This document shows, piece by piece, positions 1 to 64,000 of a stretch of DNA of 64,000 nt. The DNA is from Prochlorococcus sp. AG-347-M15. GTDB lineage: Bacteria; Cyanobacteriota; Cyanobacteriia; PCC-6307; Cyanobiaceae. The stretch is taken from the NCBI GenBank assembly GCA_003281185.1, contig QCCS01000008.1, forward strand, positions 1 through 64,000, in the 5' to 3' direction. Numbering within the stretch: position 1 is the stretch's first letter; each line of letters begins with the position of its first letter. The notes under the pieces were generated by a model that made no database searches, had not been told where the DNA came from, and worked only from the letters and a program-made list of their open reading frames with translations. The position numbers and the translations under genes were made by a program.

Positions 1-218
1 CGAAATTAATATCTTCTTAAAAAAATCATTAATTTTTTACCCTCATTAATGAATAAAGATATTAAAAAATTCCTTATTTATAACCTCTGAAATCTGGAAA
101 TCTATATCATTTGCTTTTAAAAATATCTTTCTATGGCACATTCTTACTTAGCTAATGGTTTTTATATTTGACAATAAAACATATTCCAAAACCTTATTTA
201 TTAATTACTTTATTTAAT

Positions 219-1286
219 TTAAATTATTATTGACTCTCTTTTAGCAATTTTCAAATCTGTACTGATCATTTCTGCAACGAGTTGTTCTAAGGAGCAACGC
301 GCTTCCCAATTTAACTCTTTTTTTGCTTTGGTTGGATCACCAAGTAATGTTTGTACTTCTGCAGGTCGGTAATAAGCGGGATCAATCCTTACAACTGGAT
401 CACCATTATCAATCCTAAATCCTACTTCATCACTTCCTTTCCCCATCCACTTAAGGCCTCCCCAACCTATTTCAACAGCTGCTAATTCCAAAAATCTTCT
501 TACACTTTCTTGTCTACCGGTAGCAATTACAAAATCATCCGGTTCTTTTTGTTGTAGCATTTTCCATTGCATTTCTACATAATCTCTTGCATGTCCCCAA
601 TCCCTTAAAGCATCTATATTTCCAAGAAATATACATTTCTCAAGTCCTTGATTTATTCTCGCGAATCCTCTTGTGATTTTTCTGGTAACAAAAGTTTCTC
701 CTCTTCTTGGCGATTCATGATTAAATAAAATACCATTACAAGCGTACATTCCATAAGCTTCCCTATAGTTTACAACTATCCAGTATCCATATAGTTTGGA
801 TACTGCATAAGGACTTCTGGGGTGAAATGGGGTAGTTTCTTTTTGCGGTGTCTCGCTTACAAGTCCATAAAGTTCACTAGTGCTTGCTTGATAAATTCTC
901 GTTTTATTTATTAACCCAAGCATTCTTACCGCTTCAAGAATTCGCAATGTTCCTATAGCATCACTATTTGCTGTATATTCAGGCGATTCAAAACTTACTG
1001 CAACATGACTCTGCGCCCCTAAATTATATATTTCATCAGGTTTAACTAAATCAATTATTCTATAAATACTTGAGCTATCAGTAAGATCTCCGAAATGGAG
1101 AAAAAATTTTGTATCATCTCTATGCGGATCTTGATACAAATGATCAATCCTTGCTGTATTAAAAGTGCTTGCTCTTCTTTTTATTCCATGAACTATGTAA
1201 CCTTTATTTAATAGAAATTCAGCGAGGTAACTCCCATCTTGTCCAGTTATTCCAGAAATTAATGCAACTTTATTTTTATCTGACAT
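219..1286 (-). CDS. gmd: GDP-mannose 4,6-dehydratase
   Basis: Converts GDP-D-mannose to GDP-4-keto-6-deoxy-D-mannose, the entry point to GDP-fucose, GDP-rhamnose, GDP-perosamine or GDP-colitose. This is a full-length (355 aa) extended SDR. The NAD(P)-binding glycine motif GITGQDG is at residues 12-18, the catalytic STSELY at 135-140 and the YxxxK pair at Y160/K164. The segment [16 protein letters not shown] is characteristic of Gmd. It is divergent from the RmlC-like gene at 1447. ManC (32982) can supply GDP-mannose. No GDP-fucose synthase is in the window; it could lie just left of position 1. The 218 bases beyond its stop hold no gene that I can see. Family assignment is very secure; the end product is not known. 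Confidence 0.97.
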
Positions 1287-1446
1287 CCAAAAAGACCTAA
1301 TTAATATAAAAATAACACAGCCTGTATATTTTTAAAATTTGCAAAACCTAAAATTAAATACAAAACAATTTTGAAAAATCAATTATTAACCAAAGTATTC
1401 CCTTAGTTTAATTTTGAGAATATAATTATCTTAAACATATAATTGA

Positions 1447-1956
1447 ATGAAAATATCTATTGAAAATACGGAAATTAATGGAGTTAAAGTTATAAGTTAT
1501 GACGCACATGTTGATAAGAGAGGAGAAATATGGACAACTTTTATTGAGGAAAAATTTAATAAACTCAATTTAAATAATTTCAATCATGACAAATTTTCGA
1601 TATCTTATAAGGATGTAATTAGGGGAATTCATTATGACTCTTTCACCACAAAGTTAGTAACCGCTTTATATGGTTCTATAAATCAAATAGTAGTAGATTT
1701 AAGAAAAGAATCTCCCACATTTAAAAAATATTTATCATTTAAAATTAACCCTGAAAATAGATTTTCTGTACTTATTCCCCCAATGGTTGGAAATGGTTTT
1801 AGGGTTGAAAGCGAATTTGCGTTATACCATTATAAGTTAGCCTACGATGGAGAATATATTGATGAAGACAAACAAAATACACTAAAGTGGAATGACCCAT
1901 CTATTGGGATAGAGTGGAATTGTAAGACTCCTATTTTATCCAATCGGGATTCTTAA
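1447..1956 (+). CDS. dTDP-4-dehydrorhamnose 3,5-epimerase-like (RmlC family)
   Basis: A cupin-fold sugar epimerase of 169 aa, slightly shorter than typical RmlC (about 180). RGIHYD at 59-64 carries the expected catalytic His (H62), and VVDLRKESPTF (82-92) is the family's conserved core strand. In classical RmlC the next conserved site reads AHGF; here it is GNGF (about 115-118), so that His is replaced by Asn. Tyrosines that could serve as the catalytic acid lie near 127-129. No dTDP-glucose synthase or dehydratase (RmlA/RmlB) was recognised here, so the substrate may be another NDP-4-keto sugar. Its stop overlaps the stop of the convergent gene at 1953 by four bases. Confidence 0.85.
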   Translation: MKISIENTEINGVKVISYDAHVDKRGEIWTTFIEEKFNKLNLNNFNHDKFSISYKDVIRGIHYDSFTTKLVTALYGSINQIVVDLRKESPTFKKYLSFKINPENRFSVLIPPMVGNGFRVESEFALYHYKLAYDGEYIDEDKQNTLKWNDPSIGIEWNCKTPILSNRDS

Positions 1957-3098
1957 TTATATAAACTGTAAATTAAATTTTCTAAGCGTTTTTCAGAATT
2001 CTTGATAGCCTCTAAATAAATCATTCTTGATTTCATAATTCTCTCAAAGGTTATTTTTTCATTAGAAAATATTTCACTTATCTGATCAAGATTACTAAAA
2101 TCCCAATCTAATTTAAAATAGCAATCTTCTCTATAAATATTAGGCCAAGTTTCAATATGATCCATACTTGGTTTTAAAAGTAAATTACCTCCTAAAGCAG
2201 CTTCAAAATCCCTATAACAAATTTCTCCCCATCCAAAAGGTGATAAAATGCCATACAAATAATTGCATTCTTGAATATAGTCCCATCTGGATTTTCTACC
2301 TTTCAAATATAACTTATTTTTTTTTATCTTTTTTAAAACTAATTCTCTATGAAAAGAGATGCTATTGTAATAACCTTTAGAAGAAAACCTAGCACTCACT
2401 AGTTTTGTTTTTTTAGATAATGATACTTCTTCAGATAAAATATTGATCATTTCTTTTATATATTTATCTACTAAAAAAGATAATGGTTTTATTGAAGGAA
2501 GCATTGATATAAAACAAGAAAATTTCCTTATTTCATCGTAGTAAATATTTAAAAGACTTTTCTTATTAGTTGGATAACAACCTATACCAATATTCCATGC
2601 GATTTTAATATTTGTTGGAAATTTATTTTTATTTAAAGGACTTAAATATATACTTGTATCCTCTACATTATATTTTTGATTATAATATTGGCTATATGTT
2701 CTTCCTCCATAAAATGATTCTGAGTATAGATTATTATTCTTTAGTAATCCTCTAACCCAATAGGAATCTAAAAGTGGAACTAAAAAAAATAAAATATGAG
2801 AAACTGCCGCTGAATCATCAAAATAAATTACTTTAGAAAATCTTTTTTTAATATTATTAATATAGTTAATCATGTCATCTATATTTTTATTATTTCTTAT
2901 ATCTAATTGATGGAATTTTCTTACTAAAATAATAATATCTCCACTATATTTATATAAATTTTTATTATTATAATCTACAAATCTCATGTCATATTTATAA
3001 ATTTTTTTTGCCAAAAATATAAAAGGTAATAAAGTATGGAATGTCTCTAAAGATGAATGTCCATGAGCAACAATTATTTTTAATTTTTCATCAACCAT
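1953..3098 (-). CDS. Exostosin/GT47-like glycosyltransferase
   Basis: Likely cytoplasmic glycosyltransferase of 381 aa. The N-terminal half is divergent, with a short HGHSS motif near residue 12. The C-terminal third holds the recognisable signature: LYGILSPFGWGEICYRDFE, followed by an AALGG run and a DHIETWPN stretch (about residues 284-325). This resembles the exostosin-type C-terminal donor-binding domain. It is convergent with the RmlC-like gene. Donor and acceptor cannot be inferred. The family call rests on the C-terminal motif alone. Confidence 0.65.
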   Translation of the reverse strand: MVDEKLKIIVAHGHSSLETFHTLLPFIFLAKKIYKYDMRFVDYNNKNLYKYSGDIIILVRKFHQLDIRNNKNIDDMINYINNIKKRFSKVIYFDDSAAVSHILFFLVPLLDSYWVRGLLKNNNLYSESFYGGRTYSQYYNQKYNVEDTSIYLSPLNKNKFPTNIKIAWNIGIGCYPTNKKSLLNIYYDEIRKFSCFISMLPSIKPLSFLVDKYIKEMINILSEEVSLSKKTKLVSARFSSKGYYNSISFHRELVLKKIKKNKLYLKGRKSRWDYIQECNYLYGILSPFGWGEICYRDFEAALGGNLLLKPSMDHIETWPNIYREDCYFKLDWDFSNLDQISEIFSNEKITFERIMKSRMIYLEAIKNSEKRLENLIYSLYN

Positions 3099-3225
3099 AA
3101 TTATAAAAATTATTCATCTTAAATAATTTAAGAATAAAATAACTATAATCAAACTATATAATATTTATCTTAATTAGCTTTTATCACTTATGATAAGATT
3201 CTACATAGCTTGAAATAGTAATTAA

Positions 3226-4152
3226 TTGGATAAATTAGACTTAGAACAAATTCTGCCTTTAAAACCATCTGAATTTTTTTGGGAAAATATAATTAATTAT
3301 CCTATAGATTTAATTGCCTTATCAAAAGAGGAAAGAGATAATTGTATCTTAAAAATCATTAAAACTCTTGAAGACAAGAGCTTAATTCAAGCTGGTCGAA
3401 AAAGACAAAATGATTGGCTTAAAGGATGGGAAGAAAACTTAATTAATTTTGCAATCTCAAATGATATCAAAGACTTAATTCCAAAATACTATAATAAATT
3501 TCCCTATATCAGATATAAATCAGATTTATATCGAGTAAATAATGTTAATGCTGAACTCAATTCAGTTAGGATACTTATTAACTATATTGCAGATATCTAT
3601 TTAAGGAATTTTGAGGAGATAGTTGAAATCGGGGCAGGGACTTGCCATCATATTTTAGAATTATCAAAAAATTTAAAACGTGACACAACTTTTTATGCAT
3701 TAGATTGGAGTGAATCAACTACACTGATTGCAGAAAAACTAAAGGAGAAAAACCATATTAAATCTATACATTCATTCAAATTTGATTTCTTTAATCCACT
3801 CTGGCATAAAGAAATTAAATTACCTAAAGAAAATAAATTCGCAATATATTCGTTTGCAGCACTTGAGCAGATTGGCCAAGAATTTCATAATCTTTTTAAT
3901 TTCATAAATAATACGATTAAACCCAAAATCGTTATTCATTTAGAGCCTATTGCTGAATTACTTCCTCAAGATCAATTATTAAGTTACCTTTCTACAAAAT
4001 ATTTTTATAAAAGAAATTATTTAAATGGATATTATACATTCTTGAAACAGAAAGAAAAAGAAGGCGAAATAGTTATTCATGAGTCTTCAAGGATGCCTTT
4101 TGGAAGCCTATTCATTGAGGGTTACTCACTGATAGTATGGTCACCGCTGTAA
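3226..4152 (+). CDS. Putative sugar O-methyltransferase, SAM-dependent
   Basis: 308 aa with a Rossmann methyltransferase core. Motif I is IVEIGAGTCHH (about residues 134-144), followed by an acidic ALDWSES strand (motif II, about 160-166). The N-terminal 120 residues resemble the putative sugar methyltransferases found in O-antigen clusters. The start is TTG (MDKLDLEQ); no ATG lies nearby upstream in frame and I see no clear Shine-Dalgarno sequence. The downstream SDR gene begins eight bases after the stop, which suggests co-transcription through to the split transketolase. Confidence 0.75.
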   Translation: MDKLDLEQILPLKPSEFFWENIINYPIDLIALSKEERDNCILKIIKTLEDKSLIQAGRKRQNDWLKGWEENLINFAISNDIKDLIPKYYNKFPYIRYKSDLYRVNNVNAELNSVRILINYIADIYLRNFEEIVEIGAGTCHHILELSKNLKRDTTFYALDWSESTTLIAEKLKEKNHIKSIHSFKFDFFNPLWHKEIKLPKENKFAIYSFAALEQIGQEFHNLFNFINNTIKPKIVIHLEPIAELLPQDQLLSYLSTKYFYKRNYLNGYYTFLKQKEKEGEIVIHESSRMPFGSLFIEGYSLIVWSPL

Positions 4153-4159
4153 AAAAATT

Positions 4160-5104
4160 ATGAATATCTTAGTTACTGGAGCATCTGGATTGATAGGTAA
4201 TTATCTTATAAATTATCTTTATAAAAAATTTCCAGAAGCTAATCTTTATGGAACAACATATAAGAATATTCCTAAATCAAAATTTAAAGTGGTCTATATA
4301 CCCTACTCAGAAATTTTTAAAATCAATATCAAGTTCGATCAAATATGGCACTTTGCTACATATGGTCAACCGTTGAAATTCATGAAAAATTGGAGAGATG
4401 TAATTAACTTAAATACAAATCATTTGTTCGATTTATGTAATTTATTATCTCCTAAAGGTAAATTTCTTTTTGCCAGTTCTTCGGAGATATACGATTCAAA
4501 TGGTAATGGTTTAGAGAGTGAGGCACCGGCTTCTTTCACTTGTAAGCCTAGGTCTATTTATATAGATTCAAAAAGACTTGGAGAGTCAATTTTGAATTCG
4601 ATACTGCCTAAGGAATCATACAGAATTTTTAGAATATGTTTAGCATATTCGCCTTATTTTAAATCAAACGATAATAGAGTTTTGTATGAATTAATCTTAA
4701 AAGGTTTAAAAAATAATGAAATTGAATTAATTGATGAAGGAGATGCCATAAGGCAATATATTTATATTGAGGATGCCTGCGAAATGATGGTAGAAATAGC
4801 TAATAGAGAATATACAAAATTATTATTAGATGATTCTCCTCCTATTTTCAATATTTCTAATTCATTTGAACCAATAACAATTTATGAATTAGCAAAACTA
4901 ATAGGTTCTAATTTAAACGTCACGGTAAGAAAGGGACCTGCGAATTCAAACTTATATTTTGCTCCTAACGTAGTAAAAGTATATCCAGAAAGATTTTTAA
5001 AGATTTTCCCAAAATATAAATTTGTTCCAACAAGAGAGGGAATAAAAAAAGTTTGTATTGAAGCAAAAAGAAACTTTTCAAATTATTCTAAATCAACAAA
5101 TTAG
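4160..5104 (+). CDS. NAD-dependent epimerase/dehydratase (extended SDR)
   Basis: 314 aa nucleotide-sugar-type SDR. The cofactor motif GASGLIG is at 7-13, the catalytic SSSE at about 106-109 and YxxxK at Y134/K138. The C-terminal half contains an RQYIYIEDACEMM segment typical of sugar-nucleotide epimerases and dehydratases. It lies between a methyltransferase and a split transketolase, so it probably acts on the same sugar nucleotide. The exact substrate (UDP-, GDP-, dTDP- or CDP-linked) cannot be told from the sequence. Its 3' end is followed by the transketolase N-subunit start 13 bases later. Confidence 0.85.
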   Translation: MNILVTGASGLIGNYLINYLYKKFPEANLYGTTYKNIPKSKFKVVYIPYSEIFKINIKFDQIWHFATYGQPLKFMKNWRDVINLNTNHLFDLCNLLSPKGKFLFASSSEIYDSNGNGLESEAPASFTCKPRSIYIDSKRLGESILNSILPKESYRIFRICLAYSPYFKSNDNRVLYELILKGLKNNEIELIDEGDAIRQYIYIEDACEMMVEIANREYTKLLLDDSPPIFNISNSFEPITIYELAKLIGSNLNVTVRKGPANSNLYFAPNVVKVYPERFLKIFPKYKFVPTREGIKKVCIEAKRNFSNYSKSTN

Positions 5105-5117
5105 TTTCTTAATAATA

Positions 5118-5906
5118 ATGAATAAATTAAATTTAGAAAAAAAAATTCTTAAACAGTACTTAGAAGAAAATACTAAGCAAATTTTGCAAAAGGCTAATTC
5201 TATTAAATCTGGCCATATTGGTGGATCAGTTTCTATGTCACAATTTCTGTTGCCAATTATTTATTATTTGGAAATTGAAAATTCTATCGAATATAGATTA
5301 GTCCTTAGCAAAGGACACGCATCATTGGGTTTATACTCAATACTTAGTCTTTTAAATATTAATAAAATTCCATTTCAAAATTATTGTACAAATGATCCAG
5401 ATAGTTTTCATGGTCATACTTGCAAAAATAGTTTCAATAAATTATTAGCCTCTACTGGCTCCTTAGGTCATGGGTTACCTATAGCAATGGGATATTCTTA
5501 TGCTCAGAAACTTAGTAAAAGCATTATTCCAACAATTTGCATTATGGGCGATGGTGAGCTCCAGGAAGGTACTTTTTGGGAATCAATTCTTCATTTTGCA
5601 AGAATGAAACTTAATATAAAAATCATAATTGACTTTAATGACTCTATTGATACCGATACATTAAAAATAGATGAAGCAATAAAATCATTCCTAGAAGTTC
5701 ATGAACTTAATGCCTTTTCATATTCAGATTTAAAAAAAGGAATAGAATTGATAAATGCTAATGGACCAATAATCATATTTTTTCGTACAGTTAAACTTGC
5801 AAATGTAAAAAACTACGAATCAAAACCTCAATGGCATGCTGGAATTCCAAATACTCTTGAATTAAGTGATATGTTAGACAAGATAAATATTAAATTAGAA
5901 GATTGA
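5118..5906 (+). CDS. Transketolase-like, N-terminal (diphosphate-binding) subunit, copy 1
   Basis: 262 aa covering the ThDP diphosphate-binding half of transketolase. SGHIGGS (about 31-37), SKGHASLG and SLGHGLP are family landmarks, and GDGELQEG with a downstream IIIDFND gives the GDG-N metal/ThDP motif. I chose the ATG at 5118: an in-frame start at 5058 would add 20 unrelated residues and overlap the previous gene. Its stop overlaps the start of the C-terminal subunit (ATTGA), indicating translational coupling. A second split pair lies at 54838-56597. Split transketolases in polysaccharide loci usually make or modify special sugars rather than serve the pentose phosphate pathway; that role is inference. 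Confidence 0.9.
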   Translation: MNKLNLEKKILKQYLEENTKQILQKANSIKSGHIGGSVSMSQFLLPIIYYLEIENSIEYRLVLSKGHASLGLYSILSLLNINKIPFQNYCTNDPDSFHGHTCKNSFNKLLASTGSLGHGLPIAMGYSYAQKLSKSIIPTICIMGDGELQEGTFWESILHFARMKLNIKIIIDFNDSIDTDTLKIDEAIKSFLEVHELNAFSYSDLKKGIELINANGPIIIFFRTVKLANVKNYESKPQWHAGIPNTLELSDMLDKINIKLED

Positions 5907-6829
5907 GAAATACTCTTTTAAAAAATATATCTCAAAAGCTGCCAACTATGAGAGATATTATCGTATTGTTAGGTGATCTAGGGACTTTCCAAATGAGGGA
6001 AGCAAGAAGTTTGTGCCCAGAAAGAGTAATCAACTTTGGAATTATGGAGCAAAGTATGATTGGCTTTGCCGCCGGATTATCGAAAGGAGGTTATTATCCT
6101 ATAACCTACTCGATAACACCATTTTTAGTAGATAGAGCATATGAACAAATAAAAATAGATCTTATTTATAATAATAATAATGTATTAATTCTGTCTGCTG
6201 GAGCATCATTTGATTATTCTAATTTAGGTCCAACTCATCATTGTCCTCATGATGTTTCAAATCTTCTATCTATTAATCATCCATGTATAGTGCATCCATT
6301 TACCAAAATAGAGTCGATTAAAATATGTGATTATCTTATTGATCATAAGAAACAAGCGTATTTTAGGATTTCAACTTCTGAGTGTGAATTGGATAATTCC
6401 AAATTTAAAAAAATTAAAAAATTATTTCTTGAAAAGGCTTCCAAGAAACCGAACTTTTTTGAGAAGTATGAATCTATAAATAAAAATAGAAAAAATATTC
6501 TTTCTGTTCTTTTTGGACCAGATTCAAAATTTCTTAATAATTATGAGCAGATAACAAAAAGATCTAGAAATTTAATAACTGTTCCAATAATTACACCTAA
6601 AACCTTAAAAAACTTAGCTTTTGAAATACAAAATTATGACGAGATTTTTCTTTTTATTCCTTATGAACCCTCATCTTTGATTTCAAAATTATTGAATTAT
6701 CTAACAAACTATACCTCTTTTAAACCATCTCTTATAAAAGCAATACATCCTAAAAATATATTTTTTGACAACTCTTATATGAAAGAATCAATATTAAATA
6801 ATTTCTCTGAAGAAACAAAGATTATGTAA
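5903..6829 (+). CDS. Transketolase-like, C-terminal (pyrimidine-binding) subunit, copy 1
   Basis: 308 aa partner of the preceding gene. The pyrimidine-binding domain carries NFGIMEQSMIGFAAGLS (about 44-60) with the catalytic glutamate of ThDP enzymes, and LGPTHHCPHD (about 113-122) matches the conserved His region. The C-terminal domain from about residue 190 is poorly conserved. The start is TTG, overlapping the upstream stop. An ATG 15 codons later (5948) is possible, but the TTG start keeps an N-terminus that aligns with the second copy (MRDAFAKEM...). It probably forms a heterotetramer with the N-subunit. Confidence 0.88.
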   Translation: MRNTLLKNISQKLPTMRDIIVLLGDLGTFQMREARSLCPERVINFGIMEQSMIGFAAGLSKGGYYPITYSITPFLVDRAYEQIKIDLIYNNNNVLILSAGASFDYSNLGPTHHCPHDVSNLLSINHPCIVHPFTKIESIKICDYLIDHKKQAYFRISTSECELDNSKFKKIKKLFLEKASKKPNFFEKYESINKNRKNILSVLFGPDSKFLNNYEQITKRSRNLITVPIITPKTLKNLAFEIQNYDEIFLFIPYEPSSLISKLLNYLTNYTSFKPSLIKAIHPKNIFFDNSYMKESILNNFSEETKIM

Positions 6830-6844
6830 GTTCAAGATTTTAAT

Positions 6845-8008
6845 TTAAACAAATTTTTTAATAAATTTTTTTATTTTAGGTCCTAAAATATCATATGAAT
6901 AATTAATCTCCGCATACCTTTTTCCATTCATCCCAATTTCTTTAGATAATTTTGGATTGTTATATAAATCGATAAAAGCATAAGCCAAATCTTTTGAATT
7001 ATTATTTTTATCTATAAAATAAACTTCTTTTTTATGTTTGTAAAAAATCGAAAAAGGTTCTACATCTGTAATAACTACTGGTTTCTGAGTTTGAAAATAC
7101 TCAGGAAGTCTTGTAGGAAATAAATGGAAAGTTTCTTTACAAGATGGTCTTAATAAGACGAAGCAATCAGCAGAATTAAGCAAATTATTTTTTTTTGTTT
7201 TTGAAATAAATCCTGTAAACTTAATATTTTTATTATTTCTAAATTTTATTTTCATAATATTATATGAAATTTTTTGTACAAAATTAAAACCCTGCTTTCC
7301 AATAATCATTAGTTTAAAATCATATCCAAGTTGATTACATATATTTATGGCATTAAAAATTGTTTTAGGTTTTTCTCTTGGACTTAAAGCACCCATAAAA
7401 ATAACATTAAAATTTTTTTTTATTTTTTTTATCTTATTTACCTTTGAATATTTTTGTTTTGGCATAAATGAAGGTAAAAGTATAGATGGTTTTCTAATAG
7501 AGGTGGCGTACTTTTTCCAGCGTGGAGAACAAACCATGAGTCCATCAATTTTTTTAAAACTATAGAAAATTGCTCTATATTGCATGTAGTTAATTCCATT
7601 AATAATATTTTGAAAATTTACAGAGTATTTCTCACCACCATCAGTAATAACAAATACTTTTGATTCTCGAGCTATTTTTGTTATTGGCTCAACTAAAGTT
7701 GAGAACATAGAATAAATAATTATTCCTTGAATATTTAAAGTGCTTATTAAGTTTCCTAAATATTTTTTATAAAAAATTGCGGCATTAGCATTGTATTTAA
7801 GGGCTTTTGGCAAAACCCTAAATTTATTTGTTTTTTTAAAATATATTTTATCTTTTTTAAATTGATAATTCTTCGTGAGCAAACTTGATGAACCACAAGT
7901 AAAGATTTTTACACCTAGAGGACCTAGTGCATTTTTTAAATGATCAATTCTATTTATAGCTGCACAAGGGATATCAAAGTCTAATGAGGTACACAAAATT
8001 ATATTCAT
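6845..8008 (-). CDS. Glycosyltransferase, GT4-like
   Basis: 387 aa GT-B protein. The C-terminal half has a NVIFMGALSPREKPKTIF strand-helix (about 204-221), FTGFISK (about 265-271) and a donor-site region around RLPEYFQTQKPVV (about 305-317). This matches glycosyl transferase group 1 proteins, although the usual E(x7)E motif is degenerate (PTRLPEY in place of EG(x)xxxEA). It is convergent with the transketolase pair, with only 15 bases between them, and divergent from the ABC exporter. Specificity unknown. Confidence 0.8.
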   Translation of the reverse strand: MNIILCTSLDFDIPCAAINRIDHLKNALGPLGVKIFTCGSSSLLTKNYQFKKDKIYFKKTNKFRVLPKALKYNANAAIFYKKYLGNLISTLNIQGIIIYSMFSTLVEPITKIARESKVFVITDGGEKYSVNFQNIINGINYMQYRAIFYSFKKIDGLMVCSPRWKKYATSIRKPSILLPSFMPKQKYSKVNKIKKIKKNFNVIFMGALSPREKPKTIFNAINICNQLGYDFKLMIIGKQGFNFVQKISYNIMKIKFRNNKNIKFTGFISKTKKNNLLNSADCFVLLRPSCKETFHLFPTRLPEYFQTQKPVVITDVEPFSIFYKHKKEVYFIDKNNNSKDLAYAFIDLYNNPKLSKEIGMNGKRYAEINYSYDILGPKIKKFIKKFV

Positions 8009-8177
8009 TTAATTTCTTTTTTAATGAAATTATAGTATTAAGGAAGGTCTCAATTCATTCTAAAATATTTAATTTAAACAAACCATTTTATAAATTAATT
8101 TTATATTCTTGTCTTTTTACAAATCATTTAAACCAATGTTTTCTATTGATATACTATAAAAAAGGTTAAATATAAAA

Positions 8178-9971
8178 GTGTTAGAGATAATAATTAGTTT
8201 TTTTAAATACCTTAAAATTTTCCAAAAATTTACAAAGGGGGGGATTTATTTATCATTTTTTCTTACAACAATTGCGGGTCTCTCTGAAGGATTGGGGATA
8301 ATATTACTATTGCCAATAGTTCAATCTATAAGTGGAAATGCTGTAAAAAGTGAAACAGGAATATCAAAATTTATTTTTTTATTTCTGGAAAAATTTAATA
8401 TAAATGAGTCTTATGGTGTAATCCTACTTTTAATAACACTAGCCTTTATTATTAAGGCATTTTTAATTTTTTCAACATACACATATAATTCATATTTGAA
8501 AGGAAAACTAATAAAGGATCTAAAGAAAAAAATATTTTCAAGCTTTTCTAAAATTTCTTACCAATATTATTTGCAAAATAATATTGGTGATTTAACAAAC
8601 ATTTTAAATGAGCAAGTTAATTTATCAGTTAGAGGCTTCAATAGCCTTTACACCGTAGGTCTTAGAGGTATTAATTGCATTATTTATCTATTTTTTGCTT
8701 GCTTATTAGCTGGCAAAGCGGGGCTATTGTCGATATTAGGTTCATTTATCATTTTATTTTTATTTAGATGGCTAAATACAGCAACAAAAACTATGTCAAT
8801 AAATACTTCAAAAGCAAATAGTAAATTAGCTAACTTAACTATAGAGTCTCTACAAGCATTCAAATATTTAAAAGCCACAGAACAATTTAGGATCAAGGTA
8901 GATGAAGCAGAAGAATCAATAAAAGAATTATCAGATTATCAAACTAAGACAAGTATTCTTGAAGGCTTCACTAGTGCTTGTAGAGAGCCAATAGCTGTTG
9001 TCGTAATAATGTTTATTTTGTTAGTACAATTATATTTCATAAAAAAACCTATCGATTCATTACTAGTTTCCTTGATATTATTTTATAGAGGATTAATCTC
9101 TACGTTAGGAGTTCAAGGTAGTTGGCAAAAAACACAAGAATATCTTGGAAGTTTTGAAATGGTTATAAGTAACCTCAAATCTCTGGTGAATAATTATGAA
9201 AACGATGGTAACAAACTTGTAAAAAATTTTAAATATATTGAATTTTCAAATGTTTTTTTTAAATATACAACTAAAGATTCATATTCCTTGAAGAATCTTA
9301 GTTTAATAATTCCTGCTAAAAAATCTATTGCATTTGTTGGTGCATCTGGAGCAGGTAAATCAACAATTGCAAACCTTATTTGCTTACTTTTAAAGCCTAA
9401 TAAAGGGGATATAAATATTGATAAAATAAATCTTAAGAATATTGATAAGAATTCATGGAGAAGTCAAATAGGATATGTTTCACAAGAGATGGCCATTTTT
9501 GATAACACTATTGGATATAACATTTCACTTAATAAAAATTATAGAAAAGAGAAAAAATTAATAGCAAAAATTAAAGAAAATGCGATTAAGGCAAGCATTG
9601 ATGATTTTATTCAGAGTCTTCCTGATGGTTATGAAACGAGAGTAGGGGAAAATGGCTTAAGACTTTCTGGTGGACAAAAACAAAGACTTTTTATAGCAAG
9701 AGAATTATTTAGAGAGCCTAAATTATTAATTCTCGATGAGGCCACCAGTTCACTTGATACCTTATCTGAAAAGGCCATAAAAAAAAGTATTGATTTATTA
9801 AAGGGTGAGATAACAATTATATTAATTGCCCATAGAATATCAACAATAAAAGATTCTGATTTCATATATGTGATTGATAAAGGAAATATTCTTGAAAAAG
9901 GAAATTACTTAACTTTAAAAAGTAAAAAAGATTCATTTTTCAACTACCTAATTTCATCACAAAAACTTTAA
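8178..9971 (+). CDS. ABC exporter, fused permease-ATPase (MsbA/PglK type)
   Basis: 597 aa half-transporter with a GTG start. The N-terminal ~320 residues contain about six hydrophobic segments (for example around 22-45, 65-85, 145-190 and 275-290). The ATPase domain has Walker A GASGAGKST (about 388-396), signature LSGGQKQR (about 496-503), Walker B LLILDEA (about 516-522) and an H-loop AHR. It probably homodimerises in the inner membrane. Because no Wzx flippase is recognisable in the window, it may flip lipid-linked oligosaccharide as PglK/WlaB does in Campylobacter. It lies nine bases upstream of the legionaminic acid cassette, whose Campylobacter relatives also neighbour glycan genes. Confidence 0.92.
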   Translation: MLEIIISFFKYLKIFQKFTKGGIYLSFFLTTIAGLSEGLGIILLLPIVQSISGNAVKSETGISKFIFLFLEKFNINESYGVILLLITLAFIIKAFLIFSTYTYNSYLKGKLIKDLKKKIFSSFSKISYQYYLQNNIGDLTNILNEQVNLSVRGFNSLYTVGLRGINCIIYLFFACLLAGKAGLLSILGSFIILFLFRWLNTATKTMSINTSKANSKLANLTIESLQAFKYLKATEQFRIKVDEAEESIKELSDYQTKTSILEGFTSACREPIAVVVIMFILLVQLYFIKKPIDSLLVSLILFYRGLISTLGVQGSWQKTQEYLGSFEMVISNLKSLVNNYENDGNKLVKNFKYIEFSNVFFKYTTKDSYSLKNLSLIIPAKKSIAFVGASGAGKSTIANLICLLLKPNKGDINIDKINLKNIDKNSWRSQIGYVSQEMAIFDNTIGYNISLNKNYRKEKKLIAKIKENAIKASIDDFIQSLPDGYETRVGENGLRLSGGQKQRLFIARELFREPKLLILDEATSSLDTLSEKAIKKSIDLLKGEITIILIAHRISTIKDSDFIYVIDKGNILEKGNYLTLKSKKDSFFNYLISSQKL

Positions 9972-9979
9972 TTAAGGTA

Positions 9980-10957
9980 ATGAAAAAAATAAAAAATATC
10001 TTAATTATTGGTTTAGGTAGCATTGGTGAAAGGCACTTAAAAATAATTAAGGAATTAAGGCCTGAAATTAATATAAATCTTCTAAGAAGAAAAGAATCAA
10101 AAGTAAATAATTTAGAAAAATTAGCCAATAAAATTTTTTACGATATTAAAGAAGCCTTAAAAGAAAATTTAGATGCGGTTATAATATCTAGCCCAAGTTC
10201 AATGCATACAAACCAAGCAAAAAATTTTTTAGATTTAAATATTCCTTTATTTATAGAAAAACCAATTTCTTATAATTTAGAAGATTGTTTAAAATTTAAA
10301 CGATTAGCAGAAAAGAAAAATACTTTGATATTGATAGGATATGTTTTGAGATATTCTAAGATATTGAATGAATACAAAAAACTTATTAGAGAAGACATTT
10401 TTGGCAGACATTTATACATTGATATAAAGTGTAGTTCTTTTTTACCAGACTGGAGAAAGAATATTGATTATAGAAATAGCGTTTCTAGTAAAAATTCACT
10501 TGGAGGAGGAGTACTTTTAGAATTAAGTCATGAACTTGATTATGCAAACTGGCTATTTGGCCCATTTCTTGAATTAAAGGCTATAAGAAATAACACCAAA
10601 CAATTAGAAATTGATGTTGAAGACATAGTAAAAATTATTGCGATAAATAAAAATAAATGTTTAATAAATATTCATTTAGATTTTAATTCCAAAATACCTA
10701 AAAGATATTGCTGCTTAAATGGCAGTAAAGGGTTTATTAAATTAGACTTTATTCAAAACAAAATAACATCTAAATTAAATACAGAAAAAGAAATAAAATC
10801 ACAGAAAATTGAATCAAATCATAATGAAATGTATATTAATCAAATGAAGCATTTTTTTAACTGCATTGAACAAGATACGAAACCTGCCATTTCAATAGAG
10901 GAATCTGCTGAAATAATGCGAATGATTGATATATGCAAATCATCACCCCTAAATTGA
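9980..10957 (+). CDS. Gfo/Idh/MocA-family oxidoreductase (PtmF-like position)
   Basis: 325 aa NAD(P)-dependent sugar dehydrogenase. The N-terminal Rossmann motif is IIGLGSIGERHLKII (about 9-23) and the EKPISYN segment (about 93-99) carries the conserved Lys of the family. It starts eight bases after the ABC exporter stop and leads into a CMP-sugar synthetase and an SDR. In Campylobacter flagellin glycosylation loci a comparable group (ptmF, ptmB/legF, ptmA, ptmE) belongs to the GDP-linked legionaminic acid pathway, where PtmF and PtmA are linked to forming the glucosamine phosphate precursor. The PtmF equivalence is inferred from context. Confidence 0.85.
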   Translation: MKKIKNILIIGLGSIGERHLKIIKELRPEININLLRRKESKVNNLEKLANKIFYDIKEALKENLDAVIISSPSSMHTNQAKNFLDLNIPLFIEKPISYNLEDCLKFKRLAEKKNTLILIGYVLRYSKILNEYKKLIREDIFGRHLYIDIKCSSFLPDWRKNIDYRNSVSSKNSLGGGVLLELSHELDYANWLFGPFLELKAIRNNTKQLEIDVEDIVKIIAINKNKCLINIHLDFNSKIPKRYCCLNGSKGFIKLDFIQNKITSKLNTEKEIKSQKIESNHNEMYINQMKHFFNCIEQDTKPAISIEESAEIMRMIDICKSSPLN

Positions 10958-10970
10958 AAAATTTATTATT

Positions 10971-11663
10971 TTGACTGAGACGAGAGCATTTATATTTGCA
11001 AGAGGAGGTTCTAAAGGAATCATAGGTAAAAATTTAGTCAAATTTAATGGCCTTCCTTTAATTGCACATAGTATCTTAATTGCTAAAAAAATAAATTCTA
11101 TTGAAAAAATTTATGTATCAACTGATTCTGATCAAATCGCAGATATTTCAAGCGAATATGGTGTATCAATTATTAAAAGGCCTAAAAAGTTAGCAACTGA
11201 TGATTCACCTGAATGGCTTTCATGGCAGCATGCGATAAAAGACTCTATTAAAAATGATGGAAATTTTGCAAAATTTATAAGCCTACCCACCACTGCTCCT
11301 TTAAGAATAGAATCAGATATTAAAAAGTGCTTGAATGCTTTAAATAATAAAGTAGATATAGTTATTACAGCATCAGAATCAAAAAGAAGTCCTTGGTTTA
11401 ATATGATTACTATTGATTCAAATGGTTTTACAAAACTTCTAATTGATAATGGGTCTTATGCAAGACGTCAGGATACCCCTAATTGCTTTGATTTATCAAC
11501 TATTGCTTACGTTTCAACTCCTAAATTTATTTTGAATAATAATAGAATTTGGGAAGGCAATGTTGCTACAGTACTTATACCTCCAGAAAGAGCTATTGAT
11601 ATAGATACTCAACTTGATTTAGATTTTGCCCGCTTCCTAAGCACTAAAAGAAATTTTCTGTAA
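10971..11663 (+). CDS. CMP-legionaminic/sialic acid synthetase (cytidylyltransferase)
   Basis: Transfers CMP from CTP to a nonulosonic acid. The 230 aa length is typical of NeuA/LegF/PtmB. The N-terminal FIFARGGSKGIIGKNL (about 7-22) is the CTP-binding loop, followed by STDSDQIADI and a KRPKKLATDD segment. The start is TTG (MTETRAF), placed so that the nucleotide loop sits where it does in the family. Together with LegB, LegC, LegI and LegG downstream, the substrate is most probably a legionaminic acid rather than Neu5Ac. A second, KdsB-like cytidylyltransferase is at 24548. Confidence 0.92.
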   Translation: MTETRAFIFARGGSKGIIGKNLVKFNGLPLIAHSILIAKKINSIEKIYVSTDSDQIADISSEYGVSIIKRPKKLATDDSPEWLSWQHAIKDSIKNDGNFAKFISLPTTAPLRIESDIKKCLNALNNKVDIVITASESKRSPWFNMITIDSNGFTKLLIDNGSYARRQDTPNCFDLSTIAYVSTPKFILNNNRIWEGNVATVLIPPERAIDIDTQLDLDFARFLSTKRNFL

Positions 11664-11669
11664 TCTAAA

Positions 11670-12455
11670 ATGAAAAATTCTAATTACTACAATATTAAAG
11701 ATAAAACAATTTTAATAACTGGCGCCGCAGGCTTAATTGGATCATCATTAGCTAAAGAAGCTTCTAATTTAGGCGCAAAACTATTTTTAACTGACTTTAA
11801 TAAAGATAAATTAGATAAAATTTCAGATGAACTTATAGAAAAAAATAATGATGTATTTAGCTTACATATTGATTTGTCATCCCAAAGTGCAATTGATTCC
11901 TTAATGGAAGTAACACTATCTAAATTTAATAAGTTAGACTCTGCAGTCTATTGTCAATATCCCAAATCTGCAGGTTTTGGAGACTCTTTTGAGGATTTTA
12001 AAGAATATAACTTATACAAAGATTTAAATTTGCAATTGGGAATGGCGATTTTGTTTTCTAGAAAACTAATGATGCAATTTAATATGCAGGGCTATGGAGA
12101 CTTAGTACATATTTCATCAATTCAAGGAGTTCAACCGCCAAAGTTTGAACATTATGAAAATACAACCATGTCATCTCCAATCGAATACTCAGCGATAAAG
12201 TCAGGCATTATATCTGTTACTAAATGGTTAGCTAAATACCACAAAAATAAAAATATTAGAGTTAATTGCGTAAGCCCAGGAGGAATAAAGGATAACCAAA
12301 TAGAAAAATTCCAAAAAAAATATCGAGAAGATTGTACAAATATTGGTATGATCTCTCCAAGAGATATTTCTTCAGCAATTTTATTTCTATTGTCACCTTC
12401 AGCAAAGGCAATAAATGGTCATAATTTTATAGTTGATGATGGTTGGACTTTATAA
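11670..12455 (+). CDS. Short-chain dehydrogenase (PtmA-like)
   Basis: 261 aa classical SDR. The cofactor motif is ITGAAGLIGSSLA (about 16-28), a Ser of the catalytic set sits in VHISSIQG (about 146-153), and YSAIKSG gives YxxxK (about 172-176). It ends VDDGWTL, the common classical SDR C-terminus. It is directly followed by LegB with no intergenic base. PtmA in Campylobacter is the SDR of the legionaminic acid locus; placement between the CMP-sugar synthetase and LegB supports the same role here. Biochemical function is inferred only from this context. Confidence 0.85.
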   Translation: MKNSNYYNIKDKTILITGAAGLIGSSLAKEASNLGAKLFLTDFNKDKLDKISDELIEKNNDVFSLHIDLSSQSAIDSLMEVTLSKFNKLDSAVYCQYPKSAGFGDSFEDFKEYNLYKDLNLQLGMAILFSRKLMMQFNMQGYGDLVHISSIQGVQPPKFEHYENTTMSSPIEYSAIKSGIISVTKWLAKYHKNKNIRVNCVSPGGIKDNQIEKFQKKYREDCTNIGMISPRDISSAILFLLSPSAKAINGHNFIVDDGWTL

Positions 12456-13457
12456 ATGAAACCGAAAGTTCTTGTTACTGGTGCTGATGGCTTTATAGGT
12501 TCACATCTTGTTGAATCATTATTAGAGGCAGGATACTCGGTAAGGGCTTTTTGTCTTTACAACAGTCAAGGAAACTGTGGATGGATAGATACTTTATCTA
12601 AAGAAATTAAATCAAATATAGAAATTCATCTTGGAGATATTAGGGATTATCAATCAGTTTTAGAAGGGGTAAAGGGCTGTGAGTTTTTATTTCATTTAGC
12701 TGCTTTAATTGCAATTCCATACAGTTATAAATCTCCTCAAAGTTATGTGGATACTAATATAACTGGTACATTAAATATTCTTAATGCAGCAAAAGAATTA
12801 GGCATAAAGAAATTAATCCATACCTCAACCTCAGAAACTTATGGGACTGCAAAATATGTACCAATAAATGAAGAACATCCCTTGGCTGGACAGTCTCCTT
12901 ATGCTGCGACAAAAATAGGTGCTGACCAACTTGCCCTTAGTTATTGGAGAAGTTTCTCTACTCCTATATCGATCTTGAGACCATTTAACACATATGGACC
13001 TAGGCAAAGTAATAGAGCTGTTATCCCAACAATAATCTCTCAAATTGCATCAGGGAAAAAAGAATTATCATTAGGATCAATCACACCTACAAGAGATTTT
13101 AATTTTGTAAAAGATACTTGTGATGCTTTTATAAAAGTGGCTGAAAGTGATCTCACAATAGGTAAGATTTTAAATTCTGCTAGCAATTTTGAAATTTCAA
13201 TAAGGGAGACAGCTTTATTAATTTCTAAACTTATGAACACATCTTTGGAGATAGTTTGTGAAGAGGAAAGACTGAGGCCAGAGGATTCGGAAGTAGAAAG
13301 GCTCTATGGAGATAATAAATTAATAAAGGAGTTAACTAATTGGGAACCCAGATTTGGTGGATTGAACGGATTTGAGGAAGGATTAAAAGAGACAATTAAA
13401 TGGTTTACTTACTTAGATAATCTTAAATTTTACAATCCAAATAAATACGCGATATGA
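12456..13457 (+). CDS. legB: NDP-sugar 4,6-dehydratase, LegB type
   Basis: 333 aa extended SDR that should make the 4-keto-6-deoxy intermediate from (G)DP-GlcNAc in legionaminic acid synthesis. It shows TGADGFIGSHL (about 8-18), HLAALIAIPYSY (about 83-94), STSETYG (about 126-132) and YxxxK in SPYAATK (Y about 151). The N-terminal FCLYNSQGNCGWID segment is typical of LegB rather than RmlB. LegC follows 29 bases downstream, preceded by a GGAG-containing ribosome binding site (taggagatt). Confidence 0.92.
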   Translation: MKPKVLVTGADGFIGSHLVESLLEAGYSVRAFCLYNSQGNCGWIDTLSKEIKSNIEIHLGDIRDYQSVLEGVKGCEFLFHLAALIAIPYSYKSPQSYVDTNITGTLNILNAAKELGIKKLIHTSTSETYGTAKYVPINEEHPLAGQSPYAATKIGADQLALSYWRSFSTPISILRPFNTYGPRQSNRAVIPTIISQIASGKKELSLGSITPTRDFNFVKDTCDAFIKVAESDLTIGKILNSASNFEISIRETALLISKLMNTSLEIVCEEERLRPEDSEVERLYGDNKLIKELTNWEPRFGGLNGFEEGLKETIKWFTYLDNLKFYNPNKYAI

Positions 13458-13486
13458 AAATACAATTAATTTTGTTAGGAGATTAG

Positions 13487-14644
13487 ATGAATAAATTAAG
13501 CATAGAAATTTGCGAGAGAATTAAGTCGGTTATTGGAGATTCTAAATTTGGTTTGCATGAACCATTTTTTAATTCTTTAGAAAAAGAAAATTTATCTAAT
13601 TGTATAGATTCGTCTTATGTTTCTTCCATTGGTGAATATGTAAACAGTTTTGAAAAAATGATTGAAGAGTTTACAAAATCTAAAAAGGCTATTGCCGTAG
13701 TGAATGGTACTTCCGCACTGCATTTAGCTTTAAAAGTATCTGGTATTAAACCAGATGAGGAAATTATATGCCCATCATTAACATTTGTAGCCACTGCAAA
13801 CGCTATTAGTTACATGGATGCATTGCCCCACTTTGTCGATGTTAATGAAAAAACGCTTGGAATTGATCCATTAGCTTTAGAAAATTGGTTGGATAAAATA
13901 ATAATCAAAAAAAAAGGTAAAAGCATAAATAAAAATACTGGGAGAATTGTGTCAGCAATAATTCCTATGCACACCTTTGGTCACCCTTTAGAAATTAATT
14001 CAATAGTCAAAATAGCAGAAAAGTATAATCTTATTGTCATAGAAGATGCTGCTGAATCACTAGGTAGTCTTTACGAGGGTAAACACACTGGTACATTCGG
14101 CAGAATTGGTGTGTTGAGTTTTAATGGAAATAAAATAGTTACAACTGGAGGCGGTGGAGCACTGATAACAAACGATTTAGAAGTGGCTAGCTTAGCCAAA
14201 CATTTATCAAGCACTGCAAAAGTTGAACATAAATGGAAATTAATTCATAATCAAATTGGTTTTAATTACAGAATGCCAAATTTAAATGCATCTATTGGCT
14301 GTGCACAAATGAAGAAATTACCATCTTTTATAGAATCAAAAAGAAATCTTTTTCTTAAATATAGAGAAGTCTTTAAATCTCTTTTAGGGGTAAGAATTTT
14401 TTCAGAGCCAGATAATTCGAGAAGTAATTATTGGTTGCAAACCTTAATTCTTGATAAGGAGCATGAAAGCGAACTAGAAAATATTCTTGAAGTTACTAAT
14501 AAAGAAGGACTAATGACAAGGCCTAGTTGGGAACTAATGCATCATCTTCAAATGTATAAGAATTGCCCAAGAGCTCCACTTCCAAATGCAGAGTCATTAG
14601 CTAAACGTATAATTAACATACCTAGCAGTCCATTCTTAGTATGA
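13487..14644 (+). CDS. legC: PLP-dependent sugar aminotransferase, LegC type
   Basis: 385 aa DegT/DnrJ/EryC1 aminotransferase installing the C4 amino group on the LegB product. The PLP Schiff-base lysine is K216 in SFNGNKIVTTGGGG. Other landmarks are NGTSALHLAL (73-82), PSLTFVATANA (96-106) and IEDAAESLGS (185-194). The N-terminus with FGLHEPFFNSLE is diagnostic of the LegC subfamily. The stop codon overlaps the next start (ATGA), so translation is probably coupled to the acetyltransferase. Confidence 0.95.
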   Translation: MNKLSIEICERIKSVIGDSKFGLHEPFFNSLEKENLSNCIDSSYVSSIGEYVNSFEKMIEEFTKSKKAIAVVNGTSALHLALKVSGIKPDEEIICPSLTFVATANAISYMDALPHFVDVNEKTLGIDPLALENWLDKIIIKKKGKSINKNTGRIVSAIIPMHTFGHPLEINSIVKIAEKYNLIVIEDAAESLGSLYEGKHTGTFGRIGVLSFNGNKIVTTGGGGALITNDLEVASLAKHLSSTAKVEHKWKLIHNQIGFNYRMPNLNASIGCAQMKKLPSFIESKRNLFLKYREVFKSLLGVRIFSEPDNSRSNYWLQTLILDKEHESELENILEVTNKEGLMTRPSWELMHHLQMYKNCPRAPLPNAESLAKRIINIPSSPFLV

Positions 14645-15261
14645 ACTCTGTTATTCTCTTAGGAAGTGGAGGCCATTGCAAATCTTGTATAGATGTAATT
14701 GAAAAAAGCAATTCTTTTAAAATTAAAGGAATTATAGATAAGCCTAATCAGGTTAATAAAGAATTTATGGGATATAAGATTTTGGGAAATGATAATGAAT
14801 TACAAGATCTTTTTCTTGAAAATGATCACGGCTTAATTTGCGTTGGTCAAATTAAAAATCCAACAGTGCGAATCCGATTATTTAATCTACTTCAAGAAAA
14901 AGGTATAAGTATGGCAACTATTAAGTCTATTTATTCTGTTATTTCAGATCACACTAAAATAAATATGGGTACAATAGTTATGAATAATTCAGTAATTAAT
15001 GCGGGTTCTATAATTGGTGCAAACTGCATTATTAATACCAATTCAACGATAGAACATGATGTGATAATCAAAGATCATTGTCATATTTCTACTGGAGTAA
15101 TTTTAAATGGAGGGGTAGAAGTAGGAAGAGGAAGTTTTATTGGAAGTGGAGCAATTATCAAACAGGGTATTAAAATTGGAGATGAAGTTGTAGTATCAGC
15201 TGGAGAAGTGGTTTCAAAAAATATTCCATCAAATACAACTTATAAAACTATCAAAAATTAA
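14641..15261 (+). CDS. NeuD/PglD-type sugar O/N-acetyltransferase (left-handed beta-helix)
   Basis: 206 aa protein with an N-terminal Rossmann-like PglD_N domain (ILLGSGGHCKSCIDVI, about 5-20) and a C-terminal hexapeptide-repeat region (about 95-195) that includes HDVIIKDHCHISTG, where the PglD/NeuD catalytic His lies. By position it probably N-acetylates the 4-amino sugar made by LegC, the step performed by LegH in Campylobacter, or it O-acetylates the finished nonulosonic acid like NeuD. The first role is favoured because no other acetyltransferase lies in the cassette. Confidence 0.88.
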   Translation: MNSVILLGSGGHCKSCIDVIEKSNSFKIKGIIDKPNQVNKEFMGYKILGNDNELQDLFLENDHGLICVGQIKNPTVRIRLFNLLQEKGISMATIKSIYSVISDHTKINMGTIVMNNSVINAGSIIGANCIINTNSTIEHDVIIKDHCHISTGVILNGGVEVGRGSFIGSGAIIKQGIKIGDEVVVSAGEVVSKNIPSNTTYKTIKN

Positions 15262-15268
15262 AAATAAG

Positions 15269-16273
15269 ATGAATTCTAATACTTTTATTATTGCCGAAGC
15301 AGGGGTCAACCATAATGGAGATCTAAATATTGCAAAAAAACTTATAGATATTGCAGCTGAGTCAGGAGCAGATGCAATAAAATTTCAGACTTTCAAGGCA
15401 GAAAATTTAGTAACGCTAAAAGCCAAAAGAGCTAATTATCAAAAAGAAAATAACAAACGCAGTTCTCAATATTCAATGTTGAAAAATCTAGAACTTAGCT
15501 ATGAAAACCATCTTGAACTTTTAAATTATACAAATAAAAATAATATAATTTTTATGTCCTCTGGATTCGATTTAGAGAGTAACTCAATTCTAAATTCCCT
15601 GGGACTAGAAATTTTTAAGATACCATCTGGAGAGATAAATAACCTTCAATATCTAAGACAAATAGGTTCATTTCAGAAAAGAACCATATTATCTACTGGA
15701 ATATCAACTCTTGAAGAAATCGAGAAAGCATTAGAAATTTTAGTTGCCAATGGATGCAAACTTTCTGAAATTGTTGTTCTTCATTGTAATTCTGAATATC
15801 CAACTCCTATTGATCATGTAAATCTAAATGCCATGCTTACAATTAAAAAAGAATTTAATGTAGAAGTAGGTTATTCTGACCATACAATTGGGATTGAAGT
15901 CGCAATAGCTGCAGTAGCTCTTGGCGCTAAAGTAATAGAAAAACATTTAACATTAGATAATAAAATGTCTGGTCCTGATCATAAATCAAGTATTGAACCA
16001 AAAGAATTTATCAATATGGTTAAATGCATAAGAAATGTTGAAAAATGTTTAGGAAGTTCTCAAAAGATTCCGAGCCCAAGTGAAATCAAGAATAAAGTCT
16101 TAATAAGAAAATCAATTGTTGCTTCAAAAAGAATTAAACCTGGAGAAACATTTGACTATGAAAATATTACTTTTAAGAGACCAGCATCAGGTTTATCTCC
16201 AATGATGATTGATGAAATAATAGGTAAAATCTCAACAAAAGAATATAAAAAAGATGATTTAATTTGTTTATGA
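15269..16273 (+). CDS. legI: Legionaminic acid synthase, NeuB family
   Basis: Condenses phosphoenolpyruvate with the 2,4-diacetamido-2,4,6-trideoxymannose made by LegG. At 334 aa it matches NeuB/LegI/PseI length. The N-terminal TIM barrel begins FIIAEAGVNHNGD (about 6-18), with IKFQTFKAE, STGISTLEEI and VGYSDHTIG (about 205-213). The C-terminal SAF/antifreeze-like domain (about 275-334) includes RKSIVASKRIKPGE. Its stop overlaps the LegG start. It is assigned as LegI rather than NeuB because of the LegB and LegC neighbours. Confidence 0.94.
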   Translation: MNSNTFIIAEAGVNHNGDLNIAKKLIDIAAESGADAIKFQTFKAENLVTLKAKRANYQKENNKRSSQYSMLKNLELSYENHLELLNYTNKNNIIFMSSGFDLESNSILNSLGLEIFKIPSGEINNLQYLRQIGSFQKRTILSTGISTLEEIEKALEILVANGCKLSEIVVLHCNSEYPTPIDHVNLNAMLTIKKEFNVEVGYSDHTIGIEVAIAAVALGAKVIEKHLTLDNKMSGPDHKSSIEPKEFINMVKCIRNVEKCLGSSQKIPSPSEIKNKVLIRKSIVASKRIKPGETFDYENITFKRPASGLSPMMIDEIIGKISTKEYKKDDLICL

Positions 16274-17427
16274 AGAAAATATGCGTAGTAACTGGATCAA
16301 GAGCTGAATACGGATTACTTAGGTGGGTATTGGAAGGAATAAATAAATCAAAATTATTAGATCTTCAACTAATTGTCACAGGTATGCATTTACTTCCAGA
16401 ATTTGGTTTAACAGTAAATTCTATAGAAAAGGATGGATTTTATATCGATAAAAAAATTGAGATGCTTCTTAGTTCCGATACTCCAGTTGGGATTACGAAA
16501 TCAATGGGTATTGGATTAATTGGATTCGCAGAAGCTTTAAACGAATTAAAGCCAGATTTACTTTTAGTCTTAGGTGACAGATTTGAAATTCTTACAGCAG
16601 CAAACGCTGCCTTATTAGCAAGAATCCCTATCGCTCACATTCATGGAGGAGAATCAACAACAGGAGCTATAGATGAAGCAATAAGACATAGTATCACCAA
16701 GATGTCACATATACATTTTGTAGCATCTAGAACTTACAAAAATAGAGTAATACAACTAGGAGAGCATCCTGATTCTGTTTATACTGTTGGGGGTTTGGGT
16801 ATAGATAATTTTATAAAATTAAATTTATTAGATAAAAATTCATTAGAAAAAGAGATAGAATTCAAACTTAAAAAAATAAATCTTCTAATTACTTTTCATC
16901 CCGTAACATTAGAAAATAATACAAGTAAATATCAAATGCGCGAGTTGCTATGTTCTCTTACAGATCTTCAAGAGACAGGTTTAATTTTTACAATGCCAAA
17001 TGCGGATACTGATAGCAAAGTCCTTTTTGAGATGATTCAAGATTTTGTACAAAAAAACAAAAATGCTAAAGTTTTCTCTTCTCTTGGACAACTCAGATAT
17101 TTATCTTGTATTAAATATGTTGATGCAGTAATTGGGAACTCTTCGAGTGGACTAATTGAAGTTCCTTATCTAAAAAAACCTACTATAAATATTGGAGATA
17201 GACAGAAGGGGCGTTTAAAGGCAGATTCAGTAATAGAATGCGAACCCGAAAGATTATCAATAAATAAGGCTATAAAAAAAGCATTGTCAAATAGTTTTAA
17301 AACAAAAATAAAAGACTGTATTAATCCTTATGGTGATGGTGGTGGAAGTGAAAAAATAGTAAAAATAATAGAGGGGTATAATCTAAATAACCTTTTAAAA
17401 AAGAACTTTTACAATATTCTCCAATAA
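16270..17427 (+). CDS. legG: Hydrolysing NDP-GlcNAc-type 2-epimerase, NeuC/LegG family
   Basis: Epimerises at C2 and removes the nucleotide to release the 2,4-diacetamido-2,4,6-trideoxymannose precursor. The 385 aa GT-B-like fold shows VTGSRAEYGLL (about 6-16), VLGDRFEIL, AHIHGGESTTGAIDE (about 120-134) and GNSSSGLIEVP (about 292-302). I chose ATG 16270 (MKKICVV), which overlaps the LegI stop as ATGA, instead of the in-frame TTG two codons earlier. It is the last + strand gene of the cassette; the PtmE-like gene converges from the right. Confidence 0.94.
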   Translation: MKKICVVTGSRAEYGLLRWVLEGINKSKLLDLQLIVTGMHLLPEFGLTVNSIEKDGFYIDKKIEMLLSSDTPVGITKSMGIGLIGFAEALNELKPDLLLVLGDRFEILTAANAALLARIPIAHIHGGESTTGAIDEAIRHSITKMSHIHFVASRTYKNRVIQLGEHPDSVYTVGGLGIDNFIKLNLLDKNSLEKEIEFKLKKINLLITFHPVTLENNTSKYQMRELLCSLTDLQETGLIFTMPNADTDSKVLFEMIQDFVQKNKNAKVFSSLGQLRYLSCIKYVDAVIGNSSSGLIEVPYLKKPTINIGDRQKGRLKADSVIECEPERLSINKAIKKALSNSFKTKIKDCINPYGDGGGSEKIVKIIEGYNLNNLLKKNFYNILQ

Positions 17428-17569
17428 TTGAATTTAGTTATTAATTTTTTCGAAATATTAATTAATTTCATCTCTAAATTGCCAAATAATTAAAATAATA
17501 AATTTGAATAAATATAAAATCAATAAATGAAATTTTTTGGATTTTTTATAAAAATCAATCAATATTTAA

Positions 17570-18676
17570 TTAGTTATATTTTCTCCAATTTTTTGAGGCT
17601 TCATCTAAAGTCTCAGGCCTCCCAACATCTAACCAGTTTTCATAGATTGGACAAATATGAATTTTATGACCCAATTCATTAGACATCTTAATCAAATCTG
17701 TCATATCAAGAAATTCTTCATAATTAATTAGATTTAGCAATTCCGGATTAATTACATAAATACCAGCATTAACTTGAAAAACAACCGTTGGCTTTTCATC
17801 AAGGCCTTGAAATATAATTCCATCGGAATTAAACACTCCAAAAGGAATATCTACCTTATAGTTTCTAGAACATATTGTGGCCATAGACTTATTTTTTTCA
17901 TGGAATGCTAAAAGCAATTTGTAATCTAAACCAGTAAGAACATCACTATTTATAACTAAAATAGGAAGGTCTATTTTATCCTTTATCAAACAAAGTGATC
18001 CTGCAGTTCCACAAGGTTTATTTTCTATAAGGTATTTTATTTTCACACCCCATTTTTTTCCATCCTGAAAATAATCAATTATCTGATCTTTTAAATAATT
18101 TACAGAAATATAGAAATTACTAAACCCACTTTTAATGCTCTTTTCCAGCAACCTTTCTAAAATAGGCTTACCTCCTATTTTAAGCATTGGTTTCGGGCAA
18201 GTTCCTGTATGGGGCATTAGTCTTTTTCCTTTGCCTCCAGCCATAAAGACTATGGGGTTAGGAATATTTTTATATTTAGGATTTTTATCCTCATAATAAA
18301 TATCTACTATTTTTTTGTTCTTATTTAATACTGGTATATGAGTAGCAACTTTTTCCTCTAAAAAAATTTTTGCTTTAGTTATCTCTTCAATATAAACAAA
18401 TTTATAGTCTTTCCTCATACAACTAACACATTTACTCTCTAGATTATTACCTTTTAATAAAAACCTTCTAATGTCTCCATCAGTAATAACTCCTAAAAGA
18501 ATCTTCTGAGCATCAATAACAAAAGCAATCTGTTGACCAGATTCATCTATTTTTTTTAAAACATCAATAATACTAGATTCTGGAGAGACAAAAAATGACT
18601 CTAAAAGTTTCATATATAATGATTTCTCTATCTTAAATTTACTTAATAAAAGGGTAATTTTAGGGATCTTTGACAA
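17570..18676 (-). CDS. CBS-domain sugar-1-phosphate nucleotidyltransferase, PtmE-like
   Basis: 368 aa fusion of a CBS pair (about residues 27-135; FVIDAQKILLGVITDGDIRRFL) and a nucleotidyltransferase (FMAGGKGKRLMPHT, about 142-155; NSDVLTG, about 240-246). This is the PtmE architecture, reported in Campylobacter as the GlcN-1-phosphate guanylyltransferase that opens the GDP-linked legionaminic acid route. The N-terminus is about 20 residues longer than I would expect; Met22 (18613) is an alternative start. It faces the rest of the cassette on the opposite strand and is divergent from the amidotransferase, with an inverted repeat in the shared upstream region. GTP specificity is inferred. Confidence 0.88.
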   Translation of the reverse strand: MSKIPKITLLLSKFKIEKSLYMKLLESFFVSPESSIIDVLKKIDESGQQIAFVIDAQKILLGVITDGDIRRFLLKGNNLESKCVSCMRKDYKFVYIEEITKAKIFLEEKVATHIPVLNKNKKIVDIYYEDKNPKYKNIPNPIVFMAGGKGKRLMPHTGTCPKPMLKIGGKPILERLLEKSIKSGFSNFYISVNYLKDQIIDYFQDGKKWGVKIKYLIENKPCGTAGSLCLIKDKIDLPILVINSDVLTGLDYKLLLAFHEKNKSMATICSRNYKVDIPFGVFNSDGIIFQGLDEKPTVVFQVNAGIYVINPELLNLINYEEFLDMTDLIKMSNELGHKIHICPIYENWLDVGRPETLDEASKNWRKYN

Positions 18677-19035
18677 ATAGATTATAAATTATTAACTATA
18701 TAAGTAATCTAATTTTCTTATAAGCAATAAGGATTTAAGTTTGTAATTGATTATTAAATTTAAATCTTTAATTAAAAGATTAACATAGAGAAGTTTTAAA
18801 AAATAAATCCTTATAAAGGATAATCAATATACAAACTTAAATGAATATTCTTGATTATTAACCACTAGATTTGGATAAGAAAAACTAATTATATAAAAGA
18901 TGAATTTGAAAAAACCATAAATCAGTTTTTTTTATTTATGAAAGATTATTTAAGAAAATTTATTTATTTTCGATGCTTAAAGTTAAAAACAAATGGGTTG
19001 TTTTAAAATATAATATGTGCACTACACCCATTTTT
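18677..19035. promoter_or_regulatory. Divergent intergenic region with long imperfect inverted repeat
   Basis: The 359 bases between the PtmE-like gene and the amidotransferase gene should hold promoters for both. I could not assign confident -35/-10 boxes in sequence this AT-rich. The region contains the inverted repeat listed at 18733-18842 and a second, shorter self-complementary pair (18727-18736 with 18805-18814). No coding region is convincing here. Confidence 0.5.
18733..18842. repeat. Inverted repeat, 22/23-base arms around a 65-base spacer
   Basis: The arm at 18733-18754 (starting atttaagtttgta) is the reverse complement of 18820-18842 except for one inserted base. Arms of this length and identity are not expected often by chance even at about 80% local A+T. 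The flanking ataaggattt (18727-18736) also pairs with 18805-18814, so alternative folds are possible. It lies between divergent genes; it could be an operator, an mRNA structure or the remnant of a small mobile element. I cannot tell which. Confidence 0.6.
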
Positions 19036-20148
19036 ATGAAGGCAATAAATTTTTGTACTAGGTGTCTAACAATGTCTACAAGACCTAGAATCTCTTTTAA
19101 TAATGAAGGTGTATGCAACGCATGTTTGTGGACAGAAAAAAAGAAAACTATTAATTGGTCTGAGAGAGAGAAAGAATTGATTGATTTACTTGATAAGCAT
19201 AGATCTAAGGAAGGTAATTTTGACTGTCTAGTTCCAGTAAGTGGAGGTAAAGATGGATCTTACGTTGCTTACAACTTAAAACATAAATATAATATGAACC
19301 CACTTTGTATAACGGTAACTCCTCCATTACCAACAAAACTTGGGGAAGAAAATTTAAGAGAATTTGTAAAGAGTGGTTATAGTCATTTATCTATAAACCC
19401 ACCTTATGAAGCAATGAGATTACTTAATAAAAAAGGATTTGTAGAAATGGGATTTCCTTATTTTGGCTGGTTAACAGCTATTTTATCTATCCCGGTAAGG
19501 ATAGCTAATCAATTTGATATTGGTATTACTTTTTATGGAGAAGATGGAGAAGTTGAATATGGTGGTTCATCTGAAACCGAAAAAAAGCCTATATTCGATA
19601 GCCTTTATATGCAAAAAATATATTTGGAGTCTGGATATGAAAAAATTATCAAGAATTCGAATATTTCTAGGCAAGATCGTTTATTTTTTGAGTTCCTCGA
19701 TCAAGAAAAGTTAAACAAAAACTCAATTAAATTCACACATTGGTCATATTTTGAAAACTGGGATCCTTATAGAAACTATTTGGTCGCGAAAGAATACTGC
19801 GGTTTAAAAGAAGCAGAAAATAATAATCAAGGTACATTTACTAATTTTGCACAGAATGATCAACATCTTTATAGCCTACATACTTATCTTATGTATTTAA
19901 AGTTTGGTTTTGGTAGGGCGAATCAAGATGCTTGTATTGAAATAAGAAGAGGAGCTATGGATAGAGATCAAGCAAAAAACTTAGTGAGAATGTTTGATGG
20001 TACTTTCTCTCATGATTCAATTGAAATTTATCTTGATTATTATCAAATGACAAGAATAGAATTTTATGATGTCTTAGATAAATGGGCAAATAAATCACTA
20101 TTTGAAAAAAAAGGAGATAAATGGGAACCAATTTTTGAAATAAACTAA
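19036..20148 (+). CDS. N-acetyl-sugar amidotransferase (PseA/WbpG/PtmG family)
   Basis: 370 aa ATP-pyrophosphatase (PP-loop) enzyme that converts an N-acetyl group of a nonulosonic acid or amino sugar to an acetamidino group. Near the N-terminus CTRCLTMSTRP and CNACLW provide four zinc-type cysteines, and VPVSGGKDGS is the PP-loop. I chose ATG 19036 (MKAINFCTRC), the family's normal start; an in-frame ATG at 18973 would add 21 residues. It is followed by HisH-like and HisF-like genes, the same trio as pseA-hisH-hisF in Campylobacter, where the pair is thought to supply ammonia. Substrate here is probably (CMP-)legionaminic acid. Confidence 0.92.
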   Translation: MKAINFCTRCLTMSTRPRISFNNEGVCNACLWTEKKKTINWSEREKELIDLLDKHRSKEGNFDCLVPVSGGKDGSYVAYNLKHKYNMNPLCITVTPPLPTKLGEENLREFVKSGYSHLSINPPYEAMRLLNKKGFVEMGFPYFGWLTAILSIPVRIANQFDIGITFYGEDGEVEYGGSSETEKKPIFDSLYMQKIYLESGYEKIIKNSNISRQDRLFFEFLDQEKLNKNSIKFTHWSYFENWDPYRNYLVAKEYCGLKEAENNNQGTFTNFAQNDQHLYSLHTYLMYLKFGFGRANQDACIEIRRGAMDRDQAKNLVRMFDGTFSHDSIEIYLDYYQMTRIEFYDVLDKWANKSLFEKKGDKWEPIFEIN

Positions 20149-20152
20149 AAAA

Positions 20153-20779
20153 TTGAATAATCCAAAAAAAATAGTTTTAATTGATTATGGTATGGGTAAT
20201 ACTTGGTCAGTTATAAGCGCCATAAAATATTTAGGTTTTGATTGTGAATTAAGCAATAGTATAGAAAAAATATCAAATGCAGATTATATTATTTTGCCAG
20301 GGGTAGGTTCCTTTAAAAAAGGTATTCAGAATTTAAAAGATTTGGGCTTATTTACTTTACTTAAAAATAAAAAATTTCTGAAAGATAAAAAGATATTAGG
20401 GATATGTTTAGGATTCCAACTACTAGGGATCTCAAGTACTGAAGAAGGTTATGAAAATGGTTTGAATTTAATACCATTAAAAGTAGATAAGTTTAAATTT
20501 AATGTAAACGACCTAAAAATTCCACATATAGGATTTAATTCAGTTCATTTTCATAGTAAAGATAAATTATTTTTAGGATTAAAAAATGAATCAGATTTTT
20601 ATTTTGTTCATTCATATAGATTTAGATATGATTCTCTACAAGGCTTTATAGCTTACTGCAATTATGGGGAGAAATTCATAGCTGCTTATCACAAGGATAA
20701 TATTTATGGTACGCAATTTCATCCAGAAAAAAGCCAAAATAATGGATTAATTCTTTTGAAAAACTTTTTTGAGATCTAA
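20153..20779 (+). CDS. HisH-like glutamine amidotransferase (NulO amidination partner)
   Basis: 208 aa class I glutaminase releasing ammonia from glutamine. The catalytic triad is visible: C85 in GICLGFQLL, H190 and E192 in GTQFHPEKSQ. The oxyanion-strand region PGVGSF is at about 49-54. The TTG start lies four bases after the amidotransferase stop, and the HisF-like gene starts two bases after its own stop. The location and its partner's lost catalytic Asp argue that it serves the PseA-type enzyme rather than histidine synthesis. Confidence 0.93.
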   Translation: MNNPKKIVLIDYGMGNTWSVISAIKYLGFDCELSNSIEKISNADYIILPGVGSFKKGIQNLKDLGLFTLLKNKKFLKDKKILGICLGFQLLGISSTEEGYENGLNLIPLKVDKFKFNVNDLKIPHIGFNSVHFHSKDKLFLGLKNESDFYFVHSYRFRYDSLQGFIAYCNYGEKFIAAYHKDNIYGTQFHPEKSQNNGLILLKNFFEI

Positions 20780-20781
20780 TA

Positions 20782-21549
20782 ATGTTAAAAAAAAGATTAA
20801 TTTTTACTCTATTATATGATTCAGGTTATTTTTCTCTAAGTAGGAATTTCAGGTTACAGAGGGTAGGTAATCTAAAATGGTTAAAGGAAAATTATAATTT
20901 TGAATACATCTCTAGATATATTGATGAATTAATAGTTCTTGATGTATCAAAAGAAAAAAGAGATATAAAAAAATTTAGTAATACTCTAAAAGAACTAACA
21001 GAAAAGATTTTTGTCCCTATTGCATCTGGAGGAGGTATTAGAAAATTTGAACATGCAAAAATCTTATTGGACTCTGGTGCCGATAAAGTAATAATGAATA
21101 CATCTATTTTTAAGGATAATGATCTTATTAGTAAATTATCTAGTGAATTTGGAAGGCAGTGTATTGTAGGATCACTTGACATAAAGAAAGAAAAAGATGG
21201 CTACCATTTCTATATTTCAAATGGGAAAGAGTGTGTTAAAAAATCTATTGATCAAATTGATAATATATTAAAACAATGTCCACTAGGAGAAATTATCCTT
21301 CACTCAATAGATAGGGATGGAACAGGGCAAGGTTATGACCTTGATTCACTATCTTTAATCAATAAAGAAATTAATATTCCAATAATAATTTCGGGAGGCG
21401 CTGGAAATAGTAAACATTTTATTGAGGGATTAAGTCATGATATGGTAGATGCGGCATCAAGTTCTCACTTGTTTAATTTTGTGGGAGATGGCCTAAAGAA
21501 AGCTAGAGAAAAAGCAATTGAAAATAATGTTCTGCTTGCAAAGTGGTAG
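20782..21549 (+). CDS. HisF-like ammonia-channel protein, cyclase-inactive
   Basis: 255 aa (beta/alpha)8 barrel of the HisF family. Compared with true HisF, whose N-terminus reads KRIIxCLDVKDG, this one reads KRLIFTLLYDSG: the catalytic Asp at position 11 is Leu. The second catalytic Asp is kept (SLDIKK, about 133), as are SIDRDGTGQGYD and the phosphate-site SGGAG (about 210-214). It therefore probably cannot make imidazole glycerol phosphate but can still pass ammonia from the HisH-like partner to the amidotransferase. This matches the PseA-associated HisF group. Confidence 0.9.
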   Translation: MLKKRLIFTLLYDSGYFSLSRNFRLQRVGNLKWLKENYNFEYISRYIDELIVLDVSKEKRDIKKFSNTLKELTEKIFVPIASGGGIRKFEHAKILLDSGADKVIMNTSIFKDNDLISKLSSEFGRQCIVGSLDIKKEKDGYHFYISNGKECVKKSIDQIDNILKQCPLGEIILHSIDRDGTGQGYDLDSLSLINKEINIPIIISGGAGNSKHFIEGLSHDMVDAASSSHLFNFVGDGLKKAREKAIENNVLLAKW

Positions 21550-21728
21550 TTCAACTAATTAAATTCAGCATAAGAATGAAAAAATTTATCAATAATTAAT
21601 ATAAAATAATTTTTACTTTTTTTATTTTTTAATTTTTTTTCTCAAAAGAATGTTCATAGATCTTGATCTACGATTTTGCTTCATTATCAAAAAAGTTATA
21701 AAATATTAAATACTAATTTAGTGAAAAA

Positions 21729-22751
21729 TTGAATAATATATTTTTGATCGCTTCCCCTCTACAAGTTATATGTGCTTATGAATTCTCTAAAAAATACTCA
21801 GCTGATAAAAATATAATATGTCCAATTTATATACAGGGTGCATCTCTTAGAAATAAACAGATAAAAAATACAATAGAATTTTTCAAATTTGAAAATATTG
21901 AAAATATAAATAAAGGTAAGCCTTTTTTTAAAAAATTGAATGAAATTTATGCAATTTGTCAATTTATTTTTTTAAGGATAAAACTTGGTGGTGGTAATTA
22001 TCGTTTAATCTTTGGTGACTTTAGAGATAAGACAATGCATCTCTCAAGATTATTTTTTAAACCTAAAGAGACTTTTATAATTGATGATGGTTTGGCTTCT
22101 TACCTTGCGGGTAAGAATTTTCTATCAAAATCTATTTTCTTCCCTAAAGTAAATAAACTCGAAGAAATCCTACTAAGAATTTCATGTCAATATAAATATC
22201 TATTTGAAAGTAGAGTAAATCTTTTTTCGGTCTATTCTGAGTTACTAGTTGGTGATGTTTTCTTGCAAAATCATTTTTCATCAGTAAGAAAAAAAATTAA
22301 GAATAAAAATAAAAAGTTTTGTGAGAATATGGCTTTTTATATAGGGACAAAATTATCAGAACGTGGAGTTTTGACTTTAAAAGATGAGATTAAAATACTC
22401 AGATCTTCTCTTGTTTATATTCGATCAATAGGCAAAGAATGTACATACTTTGCAAAAAGATCTACATCAAAAAAGAAGCTCGATTTAATAGAAGAACTTG
22501 GATATAAAATATATATTCCTGAGTATCCACTTGAATTATATTTAATGAATTCAGAATATATTCCATCATTGATATGTGGTTTTGGTTCTTCAGTTTTCAG
22601 TAATTTACCCAAATTATTTCCTAATCTTAAATCTATAATTTTACAATATCCAATAAAAGTTTTTAGAAAAAAATCAGACAGATATGAGTACAATACCTTT
22701 CTTGAGATATTTAAAAATCAGTCTATTGAAATAATCAATATTGATATTTAA
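21729..22751 (+). CDS. Sialyltransferase/polysialyltransferase-like glycosyltransferase (GT52/polyST type)
   Basis: 340 aa protein. The N-terminal NNIFLIASPLQVICAYEF matches the start of bacterial GT52 and polysialyltransferase-like proteins. It carries an IDDG at 118-121 (the D/E-D/E-G motif), an EYPLEL segment at about 266-271 in the place of the HP motif, and a GFGSSVFSNLP run at about 280-290 in the place of the Ser-Ser/Thr motif. The TTG start follows a 179-base gap after the HisF-like gene. Being next to a legionaminic acid pathway, it is the best candidate for the CMP-legionaminic acid transferase. Specificity is inferred from motifs and context. Confidence 0.7.
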   Translation: MNNIFLIASPLQVICAYEFSKKYSADKNIICPIYIQGASLRNKQIKNTIEFFKFENIENINKGKPFFKKLNEIYAICQFIFLRIKLGGGNYRLIFGDFRDKTMHLSRLFFKPKETFIIDDGLASYLAGKNFLSKSIFFPKVNKLEEILLRISCQYKYLFESRVNLFSVYSELLVGDVFLQNHFSSVRKKIKNKNKKFCENMAFYIGTKLSERGVLTLKDEIKILRSSLVYIRSIGKECTYFAKRSTSKKKLDLIEELGYKIYIPEYPLELYLMNSEYIPSLICGFGSSVFSNLPKLFPNLKSIILQYPIKVFRKKSDRYEYNTFLEIFKNQSIEIINIDI

Positions 22752-22909
22752 AATTTAGTTATGAAGTATCTAATTCTACAAAAAGGAAATGCAAAGAGAT
22801 TTGCAAAAACTTTTTCAATTTCTTCTTGTCGAATATGCTGTTAAGCTTAAGGAATCTATTGATTAAAAGATTTATCTGAAAAAATTTTTTACTCTTAAAT
22901 TTTGCATTA

Positions 22910-24538
22910 ATGATGAAAAATATTCCAGAAAAAATTAACCCAAAAATTATTGACTGTACTCTTCGTGATGGTGGTTACTATAATAATTGGGACTTTGATA
23001 TAGAACTAATAAGGAAATATATTCATGCAGTAGTGAGGGCAGGGGTAGATTATATCGAATTAGGATATAGGACCAAAAATAATTCAGATTATTTCGGACC
23101 TCTAGCATATACAACTGAAAGTTTCATTGAAGAATTAAATCTTAATAATTCAATAAAACTCGGAGTAATGATTAATTGTACTGAATTAATTCAAAGCAAA
23201 AATCTTGAAACACACATAAGGTCCTTATTTCCGTTTTCTGAAAAAACTTCAAAAATTTCTTTAGTTAGGATTGCTTGCAAATTTAATGAGATTGAAATAG
23301 CATTCAAAGCTGGTAAATTATTAAAAAGTTACGGATTTAAAGTTTGTATAAATTTGATGCAAATATCTTCAATAAAAGAAAAAGAACTGGAAGATTTCAG
23401 TAAATATGGCAATCTTTATAAACCTGATGTTCTTTTTATCGGAGATAGTACTGGAACACTTGTCCCTGAGAATATTAAAAATATATACAACTCATTAAGG
23501 ATTCATTGGAAAGGAGAAATTGGTATTCATGCGCACGATAACATGCGTAGGGCTTTAATAAATACAATTGAAGCACATAAATCAGGATTCTTATGGCTTG
23601 ATAGTACTGTTCAAGGGATGGGGAGAGGGCCAGGCAATACAAAGACAGAAGACTTAGTATTTGAAATAAAGGATATAAATAATTCAAATATTGACTTTTT
23701 GCCTCTTATAGATTTAGTACAGAATGATTTTTACAATTTAAAGCAAAAATATAGATGGGGTTCAAATCCCTTCTATTATCTTTCAGGTAAAAATGAGTTG
23801 CATCCAACTTATATACAAAATATGCTAGATGATAAATCCTACCGAAATGAGGATATATACGCTTCTATTAAAGAATTAACGAAGAATAAAAGCATAAACT
23901 TTAAAGAACACAAATTACAAAATAGCAGGATTTATTATAATGATGAAATTGAGGGAGAGTGGTCGCCTATTGATGATTTTTTAGACAAAGATGTCCTTCT
24001 TTTAGCACCTGGGAAATCTATTAATATGCATAAAAATGCAATTCAGAAATTCATCAAGAAATTCTCCCCTTTAGTTGTCGCTTTAAACATTCTAAATGAT
24101 ATTGAAGATGATTTAATCAACTATAGGATTGCTTGTCATCCTATACGTATATTCTCAGATTTACCAAAATATAAATTATTTAAACAGCCCTTAATCACTC
24201 CCCAAAAACAACTTATAAAATGGTCACAAAAATCTCTTGAATTTAAAATATTGGATTTTGGCATTAAAGTTAAAGAAAATATATTTGAATTTAAAAAAAA
24301 GTCCTGCACAATTCCCTCACCTCTTGTAATGGCATATTCATTAGCTATGCTTAATTCTGGGAAAGCAAAAAAAATTTATTGCGCAGGATTCGATGGTTAT
24401 GAAGATGGAGATCCAAGACAATCTGAAGTTGACTCGATTTGGGAAGCATATTTTAGATGTCCTAATTATGTAGAAATTATTTCCCTTACTAATACTCTTC
24501 ATAAAATTCCAAAAAGTAGTGTTTATAGTTTTTTATAG
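22910..24538 (+). CDS. DRE-TIM aldolase fused to a Maf/DUF115-like C-terminal domain
   Basis: 542 aa two-domain protein. Residues about 10-330 form a metal-dependent HMG-CoA-lyase/4-hydroxy-2-oxovalerate-aldolase-like barrel: CTLRDGGY (16-23), IELGYR (49-54), IHAHDN (206-211, metal His207/His209) and GMGRGPGNT (236-244). Residues about 355-542 look like a DUF115/Maf/GT42-type Rossmann fold: VLLLAPGKSI, then a SPLVMAYSLAML helix and IYCAGFDGYEDGD. It is followed nine bases later by a KdsB-like cytidylyltransferase and then a HAD phosphatase. Known aldolases of this class add or remove pyruvate, so it could form a 2-keto-3-deoxy acid sugar. That function, and the C-terminal fold, are inference. 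Confidence 0.75.
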   Translation: MMKNIPEKINPKIIDCTLRDGGYYNNWDFDIELIRKYIHAVVRAGVDYIELGYRTKNNSDYFGPLAYTTESFIEELNLNNSIKLGVMINCTELIQSKNLETHIRSLFPFSEKTSKISLVRIACKFNEIEIAFKAGKLLKSYGFKVCINLMQISSIKEKELEDFSKYGNLYKPDVLFIGDSTGTLVPENIKNIYNSLRIHWKGEIGIHAHDNMRRALINTIEAHKSGFLWLDSTVQGMGRGPGNTKTEDLVFEIKDINNSNIDFLPLIDLVQNDFYNLKQKYRWGSNPFYYLSGKNELHPTYIQNMLDDKSYRNEDIYASIKELTKNKSINFKEHKLQNSRIYYNDEIEGEWSPIDDFLDKDVLLLAPGKSINMHKNAIQKFIKKFSPLVVALNILNDIEDDLINYRIACHPIRIFSDLPKYKLFKQPLITPQKQLIKWSQKSLEFKILDFGIKVKENIFEFKKKSCTIPSPLVMAYSLAMLNSGKAKKIYCAGFDGYEDGDPRQSEVDSIWEAYFRCPNYVEIISLTNTLHKIPKSSVYSFL

Positions 24539-24547
24539 TTTTATGTT

Positions 24548-25297
24548 ATGAGAGATACGTGTATTATAATTCCTGCTAGGTTCAAATCTAGCAGGTTCCC
24601 AGGGAAACCTTTAATTAAAATCTTAGAAAAATCTATGATTATTAGAGTTGCAGAATTAGCTTGTAAAACTATTGAAAAAAAAGATATATATATTGCCACT
24701 GATGACGATAAGATTAAAAAAGAAGTACTAGATAATGGATTTCAATGTATTAAAACCTTAAAAGAAGCCTTAACTGGAACTGACCGAGTAGCTTTAGCAG
24801 CTAAAAACCTAGACTATAAATTTTATATAAATATACAAGGAGACGAGCCCTTAATTGAACCAAAAGATATTCAAAAATGTATTAATTTAAAAAAGAGTTT
24901 TCCTGAATATGTCATTAATGGTTATTGTCATATTAGTAAAAATGAAAAAGTTATTTCTAAAAATATTCCAAAATTAGTTACTGATAAAAATAATAATCTT
25001 TTATATATTTCGAGAGGTGTTATTCCATCATTAAAAGAGAATGAATTAATTAATCCTAATTACTACAAAAAGCAAGTCTGCATATATGGCTTTACAAAAA
25101 AAGAATTGGAAAAATTTCATAGTTTTGGGAAAAAAACGGATTTAGAAGCATTAGAAGATATAGAAATTTTAAGATTTCTAGAGCTAGGTATGAAAGTAAA
25201 AATGTTTAAATGCGAAGAAGGTTCTTTGGCTGTTGATGTTCCTTCTGACGTGGAAAAGGTAGAAAAAGCACTCATTTATAAAATGAACAATAAATGA
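24548..25297 (+). CDS. KdsB-like CMP-ulosonic acid synthetase
   Basis: 249 aa cytidylyltransferase of the KdsB (CMP-Kdo synthetase) family. Landmarks in order are IPARFKSSRFPGKPL (about 7-21), ATDDDKI, TGTDRVALA (about 77-85), NIQGDEPLIEP (about 96-106) and VDVPSDVEKVEKAL near the C-terminus. The stop overlaps the next start (ATGA). The linked aldolase and HAD phosphatase suggest a dedicated acid-sugar route; whether the substrate is Kdo itself cannot be told because no KdsA-like synthase is in the window. Confidence 0.92.
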   Translation: MRDTCIIIPARFKSSRFPGKPLIKILEKSMIIRVAELACKTIEKKDIYIATDDDKIKKEVLDNGFQCIKTLKEALTGTDRVALAAKNLDYKFYINIQGDEPLIEPKDIQKCINLKKSFPEYVINGYCHISKNEKVISKNIPKLVTDKNNNLLYISRGVIPSLKENELINPNYYKKQVCIYGFTKKELEKFHSFGKKTDLEALEDIEILRFLELGMKVKMFKCEEGSLAVDVPSDVEKVEKALIYKMNNK

Positions 25298-25944
25298 AAA
25301 ATTATTCACATCTTTTTTTTGATTGCGACGGTGTAATATTAAATTCAAATAAAGTTAAAACAAACGCTTTTTATAGAATTGCTCTTAATTATGGTGAAGA
25401 ATCAGCAAAAAAACTTGTAAATTACCATATTAAAAATGGAGGAATTTCTAGATACAAAAAAATAAAATTTTTTCAAAAAAATATTATTAAAAATAATGAT
25501 TTGAATCTTTACGAAAAATTAGTTAATGAATATTCAGAAATTTTAAAAAAAGAACTTTTAGAGTCAGAGATATCTAAGGGGATTTTTAAAATAAAAGAAT
25601 TTTTTCCCTATTCTAAATTAGCTGTAATTTCAGGTTCTGATCAGAAGGAATTATTATGGTTATTTAAGAAACTTAGAATTAATCATATATTTGATGAAGG
25701 TATATTTGGAAGCCCAAAATCTAAAGAAGAAATTTTTAACCAGATTTTCATGAATTCTAATGATATAGTATCTTCAATTTATCTTGGTGATAGTAAATAT
25801 GACTATGAAGTTTCCAAGATTTATGGAATAGATTTTGCTTTTATAACTGAATGGACTGAGGTTAAAGATTGGGTTATTTTCACCAAAGAAAATAATATCA
25901 AATCATATCCTAATATTTCAGAATTTTTAAATAGCTATAAGTAA
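25294..25944 (+). CDS. HAD-family phosphatase (beta-phosphoglucomutase-like subfamily)
   Basis: 216 aa HAD hydrolase. Motif I is FFDCDGVILNS (about 8-18), motif II lies in VISGSD (about 112-117) and motif IV in IYLGDSKYDYEV (about 166-177). It has a helical C1 cap (about 20-90), so it belongs to the Gph/beta-PGM subgroup, not to capless KdsC. It is translationally coupled to the KdsB-like gene. It may remove phosphate from an acid-sugar phosphate before CMP activation. Confidence 0.85.
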   Translation: MKNYSHLFFDCDGVILNSNKVKTNAFYRIALNYGEESAKKLVNYHIKNGGISRYKKIKFFQKNIIKNNDLNLYEKLVNEYSEILKKELLESEISKGIFKIKEFFPYSKLAVISGSDQKELLWLFKKLRINHIFDEGIFGSPKSKEEIFNQIFMNSNDIVSSIYLGDSKYDYEVSKIYGIDFAFITEWTEVKDWVIFTKENNIKSYPNISEFLNSYK

Positions 25945-25971
25945 AATTTCAAGAACTACTAGTATGGCTTA

Positions 25972-27081
25972 ATGAATAAAAAAAGAAACATTTATATAAT
26001 TCCTAGCTTAGGTTATGGAGGCGCAGAGTCATTTTTGCTAAGACTTATTCCATACATGGAAGAAGAGAATATAGTAATAACTCTCTATGATACACAATAT
26101 GATAAACAAAGAATTAAGGATAAAAAATTAAAATATATAACTCTTGATCCAGTAAGAACTTCAATTTCAGATATAAAAAGTTTTTTGAAATTAATCTTTA
26201 GTTTAAATGTCAACGACACAATATTATCTTGGCTTTATATAGCTGACTTATTTGCTTCTATTTTAAAGATATTATTTTTTTGGAAAAAATTTAAAATTAT
26301 TTGGAATGTTAGAAATACAGTTATTAAAATAAATGAATATTCATTACTTGCGTTTATAGCATTTTCTATCTCAAGAATTTTTTTTATGGAAATTCCTAAA
26401 AGTATAATTTTTAATTCAAGAGAATCAATGTTGCAACATTTGAAGAAAGGTTATAGTAAGAAAAAGTCGTCTGTTATTTATAATGGATTTAAAAGATATG
26501 TACCTATAAAAAAAATTAATAAAAATAAATTTAACATTATTTATGTAGCAAGATATCATCCCCAAAAAAACCATAAATTATTATTTAAATCAATAGAAAT
26601 TTTTAAACTAAATTATAATATAAATTTCAAGTTACACCTTGTCGGTAAAGGTCTAAATACAAAAAATAAAATGCTCATAAAGCATTTAAAATATCTAAAT
26701 ATTTACGAAAATATAATTCTTTACGATCTTATTAGTCCAATTTCTGTACACGAATTATTTTCCAAAAGTGATATTTCTCTTCTTCTTTCCTCATATGGAG
26801 AAAGCTTTCCAAATGTTATTGCTGAAGCTATGATGTACGGAACATTTCCAATTGCTACAAACATTGGGGATACAAAATCAATAATTAAAAGTTTTGGTGA
26901 AACAGTTTCAAAATATACTACTGCTGAAAAAATAGCCACCTTAATTTATAAATATTATAATTTAAAAAATAAAAATTTTGAAAAGTGGAAGAAGCAAAAA
27001 AAAGAATGTCAAGTTTTTGCTGAAAATAGATTTAGCATTGAAAGTTCAGCAAATAAATTTAAAAAAATCATCTATTTTTAA
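25972..27081 (+). CDS. Glycosyltransferase, GT4 family
   Basis: 369 aa retaining GT-B glycosyltransferase. The N-terminal loop YIIPSLGYGGAESFLLRL (about 8-25) and the C-terminal NIIYVARYHPQKNHKLL (about 184-200) and ESFPNVIAEAMMYGTFPIA (about 277-295) are standard GT4 motifs; the E(x7)E is E277/E285. A preceding 27-base gap separates it from the phosphatase. Donor and linkage unknown. Confidence 0.92.
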   Translation: MNKKRNIYIIPSLGYGGAESFLLRLIPYMEEENIVITLYDTQYDKQRIKDKKLKYITLDPVRTSISDIKSFLKLIFSLNVNDTILSWLYIADLFASILKILFFWKKFKIIWNVRNTVIKINEYSLLAFIAFSISRIFFMEIPKSIIFNSRESMLQHLKKGYSKKKSSVIYNGFKRYVPIKKINKNKFNIIYVARYHPQKNHKLLFKSIEIFKLNYNINFKLHLVGKGLNTKNKMLIKHLKYLNIYENIILYDLISPISVHELFSKSDISLLLSSYGESFPNVIAEAMMYGTFPIATNIGDTKSIIKSFGETVSKYTTAEKIATLIYKYYNLKNKNFEKWKKQKKECQVFAENRFSIESSANKFKKIIYF

Positions 27082-27142
27082 ACAATCTTAAAAATAAAAC
27101 TTTGAGCTATTAAAATCCTTTATATAATAAAAAAAAAGTCAA

Positions 27143-28507
27143 ATGGTTGCTTCTAATAAAAAGTTAATTTTGTACGAACTCAATGAAGTGCCCCTAAAAC
27201 TATTAAAACATTATTCTGAAGTAAGACCTCATTCAAATATTTCTTATTTATTAAATCAAGGGAATATTTTAAAAACCACAACAGATGATAAAGGTGAGTT
27301 ACATCCTTGGAGTACTTGGCCAACAGTTCATAGAGGTGTAACTAATGAAACTCATAAGATAAATTTTATTAATCAGGACTTATCAATTGCTAAAAAGTGG
27401 CCGCCTATATGGGAAAAATTAGCAAGAACAAAAATCTCAATTGGGATTTTTGGATCTCTCCAATCCTTTCCACCATACATTCATGAAAATACAAAGTTTT
27501 ACTTACCTGATACTTTTTCTCCTACTCCTGAAGCTTATCCAAAAGATTTAGAAGCTTTTCAGAAATTCAACTTGAATATTGTAAATAAAAATAAAGCACT
27601 TCCTGGTAAGTATTCCTTTAATGACCTTAAAAATTTTGCAAAATTATTAATTCTTAGATATATAAAATTTAATTCAATTTTAAGAATAATATCACACCTA
27701 ATAAAGGAATCAATTTATGGAAAATATCGAAGAAGAAGATCACTTATGCAAGCTATACTTTCCTTCGATCTTTATGAGAAATACCTTTTAAAAAAACAAC
27801 CAGAATTCTCAACATATTTTACGAATCATGTAGCAGGAATGATGCATAGATATTGGGATTACTTATTTCATCCTAAAACCAATTCAAGAGAAAGTTTATT
27901 TAATAAAAATTCAATTATTAAGGCAATGGATATTTCAGATAGACATATAGGAAAATTATTAAAAATATCAAAATCACATAATTATGACTTACTTATACTT
28001 AGCAGTATGGGTCAAGATTCAATAGATTGGAAAGATTGGGTTCCTGAATTATTTATAGGTAATATTAAGAAACTTATAAAGGTATTAAATTTAGAAATGA
28101 ATAACTATAAATTATTACCTGCTATGCACCCAGATCTTTGCATTGAGTGTATGGATAAAAAGTCAAAAATAGAACTAGAAAAAAATATTAATAATATCAA
28201 ATCAATTAATGGTGAATCAATCCTTCCAGTTAGATATAAAAACCAAGGATTAAAAGTAAACATTTCTATTCAAAGATCTTCAGTAACCGTAAAATGTAAA
28301 TTTATAGTTCTAAACGGTAAAAAAATCCCATTAGAATCACTTGGAATAAAAGTTATCAAAAGAGATAAACCAACTGGCTATCATGTTAAAGATGGGACAT
28401 TAATGTTTAAAGGATCTAATTTAGAGAAAATATTTAAAAATAGGGATAAAATTATAAATACAACAAAAATACATAATATTATTCTTAAGTTCTTTAGTAT
28501 TAAATAA
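27143..28507 (+). CDS. Alkaline-phosphatase-superfamily protein with degenerate metal site
   Basis: 454 aa protein resembling type I phosphodiesterase/nucleotide pyrophosphatase family members found in polysaccharide loci. It starts LILYELNEVP (8-17) and has a Ser/Thr-rich nucleophile-like region HPWSTWPTVHRG (54-65). The later metal-binding motif of the superfamily, usually SDHG, reads LSSMGQDS (about 290-297), so canonical metal ligands appear lost. A MHPD stretch (about 331-334) may contribute. It could modify or recognise a phosphorylated glycan; catalysis is uncertain. It is followed six bases later by an SDR. Confidence 0.6.
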   Translation: MVASNKKLILYELNEVPLKLLKHYSEVRPHSNISYLLNQGNILKTTTDDKGELHPWSTWPTVHRGVTNETHKINFINQDLSIAKKWPPIWEKLARTKISIGIFGSLQSFPPYIHENTKFYLPDTFSPTPEAYPKDLEAFQKFNLNIVNKNKALPGKYSFNDLKNFAKLLILRYIKFNSILRIISHLIKESIYGKYRRRRSLMQAILSFDLYEKYLLKKQPEFSTYFTNHVAGMMHRYWDYLFHPKTNSRESLFNKNSIIKAMDISDRHIGKLLKISKSHNYDLLILSSMGQDSIDWKDWVPELFIGNIKKLIKVLNLEMNNYKLLPAMHPDLCIECMDKKSKIELEKNINNIKSINGESILPVRYKNQGLKVNISIQRSSVTVKCKFIVLNGKKIPLESLGIKVIKRDKPTGYHVKDGTLMFKGSNLEKIFKNRDKIINTTKIHNIILKFFSIK

Positions 28508-28513
28508 AATTAG

Positions 28514-29326
28514 ATGAAAAATATCATAATATTGGGTAGCTCTGGAAAGTTAGGTTTAGAATTAGCAAACTACCTTAAGGATAAAAATAAAATATTTACA
28601 GATACATCTATAAATACAGAAAAAATTATGACTATAGATTTTATAAATGAGAATAATATTAATTGCATCATAAATTGTGTAGGTTCAACAAAAAAAAGAG
28701 ACTATTTTTTTCACTCAAACTTTATATTTACAAGTTTTCTATCTGAAAAATTAAAAGAATTTGACTTGAATTTAAACCAAAAATTCACTTTTATTCATAT
28801 GTCTACAATAGGAGTAAATGCTCCATATATGAAATATAATTTCAAAAAATTTGCTATCGATCCATTCAGGAAACAATTAATAAAATACAATTCATATGAA
28901 TTATCAAAATCTTGTGGTGAATATAATTTAAAAACAAATCTAAAAAATTTAAAAAATATAAAAACTATAATTTTGCAGCCTTCTATTATAATTTTCAAAA
29001 AATCTATTTTTTTAAAAAAACTTAAGATTTTTCTTACAATTTTTCCTATTGGAATAAGTAAAAAAAGGAAGTTACCTATTACACCTATTGAATTATTGTT
29101 AAAAGAAATATCTGAAATAGTTAATACCTCAACAAAGAAAGCTTTAGATATAAAAAAAATATACAAGAGGAAAAGCATTTATAATTTATTTAAAAATTAC
29201 TCTTATATTTCATTTCTTAAGATCAAGTTCCCAGTAAATTTTTTAAAAAAGATTATAAATTTATTACCTGAAATATTTTTTATAAAATCCCTAAAAAGAT
29301 TTATCATATTTACTTTTATTCTTTAA
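28514..29326 (+). CDS. NAD-dependent epimerase/dehydratase-like SDR, divergent
   Basis: 270 aa, shorter than typical sugar-nucleotide SDRs (about 310). The cofactor loop is ILGSSGKLGLEL (6-17), an active-site Ser lies in HMSTIG (95-100) and YxxxK is Y128/K132 (YELSK). The C-terminal 100 residues are Lys/Ile/Phe-rich and lack recognisable substrate-domain motifs. Its stop abuts the next start. Function unknown beyond the fold. Confidence 0.75.
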   Translation: MKNIIILGSSGKLGLELANYLKDKNKIFTDTSINTEKIMTIDFINENNINCIINCVGSTKKRDYFFHSNFIFTSFLSEKLKEFDLNLNQKFTFIHMSTIGVNAPYMKYNFKKFAIDPFRKQLIKYNSYELSKSCGEYNLKTNLKNLKNIKTIILQPSIIIFKKSIFLKKLKIFLTIFPIGISKKRKLPITPIELLLKEISEIVNTSTKKALDIKKIYKRKSIYNLFKNYSYISFLKIKFPVNFLKKIINLLPEIFFIKSLKRFIIFTFIL

Positions 29327-30481
29327 ATGAAAAAAAAATTAAGAAAAGTTTTTATTTTAGTTAATGATCCAATATTCGTTTATCAACATCTTTTACCAAT
29401 AATAGATAAATTAAAATATGAAACAAAGTTGTACATTGTTAGTTCATATCGTAGTAAATTTGCATTAAATTTCAGCAAAGTAAAAGTAATAAATATACCT
29501 ATTAAAAGAGAACCATCTTTTTCTGATATTTATGTATTTTTACAATTTTTAATTATTAGAATAAAACATAATCCTACCTTGTGTATCTCTTTCACACCTA
29601 AAGCAGGTTTAATAAATTCATTGACATCCTTTCTAGGAGGCAAATCATACCATTATTTTACTGGTCAAAGATGGGCTAACTTAAGTGGCTTAAGAAAAAA
29701 AATACTAAAATATATCGATAAATTTATAATATTTAGTTGTTCAAAGATTTATTGCGATAGTGAGTCTCAATCTAATTTCATATCAAAAGAATTAAATGTA
29801 AAAAAAATTCAATTTTTTGGTAAAGGTTCTATATCTGGAGTAAACATAAAGAAATTCAATATTAATAAACAATATGCACTCAGGAATTTAATTAAAATAA
29901 ATAAAACACAAATCAATAATTTATTAAAGTTTTTAAAAATTGCTAAAAAGAATAGATACAAGATAATATTTTTTGTTGGTAGAGTAAATAGGGACAAAGG
30001 TATTAGAGAATTAATAGATGGATTTAAATTACATAACAAAGAATTTGAGGATTCTTATTTATTAATTATTGGTCCAAATGAATTGAATAAATTAGAATAC
30101 TCTAAAATCAAATCACTTAGAAATTGTTTACACATAGAATACATTAAAGATATAAATTTAATACTAAAATTTGCATTTTGCCTAATACTTCCTAGTTACA
30201 GAGAAGGTTTTGGTTCAATAATAATTGAAGCTGCAGCAAGTAAAATACCAATAATTGCTTCTGATATTCCTGGTCCAACAGACTTCATATCGCATATGGA
30301 TAATGGATTTTTGATAAAACCTAAAGATATCGAAGAAGTTAAAAACTCCTTAAACTTTTTCAGAGAGAATAGAGGAATTTTAAAAGAATTTACTAATAAT
30401 TCTTTTAAAAAATGTTGCAAATACTTTTCTGAAGATTATGTTTGTAATTTATTCGTAAATGAGATCCTAAAAAATATTTAG
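29327..30481 (+). CDS. Glycosyltransferase, GT4 family
   Basis: 384 aa GT-B enzyme. The N-terminal domain includes SFTPKAGLINSL (about 85-96) and YHYFTGQRWANLSG (about 104-117), typical of the GT4 group acting early in lipid-linked glycan assembly. The C-terminal domain has IIFFVGRVNRDKGIRELI (about 209-226) and the E(x7)E site in REGFGSIIIEAAASKIPIIASD (about 291-312). It starts on the base following the SDR stop. Confidence 0.93.
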   Translation: MKKKLRKVFILVNDPIFVYQHLLPIIDKLKYETKLYIVSSYRSKFALNFSKVKVINIPIKREPSFSDIYVFLQFLIIRIKHNPTLCISFTPKAGLINSLTSFLGGKSYHYFTGQRWANLSGLRKKILKYIDKFIIFSCSKIYCDSESQSNFISKELNVKKIQFFGKGSISGVNIKKFNINKQYALRNLIKINKTQINNLLKFLKIAKKNRYKIIFFVGRVNRDKGIRELIDGFKLHNKEFEDSYLLIIGPNELNKLEYSKIKSLRNCLHIEYIKDINLILKFAFCLILPSYREGFGSIIIEAAASKIPIIASDIPGPTDFISHMDNGFLIKPKDIEEVKNSLNFFRENRGILKEFTNNSFKKCCKYFSEDYVCNLFVNEILKNI

Positions 30482-30551
30482 AATTTTTTGCATAAACTAC
30501 TAATTATTAATAGATTCTTGGTTGATATTTTAAACTAAGAGAAAAAATAAA

Positions 30552-31589
30552 ATGGAAAAATTGAAATTTTCAAAATCATCAAAATATAATTCTAAACCTA
30601 TTATTATTGATGGCTTCTCTGGAAGTGGAAAAATTTTAATATCAGAATTACTAAAAGCATACAATAATTCAGAAATTTCAACCTGGAATATCTCATTTGA
30701 CTATCTCCCAATTCTCTATAGCTTTGAATCAATAGAAGAGGAGGCTGCAAAGTCTACTTTGCGAACTATATTTGATGAGATAACTTACAATATTTCAATT
30801 GGAAGAAATCTTAATTGGAGAAGAAAGGATCTTTCATTCGCTTTTAATCATCCTAAAAAAATAAGTTATTTAAAAAACATGTTTTCAAATGTTCATGATG
30901 ATAATTACATCATTGAAAAAGTTGCACCAAAAATGAATATCCCTTTTTTAGTACACATGGCCACATTTAATAATTTTTTAATTGAAGATACATTTGGAAG
31001 TGATGTTAAGTTTTTTTATACCTTAAGAGACCCACTATATATATTAGAAACGTATAGTTCTTATCTACATAGAATTGAAAGTGATCCAAGAGAATTTACT
31101 CCTAAAATAAATTTTAATGGACTAGATCTACCATGGTTTGCGAATGGTTGGGAAGAAGAATATTCTAAAATTAACCAAACAGAAAAAAGTATTACATTGA
31201 TAGAAAAATGTTTTGATCATTTATATAAGAAACTTACAAGTATTCATAATAATAAAAATTATAAAGTAATTTTCTTTGAAGATATTATTTTAAGAACTGA
31301 TGATAAATGCAAAGAAATAGCAGAATTCCTTAACTTAGATTATAGAAATAGTATTCTAAAAAAAATCAAAAAAAAGAATAAATTACCACGCAATAATATT
31401 AATGTTGTTGAGGGTTTTTGGAAAAGATATACTACCAATAATATTTCTAGAGATGGAGAAAATGAAGAAAATATTCTTTTTAGGACAAAAGGAATGATAA
31501 ATAAATATTATTTTGAAAAATTGCAGAATTTAAGGGTTAAATACTTTAACTTTAAGGAAAAATTGATAAATAATAAAAAATTAATTTAA
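30552..31589 (+). CDS. P-loop sulfotransferase-like protein
   Basis: 345 aa protein with an N-terminal P-loop GFSGSGKILISELL (21-34) and a second motif FFYTLRDPLYILETYSSYL (about 156-174), which matches the 3'-phosphate-binding RDP..S segment of PAPS-dependent sulfotransferases. The first loop is unusual: GSGK is kinase-like, whereas sulfotransferases normally have RSGT/S. It may sulfate the glycan or a lipid, as is common in marine polysaccharides, but kinase activity cannot be excluded. It ends nine bases inside the convergent WecA-like gene. Confidence 0.6.
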   Translation: MEKLKFSKSSKYNSKPIIIDGFSGSGKILISELLKAYNNSEISTWNISFDYLPILYSFESIEEEAAKSTLRTIFDEITYNISIGRNLNWRRKDLSFAFNHPKKISYLKNMFSNVHDDNYIIEKVAPKMNIPFLVHMATFNNFLIEDTFGSDVKFFYTLRDPLYILETYSSYLHRIESDPREFTPKINFNGLDLPWFANGWEEEYSKINQTEKSITLIEKCFDHLYKKLTSIHNNKNYKVIFFEDIILRTDDKCKEIAEFLNLDYRNSILKKIKKKNKLPRNNINVVEGFWKRYTTNNISRDGENEENILFRTKGMINKYYFEKLQNLRVKYFNFKEKLINNKKLI

Positions 31590-32666
31590 TATCTTTTTAA
31601 AAAATTCCTTTATCCTTGGATTACATATCAGATGTATTACTACAGAATAAAGAATAAAAACAGGACTTATCCTACCATCAATCACAAGAGCAATAACAGC
31701 GAAAAAAGCAGAAAGACTCCAAATAATATTTACAGTTTCTCTTTGATTTAGACCACTTTTTAGTAATCTATGATGTAAATGAGTTTTGTCTGGATAGAGC
31801 GGTATTTTCCCATTAATTATTCTTTTTAAAATGACGTAAACCATATCTGAAATTGGGATAAACATTATAAGAAACACAATTCTTACGTCAAAAGGAGTAC
31901 TATTATCAGCAGCAGAAATAAAACTAATTATAGACAAATTAAATCCTAAAAAATATGAGCCTGAATCACCCATTATTATTTTCGCGGGATGATAGTTGAA
32001 TTTCAGAAAAGCTAAAGCTGCTCCTATTAGAGAAGCCATAATACAGCTAAGATATAGAGAATTATTAGGAAGTTCAATTATAAAAAATGCTAATGAGGCT
32101 ATTATCAGTAATCCAATTGCAAGGCCATCTGCTCCATCCATCCAATTTATGGCATTAATTATTCCTGCTATCCATATAATTGTTATTAGATAACTAATAA
32201 AAATTGGAATTTGTACATTAGACAAATCAGATGAAATGAATTCAAGATTTAATGAGTTAATTCTTAAATTATTAAACCAAGCAATAGAAGCAACTAAAAG
32301 TTGAAATCCCAATCTAAACTTGGGTGATAATTTAAATAAGTCATCTAATAATCCTAAGAAAAATATTGCAGAGCCAGTAAAAAGCATAATCCTTCCATAA
32401 GAATTCATGTTTTCCAATGAAAACTGATTAAAACTTCCTGTAAATAAAATTGATAAAAGGCCACAAAAAAAACCAACAAATATAGGAACCCCTCCAAGTC
32501 TTACAATTGCCCTAGTGTGAAGTTTTCTATTATTAGGAATATCATTTATGTTATATTTCTCTCCAAAACCTTTTGTTATTGGTACTAAAATGTAAGTCAC
32601 TAAGAAACTTGTAGTTCCAATTATTAAGATAAGAAATTGTAAATCTGTAAAAAAAATACTTTTCAA
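31581..32666 (-). CDS. WecA-like undecaprenyl-phosphate sugar-1-phosphate transferase
   Basis: 361 aa polytopic inner-membrane enzyme of the WecA/MraY (polyprenyl-phosphate GlcNAc-1-P transferase) family with about ten hydrophobic segments. Landmarks are LGGVPIFVG (about 57-65), GLLDDLFKL (about 100-108), INAINWMDGADGLAIG (about 170-185), MGDSGSYFLGF (about 232-242) and the cytoplasmic DKTHLHHRLL (about 290-299). It should start glycan assembly by moving a HexNAc-1-phosphate to undecaprenyl phosphate. It is divergent from manC, with a 315-base gap. Confidence 0.95.
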   Translation of the reverse strand: MKSIFFTDLQFLILIIGTTSFLVTYILVPITKGFGEKYNINDIPNNRKLHTRAIVRLGGVPIFVGFFCGLLSILFTGSFNQFSLENMNSYGRIMLFTGSAIFFLGLLDDLFKLSPKFRLGFQLLVASIAWFNNLRINSLNLEFISSDLSNVQIPIFISYLITIIWIAGIINAINWMDGADGLAIGLLIIASLAFFIIELPNNSLYLSCIMASLIGAALAFLKFNYHPAKIIMGDSGSYFLGFNLSIISFISAADNSTPFDVRIVFLIMFIPISDMVYVILKRIINGKIPLYPDKTHLHHRLLKSGLNQRETVNIIWSLSAFFAVIALVIDGRISPVFILYSVVIHLICNPRIKEFFKKILN

Positions 32667-32981
32667 ACTTAGTTAACTTATGACTCAATCAATAATAAAA
32701 TATTACCATGACAATTTTTAATAAGAAAAGTCATATATTGCAAAGCTCAATAATTATTTAGATTTGCAAATTAAATATTTTTCTTATTTTAATTTAAACA
32801 AAAAATATAAAGTTTTTATAATTAAATCGTATTAAAAAATCAAATTTTTCATAATTGAAATAAATTTGTATAGTAGGATGTATTTAAATTATTTTTTAAA
32901 TAGATATTTTTAAATTAAAGTTGCATAGTATTATTTAGTTAGACAAAATTATTTAATTTATATTTGTAAAAATATTTTATT
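32667..32981. promoter_or_regulatory. Divergent intergenic region between wecA-like gene and manC
   Basis: 315 AT-rich bases upstream of both genes. Promoters must lie here, and a TATAGT-like hexamer at about 32869 is one possible -10 box for manC, but no matching -35 is convincing. I see no coding region, RNA gene or repeat. Confidence 0.35.
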
Positions 32982-34418
32982 ATGGATTGTCAACCAATAT
33001 TACCTGTTATCTTGTGTGGGGGCAGTGGTTCTAGGTTATGGCCACTTTCTAGAAAAAGTTTTCCAAAGCAATATTTATCCATTAATTCAAAAAGTAATAA
33101 AACATTGCTACAAAAAACGCAAGAAAGAATAATGAGTCTTAAATCTACAAAAGACCCAATAATTATATGTAACGAGGAGCACAGATTCATTGTCGCTGAG
33201 CAAATGAGAGAGATAGATGTTAAACCGAATAAAATTTTGCTTGAACCTATTGGAAGAAATACTTGTCCAGCAATCACTTTAGCTGCTTTAAAAGCAGTAG
33301 AAAATAACAATGATCCCATTATTTTAATCCTTTCTTCTGATCATCATATAAATAACACCCAAAACTTTATTGATGCAATTAAGGTTGGAATTGAATATGC
33401 AATGAAAGATAGACTTGTAACTTTTGGAGTTATTCCTGACTATCCAGCTACAGGATATGGTTATATAAAATCGCAAAAGGCAATAAAAGAAGGAGTAATT
33501 GAAGGTTTTGATATTGAAGAATTTATTGAAAAACCTGATAAAAAAAAAGCAAAAGAATTATTTTCCGACTCAAGATATAGCTGGAATAGTGGTATTTTTT
33601 TATGCAAGGCTAGTACTCTTCTAAAAGAAATAAAAAAAATATCTCCAATTATTTTAGAAACATGTAAAAAATCTATAAATAAAGAACTTCTCGATTTAGA
33701 CTTTCAAAGAGTTAATAGAGAAGTTTTTAAAAGTGTCCCAAATGTATCATTTGACGTTGCAATAATGGAAAAAACAAAGTTAGGAACAGTGATCCCTCTT
33801 GGTTCAGGTTGGAGTGACATAGGAAATTGGAATTCAGTTTGGAAAGTTTCTAAAAAAGATAAAGATGCAAATCATACTAAAGGGAATATATTTCTTAAAG
33901 AATCCAAAAATTGTTATGTAGAAAGTGAAAATAAACTTATATATGGTTTAGGTCTTTCTGATTTAATAATAGTTCAATCAAATGATGCCACACTTATAGT
34001 CAATCAAAATGATGCCGAAAAAGTAAAAGGAATTGTAGAAGAACTTACAAATAATAATATTCCAGAAGGAGAGAATCACAAAAAAATATATAGGCCATGG
34101 GGTAATTACATTTCAATAGCTGAAGACCCAAGGTGGCAAATAAAACTTATCGTCGTTCATCCAGGCCAAAGTCTTTCTTTACAAAAGCATAATCATCGTT
34201 CCGAACATTGGGTAGTCGTTAAAGGAACTGCAAAAGTAGAAATTGATGAAGAAGTGCTAATTCTTAGCGAAAATGAAAGTTCATATATCCCTATAGGTGC
34301 TGTTCATAGACTTTCTAATCCAGGGCGGAACCCATTGAAGCTGGTTGAAGTACAAAGTGGTTCATATCTGGGTGAAGATGATATTATAAGGCTCAAAGAT
34401 GATTATGGAAGAGTATAA
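32982..34418 (+). CDS. manC: Mannose-1-phosphate guanylyltransferase / mannose-6-phosphate isomerase
   Basis: 478 aa two-domain enzyme making GDP-mannose. The N-terminal pyrophosphorylase domain has LCGGSGSRLWPLSRKSFPKQ (about 11-30), SSDHHI (about 118-123) and EFIEKPDKK (about 183-191). The C-terminal cupin-type PMI domain has RPWGNY (about 371-376) and LSLQKHNHRSEHWVVVKG (about 402-419) with the metal-binding His/Glu set. Full length. Its product feeds Gmd (219-1286) and mannosyl transfer. Confidence 0.97.
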   Translation: MDCQPILPVILCGGSGSRLWPLSRKSFPKQYLSINSKSNKTLLQKTQERIMSLKSTKDPIIICNEEHRFIVAEQMREIDVKPNKILLEPIGRNTCPAITLAALKAVENNNDPIILILSSDHHINNTQNFIDAIKVGIEYAMKDRLVTFGVIPDYPATGYGYIKSQKAIKEGVIEGFDIEEFIEKPDKKKAKELFSDSRYSWNSGIFLCKASTLLKEIKKISPIILETCKKSINKELLDLDFQRVNREVFKSVPNVSFDVAIMEKTKLGTVIPLGSGWSDIGNWNSVWKVSKKDKDANHTKGNIFLKESKNCYVESENKLIYGLGLSDLIIVQSNDATLIVNQNDAEKVKGIVEELTNNNIPEGENHKKIYRPWGNYISIAEDPRWQIKLIVVHPGQSLSLQKHNHRSEHWVVVKGTAKVEIDEEVLILSENESSYIPIGAVHRLSNPGRNPLKLVEVQSGSYLGEDDIIRLKDDYGRV

Positions 34419-34711
34419 AAAACTTTCATAATAATTAAATTAAACTAGATTTCTAGACAAAAATGAAACGAGACTAAGACTTTGCTTTTGGTTTTTATTT
34501 TTTATATGATGTAAACATTTTTCTAAATTCTAATATTCATTTAAAGTTAGAAAATTATTTTTAAAATAAATATCGATTTTATCCTTAGAAAAACTGTTAA
34601 ATCTAGAATAATTAATAAATTAATAGATAAACTAATCGCTGTAACTATATCAAAATAAATTTATTTTAATTAGACTTTAGTTTAATATAAACTTAGATTT
34701 TAATTTAATTT

Positions 34712-35635
34712 TTGAGAAATTTAGTTACGGGAGGGGCTGGTTTCCTTGGTTCACATTTAATAGATCGTCTTATGAAGACCGATCAAGAAGTTATTTGTCT
34801 TGATAACTACTTTACTGGGAAGAAGTCTAATATAAGAAAATGGATAGGAAATAAAAACTTCGAATTAATAAGACATGACGTTACATATCCTATTCAACTA
34901 GAAATAGATAGGATATGGCATCTTGCCTGCCCTGCATCACCTGTACATTATCAAAGCAATCCAATTAAAACAGCAAAAACCAGTTTCTTGGGTACTTATA
35001 ATATGCTAGGACTGGCAAGAAGAGTAGGTGCGAGAATATTATTAGCTAGTACAAGTGAAGTATATGGAGATCCCGAAATACATCCTCAACATGAGGAATA
35101 TAAAGGCTCAGTGAATCCTATTGGAATTAGAAGCTGTTATGACGAAGGCAAAAGGATAGCCGAATCATTGTGTTTTGATTATCAAAGGATGCATAATACA
35201 GAGATTAGAGTGGCTAGAATTTTTAACACTTATGGTCCAAGAATGGTTCCAGATGATGGAAGAGTTGTGAGCAACTTTATTGTGCAAGCATTATCAAATA
35301 GCCCGATTACTATATATGGGGACGGATCTCAGACAAGATCTTTCTGTTATGTTGATGATTTAATAGACGGACTTATATCTCTTATGAATTCAAAAGAATG
35401 CGGACCCATAAATATTGGGAATCCTAATGAGTTCACTATCAAAGAATTAGCTGATATTGTAGTCAATAAATTGAATTCAAAATCTAAATTAACTCACTTA
35501 CCTCTGCCTCAAGACGACCCATTACAAAGAAAGCCATTTATTGAAAAAGCCAAAACCAAATTAAATTGGGATCCCAAAATAAATCTAGAAATTGGTCTAG
35601 AAAAAACTATAGACTATTTCAAAGAAATGATTTAA
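34712..35635 (+). CDS. UDP-glucuronate decarboxylase (UDP-xylose synthase)
   Basis: 307 aa extended SDR converting UDP-glucuronate to UDP-xylose (NAD-dependent). It has [12 protein letters not shown] (5-16), the strongly diagnostic CPASPVHYQ (about 74-82), [14 protein letters not shown] (about 108-121) and YxxxK in SCYDEGKR (about 143-150). The start is TTG: MRNLVTGG places the glycine loop at the normal distance, and no upstream ATG is in frame. The sequence looks like marine picocyanobacterial homologues. The next gene, UDP-glucose dehydrogenase, would supply its substrate but is frameshifted. Confidence 0.96.
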
Positions 35636-35686
35636 AAAGAGTAGTTTTTTTTATGTTAGTCTTTTAATATTTAGAATTTAGTAGTA

Positions 35687-37112
35687 ATGCAAATAAAAAA
35701 TATATGCTGTATTGGTGCTGGGTATGTTGGGGGCCCAACTATGGCTGTTATTGCAGATAAATGTCCAGATATTCTTGTCAATGTTGTTGATATAAATAAA
35801 GATAGAATTCAAAAATGGAACAGTCCTAATTTAGATGAATTACCAATTTATGAGCCTGGGCTTAAAGAAATAATCGAAAAATGTAGGAATAAAAATTTAG
35901 GATTTTCATCATCCATCAAAGAAAAAATAAAAGAGGCGGATATGATTTTTATTTCTGTAAATACCCCTACAAAACAAAAAGGATTTGGCGCTGGTAAAGC
36001 AAGTGATTTAAAATGGGTCGAAGCATGTGCACGGCAAGTAGCTTTATACGCATCAGATCATACAATTGTAGTCGAAAAAAGTACCTTACCTGTTAGAACT
36101 GCAGGTGTTATAAAAGAAATTTTAAATGAGACTGAAGTATCTCCCAATAACTCAAGTTTAAAGAAGACTTTTGATGTTTTATCCAATCCAGAATTTCTTG
36201 CAGAAGGTTCTGCAATTGATGATTTAATCTATCCAGATAGAGTTCTTATTGGAGGTGAAAATCATATGGCAATTGAGAGTTTGGTTAAAATTTATCAAAA
36301 CTGGGTTCCCAATGAGAAAATATTGAAAACAAATCTTTGGAGTAGCGAATTAGCTAAATTAACTTCTAATGCTTTTCTTGCACAGAGGATTAGTTCTATT
36401 AATTCAATAAGCGCTATTTGTGAGGAAACTGGAGCTGATATAAGGGAAGTTTCTAAAGCAATTGGTTTTGATAGCAGAATTGGATCTAAATTTCTTAATT
36501 CTGGCCCAGGATTTGGGGGGAAGTTGTTTTAAAAAAGATATCCTTAATATTGTTTATTTATCCGAATTTTTTGGATTACCCGAAGTTGCATCCTTTTGGG
36601 AAAGTGTAATTAAATTAAATAATTGGCAACAACATAGAATTTCAAAGTTAATAGTAAGAAAACTTTTTGGAACACTATCAAATAAAAAAATTGTTATTTT
36701 GGGTTTTGCTTTCAAAGCGAACACTAATGATACGAGGGAGTCTCCAGCCATTAATGTTTGCAAAGATCTTTTGGAGGAAGGAGCATGTCTCGTAATACAT
36801 GATCCTAAGGTCTCAAGTGATCAAATAAATTTTGATCTTAAATTTGAATCTTCAAAGAATTTCCTAAAGGATAGTAATTCTATTGATGTAGAAGGTAAAT
36901 GGCATAAAGAAAATGATTTAATGATTTCATTTAAAGATGCTGATGCTGTTGTTCTTTTAACCGAGTGGAGTGAGTATAAAAAAATAAACTGGAAAGAGGT
37001 CTCTGAAAATATGAGGAAACCTTCTTGGATATTTGATACTAGATCGCTTACCAATCCCGTTGAAGTTAGAAATGCTGGATTAAATTTATGGCGAATTGGA
37101 GATGGTCTTTAA
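35687..37112 (+). pseudogene. ugd: UDP-glucose 6-dehydrogenase, interrupted by a +1 frameshift
   Basis: Oxidises UDP-glucose to UDP-glucuronate. The N-terminal part (35687-36532) has [16 protein letters not shown] (about 6-21) and [12 protein letters not shown] (about 165-176); the NAD-domain wording [14 protein letters not shown] is of the animal-like Ugd type. The reading frame breaks in a run of six G at 36515-36520 where five are needed. Frame 1 ends GPGFGGKLF-stop; after the shift the protein continues [11 protein letters not shown], restoring the catalytic Cys and the C-terminal half (to 37112), including GFAFKANTNDTRES. Without the extra G it would encode an intact protein of about 475 aa. 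A sequencing error, phase variation or a real recent pseudogene are all possible. Confidence 0.9.
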
Positions 37113-37144
37113 ATATTTTTAATATAAAGCACTACATTATATAT

Positions 37145-38359
37145 CTAACCAAATTCTTTTATAAATTTATCAATAGTAGAATGAAGTCTATTAAACATTT
37201 TGCTAGTCATTCCATGATGTAAGGGTAATAAAACTCCATTTTTCATAATTAAATCAGAGTTTGCGAGGCCTCTATTAGTTACTCTTTTTTTTATATTACG
37301 GCACATTGGTTGTCTAAGAATATTACCTGTAAATATTACTCTTGTTTGAATATCTCTTTCTTCGAGATAAATTTGGAACTGCTTTCTATTAAATGAAATA
37401 TCGTCTTTTAATAAAATTGGGAATGCCAACCAAGCTGTAGAAACACCAGGCAATTCTTTAGGCGTTTCAAAATATTCACTATATTTTTTAAAGAAATTAC
37501 ACTGATGCTGAAAGTTTTCTTGTCTTTTTAAGATATTTTTTCTTAAATTTTGAAGTTGCGCTAAACCAAAAGCAGCTCCAACTTCATTACCTTCTAAATT
37601 ATAGCCAATCTCCTCAAATACAAATTTCGCGTCATATTCAATCCCATCAAGATTTATATTGAATCTATTTTCAATAGCCTCACTATGCTCATCAAATAAT
37701 GATGAACTCCTTCCCCAAGATCTCAATAACTTAGCTTTTTTAAAAACTTCATTATCATTTAAAGTAAGAGCTCCGCCATTACCGGCACAGTTGATTATGT
37801 GAGATCCATAAAAACTCGTTATAGACATGTCAGAAAATTTTCCACTTGGAATTTTATTTTGCAGAGTGGCACCTAATGTATCTGCAGAGTCTTCAATTAC
37901 TTTTAAATCATATTTATTTGCAATTCTCCTTATTCTTTCCCAGTCGCATAAATTACCTAATAGGTTTGGGGCCAAGATTGCAACAGTCTTATCTGTAATT
38001 AATTCTTCTATTTGGTCAACGTCAATACAATACATCAGAAGATCTACATCAGTAAAAACAGGCACCAACTTGTTCTTAAGTAAACAGCCTACCGTAGTAG
38101 AAAAAGTCAAGGCTGGAGTGATAACTTCAGAACCCGGCTTAAAATTATAAGCTTCTATTCCAAGATATAAAGCTGAAGAACCTGAATTAACATATAAACA
38201 ATATTTTTTTTCAAATATTTTTGAAATTTTATCCTCAAATAATCTTGAATTCTTTCCCATTTGGGTTGATTCATTTAAGCATTCTACAACTGCATTAATT
38301 TCATCCTGACCATATACAGTTTTTGCATAAGAAATTTTTTCTGTCATAAAATTATCCAC
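37145..38359 (-). CDS. PLP-dependent sugar 3-dehydratase-like protein (ColD/RfbH group, His replaces Lys)
   Basis: 404 aa DegT/DnrJ/EryC1 fold protein. The PLP-lysine site reads SFYGSHIINCAGNGG, with H187 in place of Lys, the hallmark of the 3-deoxygenating enzymes ColD (GDP-sugar) and RfbH/E1 (CDP-sugar). The C-terminal half is RfbH-like (RFN..L..I.YD, IGYNLEGNE, GLAQLQNL, FTGNILRQP), but the cysteine cluster that binds RfbH's 2Fe-2S centre is absent: residues 218-232 read SSSLFDEHSEAIENR. It may therefore work like ColD without a reductase. Possible substrates in this locus are the CDP-4-keto-6-deoxyglucose of RfbG or the Gmd product. Confidence 0.82.
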   Translation of the reverse strand: MDNFMTEKISYAKTVYGQDEINAVVECLNESTQMGKNSRLFEDKISKIFEKKYCLYVNSGSSALYLGIEAYNFKPGSEVITPALTFSTTVGCLLKNKLVPVFTDVDLLMYCIDVDQIEELITDKTVAILAPNLLGNLCDWERIRRIANKYDLKVIEDSADTLGATLQNKIPSGKFSDMSITSFYGSHIINCAGNGGALTLNDNEVFKKAKLLRSWGRSSSLFDEHSEAIENRFNINLDGIEYDAKFVFEEIGYNLEGNEVGAAFGLAQLQNLRKNILKRQENFQHQCNFFKKYSEYFETPKELPGVSTAWLAFPILLKDDISFNRKQFQIYLEERDIQTRVIFTGNILRQPMCRNIKKRVTNRGLANSDLIMKNGVLLPLHHGMTSKMFNRLHSTIDKFIKEFG

Positions 38360-38446
38360 TTTAGAAATTTTACATTTAATAACTCACATTTAGGTGAAAA
38401 AAGTTTACTTATAAAAATTTTCTTCAAAAAATTTAAATTTTTTAAA

Positions 38447-40351
38447 TTAATTTAAATCATTTAATTTCTTCCATTCAGGAACTAATTCTTTTAATATTTT
38501 CAATGATTCTTCAGTCTTATAATCATTTAAAAAATTTAAAAGTTTATCAATCCTCGAAAATAACCTTTTATTATCCATAGATTTTTCTTTTGCTCTGAAA
38601 ATAAGGGGATGTGAAGTTGGTAAAGATTCCCCATTAATCAATAATTCCTCGTAAAGTTTTTCTCCTGGCCTTAAGCCAACTAATTTTATTTCAATGTCTC
38701 CATTAGGATTATCTGAATTCTTTATTGATTTTCCACTCAAAATTATCATCTGTTCAGCTAATTTCTTTATCAAGACCGGTTCACCCATGTCTAAGAGAAA
38801 AAGATCGCCTCCTTTTGCTAAAGATAAAGATTGCAAAACTAATTGAGAGGCTTCGGAGATTGTCATAAAGTACCTTAATATTTTTTCATTAGTGAGAGTA
38901 ATAGGACCTCCACTTTTAATTTGACTCCTAAATAAGGGAACTACAGAACCTGAAGAGTCTAGTACATTTCCAAAACGAACCATTGAAAAAACAACAGGAT
39001 CTGAATTTATATTTTTTGTTTTTTTATCAGAAAATCCCTGAACTATAAGTTCCGACAATCTTTTAGAAGCACCCATAATGTTTGTCGGTCTAACTGCTTT
39101 ATCAGATGATATAAAAACAACATTTTTGACATATGTATCTTCTGATGCAGAGCAAACTTTATATGTAGAAACAATATTATTTCTAATCCCTTCAACAGCA
39201 TTTATTTCAACTAATGGAACATGTTTATAGGCTGCGGCATGAAAAACAACGTCTACTTTATTATCTAAAAGAATTTTTTTTAAAGTCTGATAGTCACAGG
39301 CATTACCTAGAACTGTTTTTATTGGGAACTTAATTTTCAAATTAATGAGACTTTTATTAATTAAATAAAGATTATTTTCATTCATATCGAAAAGTATCAT
39401 TTTTTTTGGATTTAAATAATAAATTTGTTTGCATAACTCACTACCTATAGATCCTCCTGCCCCCGTTATTAAAATAACTTTCCCCTTCACACCCATCCCA
39501 AGTAATTTTTTATCAGCATTAACTACTTCTCTACTTAACAAATCATTTATTGAGATTGGCATAAGATTGTAGGAATCCAATTTGCCAGATATTACCTCTT
39601 TAATAGAAGGTATAGATAAAAGAGGAATTTTATAATTTTGGAGATACTCTATTAACTTTTTCCTTTTTGTCCGATTTAAATTTGGTACAGCTAAAAGTAT
39701 TTGGTCAACTTTATTTTTTAAATTATCGAGTTCAATAGGTGCTTTAATTACTAATCCTAATATAGATCTGCCCCACAATTTTTTATCATCATCCAAAAAA
39801 CAAATGATTTTATAGGTATTAAGTTTCATTAAATTTTTTGCTAGTTGCGCTCCATTTTCTCCTGCCCCATAGATTATGACATTGATTAATTTTTTATTTG
39901 GGAGGCTTGTAGAGTAATTTACAAAATCTCTTATAGTAAGTCTTAAAAATATTTGTGATAAGCATGTAAAAACCATCATTAATATAAATGAAGGTTGATA
40001 ACTAACATTTAGTCTGAACCCATAAAGATAAATTAAAGAATATAGGAGTACATTCCTACCCAGAATCTGATAATAGGTTGTAACACCAGAATACCTACTT
40101 AGTGCTTTATATTGTTTGGTAAGAATATAAATAATAGGACTTATGACAATTGCGGTATAATATATCCACAAAAATGACGAAAAATCAAAATTATAAACTT
40201 CAGAATAAAAAACTCTTTTTAAAAATAAAACAAACGTAGCAATAGATATTGAAAATAAAACTATTAATAAATCAACCATTAACAATATCCATTTTCTAAG
40301 TATAGGTTTTGCCTGATATAAAATTTGAAAAAGTGACTTTGCTTTATTCAT
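38447..40351 (-). CDS. FlaA1/WbpM/CapD-type membrane nucleotide-sugar 4,6-dehydratase
   Basis: 634 aa inner-membrane protein. About four N-terminal transmembrane helices (residues 20-135) precede a first Rossmann domain (IYGAGENGAQLA, about 158-169) and the catalytic SDR domain (ITGAGGSIGSE, about 295-305). The active site has SSDKAVRPTNIMGASKR (about 413-429), with Met in the usual Tyr position, as in the WbpM group. It makes UDP-4-keto-6-deoxy-GlcNAc, a precursor of QuiNAc, FucNAc or bacillosamine, typically the first sugar added by a WecA-like transferase. The first codon begins a soluble stretch of about 15 residues. Confidence 0.94.
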   Translation of the reverse strand: MNKAKSLFQILYQAKPILRKWILLMVDLLIVLFSISIATFVLFLKRVFYSEVYNFDFSSFLWIYYTAIVISPIIYILTKQYKALSRYSGVTTYYQILGRNVLLYSLIYLYGFRLNVSYQPSFILMMVFTCLSQIFLRLTIRDFVNYSTSLPNKKLINVIIYGAGENGAQLAKNLMKLNTYKIICFLDDDKKLWGRSILGLVIKAPIELDNLKNKVDQILLAVPNLNRTKRKKLIEYLQNYKIPLLSIPSIKEVISGKLDSYNLMPISINDLLSREVVNADKKLLGMGVKGKVILITGAGGSIGSELCKQIYYLNPKKMILFDMNENNLYLINKSLINLKIKFPIKTVLGNACDYQTLKKILLDNKVDVVFHAAAYKHVPLVEINAVEGIRNNIVSTYKVCSASEDTYVKNVVFISSDKAVRPTNIMGASKRLSELIVQGFSDKKTKNINSDPVVFSMVRFGNVLDSSGSVVPLFRSQIKSGGPITLTNEKILRYFMTISEASQLVLQSLSLAKGGDLFLLDMGEPVLIKKLAEQMIILSGKSIKNSDNPNGDIEIKLVGLRPGEKLYEELLINGESLPTSHPLIFRAKEKSMDNKRLFSRIDKLLNFLNDYKTEESLKILKELVPEWKKLNDLN

Positions 40352-40741
40352 TAAATTTTATTTTTAATCTTTTCTCAAGTATTGATAATTTTACAATAGT
40401 CCTTTGGATTATACAGTTTTTGTTCATTTAATTAAATTTATTTACTTGCTGCTTTAGAAGTTGAAACTTAGAAAAATATTATATATTTTTGGAAAAAGAT
40501 AAAGAACTTATTAATAAACTAAAAATAATTAACTTTTTGATAAAGAATAAATCTTAGTAGAACTTTAAATGACAATAAAATTGATTTAAGTACTATAAAA
40601 AATTTAAATGTTGAATTCTAAAACTTTAATTAAGAAAAAACTTTTCTCTAACTAATTAAGAAGCTTTAATACTATGGCCAATTTTATTTAATAAATAAAA
40701 TAAGGATCTCTTTTTACAAAAATTTAATCCAGTAGCAGAAA
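40352..40741. other. 390-base intergenic gap, nothing recognised
   Basis: Lies between two minus-strand genes, upstream of the FlaA1-like gene and downstream of a glycosyltransferase. It is very AT-rich and probably holds the promoter of the 38447-40351 gene. I see no ORF with protein-like content. A 21-base A/T-only palindrome at 40681-40701 is within chance expectation. Confidence 0.5.
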
Positions 40742-41875
40742 TTAAAACCTTATATTATTTTTAATTAATTGAGCATATATTTTTAAATGTTGAGCATTAA
40801 CAAAATTTATATCAAAATTTTCTACCGCAAAATTTCTTCCAGCCTTACCCATTTTTTTGCATAAATTGGGAGAATCTAAAAGCTTTTTTAAAGCACTAAT
40901 CAAAGCCTTTGTATCCCGAGCAGGAATAAGAATTCCTGTTTTATTTGATATTATCGCATCTCTGCAACCTTGATGATCTGTGGTAATGATAGGTTTACCG
41001 CATGCCGCAGCCTCTATAAGAATTTTAGGTAATCCTTCTCCATAATAAGATGGCAAAACTACAATTTTTGATTCGCATATTAGGTCTTTCATTTCTTTTA
41101 TATATCCACAATATTTAATTATTCCATTACTTACCCAAGCCTTTATTTGTTCTTCAGAAACACAATCAGGATTTTCTTTATCTAACATTCCCGCGACTAA
41201 AAAATTGTACTTTTTAGAGTTCATTAATTTTGCACTTTCTACAAATTCAAGCAATCCTTTTGATTTAAGAAGTCTTGATGCAAATAAAATATTTTTTTTA
41301 TTTGATTCTTTTTTTAACGGCTTAAAAAAATTCAAATCAACCCCTGAACCTTTTATTAAACTAGTTTTTTCTAAATTAAGATTACACATTCGACTGATTT
41401 TCTTTAAGTCTTCTTTATTTTGAAAAATAACTTTTAAGTTTTCTTTTGAAAATGCAAGCCTAATAAAAAATTTCGCAAAGAATTTTAATATCAATGCTCT
41501 CAAGTCAGAAGATATAAAAAGGTATCCTAATCCCGAAACTGAAGCCACAAAAGATACATTTGTTAAAAACTTTGCGGCAAATCCTCCAAAAATTATAGGC
41601 TTTAGAGTAATTGCGTGTACAATATCAGGTTTTATTCTTTTTATTAAGAAGAATACTTGAAAAAAAGACTTTGCTGTTTTTATTAAGTGAGAACCTCTAT
41701 CAAACACTATTGGATGAAGATTAAATCCTAAAGGAATAAGTTTTTCTTCACAACCAGTAAATTTTGTAGCTAGGTGGACTTCATAATTATTTTTAATTGC
41801 TTCTATACCTATATTTAATCTATGTGAACAATAAAACCAGTCAGCATTAACGATAAATAAAATTTTTTTTTTCAT
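40742..41875 (-). CDS. Glycosyltransferase, GT4 family
   Basis: 377 aa GT-B glycosyltransferase. The N-terminus ILFIVNADWFYCSHRLNI (about 5-22) and VASVSGLGYLF (about 109-119) are typical of GT4 enzymes from O-antigen loci that add sugars to undecaprenyl-linked HexNAc. The C-terminal domain shows ILFASRLLKSKGLLEF (about 196-211) and the donor site YGEGLPKILIEAAACGKPIITTD (about 279-301). It begins immediately after the RfbG stop codon, so the two are probably co-transcribed. Confidence 0.94.
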   Translation of the reverse strand: MKKKILFIVNADWFYCSHRLNIGIEAIKNNYEVHLATKFTGCEEKLIPLGFNLHPIVFDRGSHLIKTAKSFFQVFFLIKRIKPDIVHAITLKPIIFGGFAAKFLTNVSFVASVSGLGYLFISSDLRALILKFFAKFFIRLAFSKENLKVIFQNKEDLKKISRMCNLNLEKTSLIKGSGVDLNFFKPLKKESNKKNILFASRLLKSKGLLEFVESAKLMNSKKYNFLVAGMLDKENPDCVSEEQIKAWVSNGIIKYCGYIKEMKDLICESKIVVLPSYYGEGLPKILIEAAACGKPIITTDHQGCRDAIISNKTGILIPARDTKALISALKKLLDSPNLCKKMGKAGRNFAVENFDINFVNAQHLKIYAQLIKNNIRF

Positions 41876-42991
41876 TTAAAATTTAGTTAAATTTTTTTCA
41901 TAAAGTTGAATGTCACTAGTACATAAATCAAGAGAAGAATAAGAGTCTTCTCTAAATTTTTTGTACCATTCAACTGTTTTTTTTACAGAAAATTCCAAGT
42001 TCCAAATAGGCTCCCAATTCAAAAGATAAAAGGCTTTATCAATTTGGAGGTGCAATTTTTTAGCTTCGTGAAATTGATTAAAATCATCATCATTTTTTTT
42101 AATAGCACCGGGCCAATACTTAATTATTTCATTAACAAGGGACTCAACTGACTTATTTGAAGAGATGTTTGGTCCAAAGTTAAATGCTGAAGTTAAAAGA
42201 TTATTAGAGTTTTTATGTAATTCATTTTTTGATTGATATAACTTTTCTGCCAATATTATATAACCTGCCAAGGGATCCAAAACATGTTGCCATGGTCTAG
42301 TCGAATTAGGATTTCTTATAAATATTTTTTTATCATTTTCTAGTGATCTAATGACATCAGGGAAAATTCTATCTTTAGCCCAATCTCCACCCCCTATCAC
42401 ATTTCCCGATCGAGCAGAAGCTATTGCTAAATTAGAACCTTTATTATCAGAATAACAAAAACTATCTCTCCAACTCGATATTGCAATTTCTGCGGCAGCT
42501 TTACTTGCACTATAAGGGTCATGTCCACCAAGTTGGTCATTTTCTCTATATCCATACTCCCATTCCATGTTTTTATAAACTTTGTCTGTCGTAACCATAA
42601 TCACTGCACAATTTTTTTTGATAATTGATAGGCTTTCAAGAAGATTTAATGATCCCAATAAGTTTGTAGACCATGTCTCTAATGGATTCTTATAACTTTC
42701 TCTTACCAATGGCTGAGCAGCTAAGTGAAAAACTATATCAGGGCTTATTTCTTTTATACTACTGTTAAGTTTTTCAATATCTCTAATATCAACAAAAAAA
42801 TCTTTTGATAAAGTCTTTTCGTTTGTTATCTCTTTAAATAAAGATTTTCCATTCAAGGGTGACAAAGATAAACCATATACATCAGCGCCAAGCAAATTTA
42901 ACCAAACTAATAACCAACTCCCTTTAAATCCGGTGTGTCCAGTAATAAGAACCCTTTTATTTAACCAGAATTCCTTATTCACAATTACCAT
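41876..42991 (-). CDS. rfbG: CDP-glucose 4,6-dehydratase
   Basis: Produces CDP-4-keto-6-deoxyglucose, the branch point for 3,6-dideoxyhexoses and related CDP sugars. About 371 aa from the chosen start MVIVNKEFWLNKR. An upstream ATG nine bases earlier (43000), or the longest open frame (43069), would run deeper into rfbF. Motifs are ITGHTGFKGSWL (shortly after the start, diagnostic for RfbG), HLAAQPLVRESY, TTDKVYKN (Thr-Asp-Lys active site) and YxxxK in DPYSASK. It overlaps rfbF by a few bases, showing translational coupling. The CDP pathway partner is probably the 3-dehydratase-like gene at 37145. Confidence 0.95.
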   Translation of the reverse strand: MVIVNKEFWLNKRVLITGHTGFKGSWLLVWLNLLGADVYGLSLSPLNGKSLFKEITNEKTLSKDFFVDIRDIEKLNSSIKEISPDIVFHLAAQPLVRESYKNPLETWSTNLLGSLNLLESLSIIKKNCAVIMVTTDKVYKNMEWEYGYRENDQLGGHDPYSASKAAAEIAISSWRDSFCYSDNKGSNLAIASARSGNVIGGGDWAKDRIFPDVIRSLENDKKIFIRNPNSTRPWQHVLDPLAGYIILAEKLYQSKNELHKNSNNLLTSAFNFGPNISSNKSVESLVNEIIKYWPGAIKKNDDDFNQFHEAKKLHLQIDKAFYLLNWEPIWNLEFSVKKTVEWYKKFREDSYSSLDLCTSDIQLYEKNLTKF

Positions 42992-43755
42992 GTTTTCCAT
43001 GATGCTTGTCCTTCCTCCCATCTTTTCTGTAGTAATTTGTGGTCTCTTAATGTATCCATAGGTTGCCAAAATCCATAATGCTTAAAAGCATTTAACTCAT
43101 TGTTTTGAGATAGTATTTTTAGGGGTCTATCCTCCCAAACACAATCATCCCCATCAATAAAATCAATCGCAGAGGGTTCAAGAACAAAAAAACCTCCACT
43201 AATCCATGAATTATCTCCTACTGGCTTTTCCTGGAAAGATTTCACTCTGCCACCTTCAAGTTCTAAAACCCCAAACCGCCCAGGAGGTTGTACAGCCGTT
43301 AATGTGGCTAATTTTCCTGAATTAATATGCTCCTCAATAAGTTTACTAATATTGATATTCCCAACCCCATCACCATAAGTAAGACAAAAGGTTTCATTAT
43401 TTAAAAACTTTCTTATTCTTGCAATTCTTCCACCTGTTTGAGTAAGTTCTCCTGTGTCTATAAGCGTTACTTTCCAATCCTCTGATTTTCTACTATGGAA
43501 AAAAACTTTTTCTTCCTTTATATCAAAAGTAACATCATTAGTATGAAGAAAATAATTAGAGAAGAATTCTTTTATAAGATAACCTTTATATCCCAAACAT
43601 ATTATAAATTCATTAATACCATAAGAACTATAAATTTTTAAAATGTGCCATAATATCGGTTTACCACCGATTTCTACCATAGGCTTAGGCCTTAAATGAG
43701 TTTCCTCTACTAATCTTGTTCCTAATCCACCAGCTAATATTACCGCTTTCATCAC
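42985..43755 (-). CDS. rfbF: Glucose-1-phosphate cytidylyltransferase
   Basis: 256 aa nucleotidyltransferase forming CDP-glucose. ILAGGLGTRLVEETHLRPKP (about 6-25) is the diagnostic RfbF N-terminus; LTYGDGVGNINI (about 125-136) is the metal site, followed by LTAVQPPGRFGVLE (about 152-165), FQEKP (about 174-178) and WQPMDTLRDH near the end. Met1 and Met2 are both possible starts. First gene of the rfbF-rfbG-GT run. The 97 bases upstream hold its likely promoter. Confidence 0.96.
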   Translation of the reverse strand: MMKAVILAGGLGTRLVEETHLRPKPMVEIGGKPILWHILKIYSSYGINEFIICLGYKGYLIKEFFSNYFLHTNDVTFDIKEEKVFFHSRKSEDWKVTLIDTGELTQTGGRIARIRKFLNNETFCLTYGDGVGNINISKLIEEHINSGKLATLTAVQPPGRFGVLELEGGRVKSFQEKPVGDNSWISGGFFVLEPSAIDFIDGDDCVWEDRPLKILSQNNELNAFKHYGFWQPMDTLRDHKLLQKRWEEGQASWKTW

Positions 43756-43853
43756 TTAAGTCATTTAAATAATATTAAAACAAATTACCAATTTAAAGTT
43801 AACTATTTACTAAACTTAATTTTTTTTTCAAAGGTAATATTAAAAAATTCATC

Positions 43854-44858
43854 TCAATTTAAGATTCTATTTAAATGTGCCTTAGCGAGTTTGGGACTGA
43901 AGTTGATAGTTTGTTTTTTCTTAAAAATACTAATATATGTGAGATAAATTCTACTAAATAATTTTAAAGGTATAATTACAATTATTAAAATTATAAACTT
44001 ATTAAAATTCATAACTTTTTGAGATTTAAGTATAAATTTCTGAAATATTTGAAAATCAATTCTCCCATATGCTCTAGCTGCTAGCATTAATCTTATAGAG
44101 TTTATTGGGTTTCTTGGTATAACTTTTTGCTTTGCATAAAATGAGTAATTATCTAATCCCCAAATAATGTCTGGATAGAATAAATACCAAATTTGAAATG
44201 ATTTACTTAACCAAGTTTGACTTCCTAAACGCATTTTGATTGCGGGTGTTCCAAAGTAATGGACTTCCCTATTATTTTTAATTGCTCCAATGCAATCAAT
44301 ATGTGCAAAAAAAGATCCGATTTTAGATTTTTTATAATTTTCAATCCATAGTTTTTTATTCACAATTATTGCACCAACGTAAGTAAGGTATCCTCCCATA
44401 TCAATTAAAAACTTATCATTATCATCCTTTTCATATAAAAAGTTTTTATTATTGGGCATTCTTTTTGATTCAATTATCCCTTCTTCTGAGAAAGCTTTAC
44501 TATTACAAACTAACAAATTTGGTTGTTTTGTTTTTAAAAATTTGATTATTTTCTTTAAAACCCCATTAACTAAAATATCATCATCACCAAATACCCATGC
44601 ATATTTTCCAGTAGCCAATTCAATTGATCTATTAACATTAGAATCAAGACAATTATATTTTTTTGAAGAAAAGTATTTTATATATTTATTATTTATATAT
44701 TCCTTTTTATAGAGATTTTTAATATCATTGTTCAAGCTATTATCTGAGATAATTAGATTAATATTTTTACCAAACTCGTCATCCTTGAGAATTGATCTAA
44801 TCGCTTTTTTTAAAAAAATTGCCCTGTTATGAGAAGGTATAACTATTGAAAGAAACAT
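43854..44858 (-). CDS. Glycosyltransferase, GT2 family
   Basis: 334 aa inverting GT-A glycosyltransferase. The N-terminus SIVIPSHNRAIFLKKAI (about 4-20) is the GT2 nucleotide-binding start, ISDNSLN (about 36-42) follows, and the DxD-type site is WVFGDDDIL (about 89-97). A hydrophobic stretch near 285-305 may associate with the membrane. Minus-strand neighbours are rfbF and asparagine synthase. Donor unknown. Confidence 0.92.
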   Translation of the reverse strand: MFLSIVIPSHNRAIFLKKAIRSILKDDEFGKNINLIISDNSLNNDIKNLYKKEYINNKYIKYFSSKKYNCLDSNVNRSIELATGKYAWVFGDDDILVNGVLKKIIKFLKTKQPNLLVCNSKAFSEEGIIESKRMPNNKNFLYEKDDNDKFLIDMGGYLTYVGAIIVNKKLWIENYKKSKIGSFFAHIDCIGAIKNNREVHYFGTPAIKMRLGSQTWLSKSFQIWYLFYPDIIWGLDNYSFYAKQKVIPRNPINSIRLMLAARAYGRIDFQIFQKFILKSQKVMNFNKFIILIIVIIPLKLFSRIYLTYISIFKKKQTINFSPKLAKAHLNRILN

Positions 44859-44917
44859 TTAAGAAAAAATTTTTTTTTTGAAATTTAATATTCTTTGTAA
44901 TAATAAATTTTATACAT

Positions 44918-46891
44918 CTAATTTTTTTCTAACCAAGATTGCCACATAATAATTGGCCATAATTTTGAACAATTATTGCTTTTCAAAGATAAATGTTCTT
45001 CCCATAATTTTGTAATTAGTTCACTCTTAAAATAACCAGATTTTTTTATATTATCCTCAGCTAATAAATCGCCTGCCCAAGATTTTAATGGACCTCTTAA
45101 CCAATCATCTAAAGGAATTCCAAATCCAACCTTAGGTCTTATAAAAAGTTCTTGTGGAATATATTTTTGCAATAACTTTTTTAAAATGACCTTACCGTTA
45201 ATTTTCTTAAAACTTGAGTTAATTTTTAGATCTTTTCTTAATCTCCAAGCAGTCGAAATAACATTATGATCAAGGAAAGGAGCTCGAGTTTCTAAACTTG
45301 AAGCCATAGCAGCTCTATCAACTTTTGTAAGTATATCGTTTGGCAAATAGTTTAACGTATCATAAAACATCATTTTATAAGTAAGATTTGAAGAAATATA
45401 TTTTGGCAACTCACAAGTTATCGATTCTGGCCTTTGGTGCAAATAAGGATCTTTAAAATCATCGCAAAATATATAACTTTGATCTTCCCATTGAGAGATC
45501 AATGAATAATAAAATTCCTCTTCGTTTTTTATATACTTTAATCTCTTAGCTAATTTATGAAATTTTATCCCAAATTGATTAACCCCCAATAAAGGAGATA
45601 TTTTATCAAGAGATTTACTGGAGAGATTTAATCCTAAATCTCCAATAAGTCTTCTTATCTTAAAGGGGATTAAATCCATAGCTTTCCAGATATTTTCTCC
45701 TAAAAAATATCTATTATATCCGCCAAAAAGCTCATCACCTCCATCTCCACTTAATGCAATTTTCAAACCGCTATTTCTTACTTCCCTACATAATAAATGA
45801 GTAGGTATTTGAGATGGATCAGCAAAAGGTTCAGAGTAAATAGAATTAAGATTAGGAATTAAATTTTGAACATCTTTAGATGTTAAATAAATTTCAGAAT
45901 GTTCTGTCCCTAAGTATTTTGCAACCTCCTTTGCGTAAGGCGCCTCATTAAAATTCTCATCTTCAAAACCAATTGTAAAAGTTTTAACTTTTCTTTTAGC
46001 TTCAGATTGGAGTAAAGAGGTTATTAAAGAAGAATCAATTCCGCCAGAAAGGAATGTTCCTAAGGGAACATCTGCAATGCTTTGCCTTTTAATACTTTGT
46101 TTAAGAACTTCTTCCAAAATTAATATGGCTTCATTTTCAGAATGAATTTGATTAGAAAATGAATTCTCTACTACAGAATTTAGACTCCACCATGTCTTGA
46201 GATTTGATAATTCCTTTTTAATTGGAGAATTCAAAGTAAGTATTGTGCCTGGTATTAATTGAAAAATATCTTCAAAAATAGAATTTGGAGCAGAAATAGA
46301 TCCATAATTAATGAGTTGCGAAAGACCTCTTGCATTTATTCCATTTTCGAAATACTTTAAAGCCTTGAAGGATGACAATTCAGACCCAAATACAAATGTC
46401 TTCTCAAGTCCCTTCCCACAAAAACCATAATATAAAGGCTTCTCACCAATTCTATCTCTAGCTAATTTTAAAGACTTTTCTTTCCTATCCCATAAAGCCA
46501 AAGAAAACATCCCATTACATTTTTGGAGAGCTTTCTCTAAACCATTTTGACTTATCATCTCTAACAATATTTCCGTATCAGAATGACCTCTCCATCTAAT
46601 ACCACTATTAATTTTTTCTTGTTCTCTTTTTAATTCTAAGTGATTATATATTTCCCCGTTAAATGATATTACGTACCTTTCATTGTGACTAATCATAGGT
46701 TGAGCTCCAAAAAGACTTAAATCTAAAATTGATAATCTTGTATGACCTAGAAAAAATTTCTCTTCCGAATCATTCCAAATTCCGGAATTATCTGGCCCCC
46801 GATGATTTAGGGCATCATTCATTTTTTTTATAGATATTTTATGTTCATCTTTTGTCCCAAAATTAGACCATAATCCACTAATACCGCACAT
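44918..46891 (-). CDS. Asparagine synthase (glutamine-hydrolysing) family
   Basis: 657 aa two-domain AsnB-type enzyme. The mature N-terminus starts with Cys2 (MCGISGLWS), the Ntn-glutaminase nucleophile, followed by NHRGPDNSG and FNGEIYNH. The C-terminal ATP-pyrophosphatase domain has TFLSGGIDSSL (about 280-290) and ALSGDGGDELFGGYNRY (about 375-391). In polysaccharide loci such proteins are thought to amidate uronic acids or similar carboxylates; with UDP-glucuronate-linked genes nearby that is plausible, but ordinary asparagine synthesis is possible. Confidence 0.93.
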   Translation of the reverse strand: MCGISGLWSNFGTKDEHKISIKKMNDALNHRGPDNSGIWNDSEEKFFLGHTRLSILDLSLFGAQPMISHNERYVISFNGEIYNHLELKREQEKINSGIRWRGHSDTEILLEMISQNGLEKALQKCNGMFSLALWDRKEKSLKLARDRIGEKPLYYGFCGKGLEKTFVFGSELSSFKALKYFENGINARGLSQLINYGSISAPNSIFEDIFQLIPGTILTLNSPIKKELSNLKTWWSLNSVVENSFSNQIHSENEAILILEEVLKQSIKRQSIADVPLGTFLSGGIDSSLITSLLQSEAKRKVKTFTIGFEDENFNEAPYAKEVAKYLGTEHSEIYLTSKDVQNLIPNLNSIYSEPFADPSQIPTHLLCREVRNSGLKIALSGDGGDELFGGYNRYFLGENIWKAMDLIPFKIRRLIGDLGLNLSSKSLDKISPLLGVNQFGIKFHKLAKRLKYIKNEEEFYYSLISQWEDQSYIFCDDFKDPYLHQRPESITCELPKYISSNLTYKMMFYDTLNYLPNDILTKVDRAAMASSLETRAPFLDHNVISTAWRLRKDLKINSSFKKINGKVILKKLLQKYIPQELFIRPKVGFGIPLDDWLRGPLKSWAGDLLAEDNIKKSGYFKSELITKLWEEHLSLKSNNCSKLWPIIMWQSWLEKN

Positions 46892-46958
46892 AATTAATTT
46901 AAATATAGTTAGAAATATAAATCGATAAAAGATTTTTTGAAATATTTACTTATTAAGC

Positions 46959-47909
46959 TCAACTCTCTGATAATCCTAATTTTTTCATCCATTTTACAGT
47001 ATATTGACTATCTGAACCATCAATAAGTCCTTCTCGAAAATTTCTTATAATTTCTTCTATAGCATCCGATATTTTATATAAAGGTTTAAAACCAGTTTTA
47101 AGGAGTTTTGTTGAATCTTGTCTATATGATCTTGGGTCATTAGATTCTGTAACTATGATTTCAGCATCGATAGATTTTGAAACTTGTTTTGCTATTTCTA
47201 AAATACTTATATTTTCAAATCCAGCGTTATAACATCCTGAAGGTATTTCCCTATTATTTAAAAAATGTTTATAAACATTTACCATATCTTTTATATGTAT
47301 ATTTGGCCTTGTTTGATTTCCCCCAAAGACAGTAATCTTGCCATTTTTAAGAGCCTGATAAGTCAACATATTTACACTAACATCTAACCTCATCCTTGGA
47401 GAAAATCCGCAAACTGTAGCCGGTCTTACACACTTTATATCCATTTGATCCTTAAAAGAAAGAAATACCCTTTCCGCTACCATTTTTGTTTTGTTATACA
47501 CAGAAACTGGCACTAAGGGTAAGTCTTCTGTTACGTGTTCTTCTTCCTTAATACCATAAACGCTGCCAGAACTAGCATAAACGATTTGCTTAACTCCATT
47601 TCTTAATGCCTTATCTGCAATTTGGTAACTAGAAAGAACATTGACTTCCCAACTTAAATTAGGACTAAGCTCAACAGCAGGATCATTAGCAATATTTGCA
47701 AGATGGATTATTGAATCAATTCCATCTAAAGGTATAGAATCAATATCTCTTATATCAGCTTTTATTTTCGTCAAATTAGGATGATTGAATAAATTATCCC
47801 CAAACCAGTTAGTATCAATACTCACTATTTTATGACCCTCTTTTAATAATTCTGGAATTAGCACTGAACCTTTATATCCAGATCCGCCTGTAACAAGTAT
47901 TTTCATCAT
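46959..47909 (-). CDS. NAD-dependent epimerase/dehydratase (extended SDR)
   Basis: 316 aa sugar-nucleotide SDR. Landmarks are VTGGSGYKGSVL (6-17), HLANIANDPAVEL (about 69-81), ASSGSVYG (about 112-119) and YxxxK in SVYNKTKM (about 136-143). The KGS in the cofactor loop recalls the TGHTGFKGS of CDP-sugar dehydratases. The substrate is not identifiable. It lies between asparagine synthase (67 bases) and the nucleotidyltransferase-kinase fusion (213 bases). Confidence 0.88.
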   Translation of the reverse strand: MMKILVTGGSGYKGSVLIPELLKEGHKIVSIDTNWFGDNLFNHPNLTKIKADIRDIDSIPLDGIDSIIHLANIANDPAVELSPNLSWEVNVLSSYQIADKALRNGVKQIVYASSGSVYGIKEEEHVTEDLPLVPVSVYNKTKMVAERVFLSFKDQMDIKCVRPATVCGFSPRMRLDVSVNMLTYQALKNGKITVFGGNQTRPNIHIKDMVNVYKHFLNNREIPSGCYNAGFENISILEIAKQVSKSIDAEIIVTESNDPRSYRQDSTKLLKTGFKPLYKISDAIEEIIRNFREGLIDGSDSQYTVKWMKKLGLSES

Positions 47910-48122
47910 ACAAAAGATAAAAGCAATTTTTATACTAAGTCAGCACTATGCTCAATCCAAGTAATTGTCTTTTTTATACTTGATATTGAAAAAAAATATT
48001 TAAAAGATCTTCAGAATTCATATGACCTCAAATATTTATTGGAAATTATTTAATATTTCTGAAAATTTAAAAGCGAAACCCTTTTTATTATCAAAACATG
48101 AAAGGGAAACATACATAAAATA

Positions 48123-49622
48123 TCATAAAAGCTCCATAACAAATTCTTTTAATTGCGAGGCATATATTGGCTTATTACCCATATTCTCAACTGCTATCGC
48201 AGACATACAACAACCCAAGGCTGCTGCGGGCATCAATTTCCTTTCTGTACTTAAAGCAGTTGCCATAATTGCTAAAAGGGAATCGCCTGCTCCAGAAACA
48301 TCCACGGGATTAGAAGATAATGCTGGGAAAGATTGACTTATAACACCCTCTAAATTCGGATCAAATGCTATGAAACCTTGCGCACCTAATTTCATAATTA
48401 ACATTTCACTACCTGTTTCTGCTATTAAATTTTTGCTCAAACTTTCTAAACCGGATTCCTTATCTTGTAAAGCTATTCTGGCTTCTTTTTCATTGGGACA
48501 CAATAATGAGAAATTCTTGAATTTAGTAATTAAACCTATCTGACTACTGCATTGTGTATCAGCAAATATCCTAAAATTATATTTATTAGAAAGTTCAACA
48601 ACTTTAGCTATTATTTTTGGAGTAATAACACCATAAACGAAATCTGAAACTACTATCCCATCAACATTTGGAGCTAATTTTTCAAGTTTATCAATAAATT
48701 TTTCTTCAATAGATTTATTTAAAAAGTGATCATTTAATCTACTAACTCTAAATAACTTTTGATTTTCAACTATATATCTCTTTTTAAAGGTAGTTGGTCT
48801 CGAATCATCTTCAATAAATTCGCATGTAATACCTTTTTGAGAAAGTTCTTTTTTAATAATCTGCCCTGTATTATCCTTTCCAATTACTGATAAGAATTTA
48901 CATTCAGCTCCTAAAGATTTAATATGTGAGGCGACTATAGACGCGCCTCCAATAAAGTCTTTTTTTTGAAGCTCTCTAACAACGAGTACCGGTGCTTCTG
49001 CACTCATACCCAAAGCCTCACATCCAGCATATTGATCTAAAATTGAATCGCCGATAACAAGCAAATTTGTTTTTGACCAAGAATCAATAAACTTTATTAG
49101 TTCTGCTTTATTAATATTTTGTTTTTTACAAGCTATTTTAAATTTTATTTTATTGTTCTTTTGTAAATAACTTTCTGAATTCTCTAATAATTCTGTACTA
49201 GCATATTGAACTTCACCTGCATGAAATTGTACTTTTAGACCATTTTTTTTCATAACTTTTATAGCTTCAATAATCTCTGATTCGTTGGTATTTTCAAATT
49301 CAGTCCCTAAGACTAAGAATGCTGGCTTGAGTGCATTTATGGCATTAACAAGTGAATATTCTTCATCTTTTAATAAAACGATACCATCAACAACATTCAA
49401 GGATGTTAAACCCTCTGCTCTTTCCTTCTGTGTAAATTTATATTCTCTATTATTTCCTTTATTAGTATCAGGAAGGACCGCAACAAATAAAGATTTGCCC
49501 TGAGAAGATGCTTTTTTTAAATACCTTATATGGCCAGGATGTACTGAATTAAAATGTCCATAGGCAAGTACAGCTTCATTAATAATGGGACAATTTTCAA
49601 TTGTAAAAATTGGTACATTCAT
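48123..49622 (-). CDS. Bifunctional nucleotidyltransferase / PfkB sugar kinase, reversed HldE order
   Basis: 499 aa fusion. The N-terminal cytidylyltransferase-like domain (about 12-150) has AYGHFNSVHPGHIRYLKKA with the HxGH site (residues 23-31) and a YASTELLE motif (about 140) matching the ISST site. The C-terminal ribokinase/PfkB domain (about 180-499) has VIGDSILDQY, FIGGAS and the catalytic GAGDS (444-448). HldE, the heptose enzyme with the same two activities, has the kinase first; here the order is inverted. It is coupled by ATGA to the dehydrogenase downstream of its position. It probably phosphorylates and activates a heptose or related sugar. Confidence 0.88.
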   Translation of the reverse strand: MNVPIFTIENCPIINEAVLAYGHFNSVHPGHIRYLKKASSQGKSLFVAVLPDTNKGNNREYKFTQKERAEGLTSLNVVDGIVLLKDEEYSLVNAINALKPAFLVLGTEFENTNESEIIEAIKVMKKNGLKVQFHAGEVQYASTELLENSESYLQKNNKIKFKIACKKQNINKAELIKFIDSWSKTNLLVIGDSILDQYAGCEALGMSAEAPVLVVRELQKKDFIGGASIVASHIKSLGAECKFLSVIGKDNTGQIIKKELSQKGITCEFIEDDSRPTTFKKRYIVENQKLFRVSRLNDHFLNKSIEEKFIDKLEKLAPNVDGIVVSDFVYGVITPKIIAKVVELSNKYNFRIFADTQCSSQIGLITKFKNFSLLCPNEKEARIALQDKESGLESLSKNLIAETGSEMLIMKLGAQGFIAFDPNLEGVISQSFPALSSNPVDVSGAGDSLLAIMATALSTERKLMPAAALGCCMSAIAVENMGNKPIYASQLKEFVMELL

Positions 49623-50674
49623 AAATCAATAACTATTCTTCCTGATGACGAACCCGACCTCATCGTATTAATAGCAATATTTATATCTTTGAGTGAAAAA
49701 CGACTAGTTATTAATCCTTCAAAATTAATTTTTTTGTTAGCCAAAAGTTTCAAATATCTTGGAATATCTAAATCTGGAACGCATTCTCCTCCATGTGAAC
49801 CTAATATGATTTTCCCAAAATGTAAAGGTAAAGAGTAAATTTTTATATGTGAATCTTTTGGTGGTACTCCTACTAGAATCACTCTCCCTTTACTATTTAT
49901 TAATTCATAACCTTTTTCAATAATTTTTGGAATTCCAGTATTATCAATAAAAACATCTAGAGATTTTTCCTTGATAATTTTGTTAAGGGCTATTTCTATA
50001 TTTTCTTTTTTAGAGTTAATAACATGAGTAGCACCAAACTTTTTAGCAAGTTCAAGCCTATTATCAAAAATATCTACAGCTATAATTGGCCATGCTGATG
50101 TTAATCTAGATGCCTGAATAATATTAAGACCTATTCCTCCTGCACCAAAAACCAATACTGATTCTCCAAACCTCAATTTAGCATTATTCTCAACAACTCC
50201 AAATGCAGTGGTCACAGCACAACCAAATAAAGCTGCATCATCATTATTAATATTTACTGGGATAGATGTACAACGATTCTCACTCACAACCGCATATTCA
50301 TTAAAAGTAGTAACCCATCCTGCATTAAGTTTTTCCCCACGCCATTTATATTTTGGGGTTTCAGACTGAATACCACTTCCTTTTTTCCAATGAAGTACTA
50401 CTTTATCTCCAACTGAAACTGTTTTAACTCCAGGCCCTATTTTTAAAACTTCACCACATCCTTCATGACCCATAAGATGTGGTAAATAAGGATCTATGCC
50501 TTTCTTACCCTCTATTTCTCCTAATTGAGAACCACATATGCCACTAACATTTAACTTCACTAATACTTGACCTATATCAAGTATTCTTGGAAGTTCAACA
50601 TCATCAATAATTAATTCAGAATCTTGTTTTACCAAGATTGCAGCTCTCATAGTATTAGGAATATTCATATGCAT
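49619..50674 (-). CDS. Zinc-type alcohol/polyol dehydrogenase (MDR family)
   Basis: 351 aa medium-chain dehydrogenase. The catalytic zinc ligands are visible in SGICGSQLGE and MGHEGCGEV (about 47-80), and the NAD-binding loop is VFGAGGIGLNII (about 176-187). The structural-zinc lobe of four closely spaced Cys is missing: the segment GSGIQSETPKYKWRGEK (about 114-130) has none. The start is taken at the ATG that directly follows the methyltransferase stop. It probably oxidises a sugar, sugar alcohol or activated derivative in the surrounding pathway. Confidence 0.88.
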   Translation of the reverse strand: MHMNIPNTMRAAILVKQDSELIIDDVELPRILDIGQVLVKLNVSGICGSQLGEIEGKKGIDPYLPHLMGHEGCGEVLKIGPGVKTVSVGDKVVLHWKKGSGIQSETPKYKWRGEKLNAGWVTTFNEYAVVSENRCTSIPVNINNDDAALFGCAVTTAFGVVENNAKLRFGESVLVFGAGGIGLNIIQASRLTSAWPIIAVDIFDNRLELAKKFGATHVINSKKENIEIALNKIIKEKSLDVFIDNTGIPKIIEKGYELINSKGRVILVGVPPKDSHIKIYSLPLHFGKIILGSHGGECVPDLDIPRYLKLLANKKINFEGLITSRFSLKDINIAINTMRSGSSSGRIVIDL

Positions 50675-51346
50675 TTACTCAAAATATATAAAAGAATAAT
50701 CCCCTGTATAGCCTGCTTGATTGAATATCCATTCCCATTCTTTCGGAGTATTAAAAGCCTCACAAGTTACCTGCCAATAAAGTAAATTCGCCTTCTCCAC
50801 TTCATTTCTATAACTTTCAACACAAATATATTTATGAAATCTCGCCACTCTCTCAATTTCTTTTAATGATTTAAAAAGATCAAAATTATATAGATTGTGC
50901 AAAGTTGTAATTGAGATTACCAAGTCAAAATAATTATCAGGCCAAGGTAGGTAATTTGAATTACCTAAAACTATATTTTCTCTTATTTCTTCTTTTGAGT
51001 TTTCAATCGCATAACTAGAAATATCAAGCCCATATAGTTCCAAATCAGAACGCACTTTTAGAAAATCATACATTAGAAATCCTTTACCGCAGCCTACATC
51101 TAATATTTTTGAATTAAGGGGCAAACTATAATGTTCTAATATTGCTTTAGCTACTTTTTCCCATCTACCTTCTATATATTTGTAACCTCCATAATTTATT
51201 CTTCTATCTCCATCCCAATAATCAAAATCCCATTTTTTTGCTAATTTTGCTGCCTTGGCTTTTGGGAAATTTTTATCGTTAACTCTTGCTAAGTAATCCC
51301 TAGAGGTACTTTTGTGCAATACACTCATAAAATCTAATTCTGGCAT
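50675..51346 (-). CDS. SAM-dependent methyltransferase
   Basis: 223 aa class I methyltransferase. Motif I is ILDVGCGKGFLMYDF (about 80-94), with the acidic residue LYGLDISSYAIEN (about 104-116) and a post-motif strand FDLVISITTLHN (about 139-150). The N-terminal AKKWDFDYWDGDRRINYGGYKYIEGRW (about 34-60) is characteristic of a subgroup of methyltransferases in polysaccharide loci. Co-transcribed with the dehydrogenase and the fusion kinase. Substrate unknown. Confidence 0.88.
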   Translation of the reverse strand: MPELDFMSVLHKSTSRDYLARVNDKNFPKAKAAKLAKKWDFDYWDGDRRINYGGYKYIEGRWEKVAKAILEHYSLPLNSKILDVGCGKGFLMYDFLKVRSDLELYGLDISSYAIENSKEEIRENIVLGNSNYLPWPDNYFDLVISITTLHNLYNFDLFKSLKEIERVARFHKYICVESYRNEVEKANLLYWQVTCEAFNTPKEWEWIFNQAGYTGDYSFIYFE

Positions 51347-51593
51347 ATTATTTTTTCCTTATTATTTAAGACTATCACAATTAGTTTATTTAAAAAAGAA
51401 TTACTGATAATACATAATTTGAAATTTATTTTTTGAGTTTAGGTATTTAAAATAAATATTATTAATAAAAACTAAATATTTATTAAATAAGATAAATCAA
51501 AGACTTTGCATTTTAATTAGAATTTTTTATTAACAAAAAGTGAAGGAGAAAAATTAAATGATTCTTTAATTGATTAATAGAAAACTTTAAAAA

Positions 51594-52577
51594 TTATTTT
51601 GAATGTATGTAGTTCCATGATTGTTTTGAGAGCGATTCTTTATTTCTATCAATCCACTCAACAACTTTCCTTATCCCATCATTTAAACTTATTTTAGGTT
51701 GCCAACCTAATTCATTTTTTGAATTCTTGCAGTTTAACTTATAGATCATATCTTTACCCTTCCTCTCAGGGCCGTAAGAAATTATTTCTTCAAAATCTGT
51801 AGAAGTTAATTTACAAACTAGTTTTAATAGTTCTTTTATAGTTATATCTTGATCATCACTAAAATTATATTCTTTTTGCAAATCAGATTTAAAAAGTAAG
51901 GCTTCTATAGCTGTAATAATATCGCTAGAGTAAATAAATCGCCTTGTGGATTCTCCTTTGCCATCAAGAGTAAATTTCTTTTTTGTGATACAAGATAACA
52001 CTGCTCTTGGTATAACCCTATAGAGTTGTTGTCCTGGTCCATAGAAATTTGCAAAACGACCAATGACATATGGAAAAGCATAAGATTTCCCCAAACATCT
52101 TATATGGAAATCAATAGCACTTTGGGAGACTGCGTAAGGAGTAGATGGATTAAAACTATCATTTTCACTTATTAGATTTTCAACACTTCCAAAAACTTCA
52201 GGAGTACTAGATTTTACATATTTTTCGAGACTATCTAAATTTCTAATTGTCTCTAATAGAAAAGATTTTTTTCCTATATTTGTCTCATACCAAAGCGAGG
52301 GATCATCCCAACTAGGAGCAACCATTCCTTGCCCCATGAAATCTATTATGTGAGTTGGTGAAATTCTCTTTATCTCATTTGCTAATTCTTTTGAATCAGA
52401 ATATATATTAAATTGCTCCCAATTTAAAGGGGAGTTAATTTCATTTCTCCATTCCCAAAAAAATGAATCTTTTGGCTTACTTCTATTAATTCCATAAACT
52501 TTATAGCCTTTTTTAATAAAATCTGAATATAAAGCTTGTCCTGCGAATGAGCCGCATCCCAAGATAAGAAATTTCAT
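51594..52577 (-). CDS. NAD-dependent epimerase/dehydratase-like SDR lacking the YxxxK lysine
   Basis: 327 aa extended SDR with an unusual cofactor loop GCGSFAGQ (7-14) and an active-site motif YAVSQ, so the usual catalytic pair is Y148/Q152 instead of Tyr/Lys. The serine region is KSSTPEVFGS (132-141), and the substrate half has RFANFYGPGQQ and TRRFIYSSDI. It resembles GDP-mannose or dTDP-glucose 4,6-dehydratases. Function is uncertain because the Lys is lost. Separated from the methyltransferase by 247 bases. Confidence 0.82.
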   Translation of the reverse strand: MKFLILGCGSFAGQALYSDFIKKGYKVYGINRSKPKDSFFWEWRNEINSPLNWEQFNIYSDSKELANEIKRISPTHIIDFMGQGMVAPSWDDPSLWYETNIGKKSFLLETIRNLDSLEKYVKSSTPEVFGSVENLISENDSFNPSTPYAVSQSAIDFHIRCLGKSYAFPYVIGRFANFYGPGQQLYRVIPRAVLSCITKKKFTLDGKGESTRRFIYSSDIITAIEALLFKSDLQKEYNFSDDQDITIKELLKLVCKLTSTDFEEIISYGPERKGKDMIYKLNCKNSKNELGWQPKISLNDGIRKVVEWIDRNKESLSKQSWNYIHSK

Positions 52578-52836
52578 ATATAACTAAGGTCAAATAATTA
52601 TTCAAATTATATATTATGTTGTGATTTTTTTTAGAAGCTAAAAAATAGTGAAAATTTTATATTAAAAGACTTAATTTTTGTACTGCGAAATAAATCATTT
52701 AATTTGAAATTTTAAAAGATCAATTGATATTAATAATATTTACCAAATATCAAATTATTTTTCGAGATAATTTATTGTTATCAATATTATATTTAATGGC
52801 ATAATGAATTAGTGATTTATAATTTTTGGAATATCA

Positions 52837-53232
52837 ATGCTTATATCAGAACAAACATTGAATGAATTGAAAAATAAAATTACAAATGGAGTGAGTAATA
52901 TTGAAAGGATAAATCTACATGACAAAAATTCTCAAAATATTCAGCTTATGTGTATTGCATTTAAAAAAAATAATAGATATCCACCAATTGCTGATAAGGA
53001 AAAAGGAAATATTACATTCGTAGTTTTGGAAGGCAAACTACAAATTAATACTTACAACATAAGCAGTAATAAGATGATTGATAGTAAAGTCATTTGTCAA
53101 AAAGAAATATATAGAATACCTAGATATTTATATAGAGAAACAATATCAATATCTAAATCTCATTCAATTTTCCTAGAAATAATTGAAGGTCCTTACAATC
53201 CTGAGAATAGAATATTTATGTCTAAAAATTAA
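52837..53232 (+). CDS. WbuC-like cupin protein
   Basis: 131 aa single-domain cupin resembling WbuC, a protein of unknown function found in O-antigen loci. The core strand ITFVVLEGKLQI (about 68-79) matches the WbuC/cupin motif, but the usual metal His preceding it are absent: NRYPPIADKEKG (about 56-67) stands where His-rich sequence is expected. It is the only + strand gene in a minus-strand run; its end overlaps the end of the kinase-like gene by 11 bases. The 259 bases upstream probably contain its promoter. Confidence 0.65.
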   Translation: MLISEQTLNELKNKITNGVSNIERINLHDKNSQNIQLMCIAFKKNNRYPPIADKEKGNITFVVLEGKLQINTYNISSNKMIDSKVICQKEIYRIPRYLYRETISISKSHSIFLEIIEGPYNPENRIFMSKN

Positions 53233-54241
53233 GTTTTTTATCTAAAATTTTTATAATCATGAGACTATTTTCAAGATAAATTAAAGCTTTATTTATTTTC
53301 ATTTTCAATAAATTTGTATAATCATTCATAGACAATTCCGTACTATTGAATATTGGATTTAGGATAATTAAAGACCACTTTATCCTAATTAATTTAAGCA
53401 TAAACATTAATCTATCACTATGATAATTTTCTTTAAAAATAAAATCTTTTAAATATTGATCGAAAATATCAAGGTATTTTATTGGGATGTTATAGTCTGG
53501 TTGCATTAACAAGTCAGAAAACAATTTGCTTGGATCGTCCCACCCAGCATATTCAAAATCAAAAAAATAAACATGATTTTTTCCAACTAGCATATTATGA
53601 AATCCAACATCAGATTGCGAAATTATTCTATATTCCTCAGGCAAGATATAATCCATATCAATATCCTTCTCCTTTTGAAAAATCTTTAAATAATTTATAT
53701 CTAATTTAACTTTATCCAAGAAATTTTTTAAAATTTGAAAAGAATCTTTGTTCAAACTCAATAATTCTTTTTGTTTTTCTTCTAACAATAAGATCCTTTG
53801 CTTAATTGATTTTATATGACCTTTAAAATGAAAATATGCATCAGATGCTTGCAAAATAAATTTTGCACAAGGATTAGCTCTAAATTTTTGAATCCCCACT
53901 AAAAAACCTAAATATTCCTTGCATAAATCATAATTTACTTCATCTATTTTCTCACCCTCAATCCAACTCATTAGTAACCAATTTTCTTTTTTATTACTAA
54001 ATATTATTTGAGGAACATTTTCAAATTTACAAGCTTTCAAAAAAGTTAAGAATCTAGTTTCATGTTCAAGCCTATTAATAGGATTAACTTTACTTGAATT
54101 ATAAATTTTAAGAAGATAATTTTTTTCATATCCTTTAATCTTAAATGTTGAGCTATTTATACCCATAGTAAGATTTGAGAAATTCCTTACTTTGTAACCC
54201 ATTTTCTCTATATAATTTATGATTTTTTTTATTGCATGCAT
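53222..54241 (-). CDS. Aminoglycoside-phosphotransferase/choline-kinase-like protein
   Basis: 339 aa protein kinase-like fold. Catalytic loop SQSDVGFHNMLVG (about 204-216) and metal Asp in YFFDFEYAGWDDPSKLFSDL (about 222-241) fit the APH/choline kinase family; the N-lobe has INSSTFKI and YLLKIYN with a candidate ATP-binding Lys (about 45). It starts right after the HAD gene stop. In this setting it may phosphorylate a sugar or an alcohol such as choline or ethanolamine before nucleotide activation. Confidence 0.85.
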   Translation of the reverse strand: MHAIKKIINYIEKMGYKVRNFSNLTMGINSSTFKIKGYEKNYLLKIYNSSKVNPINRLEHETRFLTFLKACKFENVPQIIFSNKKENWLLMSWIEGEKIDEVNYDLCKEYLGFLVGIQKFRANPCAKFILQASDAYFHFKGHIKSIKQRILLLEEKQKELLSLNKDSFQILKNFLDKVKLDINYLKIFQKEKDIDMDYILPEEYRIISQSDVGFHNMLVGKNHVYFFDFEYAGWDDPSKLFSDLLMQPDYNIPIKYLDIFDQYLKDFIFKENYHSDRLMFMLKLIRIKWSLIILNPIFNSTELSMNDYTNLLKMKINKALIYLENSLMIIKILDKKLNF

Positions 54242-54841
54242 TTAATCAATTATTTTTAATAATTCAGACCAATTTTTCATATTAATATAATCATTTTTTT
54301 TTAAATAATTCAATTTAGGATTATATAAAATTTTTTTAATCTTTGGATTAATCATATCAAGAATCTCAGGAAGATCATCTATAAAATGAGTACAGCCAAG
54401 GCTTTCAATTCTTTTTATTTTTTTGGTTTTAGTTACTTCAAAATAAACATTTTTTCTTGGGATATTAATACCAGATTTTTCAAAAAATAAATTTTTTTCT
54501 AACCAACTAGACGCTGCATTATGTAAATTATATTTTGGCCCCTCATATGGTGTCTTTGTTTTATGACTGATAATGAATAATTCTATACCATTTTTTTTTG
54601 CTTTTGATAACGAATCATACATCCCCTCTGATTGTGAAGCTTCAAAAATTCTTGAGCCATAAACTTCGCCTTGAAGAATTGTGAATAATTTTTCTTGGCC
54701 TTTTTCTCTTAGATAATTCCTGATTAAACTCTTACTTTCTGGGAAATTAATTGGTATAAGACTTTTTTCTAAAGCAGCTTTTTTAAAAAGGAAATCGTAT
54801 GTAATGAGAGTATTATCAAAATCAATTCCTAATTTAATCAT
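54242..54841 (-). CDS. HAD-like hydrolase
   Basis: 199 aa. Motif I is GIDFDNTLITYD (about 5-16), motif II is IISHKTKT (about 94-101) and the acidic motif IV is FIDDLPEIL (about 167-175). A helical insert (about 25-75) follows motif I. The start overlaps the transketolase C-subunit stop (ATGA), so it is coupled to the transketolase pair. The substrate is probably a sugar phosphate from that pathway. Confidence 0.82.
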   Translation of the reverse strand: MIKLGIDFDNTLITYDFLFKKAALEKSLIPINFPESKSLIRNYLREKGQEKLFTILQGEVYGSRIFEASQSEGMYDSLSKAKKNGIELFIISHKTKTPYEGPKYNLHNAASSWLEKNLFFEKSGINIPRKNVYFEVTKTKKIKRIESLGCTHFIDDLPEILDMINPKIKKILYNPKLNYLKKNDYINMKNWSELLKIID

Positions 54842-55758
54842 AATTCAAGTATCTGTTTCTTAATCCCAATAGAGTCTAATCCAAGCTGATTTCTTGTATA
54901 TTCCTGATTACCAAGTTTGTTTATAAATTGCTTAGGCACTCCTAATCTTTTTAGATTAATAATTTTTGAATTATTGGAATCATAAAGCCACTCAATTATT
55001 GATGATCCCAATCCTCCCACTATTCCATGTTCTTCCAAAGTAATCCAATTTGTAAAATTTTCCGAAATCATTTCTGAAAGAAAGTTTACATCTAAAGGAG
55101 ATACTCCTCCCATACTTGCTACACGTAAGTTAATTCCCTCTAATTCAAGCATTTCAGAAGCCTTTAATGCTTCGCCTATTATTGGACCAACTCCAAGTAA
55201 GAGATATTTTTTACCATCTCTGAGTATATTGGCTTTCCCAATTCCATAATTATTATTTAATTTACCTAGATTTGGTTCACCTTTTTTCCCAATCCTAATA
55301 TAAGTGGGAATTGGAGATTCAATAGCTTCCCTCAATTGAAATACTAGTTCAACTTTATCCGCCGGAGCTAAAACATTTATATTAGGAATAGTTCTAATTA
55401 ATGCCATATCTTCCAAAGAATGATGCGTTGGGCCTAATTCAGAATAAGATAGGCCAGAACCAGTACCTACAATTACCACTGGAGATTGATGATAAGCTAC
55501 TCCAATTCTGATTTGTTCTAAACATCTCAAAGTTGTAAAAGGGGTAATAGTGTAAATAACAGGTCGCATACCCGAGAGACCCATTCCTGCAGCCATACTC
55601 ATCATATTTGCTTCTGCTATACCACAATTTATAAATTGTTCCGGCCTACTATTTTTTAATCCATCGAACATCCTGTTTCCAATATCCCCTGAAAGTAAAA
55701 CTACATTATCTTTTTTCTCTACTATTGACTTCATTTCCTTAGCAAAAGCGTCTCTCAT
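54838..55758 (-). CDS. Transketolase-like, C-terminal (pyrimidine-binding) subunit, copy 2
   Basis: 306 aa. It contains the pyrimidine domain with NCGIAEANMMSMAAGMGLSG (about 43-62, catalytic Glu) and LGPTHHSLEDMA (about 110-121), and a complete C-terminal domain with LEEHGIVGGLGSSIIEW (about 241-257). It is better conserved than copy 1. Its start overlaps the N-subunit stop (ATGA). Together with copy 1 (5118-6829) this gives two non-identical split transketolases in one locus. Confidence 0.93.
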   Translation of the reverse strand: MRDAFAKEMKSIVEKKDNVVLLSGDIGNRMFDGLKNSRPEQFINCGIAEANMMSMAAGMGLSGMRPVIYTITPFTTLRCLEQIRIGVAYHQSPVVIVGTGSGLSYSELGPTHHSLEDMALIRTIPNINVLAPADKVELVFQLREAIESPIPTYIRIGKKGEPNLGKLNNNYGIGKANILRDGKKYLLLGVGPIIGEALKASEMLELEGINLRVASMGGVSPLDVNFLSEMISENFTNWITLEEHGIVGGLGSSIIEWLYDSNNSKIINLKRLGVPKQFINKLGNQEYTRNQLGLDSIGIKKQILEL

Positions 55759-56597
55759 AATGCAGAACCTAATTCCTCCAAAGCTAGTTTTAATTCTTCT
55801 CTATCAGGGATTCTGTAATGCCAATTATTATCGTCTTCCATAAATGAAACTCCTTTACCTTTTATTGTATTTGCGACAATAACGCTAGGTTTATGTTTTA
55901 TTTCTTTAGCATTATTAAATGCTAACTCCATTTCATTGAAACTATGACCATTAATTTCTTGAACATGCCATCCAAAAGCTTCCCATTTTAAATAAAGAGG
56001 TTGTAATGACATTATTTCTTCGCTTCTACCAGTTGCCTGCCACTTATTAAAATCTATAATTACGGTCAAATTGTGTAACTTTAAAGTAGGAGCTAATAAA
56101 GCAGCTTCCCATATTGACCCTTCGTTGCATTCTCCATCACTTAACATCGCATAACATCTAAACATTTTGTCTGAAATCTTCGAAGCCACAGCCATTCCCA
56201 GAGCCATCGAAAAACCATGTCCAAGCGAGCCAGTAGCAGCTTCAATACCTGGAATAAGTCCAGGTTTAGGTGGATGCTCATGAAAAACACTTCCAGGCTG
56301 ACCAAATTCAAGTAATCTGTCTTTTTCAAAAAAACCTCTCTCTGCCAAAACTTGAAAAAGTGCAGGTGCTCCATGACCTTTACTTAATAAAAACCTATCT
56401 CTTTTAATATCATTTGGTTTTAATGGATCTATTTCTAACTCATTCCAATATAGATATACCAATAAATCAAGACACGACAAACAAGAACCAATATGAGGTA
56501 TTTTAGAGTTTGCACCAGTCTCAATAATTCTTCTTCTCAACTGATTAGCTATTTCTTTCAACTCTTTAAAAGACTTTTGTTTTAAAAGGTTAGACAT
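55755..56597 (-). CDS. Transketolase-like, N-terminal (diphosphate-binding) subunit, copy 2
   Basis: 280 aa. ThDP-binding landmarks: SKIPHIGSCLSCLD (about 26-39), RFLLSKGHGAPALFQVL (about 69-85), TGSLGHGFSMALG (about 120-132), SDGECNEGSIWEA (about 148-160) with IIDFNKWQ, and NTIKGKGVSFME (about 248-259). It is followed by the C-subunit, HAD and APH-like genes, all with overlapping or abutting ends, so they form one transcript. The adjacent upstream GmhA-like isomerase suggests the product may be a sedoheptulose-type phosphate; this is inference. Confidence 0.93.
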   Translation of the reverse strand: MSNLLKQKSFKELKEIANQLRRRIIETGANSKIPHIGSCLSCLDLLVYLYWNELEIDPLKPNDIKRDRFLLSKGHGAPALFQVLAERGFFEKDRLLEFGQPGSVFHEHPPKPGLIPGIEAATGSLGHGFSMALGMAVASKISDKMFRCYAMLSDGECNEGSIWEAALLAPTLKLHNLTVIIDFNKWQATGRSEEIMSLQPLYLKWEAFGWHVQEINGHSFNEMELAFNNAKEIKHKPSVIVANTIKGKGVSFMEDDNNWHYRIPDREELKLALEELGSAL

Positions 56598-56712
56598 ATG
56601 GAATTATGATTTGTTCAAATTAATCTTCTTTCTATTACTATACGGCATAAAAAGAATCTTAATTAAAGACTTATTATTAAATATTGATTTTGTTAGTTTG
56701 ATTTTAATCTTT

Positions 56713-57309
56713 TTAAAAAGGTTTATTTTTACTAAGCCATTGCATACATAAGTGTCCAACAATTAGCTGAGTATCTTCAGCTATTTGCATATCATTAATT
56801 TGGAAATGAATAGGACAGTTCGCCAAAGAAAGGGATTTGCCTCCTGAATAGCCCAAGATTGCATAAGAATACATTCCTATTCCTTTAGCAGTTTCAAGAG
56901 CATTAATAATATTTTGGGAATTACCACTTCCTGATAAGGCAATTAATAAATCTCCTTCACTGGCTTTATTTATTAATTGATGGGAAAAGATCATATCGTA
57001 TCCTATATCATTTCCAAGGCAAGTAAGAACTGCGGAGTTAGCTGTCAAAGCTTCAACTTTTAATCCTTTGACGATTGGTGTATTACCACAAGCACCTGCT
57101 CCGTAATGTAGATCATTTGCCAAGTGTATAGCATTAGCTCCGCTTCCTCCATTTCCACATATGTAAATATTTTTTCCCTCTTCCCAAACCTTCCTTAAAT
57201 GTAAAGCCAACTTTTCTACTTTAATGAAGATATTTTCATTAAATGAAGAGTAAAGGTTATTCAAATAATTACTTGAAAATTGGCAAAATTTTTTATTTAT
57301 ATTATTCAT
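56713..57309 (-). CDS. GmhA-like sedoheptulose-7-phosphate isomerase (SIS domain)
   Basis: 198 aa SIS-domain isomerase. ICGNGGSGANAIHLANDL (about 49-66) is the GmhA signature, with LTANSAVLTCLGND (about 88-101), ALSGSGNSQNI (about 123-133) and an AEDTQLIVGHL stretch (about 175-185) containing the catalytic Glu and His. It should convert a ketoheptose 7-phosphate to D-glycero-D-manno-heptose 7-phosphate, or act on a similar ketose phosphate. It overlaps the nucleotidyltransferase gene upstream (ATGA). Confidence 0.92.
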   Translation of the reverse strand: MNNINKKFCQFSSNYLNNLYSSFNENIFIKVEKLALHLRKVWEEGKNIYICGNGGSGANAIHLANDLHYGAGACGNTPIVKGLKVEALTANSAVLTCLGNDIGYDMIFSHQLINKASEGDLLIALSGSGNSQNIINALETAKGIGMYSYAILGYSGGKSLSLANCPIHFQINDMQIAEDTQLIVGHLCMQWLSKNKPF

Positions 57310-58031
57310 AAATTGTCTATAGATTCCTCTGCGATTTTTCTTGCTTTATCAAGAGATTCCTTTGTTCCAATGTCAATATAAGACATCTTAGTATGAAAGG
57401 TATATATTTTACCAAGAAGATTGGGCAAAACATCAAGGCTAAAGTCAGTTGCTTTAGGATAATTTGAAATTAGCCATTCAATAAAATCTTGTTCGAATAA
57501 ATAAACAGCGGCATTAGCTTTATTGCTTGGAGGATTAGCATGTTTTTCATAAAACTTTTGAACTATATTATTTGAATCAACTTCTACAATTCCGCAACTT
57601 TGAGGATTTGATGTGTCAAAAGTAAGCATAGTTAATAAACAATTTTGTGGTCTATTTTTGTGGCTATCTATCAGTTCTTTTAAATCTAATTTAGTAAAAT
57701 TATCTGCATGAATAAGCATCCCTAAAGAATCAGCAAAAAATTCATAATTAGCAATTAATGTCCCTGCTGTACCTAATAATTTGTCTTCATAAAAATTTAA
57801 AATTTTCATATCTTTTCTATTATGCTTCTTTAAAAAAAGGTCAACTTTATGAGATAGATAGTGAGTATTGACAATAATTTTATCTGCAGAAATATTTTCC
57901 AACTTTTCTATCCAATATTCTAATATAGGTTTATTTTTTATCTTTACAAGACATTTTGGAGTATCTAATGTTAATGGGCGCAGTCTGGTGCCTAAACCTG
58001 CAGAGAGTAAAAGAGCTCTTATTTTTTTCAT
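57306..58031 (-). CDS. Sugar-1-phosphate nucleotidyltransferase (HddC/ManC-N-like)
   Basis: 241 aa single-domain nucleotidyltransferase. LLSAGLGTRLRPLTLDTPKCL (about 8-28) is the pyrophosphorylase signature; GTAGTLI (about 87-93), IHADNFT (about 107-113) and a FYEKHANPPS stretch follow. Next to the GmhA-like gene it may be the heptose-1-phosphate nucleotidyltransferase (HddC in the GDP-heptose route). Nucleotide preference cannot be read from sequence. Coupled on both sides by ATGA overlaps. Confidence 0.88.
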   Translation of the reverse strand: MKKIRALLLSAGLGTRLRPLTLDTPKCLVKIKNKPILEYWIEKLENISADKIIVNTHYLSHKVDLFLKKHNRKDMKILNFYEDKLLGTAGTLIANYEFFADSLGMLIHADNFTKLDLKELIDSHKNRPQNCLLTMLTFDTSNPQSCGIVEVDSNNIVQKFYEKHANPPSNKANAAVYLFEQDFIEWLISNYPKATDFSLDVLPNLLGKIYTFHTKMSYIDIGTKESLDKARKIAEESIDNL

Positions 58032-59257
58032 GATTTATTAATATTTTTAAGTAAGTAATTATCAATTACCAGATCTGCGAAAGAAAAGCTTGCAGTAAAA
58101 GCTGGAGAAATTGCACTTATAATATGGAGACTTTTTTCACCTTTTAGACATAAAAAATCCTTAATTATCTTATTAGTATTCATATTAAATAATTGCGCTC
58201 TAATTCCTACCTTAGAACTTCTTTTAAGATGACTTCGATTTAAACTTGGGATTAAATCTTGAGCAGAGTTTAAAAAGAAAGCTGGTATTCCAAGAAAGGC
58301 TTGTTCACGTACATATTTCCTGAATCCATCTATATCAAGAAGATATTGTTTTGCTAAGAATGAGAAATCAATAATAGAATTCTGAAACTCTATATTTTCA
58401 AATAATCTATAATTTTCTCTTCCTAGTGAGGGTATTGCTGTTGGACCAATAAATACAGAATTATCTTTAGCACTTGGCGTAAAATGAACTCCTAAAAAAG
58501 GGACATTTAAATCTGGGACTGGGTAGAGATTTAATTTTATATTAATAGGACAGTTTTTACTTAACTGCCAATAAATACCTTTAAAAGGTATTATTCTATA
58601 ATCCATTCCAACATCAAATTTTTGAGCAACTTTATCGGCTTGAAGACCTGCTGAATTAATAAAGTATCCGTATTTTATTTTTTGTCCACTAGTCAATTCT
58701 ATTTCATTTGTTTTTTTATTAGGTTTAAAATCTTTGACTGAATTTATAATTTTAACTCCTTTTGATTTAAGTTTACTTTGCAGCACACTTATAACATTTA
58801 TTGGATTGATTACAGAGGTATTTGGACTCCATAATGCTCTTCCTGTTGTTATGTTTGCTTCGGGTACTAATTTTTCAATCTCTTTAGCACCAATAAAGTT
58901 TAGAACAGCTCCATTTTTTTTTCCTCTTTCATAAAGGATATCTAGTTGAGGATCCAAATCAGATTTTTGAGGGATTATCAATTTTCCACAATTTTTTATT
59001 TTAATTCCATTTTCAATTGACCATTCTTTTAGTCGTTTTGCTCCGGAGACACAAACTTTAGCCTTAAGTGAACCAGGCTCATAATAAATTCCTGCATGAA
59101 TAACTCCACTATTTCTTCCTGAACTATGAAGGCCTAATTCGGCTTCTTTATCTAAAATAATAATCTTATTTGAGATTTTCCTTTCTAAAAGTTGATAAGC
59201 AATTGTCAAGCCAACAGTCCCGCCACCAACAATTAAAAAATCACAACTAATGTTCAT
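58028..59257 (-). CDS. FAD-dependent L-2-hydroxyglutarate oxidase-like protein
   Basis: 409 aa DAO-fold flavoprotein. The dinucleotide loop is FLIVGGGTVGLTIAYQL (about 7-23), and HSSGRNSGVIHAGIYYEPGSLKAK (about 44-67) is the LhgO signature, with CGKLIIP (about 88-94) and a closing SPAFTASF segment. Such enzymes oxidise L-2-hydroxyglutarate or related 2-hydroxy acids. It is the first gene of a coupled run with a sugar nucleotidyltransferase and a GmhA-like isomerase, so it may instead oxidise a sugar acid or sugar intermediate; that is inference. Confidence 0.85.
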   Translation of the reverse strand: MNISCDFLIVGGGTVGLTIAYQLLERKISNKIIILDKEAELGLHSSGRNSGVIHAGIYYEPGSLKAKVCVSGAKRLKEWSIENGIKIKNCGKLIIPQKSDLDPQLDILYERGKKNGAVLNFIGAKEIEKLVPEANITTGRALWSPNTSVINPINVISVLQSKLKSKGVKIINSVKDFKPNKKTNEIELTSGQKIKYGYFINSAGLQADKVAQKFDVGMDYRIIPFKGIYWQLSKNCPINIKLNLYPVPDLNVPFLGVHFTPSAKDNSVFIGPTAIPSLGRENYRLFENIEFQNSIIDFSFLAKQYLLDIDGFRKYVREQAFLGIPAFFLNSAQDLIPSLNRSHLKRSSKVGIRAQLFNMNTNKIIKDFLCLKGEKSLHIISAISPAFTASFSFADLVIDNYLLKNINKS

Positions 59258-59523
59258 TTACGAATAGTAATTATTTTTTATCTTGGATAAGAAAATCATA
59301 GCTTATTAGATTAAAATCTTTGAATTAAATGAATATAATTATTTTTTATGAATTTATTTTATTTATATATTTTAAATCTAAATAATATTCTTATTTACTT
59401 TTTACAAAAATAAATATGATTTTCTTAAAAAGTAACTTTTAGATAATAGCTTATCTATAAAATTAATAAAAATAATTTTTAATAAGAGTTAAATTATGCT
59501 AAATTTTAATTACGTTTTTAAAA

Positions 59524-60726
59524 TTGATTAATAAAATTAATAATTATTGCTTCTATATATCTTATGATGGCCTACTTGATCCACTAGGTAATTCGCAAAT
59601 TTTACCATATTTAGAAGGTCTATCTGATAGAGGATTTAAATTTGTTGTTTTAAGCTTTGAAAAGGTCGACAGGGAAAAGAAATTAATAAATGAATTAAAT
59701 AAAAGATTAAAATCAAAAAATATTAGTTGGATATACTTACCTTTTAAGAAACAATTTCTCGGCTATTTCAGGAGGATTCTAAAAAGCTGTTATGTATTAA
59801 ATAAAATTTCAAAAAACAAAAATATTGCATTATTCCATACAAGGGGAATCCTTACTGCTATTGTCTATTTATTTTGCAGATTAAAATGTCCACTTATATA
59901 TGATATAAGGGCTTTCGCAGGAGAATATATTGATTGTAGGAGGGTAAGTTCTAATTCTATTTTTGGATATGGATTATTATTCTTTGAAAAAGTTTTAATC
60001 AATCTATCCTCTGGAATTGTTGTTTTAGATGAATCGGGATTTTCTTACTTAAGACAAAATTTTAAAAGACTTAAAGCAGAAATCAAGATCATACCTACTT
60101 GCACAGATACTAAAAAATTTCCAGTTTTAGAAAAATTATCTGAAAATAAAAATCTAGAATATTATAGATTTGTTTTTTTAGGAGGAGCTAGATTCCCATA
60201 CCGACCAGATCTGGCATTGATTTTCATAAAAAAACTTTTAGAAAATAATATAAATTGCAAAATAGACTTCATTAATGAAAGAGATCATTACTATATAGAA
60301 AAACTTTGTAATGATTTTAATATCCCATTTGAAAATTATGATATTTTTTCTCTACCTCAAAGAGAGGTCTCAACACATTTAGTTAATTATCATAGCGGTT
60401 TAATATTTAATACATCTGGGGCGTGGAGAAAAATGAGTTCGCCTACCAAATTAGGTGAATATCTAGCTGCTGGACTTCATATTATTTCTTTATCAGGTAT
60501 TGAAGTTATTAATCGTTTATCAAAAAAACAACCAAATATATTTGATGTATTAGAAGAGATAAATTTCAAAGAAAACCTCACTGAAAAAAAATTAAAAGAA
60601 ATAGTAAATAAAATTTCAGATCCATTTTTATCTATTAATTCAAGAAAATTAGCAGAGGCTAATTTTGATATTTCTATAGCTAACAAAAAATATAAAGAGC
60701 TTTATGATCTTCTATTAGAGAAATAA
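59524..60726 (+). CDS. Glycosyltransferase, GT4-like
   Basis: 400 aa GT-B protein. The start YISYDGLLDPLGNSQILPYLEGLS (about 11-34) is typical of a GT4 subgroup (WxxxDG..DPLG..Q). The C-terminal domain has YRFVFLGGARFPYRPDLAL (about 217-235) and a donor region MSSPTKLGEYLAAGLHII (about 304-321). The start is TTG (MINKINNYC); no ATG lies nearby in frame. The 266 bases upstream are shared with the divergent oxidase gene. Confidence 0.85.
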   Translation: MINKINNYCFYISYDGLLDPLGNSQILPYLEGLSDRGFKFVVLSFEKVDREKKLINELNKRLKSKNISWIYLPFKKQFLGYFRRILKSCYVLNKISKNKNIALFHTRGILTAIVYLFCRLKCPLIYDIRAFAGEYIDCRRVSSNSIFGYGLLFFEKVLINLSSGIVVLDESGFSYLRQNFKRLKAEIKIIPTCTDTKKFPVLEKLSENKNLEYYRFVFLGGARFPYRPDLALIFIKKLLENNINCKIDFINERDHYYIEKLCNDFNIPFENYDIFSLPQREVSTHLVNYHSGLIFNTSGAWRKMSSPTKLGEYLAAGLHIISLSGIEVINRLSKKQPNIFDVLEEINFKENLTEKKLKEIVNKISDPFLSINSRKLAEANFDISIANKKYKELYDLLLEK

Positions 60727-60890
60727 TAAATTCATTAAATTAATATAGATTCTATGAACTCTAATGAATTAATTTTAATAGTTTTTATACGTTACTCTTT
60801 TATAATTGTGTAATTTTATTTTATAAATTTAAGGGAAAACTTTTATTCAATATTTAAAGTACTATTGTAGAAATAAGAAATTCGAAAATA

Positions 60891-61904
60891 ATGCCAGTTT
60901 TCATTACAGGGGTAGCAGGTTTTATAGGTTTCCATTTATGTAAAAGGCTTTTAAATGAGGGGGAAAATATTATTGGAATAGATAATTTAAATGATTATTA
61001 TGATAAATCTCTAAAATTAGATAGATTAGAAAATTTACAACATATAAAAAAAGGATCTTTTAATTTTGAAAAAGTAAATATAGAAAATAAAGATCAAATA
61101 ACAAAAATATTTAATAAATACCAACCAAAAGAGGTTGTTCATTTGGCAGCTCAAGCTGGAGTTAGATACTCTATTGTGAACCCAGATGCATACTCATATT
61201 CTAATTTGGTTGGATTTTTAAATATTTTAGAAAGTTGTAGAAATAATAAAATTAAGCATTTAGTTTTTGCAAGTAGTAGTTCTGTTTACGGGGGGAATGT
61301 AAATTTGCCTTTTAATGAAAGTCAAAATGTAGACCATCCAATTAGCCTTTATGCTGCGACTAAAAAGTCAAATGAATTATTGGCGCACTCTTATAGCCAC
61401 CTTTACAATATCCCCTCAACAGGATTAAGGTTTTTTACTGTATACGGTCCTTGGGGAAGACCTGATATGGCTTTATTTTTATTTACAAAAGCAATTTTAG
61501 AAAAAAAACCAATAAAGATTTTCAATGAAGGTAATATGATTAGAGACTTCACATATATTGATGACATTATAGAGAGTCTTGTAAGAGTAATAAAGAAGCC
61601 TCCCAAAAAAGATATTAGTTTTGACAAAAACAAACCTGATCCTTCCAAAAGTTGGGGAGCCTATAAAATATTTAATATTGGAAATTCCAATCCTATCCCT
61701 TTAATGGATTTTATTGATGAAATAGAATTATCATTAAATTTAAAAGCAGAAAAAATATTTATGCCAATGCAGCCTGGAGATGTAAAACAAACATTTGCTG
61801 ATACCACAAGATTAGAAGAATGGATTCAATACAAACCTACTACGACAATCAAAGAAGGGATAAGAAAGTTTATTTATTGGTATAAGGACTATTACAAAAA
61901 ATAA
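60891..61904 (+). CDS. UDP-glucuronate 4-epimerase-like SDR
   Basis: 337 aa extended SDR. FITGVAGFIGFHL (about 4-16), NLNDYYD (about 38-44, close to the family's GxNxYYD), HLAAQAGVRYSI (about 84-95), ASSSSVYGGN (about 124-133) and YxxxK in SLYAATKKS are all typical of UDP-glucuronate/galacturonate 4-epimerases. It would convert UDP-glucuronate to UDP-galacturonate, using the product of the (frameshifted) UDP-glucose dehydrogenase. Followed eight bases later by an ABC exporter. Confidence 0.93.
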   Translation: MPVFITGVAGFIGFHLCKRLLNEGENIIGIDNLNDYYDKSLKLDRLENLQHIKKGSFNFEKVNIENKDQITKIFNKYQPKEVVHLAAQAGVRYSIVNPDAYSYSNLVGFLNILESCRNNKIKHLVFASSSSVYGGNVNLPFNESQNVDHPISLYAATKKSNELLAHSYSHLYNIPSTGLRFFTVYGPWGRPDMALFLFTKAILEKKPIKIFNEGNMIRDFTYIDDIIESLVRVIKKPPKKDISFDKNKPDPSKSWGAYKIFNIGNSNPIPLMDFIDEIELSLNLKAEKIFMPMQPGDVKQTFADTTRLEEWIQYKPTTTIKEGIRKFIYWYKDYYKK

Positions 61905-61912
61905 ACGCAATC

Positions 61913-63700
61913 ATGATAAAAAAATATTCAAATGACTCTAATATTTTTTATTTAATAAAAAGCACTTGGTCCTTTTTAAGTAGAAAAAGAAAGAAAGAGA
62001 TTAATTTCTTATTTCTTATAGTTTTAGTAAATAGTTTTACAGAACTAATAAGTTTAATTTCTATTATTCCATTTCTCGCTATATTAGTTAATCCGGCCGG
62101 AATTTATGATATTAATTTTGTAAAAGATTTAGCAAATTTACTAAAAATATCTACAGCTAGTCAATTGTTGTTGCCTTTAACAGGAATATTTCTTTTTGGA
62201 ACTTTAATTTCAGGAATTATGAGATTAGCTTTTTACTTTCTTACTTATAGAGTGGCAGGAAATATAGGTTCTGAATTATCTAATAATGCATTTAAAAATT
62301 CTTTATATAAATCTTATAAATATCATTTAAACACCAACAGCAATATATTAATAACGACTCTTTCAAAAGATATAAATGAAATAATATATATGATTTTTGT
62401 CCCAATAATTCAATTAATCTCTTCTTTAATTATTACTACTGTAATAATATTTTCCTTATTTTTTATCAACTTTTATATATCTTTTTCATGTTTAATAATA
62501 ATTCTTATCCTTTATTTTTTATTCTTCAGATCAAGTTCTGGTACAATCGCAAAATTTTCTAAAAGAAATATTATAATTAGCCAGTCACTTACGAAATTAG
62601 TTCAAGAAAGCCTGGGCGCAATTAGAGAAATAAAAATTTCTAACAACTACAATTTTTACATCCAGAAACATCTGAGGGATGAAAAATTTTTCAGAAGAGA
62701 AGTTGGAAATGGAACCTTTATATTAACATTACCAAGATTAATAGTAGAGCCTGCCGGAATTATACTTTTAGCTTTTTTAGGATATATATTAACCACTACT
62801 GGTGAATCTAGGCAGGTTGTTCCGATTATTGGCACCTTTAGCTTTAGCGGTCTCAAGTTATTACCATATGTTCAAAAAATGTACGAAGGTATTAACTACC
62901 CAAGACTAGCAAAATCAAGACTAATTAATTTATTAAATATTTTAGAAAAAGATACTTCTCAAGAGTTAAAACAAACTCCTGCTATGAAAATCAAATTGAA
63001 AGAAAAAATAAATTTTGTAAATTTAGGATTTAGCTATTCAAAAGAATCATCTCCAATATTTATGAACCTAAATCTAACAATTAATGCAGGAGATAAAATT
63101 GGAATTATTGGAGAAACAGGTTCTGGTAAAAGTACATTTTTAGATATATTAACAGGTCTATTACCACCCACAGCGGGAAATATATTTATCGATGAACTTG
63201 ATCTATATGATAACAATATGAAACGATTAAATACATTAAAAGGCTGGCAAAAATATTTAACAACTGTTCCTCAAAATATATATCTGACAGATTCCTCAAT
63301 CGCTGAAAATATCGCTTTAGGCGTTGATAAAAAAAGTATTGATTATGAAAAATTATATGAAGTAATTGAAATGGCGCTTCTTAGTAAATTTATAACTAAA
63401 ATACCTGATGGAATAAACACAATTGTTGGAGAAAGAGGCCTTATGATTAGTGGGGGACAAAGACAAAGGATAGGAATAGCAAGAGCTCTTTACAAAGGCT
63501 CAAAATTCCTCATATTAGATGAAGCCACAAGTGCTATAGATAATCAAACAGAAGCTTTGATTATGAATAATTTAAACAAATTAGGCTCAGACATTACGAT
63601 AATAAGTATTGCTCATAGATTAAATACACTTAAATTTTGCAATAAGATATATGAATTAAAAGAAGGAAGGTTAATTGAAACAAAATTATTTAATAAATGA
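61913..63700 (+). CDS. ABC exporter, fused permease-ATPase (second copy)
   Basis: 595 aa half-transporter with about six N-terminal membrane segments (from residue 35 to about 300). ATPase motifs are Walker A GETGSGKST (about 401-409), signature SGGQRQR (about 513-519), Walker B FLILDEATSAID (about 530-541) and H-loop AHR. Only broadly similar to the transporter at 8178, so not a recent duplication. It probably exports lipid-linked glycan or another lipid. Its stop overlaps the start of the next gene (ATGA). Confidence 0.93.
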   Translation: MIKKYSNDSNIFYLIKSTWSFLSRKRKKEINFLFLIVLVNSFTELISLISIIPFLAILVNPAGIYDINFVKDLANLLKISTASQLLLPLTGIFLFGTLISGIMRLAFYFLTYRVAGNIGSELSNNAFKNSLYKSYKYHLNTNSNILITTLSKDINEIIYMIFVPIIQLISSLIITTVIIFSLFFINFYISFSCLIIILILYFLFFRSSSGTIAKFSKRNIIISQSLTKLVQESLGAIREIKISNNYNFYIQKHLRDEKFFRREVGNGTFILTLPRLIVEPAGIILLAFLGYILTTTGESRQVVPIIGTFSFSGLKLLPYVQKMYEGINYPRLAKSRLINLLNILEKDTSQELKQTPAMKIKLKEKINFVNLGFSYSKESSPIFMNLNLTINAGDKIGIIGETGSGKSTFLDILTGLLPPTAGNIFIDELDLYDNNMKRLNTLKGWQKYLTTVPQNIYLTDSSIAENIALGVDKKSIDYEKLYEVIEMALLSKFITKIPDGINTIVGERGLMISGGQRQRIGIARALYKGSKFLILDEATSAIDNQTEALIMNNLNKLGSDITIISIAHRLNTLKFCNKIYELKEGRLIETKLFNK

Positions 63701-64000
63701 AGTCAAAAAACTATCAATCAAAGAGATTATCTTTACATAATCATAAATTCCAATACGTTGAAAATAATTCAAATAAAAAAATTAAAAAGTCTGCTATATT
63801 TTTTGATAGAGATGGTGTACTTATTGATGACGTTCACTACATATCAAATCCTTTAGATGTAAAAATCCTTTCAGGTGTTAGAGATTTATTAAGAATATCC
63901 AATAAGGCTGGTTGGTTGAATATTGTACTTACTAATCAATCAGGAATATCAAAAGGGCTTCTTAACTGGAATGATTATGAGCAAATAACTGAGCAAATGT
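63697..64000 (+). CDS. GmhB/HisB-N-like HAD phosphatase, partial (cut by window end)
   Basis: 101 codons are visible before the sequence ends. After a 34-residue N-terminal extension, SAIFFDRDGVLIDDVHYISNP (about 32-52) is the HAD motif I of the GmhB/histidinol-phosphatase group, with IVLTNQSGISKGLL (about 78-91) as motif II. GmhB removes the 7-phosphate from heptose 1,7-bisphosphate. This fits the GmhA-like isomerase and the kinase-nucleotidyltransferase fusion in the window. Start is the ATG overlapping the ABC exporter stop. Confidence 0.85.
   Translation, partial: MKSKNYQSKRLSLHNHKFQYVENNSNKKIKKSAIFFDRDGVLIDDVHYISNPLDVKILSGVRDLLRISNKAGWLNIVLTNQSGISKGLLNWNDYEQITEQM

Follow-up and report, generated by a model that had tools for sequence, protein, structure and literature searches.

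Kdo and the sialic, legionaminic and pseudaminic acids, which are activated with CMP, are to our knowledge all made by KdsA-type or NeuB-type synthases, which use PEP. What, then, does a Prochlorococcus cassette make in which a KdsB-like CMP-sugar synthetase is encoded next to an unrelated aldolase and a phosphatase? We analysed such a cassette in a window of 64,000 nucleotides (the whole stretch of DNA under study). Its product is likely a CMP-ulosonate, and the three genes probably encode a short route by which a 2-ulosonic acid different from Kdo is made and activated with CMP for use in surface polysaccharide. The features of the locus are as follows.

22910..24538, plus strand: two-domain aldolase (542 aa), a DRE-TIM/HMGL-like barrel with a predicted C-terminal MptE/DUF115-like domain
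22940..23677, plus strand: catalytic barrel core of the aldolase (residues 11-256), with the metal ligands D20, H207 and H209, and R19 and Y23
23933..24535, plus strand: predicted MptE/DUF115-like C-terminal domain of the aldolase (residues 342-542), with a sialyltransferase-related fold
24548..25297, plus strand: KdsB-like CMP-ulosonate synthetase (249 aa), with the cassette-type signature Q176, C178, I207
25294..25297, plus strand: ATGA start/stop overlap of the synthetase and phosphatase genes
25294..25944, plus strand: capped HAD phosphatase of the HAD_2 type (216 aa)
25972..27081, plus strand: GT4-type glycosyltransferase (PF00534), directly downstream of the HAD gene

The first-pass annotation had described an aldolase, a KdsB-like synthetase and a HAD phosphatase in this order and tightly spaced, which is borne out by the open reading frames, their strands, the gap of 9 bases between the aldolase and KdsB-like genes and the ATGA overlap; the two aldolase motifs that it had named, TLRDG and HAHDN, are both present. 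It put the cassette forward as a candidate new route to a CMP-activated acid sugar, a reading that our analysis supports. It also knew of no characterised pathway of this form, and we found no description of the cassette in the literature searched, most subscription journals being outside its scope; no structural lead emerged from publications on the capsules of Cobetia and Vibrio or from a review of marine carbohydrate antigens. The GT4-type gene, which has relatives at the equivalent position in L124 and L125, two more genomes of the genus, is a possible, if weak, candidate user of the CMP sugar. The gene upstream of the cassette (21729-22751), considered as a possible CMP-sugar transferase, matched no family and no PDB entry.

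The aldolase belongs to the DRE-TIM/HMGL-like superfamily, as indicated by both the fold of its barrel and the Pfam match of residues 11-256 to PF00682 (HMGL-like; E 1e-22). Its best solved relative by sequence is PDB 3dxi (E 1e-50), followed by DmpG-type 4-hydroxy-2-oxovalerate aldolases, and a Foldseek search with its AlphaFold model (pLDDT 94) returned 3dxi at 5e-23 and DmpG-type aldolases at about 1e-17. When aligned to DmpG (1nvm), residues R19, D20, H207 and H209 fall on Arg17, Asp18, His200 and His202, and these four, together with Y23, are invariant in 59 relatives. Tyr23 occupies the position of His21 of DmpG. We take this histidine, like the arginine and the metal ligands of DmpG, to be catalytic; its replacement by an invariant tyrosine therefore indicates that the mechanism or the substrate differs. 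The aldolase scores 91 bits against the DmpG equivalog TIGR03217, below the cut-off of 286, no aldehyde dehydrogenase that could be a DmpF-like partner was recognized near the cassette, and the KdsA family (TIGR01362) is absent among its NCBIfam matches. Taken together, the DmpG-like barrel and the accompanying phosphatase suggest pyruvate as the donor and an aldose or aldose phosphate as the acceptor, and we lean towards an aldol reaction of pyruvate with a phospho-aldose as the first step.

The KdsB-like protein matches PF02348 (Cytidylyltransferase; E 2e-40) and exceeds the cut-off of NCBIfam NF009905 (268 bits, cut-off 255); it scores 133.8 bits against the kdsB equivalog TIGR00466, below the cut-off of 155.2. 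In the KdsBs of the cassettes, the CTP and metal residues whose roles are described for KdsB (PMC3149649) are kept (R10, R15, K19, D100 and D235 in E. coli KdsB numbering, used for every KdsB residue in this paragraph). Three positions that are constant in housekeeping KdsBs are changed in them: H181Q in 45 of 46 sequences, G183C in 43 of 46 and Q211I in 43 of 46. These positions lie in the domain assigned to Kdo binding (PMC3149649). Phylogenetic analysis splits the cassette KdsBs, with 100/99 support, from the housekeeping KdsBs, a group that includes E. coli KdsB and a KdsA-linked Bacillus copy and with which the more distant KdsB copies found in L043, L067, L068 and L076 also fall; the adjacent copy of L082 is an exception. 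The side chains of His181, Gly183 and Gln211 presumably contact Kdo directly, and it is likely that cassette KdsBs differ from Kdo enzymes in sugar specificity and that their sugar is not Kdo. The phosphatase matches PF13419 (HAD_2; E 6e-10), with conserved D10, D12, S113, K144, D166 and D170, and reaches 18.9 bits against the KdsC family of C0 HADs (TIGR01670; cut-off 107), so that its description as a capped HAD rather than a KdsC stands.

We then asked how general the association is. GTDB was scanned with the aldolase alone as query, and nearly all of the 79 loci whose neighbourhoods we compared come from that scan. A KdsB-like gene lies within 3 kb of the aldolase in 42 of the 79 loci (starting at a median of +4 bp behind the aldolase), a HAD gene is found within the same distance in 42, and a NeuA-like CMP-sugar synthetase, checked with Pfam, accompanies the aldolase in 22. 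Carriers occur in six phyla or more (Cyanobacteriota, Pseudomonadota, Bacillota, Bacteroidota, Omnitrophota and Myxococcota). On the assumption that such synthetases make up roughly 0.2% of all genes, the binomial probability of the about 60 adjacent cases among 78 is near 1e-145. Of 266 genomes of the genus, 12 encode the aldolase, and in most of these a KdsB-like or NeuA-like gene and a HAD gene lie next to it. The plasmid and cultured-phage collections contained just three full-length relatives, every one in Leisingera plasmids, two of which display the identical three-gene order. Moreover, the three proteins diverge in a correlated manner, with r 0.63-0.76 (p 2e-4) over the 34 complete cassettes. 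Some loci have no HAD gene or no CMP synthetase of any kind nearby. The first-pass annotation had named a lack of conserved linkage as an observation that would speak against the cassette; adjacency is kept across phyla and extends to the gene fusions described below, and that challenge failed.

The two kinds of synthetase alternate over the aldolase phylogeny. In a rapidly built tree, for which SH-aLRT is the only measure of support, the well-supported branches require no fewer than five or six changes between KdsB-like and NeuA-like partners (the label "none" given there to the partners of L002, L029, L040 and L059 is an artefact of ORF picking). Two Halomonas loci illustrate such a change: the aldolases of L033, with a NeuA-like partner, and L034, with a KdsB-like one, are 89% identical, and that of L036 (NeuA-like) is 85-86% identical to both. 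That two families of ulosonate-activating enzymes stand beside nearly the same aldolase is otherwise hard to explain, and indicates that the aldolase is a step towards a 2-ulosonic acid. Judging from these sequences, the product must suit both the KdsB-like and the NeuA-like families.

Could this acid be Kdo itself, made from pyruvate and D-arabinose or its 5-phosphate, so that the cassette would yield ordinary CMP-Kdo and only its first enzyme would be new? The KdsB annotation above the NF009905 cut-off and the parallel with the order KdsA-KdsB-KdsC agree with such a route, as does a search for KdsA (TIGR01362) in the window genome (1.48 Mb, 87% complete), which returned no match at E <= 0.001. 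We nevertheless consider it unlikely: cassette KdsBs stand apart as a clade in which conserved residues are changed, NeuA-type synthetases can substitute for the KdsB-like one, and many carriers already hold KdsA and a housekeeping KdsB besides the cassette, among them Bacillus ISL-41, which keeps both, as a KdsA-KdsB pair a few kb away. A related proposal, that the cassette KdsB acts only on Kdo supplied by a distant KdsA, was rejected, since KdsA was not found in 7 of 16 carrier genomes, several of them incomplete (the window genome, two others of the genus, a Prochlorococcus single cell, Rossellomorea, Microthrix and a Bacillus MAG); it is present in the other nine. This result, together with the separate clade and altered residues, removes the objection that the first-pass annotation had raised against its own reading.

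The window also contains, upstream of the cassette, a near-complete legionaminic-type pathway, whose genes are given by position.

10971: NeuA-like synthetase
12456: LegB
13487: LegC
14641: NeuD-type protein
15269: NeuB
16264: NeuC
17570, minus strand: PtmE-like CBS/nucleotidyltransferase

Because this set has its own NeuA, the KdsB-like gene is not needed for the legionaminic sugar, and the possibility that it serves these genes was rejected.

A second alternative concerns the barrel, which might catalyze another DRE-TIM reaction, either an acyl-CoA condensation or one with a donor such as hydroxypyruvate, so that the sugar to be activated would be a branched or 3-hydroxy acid. The superfamily does include acyl-CoA condensing enzymes as well as aldolases, and the loss of the DmpG histidine to an invariant tyrosine would fit a different reaction. 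Five loci encode in addition an HpcH/HpaI-type aldolase, which, where it occurs, could be the enzyme that actually forms the ulosonate; its presence also fits the alternative and counts against the explanation in which our aldolase acts first. Against that explanation also count the SAR11 loci L057, L060 and L092, in which the aldolase is followed by a radical-SAM/B12 gene instead and neither a synthetase nor a phosphatase was detected, and the fact that no gene making the aldehyde was identified. On the other side, DmpG-type aldolases are the closest characterised relatives by both sequence and fold, and enzymes of the KdsB and NeuA families require a 2-ulosonic acid as substrate, the direct product of a pyruvate aldol reaction. 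We regard a non-pyruvate reaction as improbable, about as much so as the Kdo route.

Also in favour of a functional link between aldolase and synthetase is their fusion in viral contigs. The barrel is found in 62 IMG/VR contigs, 38 of which encode barrel and KdsB domain as one ORF; these 38 fusions represent 20 distinct proteins (less than 90% mutual identity, median about 50%). All 20 retain the barrel residues R19, D20, Y23, H207 and H209, as well as the cassette-type signature QVCIY or a one-residue variant of it. Of 15 fusion contigs tested, 5 carry a T4-type Gp23 capsid gene, among them the three largest, and the remaining ones may be fragments; the terminase profile PF17289 had no match in the viral contigs, and searches of cultured-phage records and PHROGs did not find the fusion. 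MptE-like proteins account for 8 of 78 neighbours of the viral fusions and GT29 for 2 of 78. The same barrel-KdsB architecture occurs in L102, a 4.2-kb contig of a Bacteroidota single cell, which may itself be viral. From these sequences, uncultured T4-like phages would encode aldolase and synthetase in a single bifunctional protein and apparently have DUF115/GT29-type transferases of their own, and such an enzyme near transferases of the CMP-sugar type suggests a remodelling of host or virion glycans. The linkage could in principle be a mere by-product of surface-polysaccharide islands in which sugar genes are shuffled, the three proteins serving different sugars, given that most loci examined lie in or near glycan clusters and that the order varies (HAD precedes KdsB in L069, L074, L077 and L079), yet the +4 bp median spacing, the correlated divergence, the phage fusions and the cassette-specific KdsB clade leave this very improbable and strongly disfavoured.

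The first-pass annotation had called the aldolase a fusion, and residues 342-542 indeed form a separate, confidently predicted domain (AlphaFold pLDDT 97). Its Foldseek matches are modest (SteA, 1.6e-4; the pterin kinase MptE, 0.013), and a profile search gave weak matches to MptE and to the sialyltransferase CstII. PF01973 (MptE-like/DUF115) matches 26 of 56 aldolase relatives, with a best E-value of 7e-7, the window copy itself being unmatched. On these models, the aldolase is probably a barrel fused to an MptE/DUF115-like domain. In the viral fusions this domain is missing and KdsB occupies its place. The Maf transferases are related to the DUF115/MptE-like fold. By analogy with transferases in which this fold binds CMP-ulosonates, the C-terminal domain may have transferase activity or serve to bind the product; Maf, a DUF115 transferase, is reported to be able to transfer Neu5Ac and Kdo (PMC11339370). 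Among 88 proteins immediately beside cassettes we counted five GT29, five polysialyltransferase-like and eight MptE-like proteins, versus at most two of each among 88 control genes farther out in the same loci, a bound set by none of the three families reaching the ranks listed there.

We therefore return to the reading in which the cassette produces a CMP-ulosonate other than CMP-Kdo. The barrel would join an alpha-keto acid to an aldehyde, the likeliest candidates being pyruvate and a phosphorylated aldose, respectively, and yield a 2-keto-3-deoxy (ulosonic) acid phosphate, from which the capped HAD would remove the phosphate. The KdsB-like enzyme, or elsewhere the NeuA-like one, would then link the ulosonic acid to CMP, a chemistry well supported by its family, and a glycosyltransferase would add the sugar to a glycan, GT29, polysialyltransferase and DUF115-type genes often adjoining the cassette elsewhere. 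The order of phosphatase before synthetase, the identity of the sugar and the role of the C-terminal domain are all points that we infer. The novelty would be CMP-ulosonate biosynthesis with an unrelated first enzyme, and there is about an even chance that the aldolase, the capped phosphatase and the altered synthetase constitute an undescribed, widespread route to a sugar that is neither Kdo nor one of the known nonulosonic acids. If so, a barrel family so far represented solely by a "putative aldolase" structure would acquire a function, the presence of KdsB-annotated genes in genomes without KdsA would be explained, and a new acid sugar would be predicted on marine cyanobacteria, SAR11, proteobacteria and bacilli.

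The proposed pathway resembles KdsA-KdsC-KdsB in that a C-C bond to a keto acid, dephosphorylation and CMP activation follow one another, and its third enzyme is homologous to KdsB. It differs in that KdsA uses PEP whereas the first enzyme of the cassette is a DRE-TIM metallolyase, in having a capped HAD_2 protein in place of KdsC, and in a KdsB changed at positions conserved in Kdo enzymes. With the NeuB/NeuA and NANS-NANP-CMAS sialic acid pathways it shares a CMP-activated 2-ulosonic acid and nearby transferases of the GT29, polysialyltransferase or DUF115 type, but it has no NeuB, and the condensation falls to an aldolase family; the phosphorylated route to sialic acid also uses a capped HAD phosphatase. 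DmpG/BphI is the closest characterised barrel, with the Arg, the Asp and the two metal-binding His conserved in both; however, DmpG has the catalytic His21 and a DmpF dehydrogenase partner, whereas the aldolase has a Tyr, no such partner, an extra KdsB or predicted MptE/DUF115-like domain and a glycan context. PDB 3dxi (BVU_2661 of Bacteroides vulgatus) belongs to the same barrel family, but the solved part is the N-terminal domain only, and the entry is titled just "putative aldolase", with no function assigned there. Finally, the Maf flagellin glycosyltransferases and the GT42 enzyme CstII have a DUF115/MptE-like fold that is probably related to the C-terminal domain of the aldolase; they are stand-alone transferases, whereas here the domain is fused to an aldolase.

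Among the relatives of the cassette aldolase, the barrel and a KdsB domain are joined in a single ORF in 38 viral cases (IMG/VR contigs L127-L132, L135-L156, L158-L164, L181 and L184), T4-like contigs being the largest among those carrying this fusion. NeuA-like and NeuB-like genes are additionally present on fusion contigs L161-L163 and L184. In loci L031, L033, L043, L067 and L068, an HpcH/HpaI-type class II aldolase separates the barrel enzyme from the CMP synthetase; these cassettes have two aldolases each. The aldolase of L193 and L198 (G287) is read as two overlapping ORFs, possibly a frameshift or a split gene, and adjoins a NeuA-like gene and a HAD gene.

In SAR11 loci L057, L060 and L092, a B12-binding radical SAM gene follows the aldolase, and neither synthetase nor phosphatase was detected in its neighbourhood. 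The arrangement in L075 and L080 looks similar to this one. The second domain is absent from barrel relatives of rhizobia and Paraburkholderia (L003, L004, L097, L099) and of Streptomyces (L090, L091); those of L003 and L004 (annotated plasmids) are grouped with SDR, HAD-IA and aminotransferase genes, probably a different pathway.

The window contains the following neighbouring features:
5058-6829, transketolase divided over two overlapping genes
9980-18676, cluster of the legionaminic-acid type, nearly complete (LegB, LegC, NeuD, NeuB, NeuC, PtmE-like, NeuA)
18973-21549, WbuX N-acetyl sugar amidotransferase with HisH-like and HisF-like partners
21729-22751, flanking protein without Pfam match
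27143-28507, flanking protein without Pfam match

The legionaminic-type cluster shares one glycan region with the cassette, in a Prochlorococcus-like genome. The transketolase, located within the polysaccharide region, could be a source of an unusual sugar phosphate. WbuX and its partners, a short way upstream of the cassette, suggest an amidino-type sugar. The protein at 21729-22751, also without PDB matches, contains an IDDG motif which, as a sequence feature, recalls polysialyltransferase-type enzymes.
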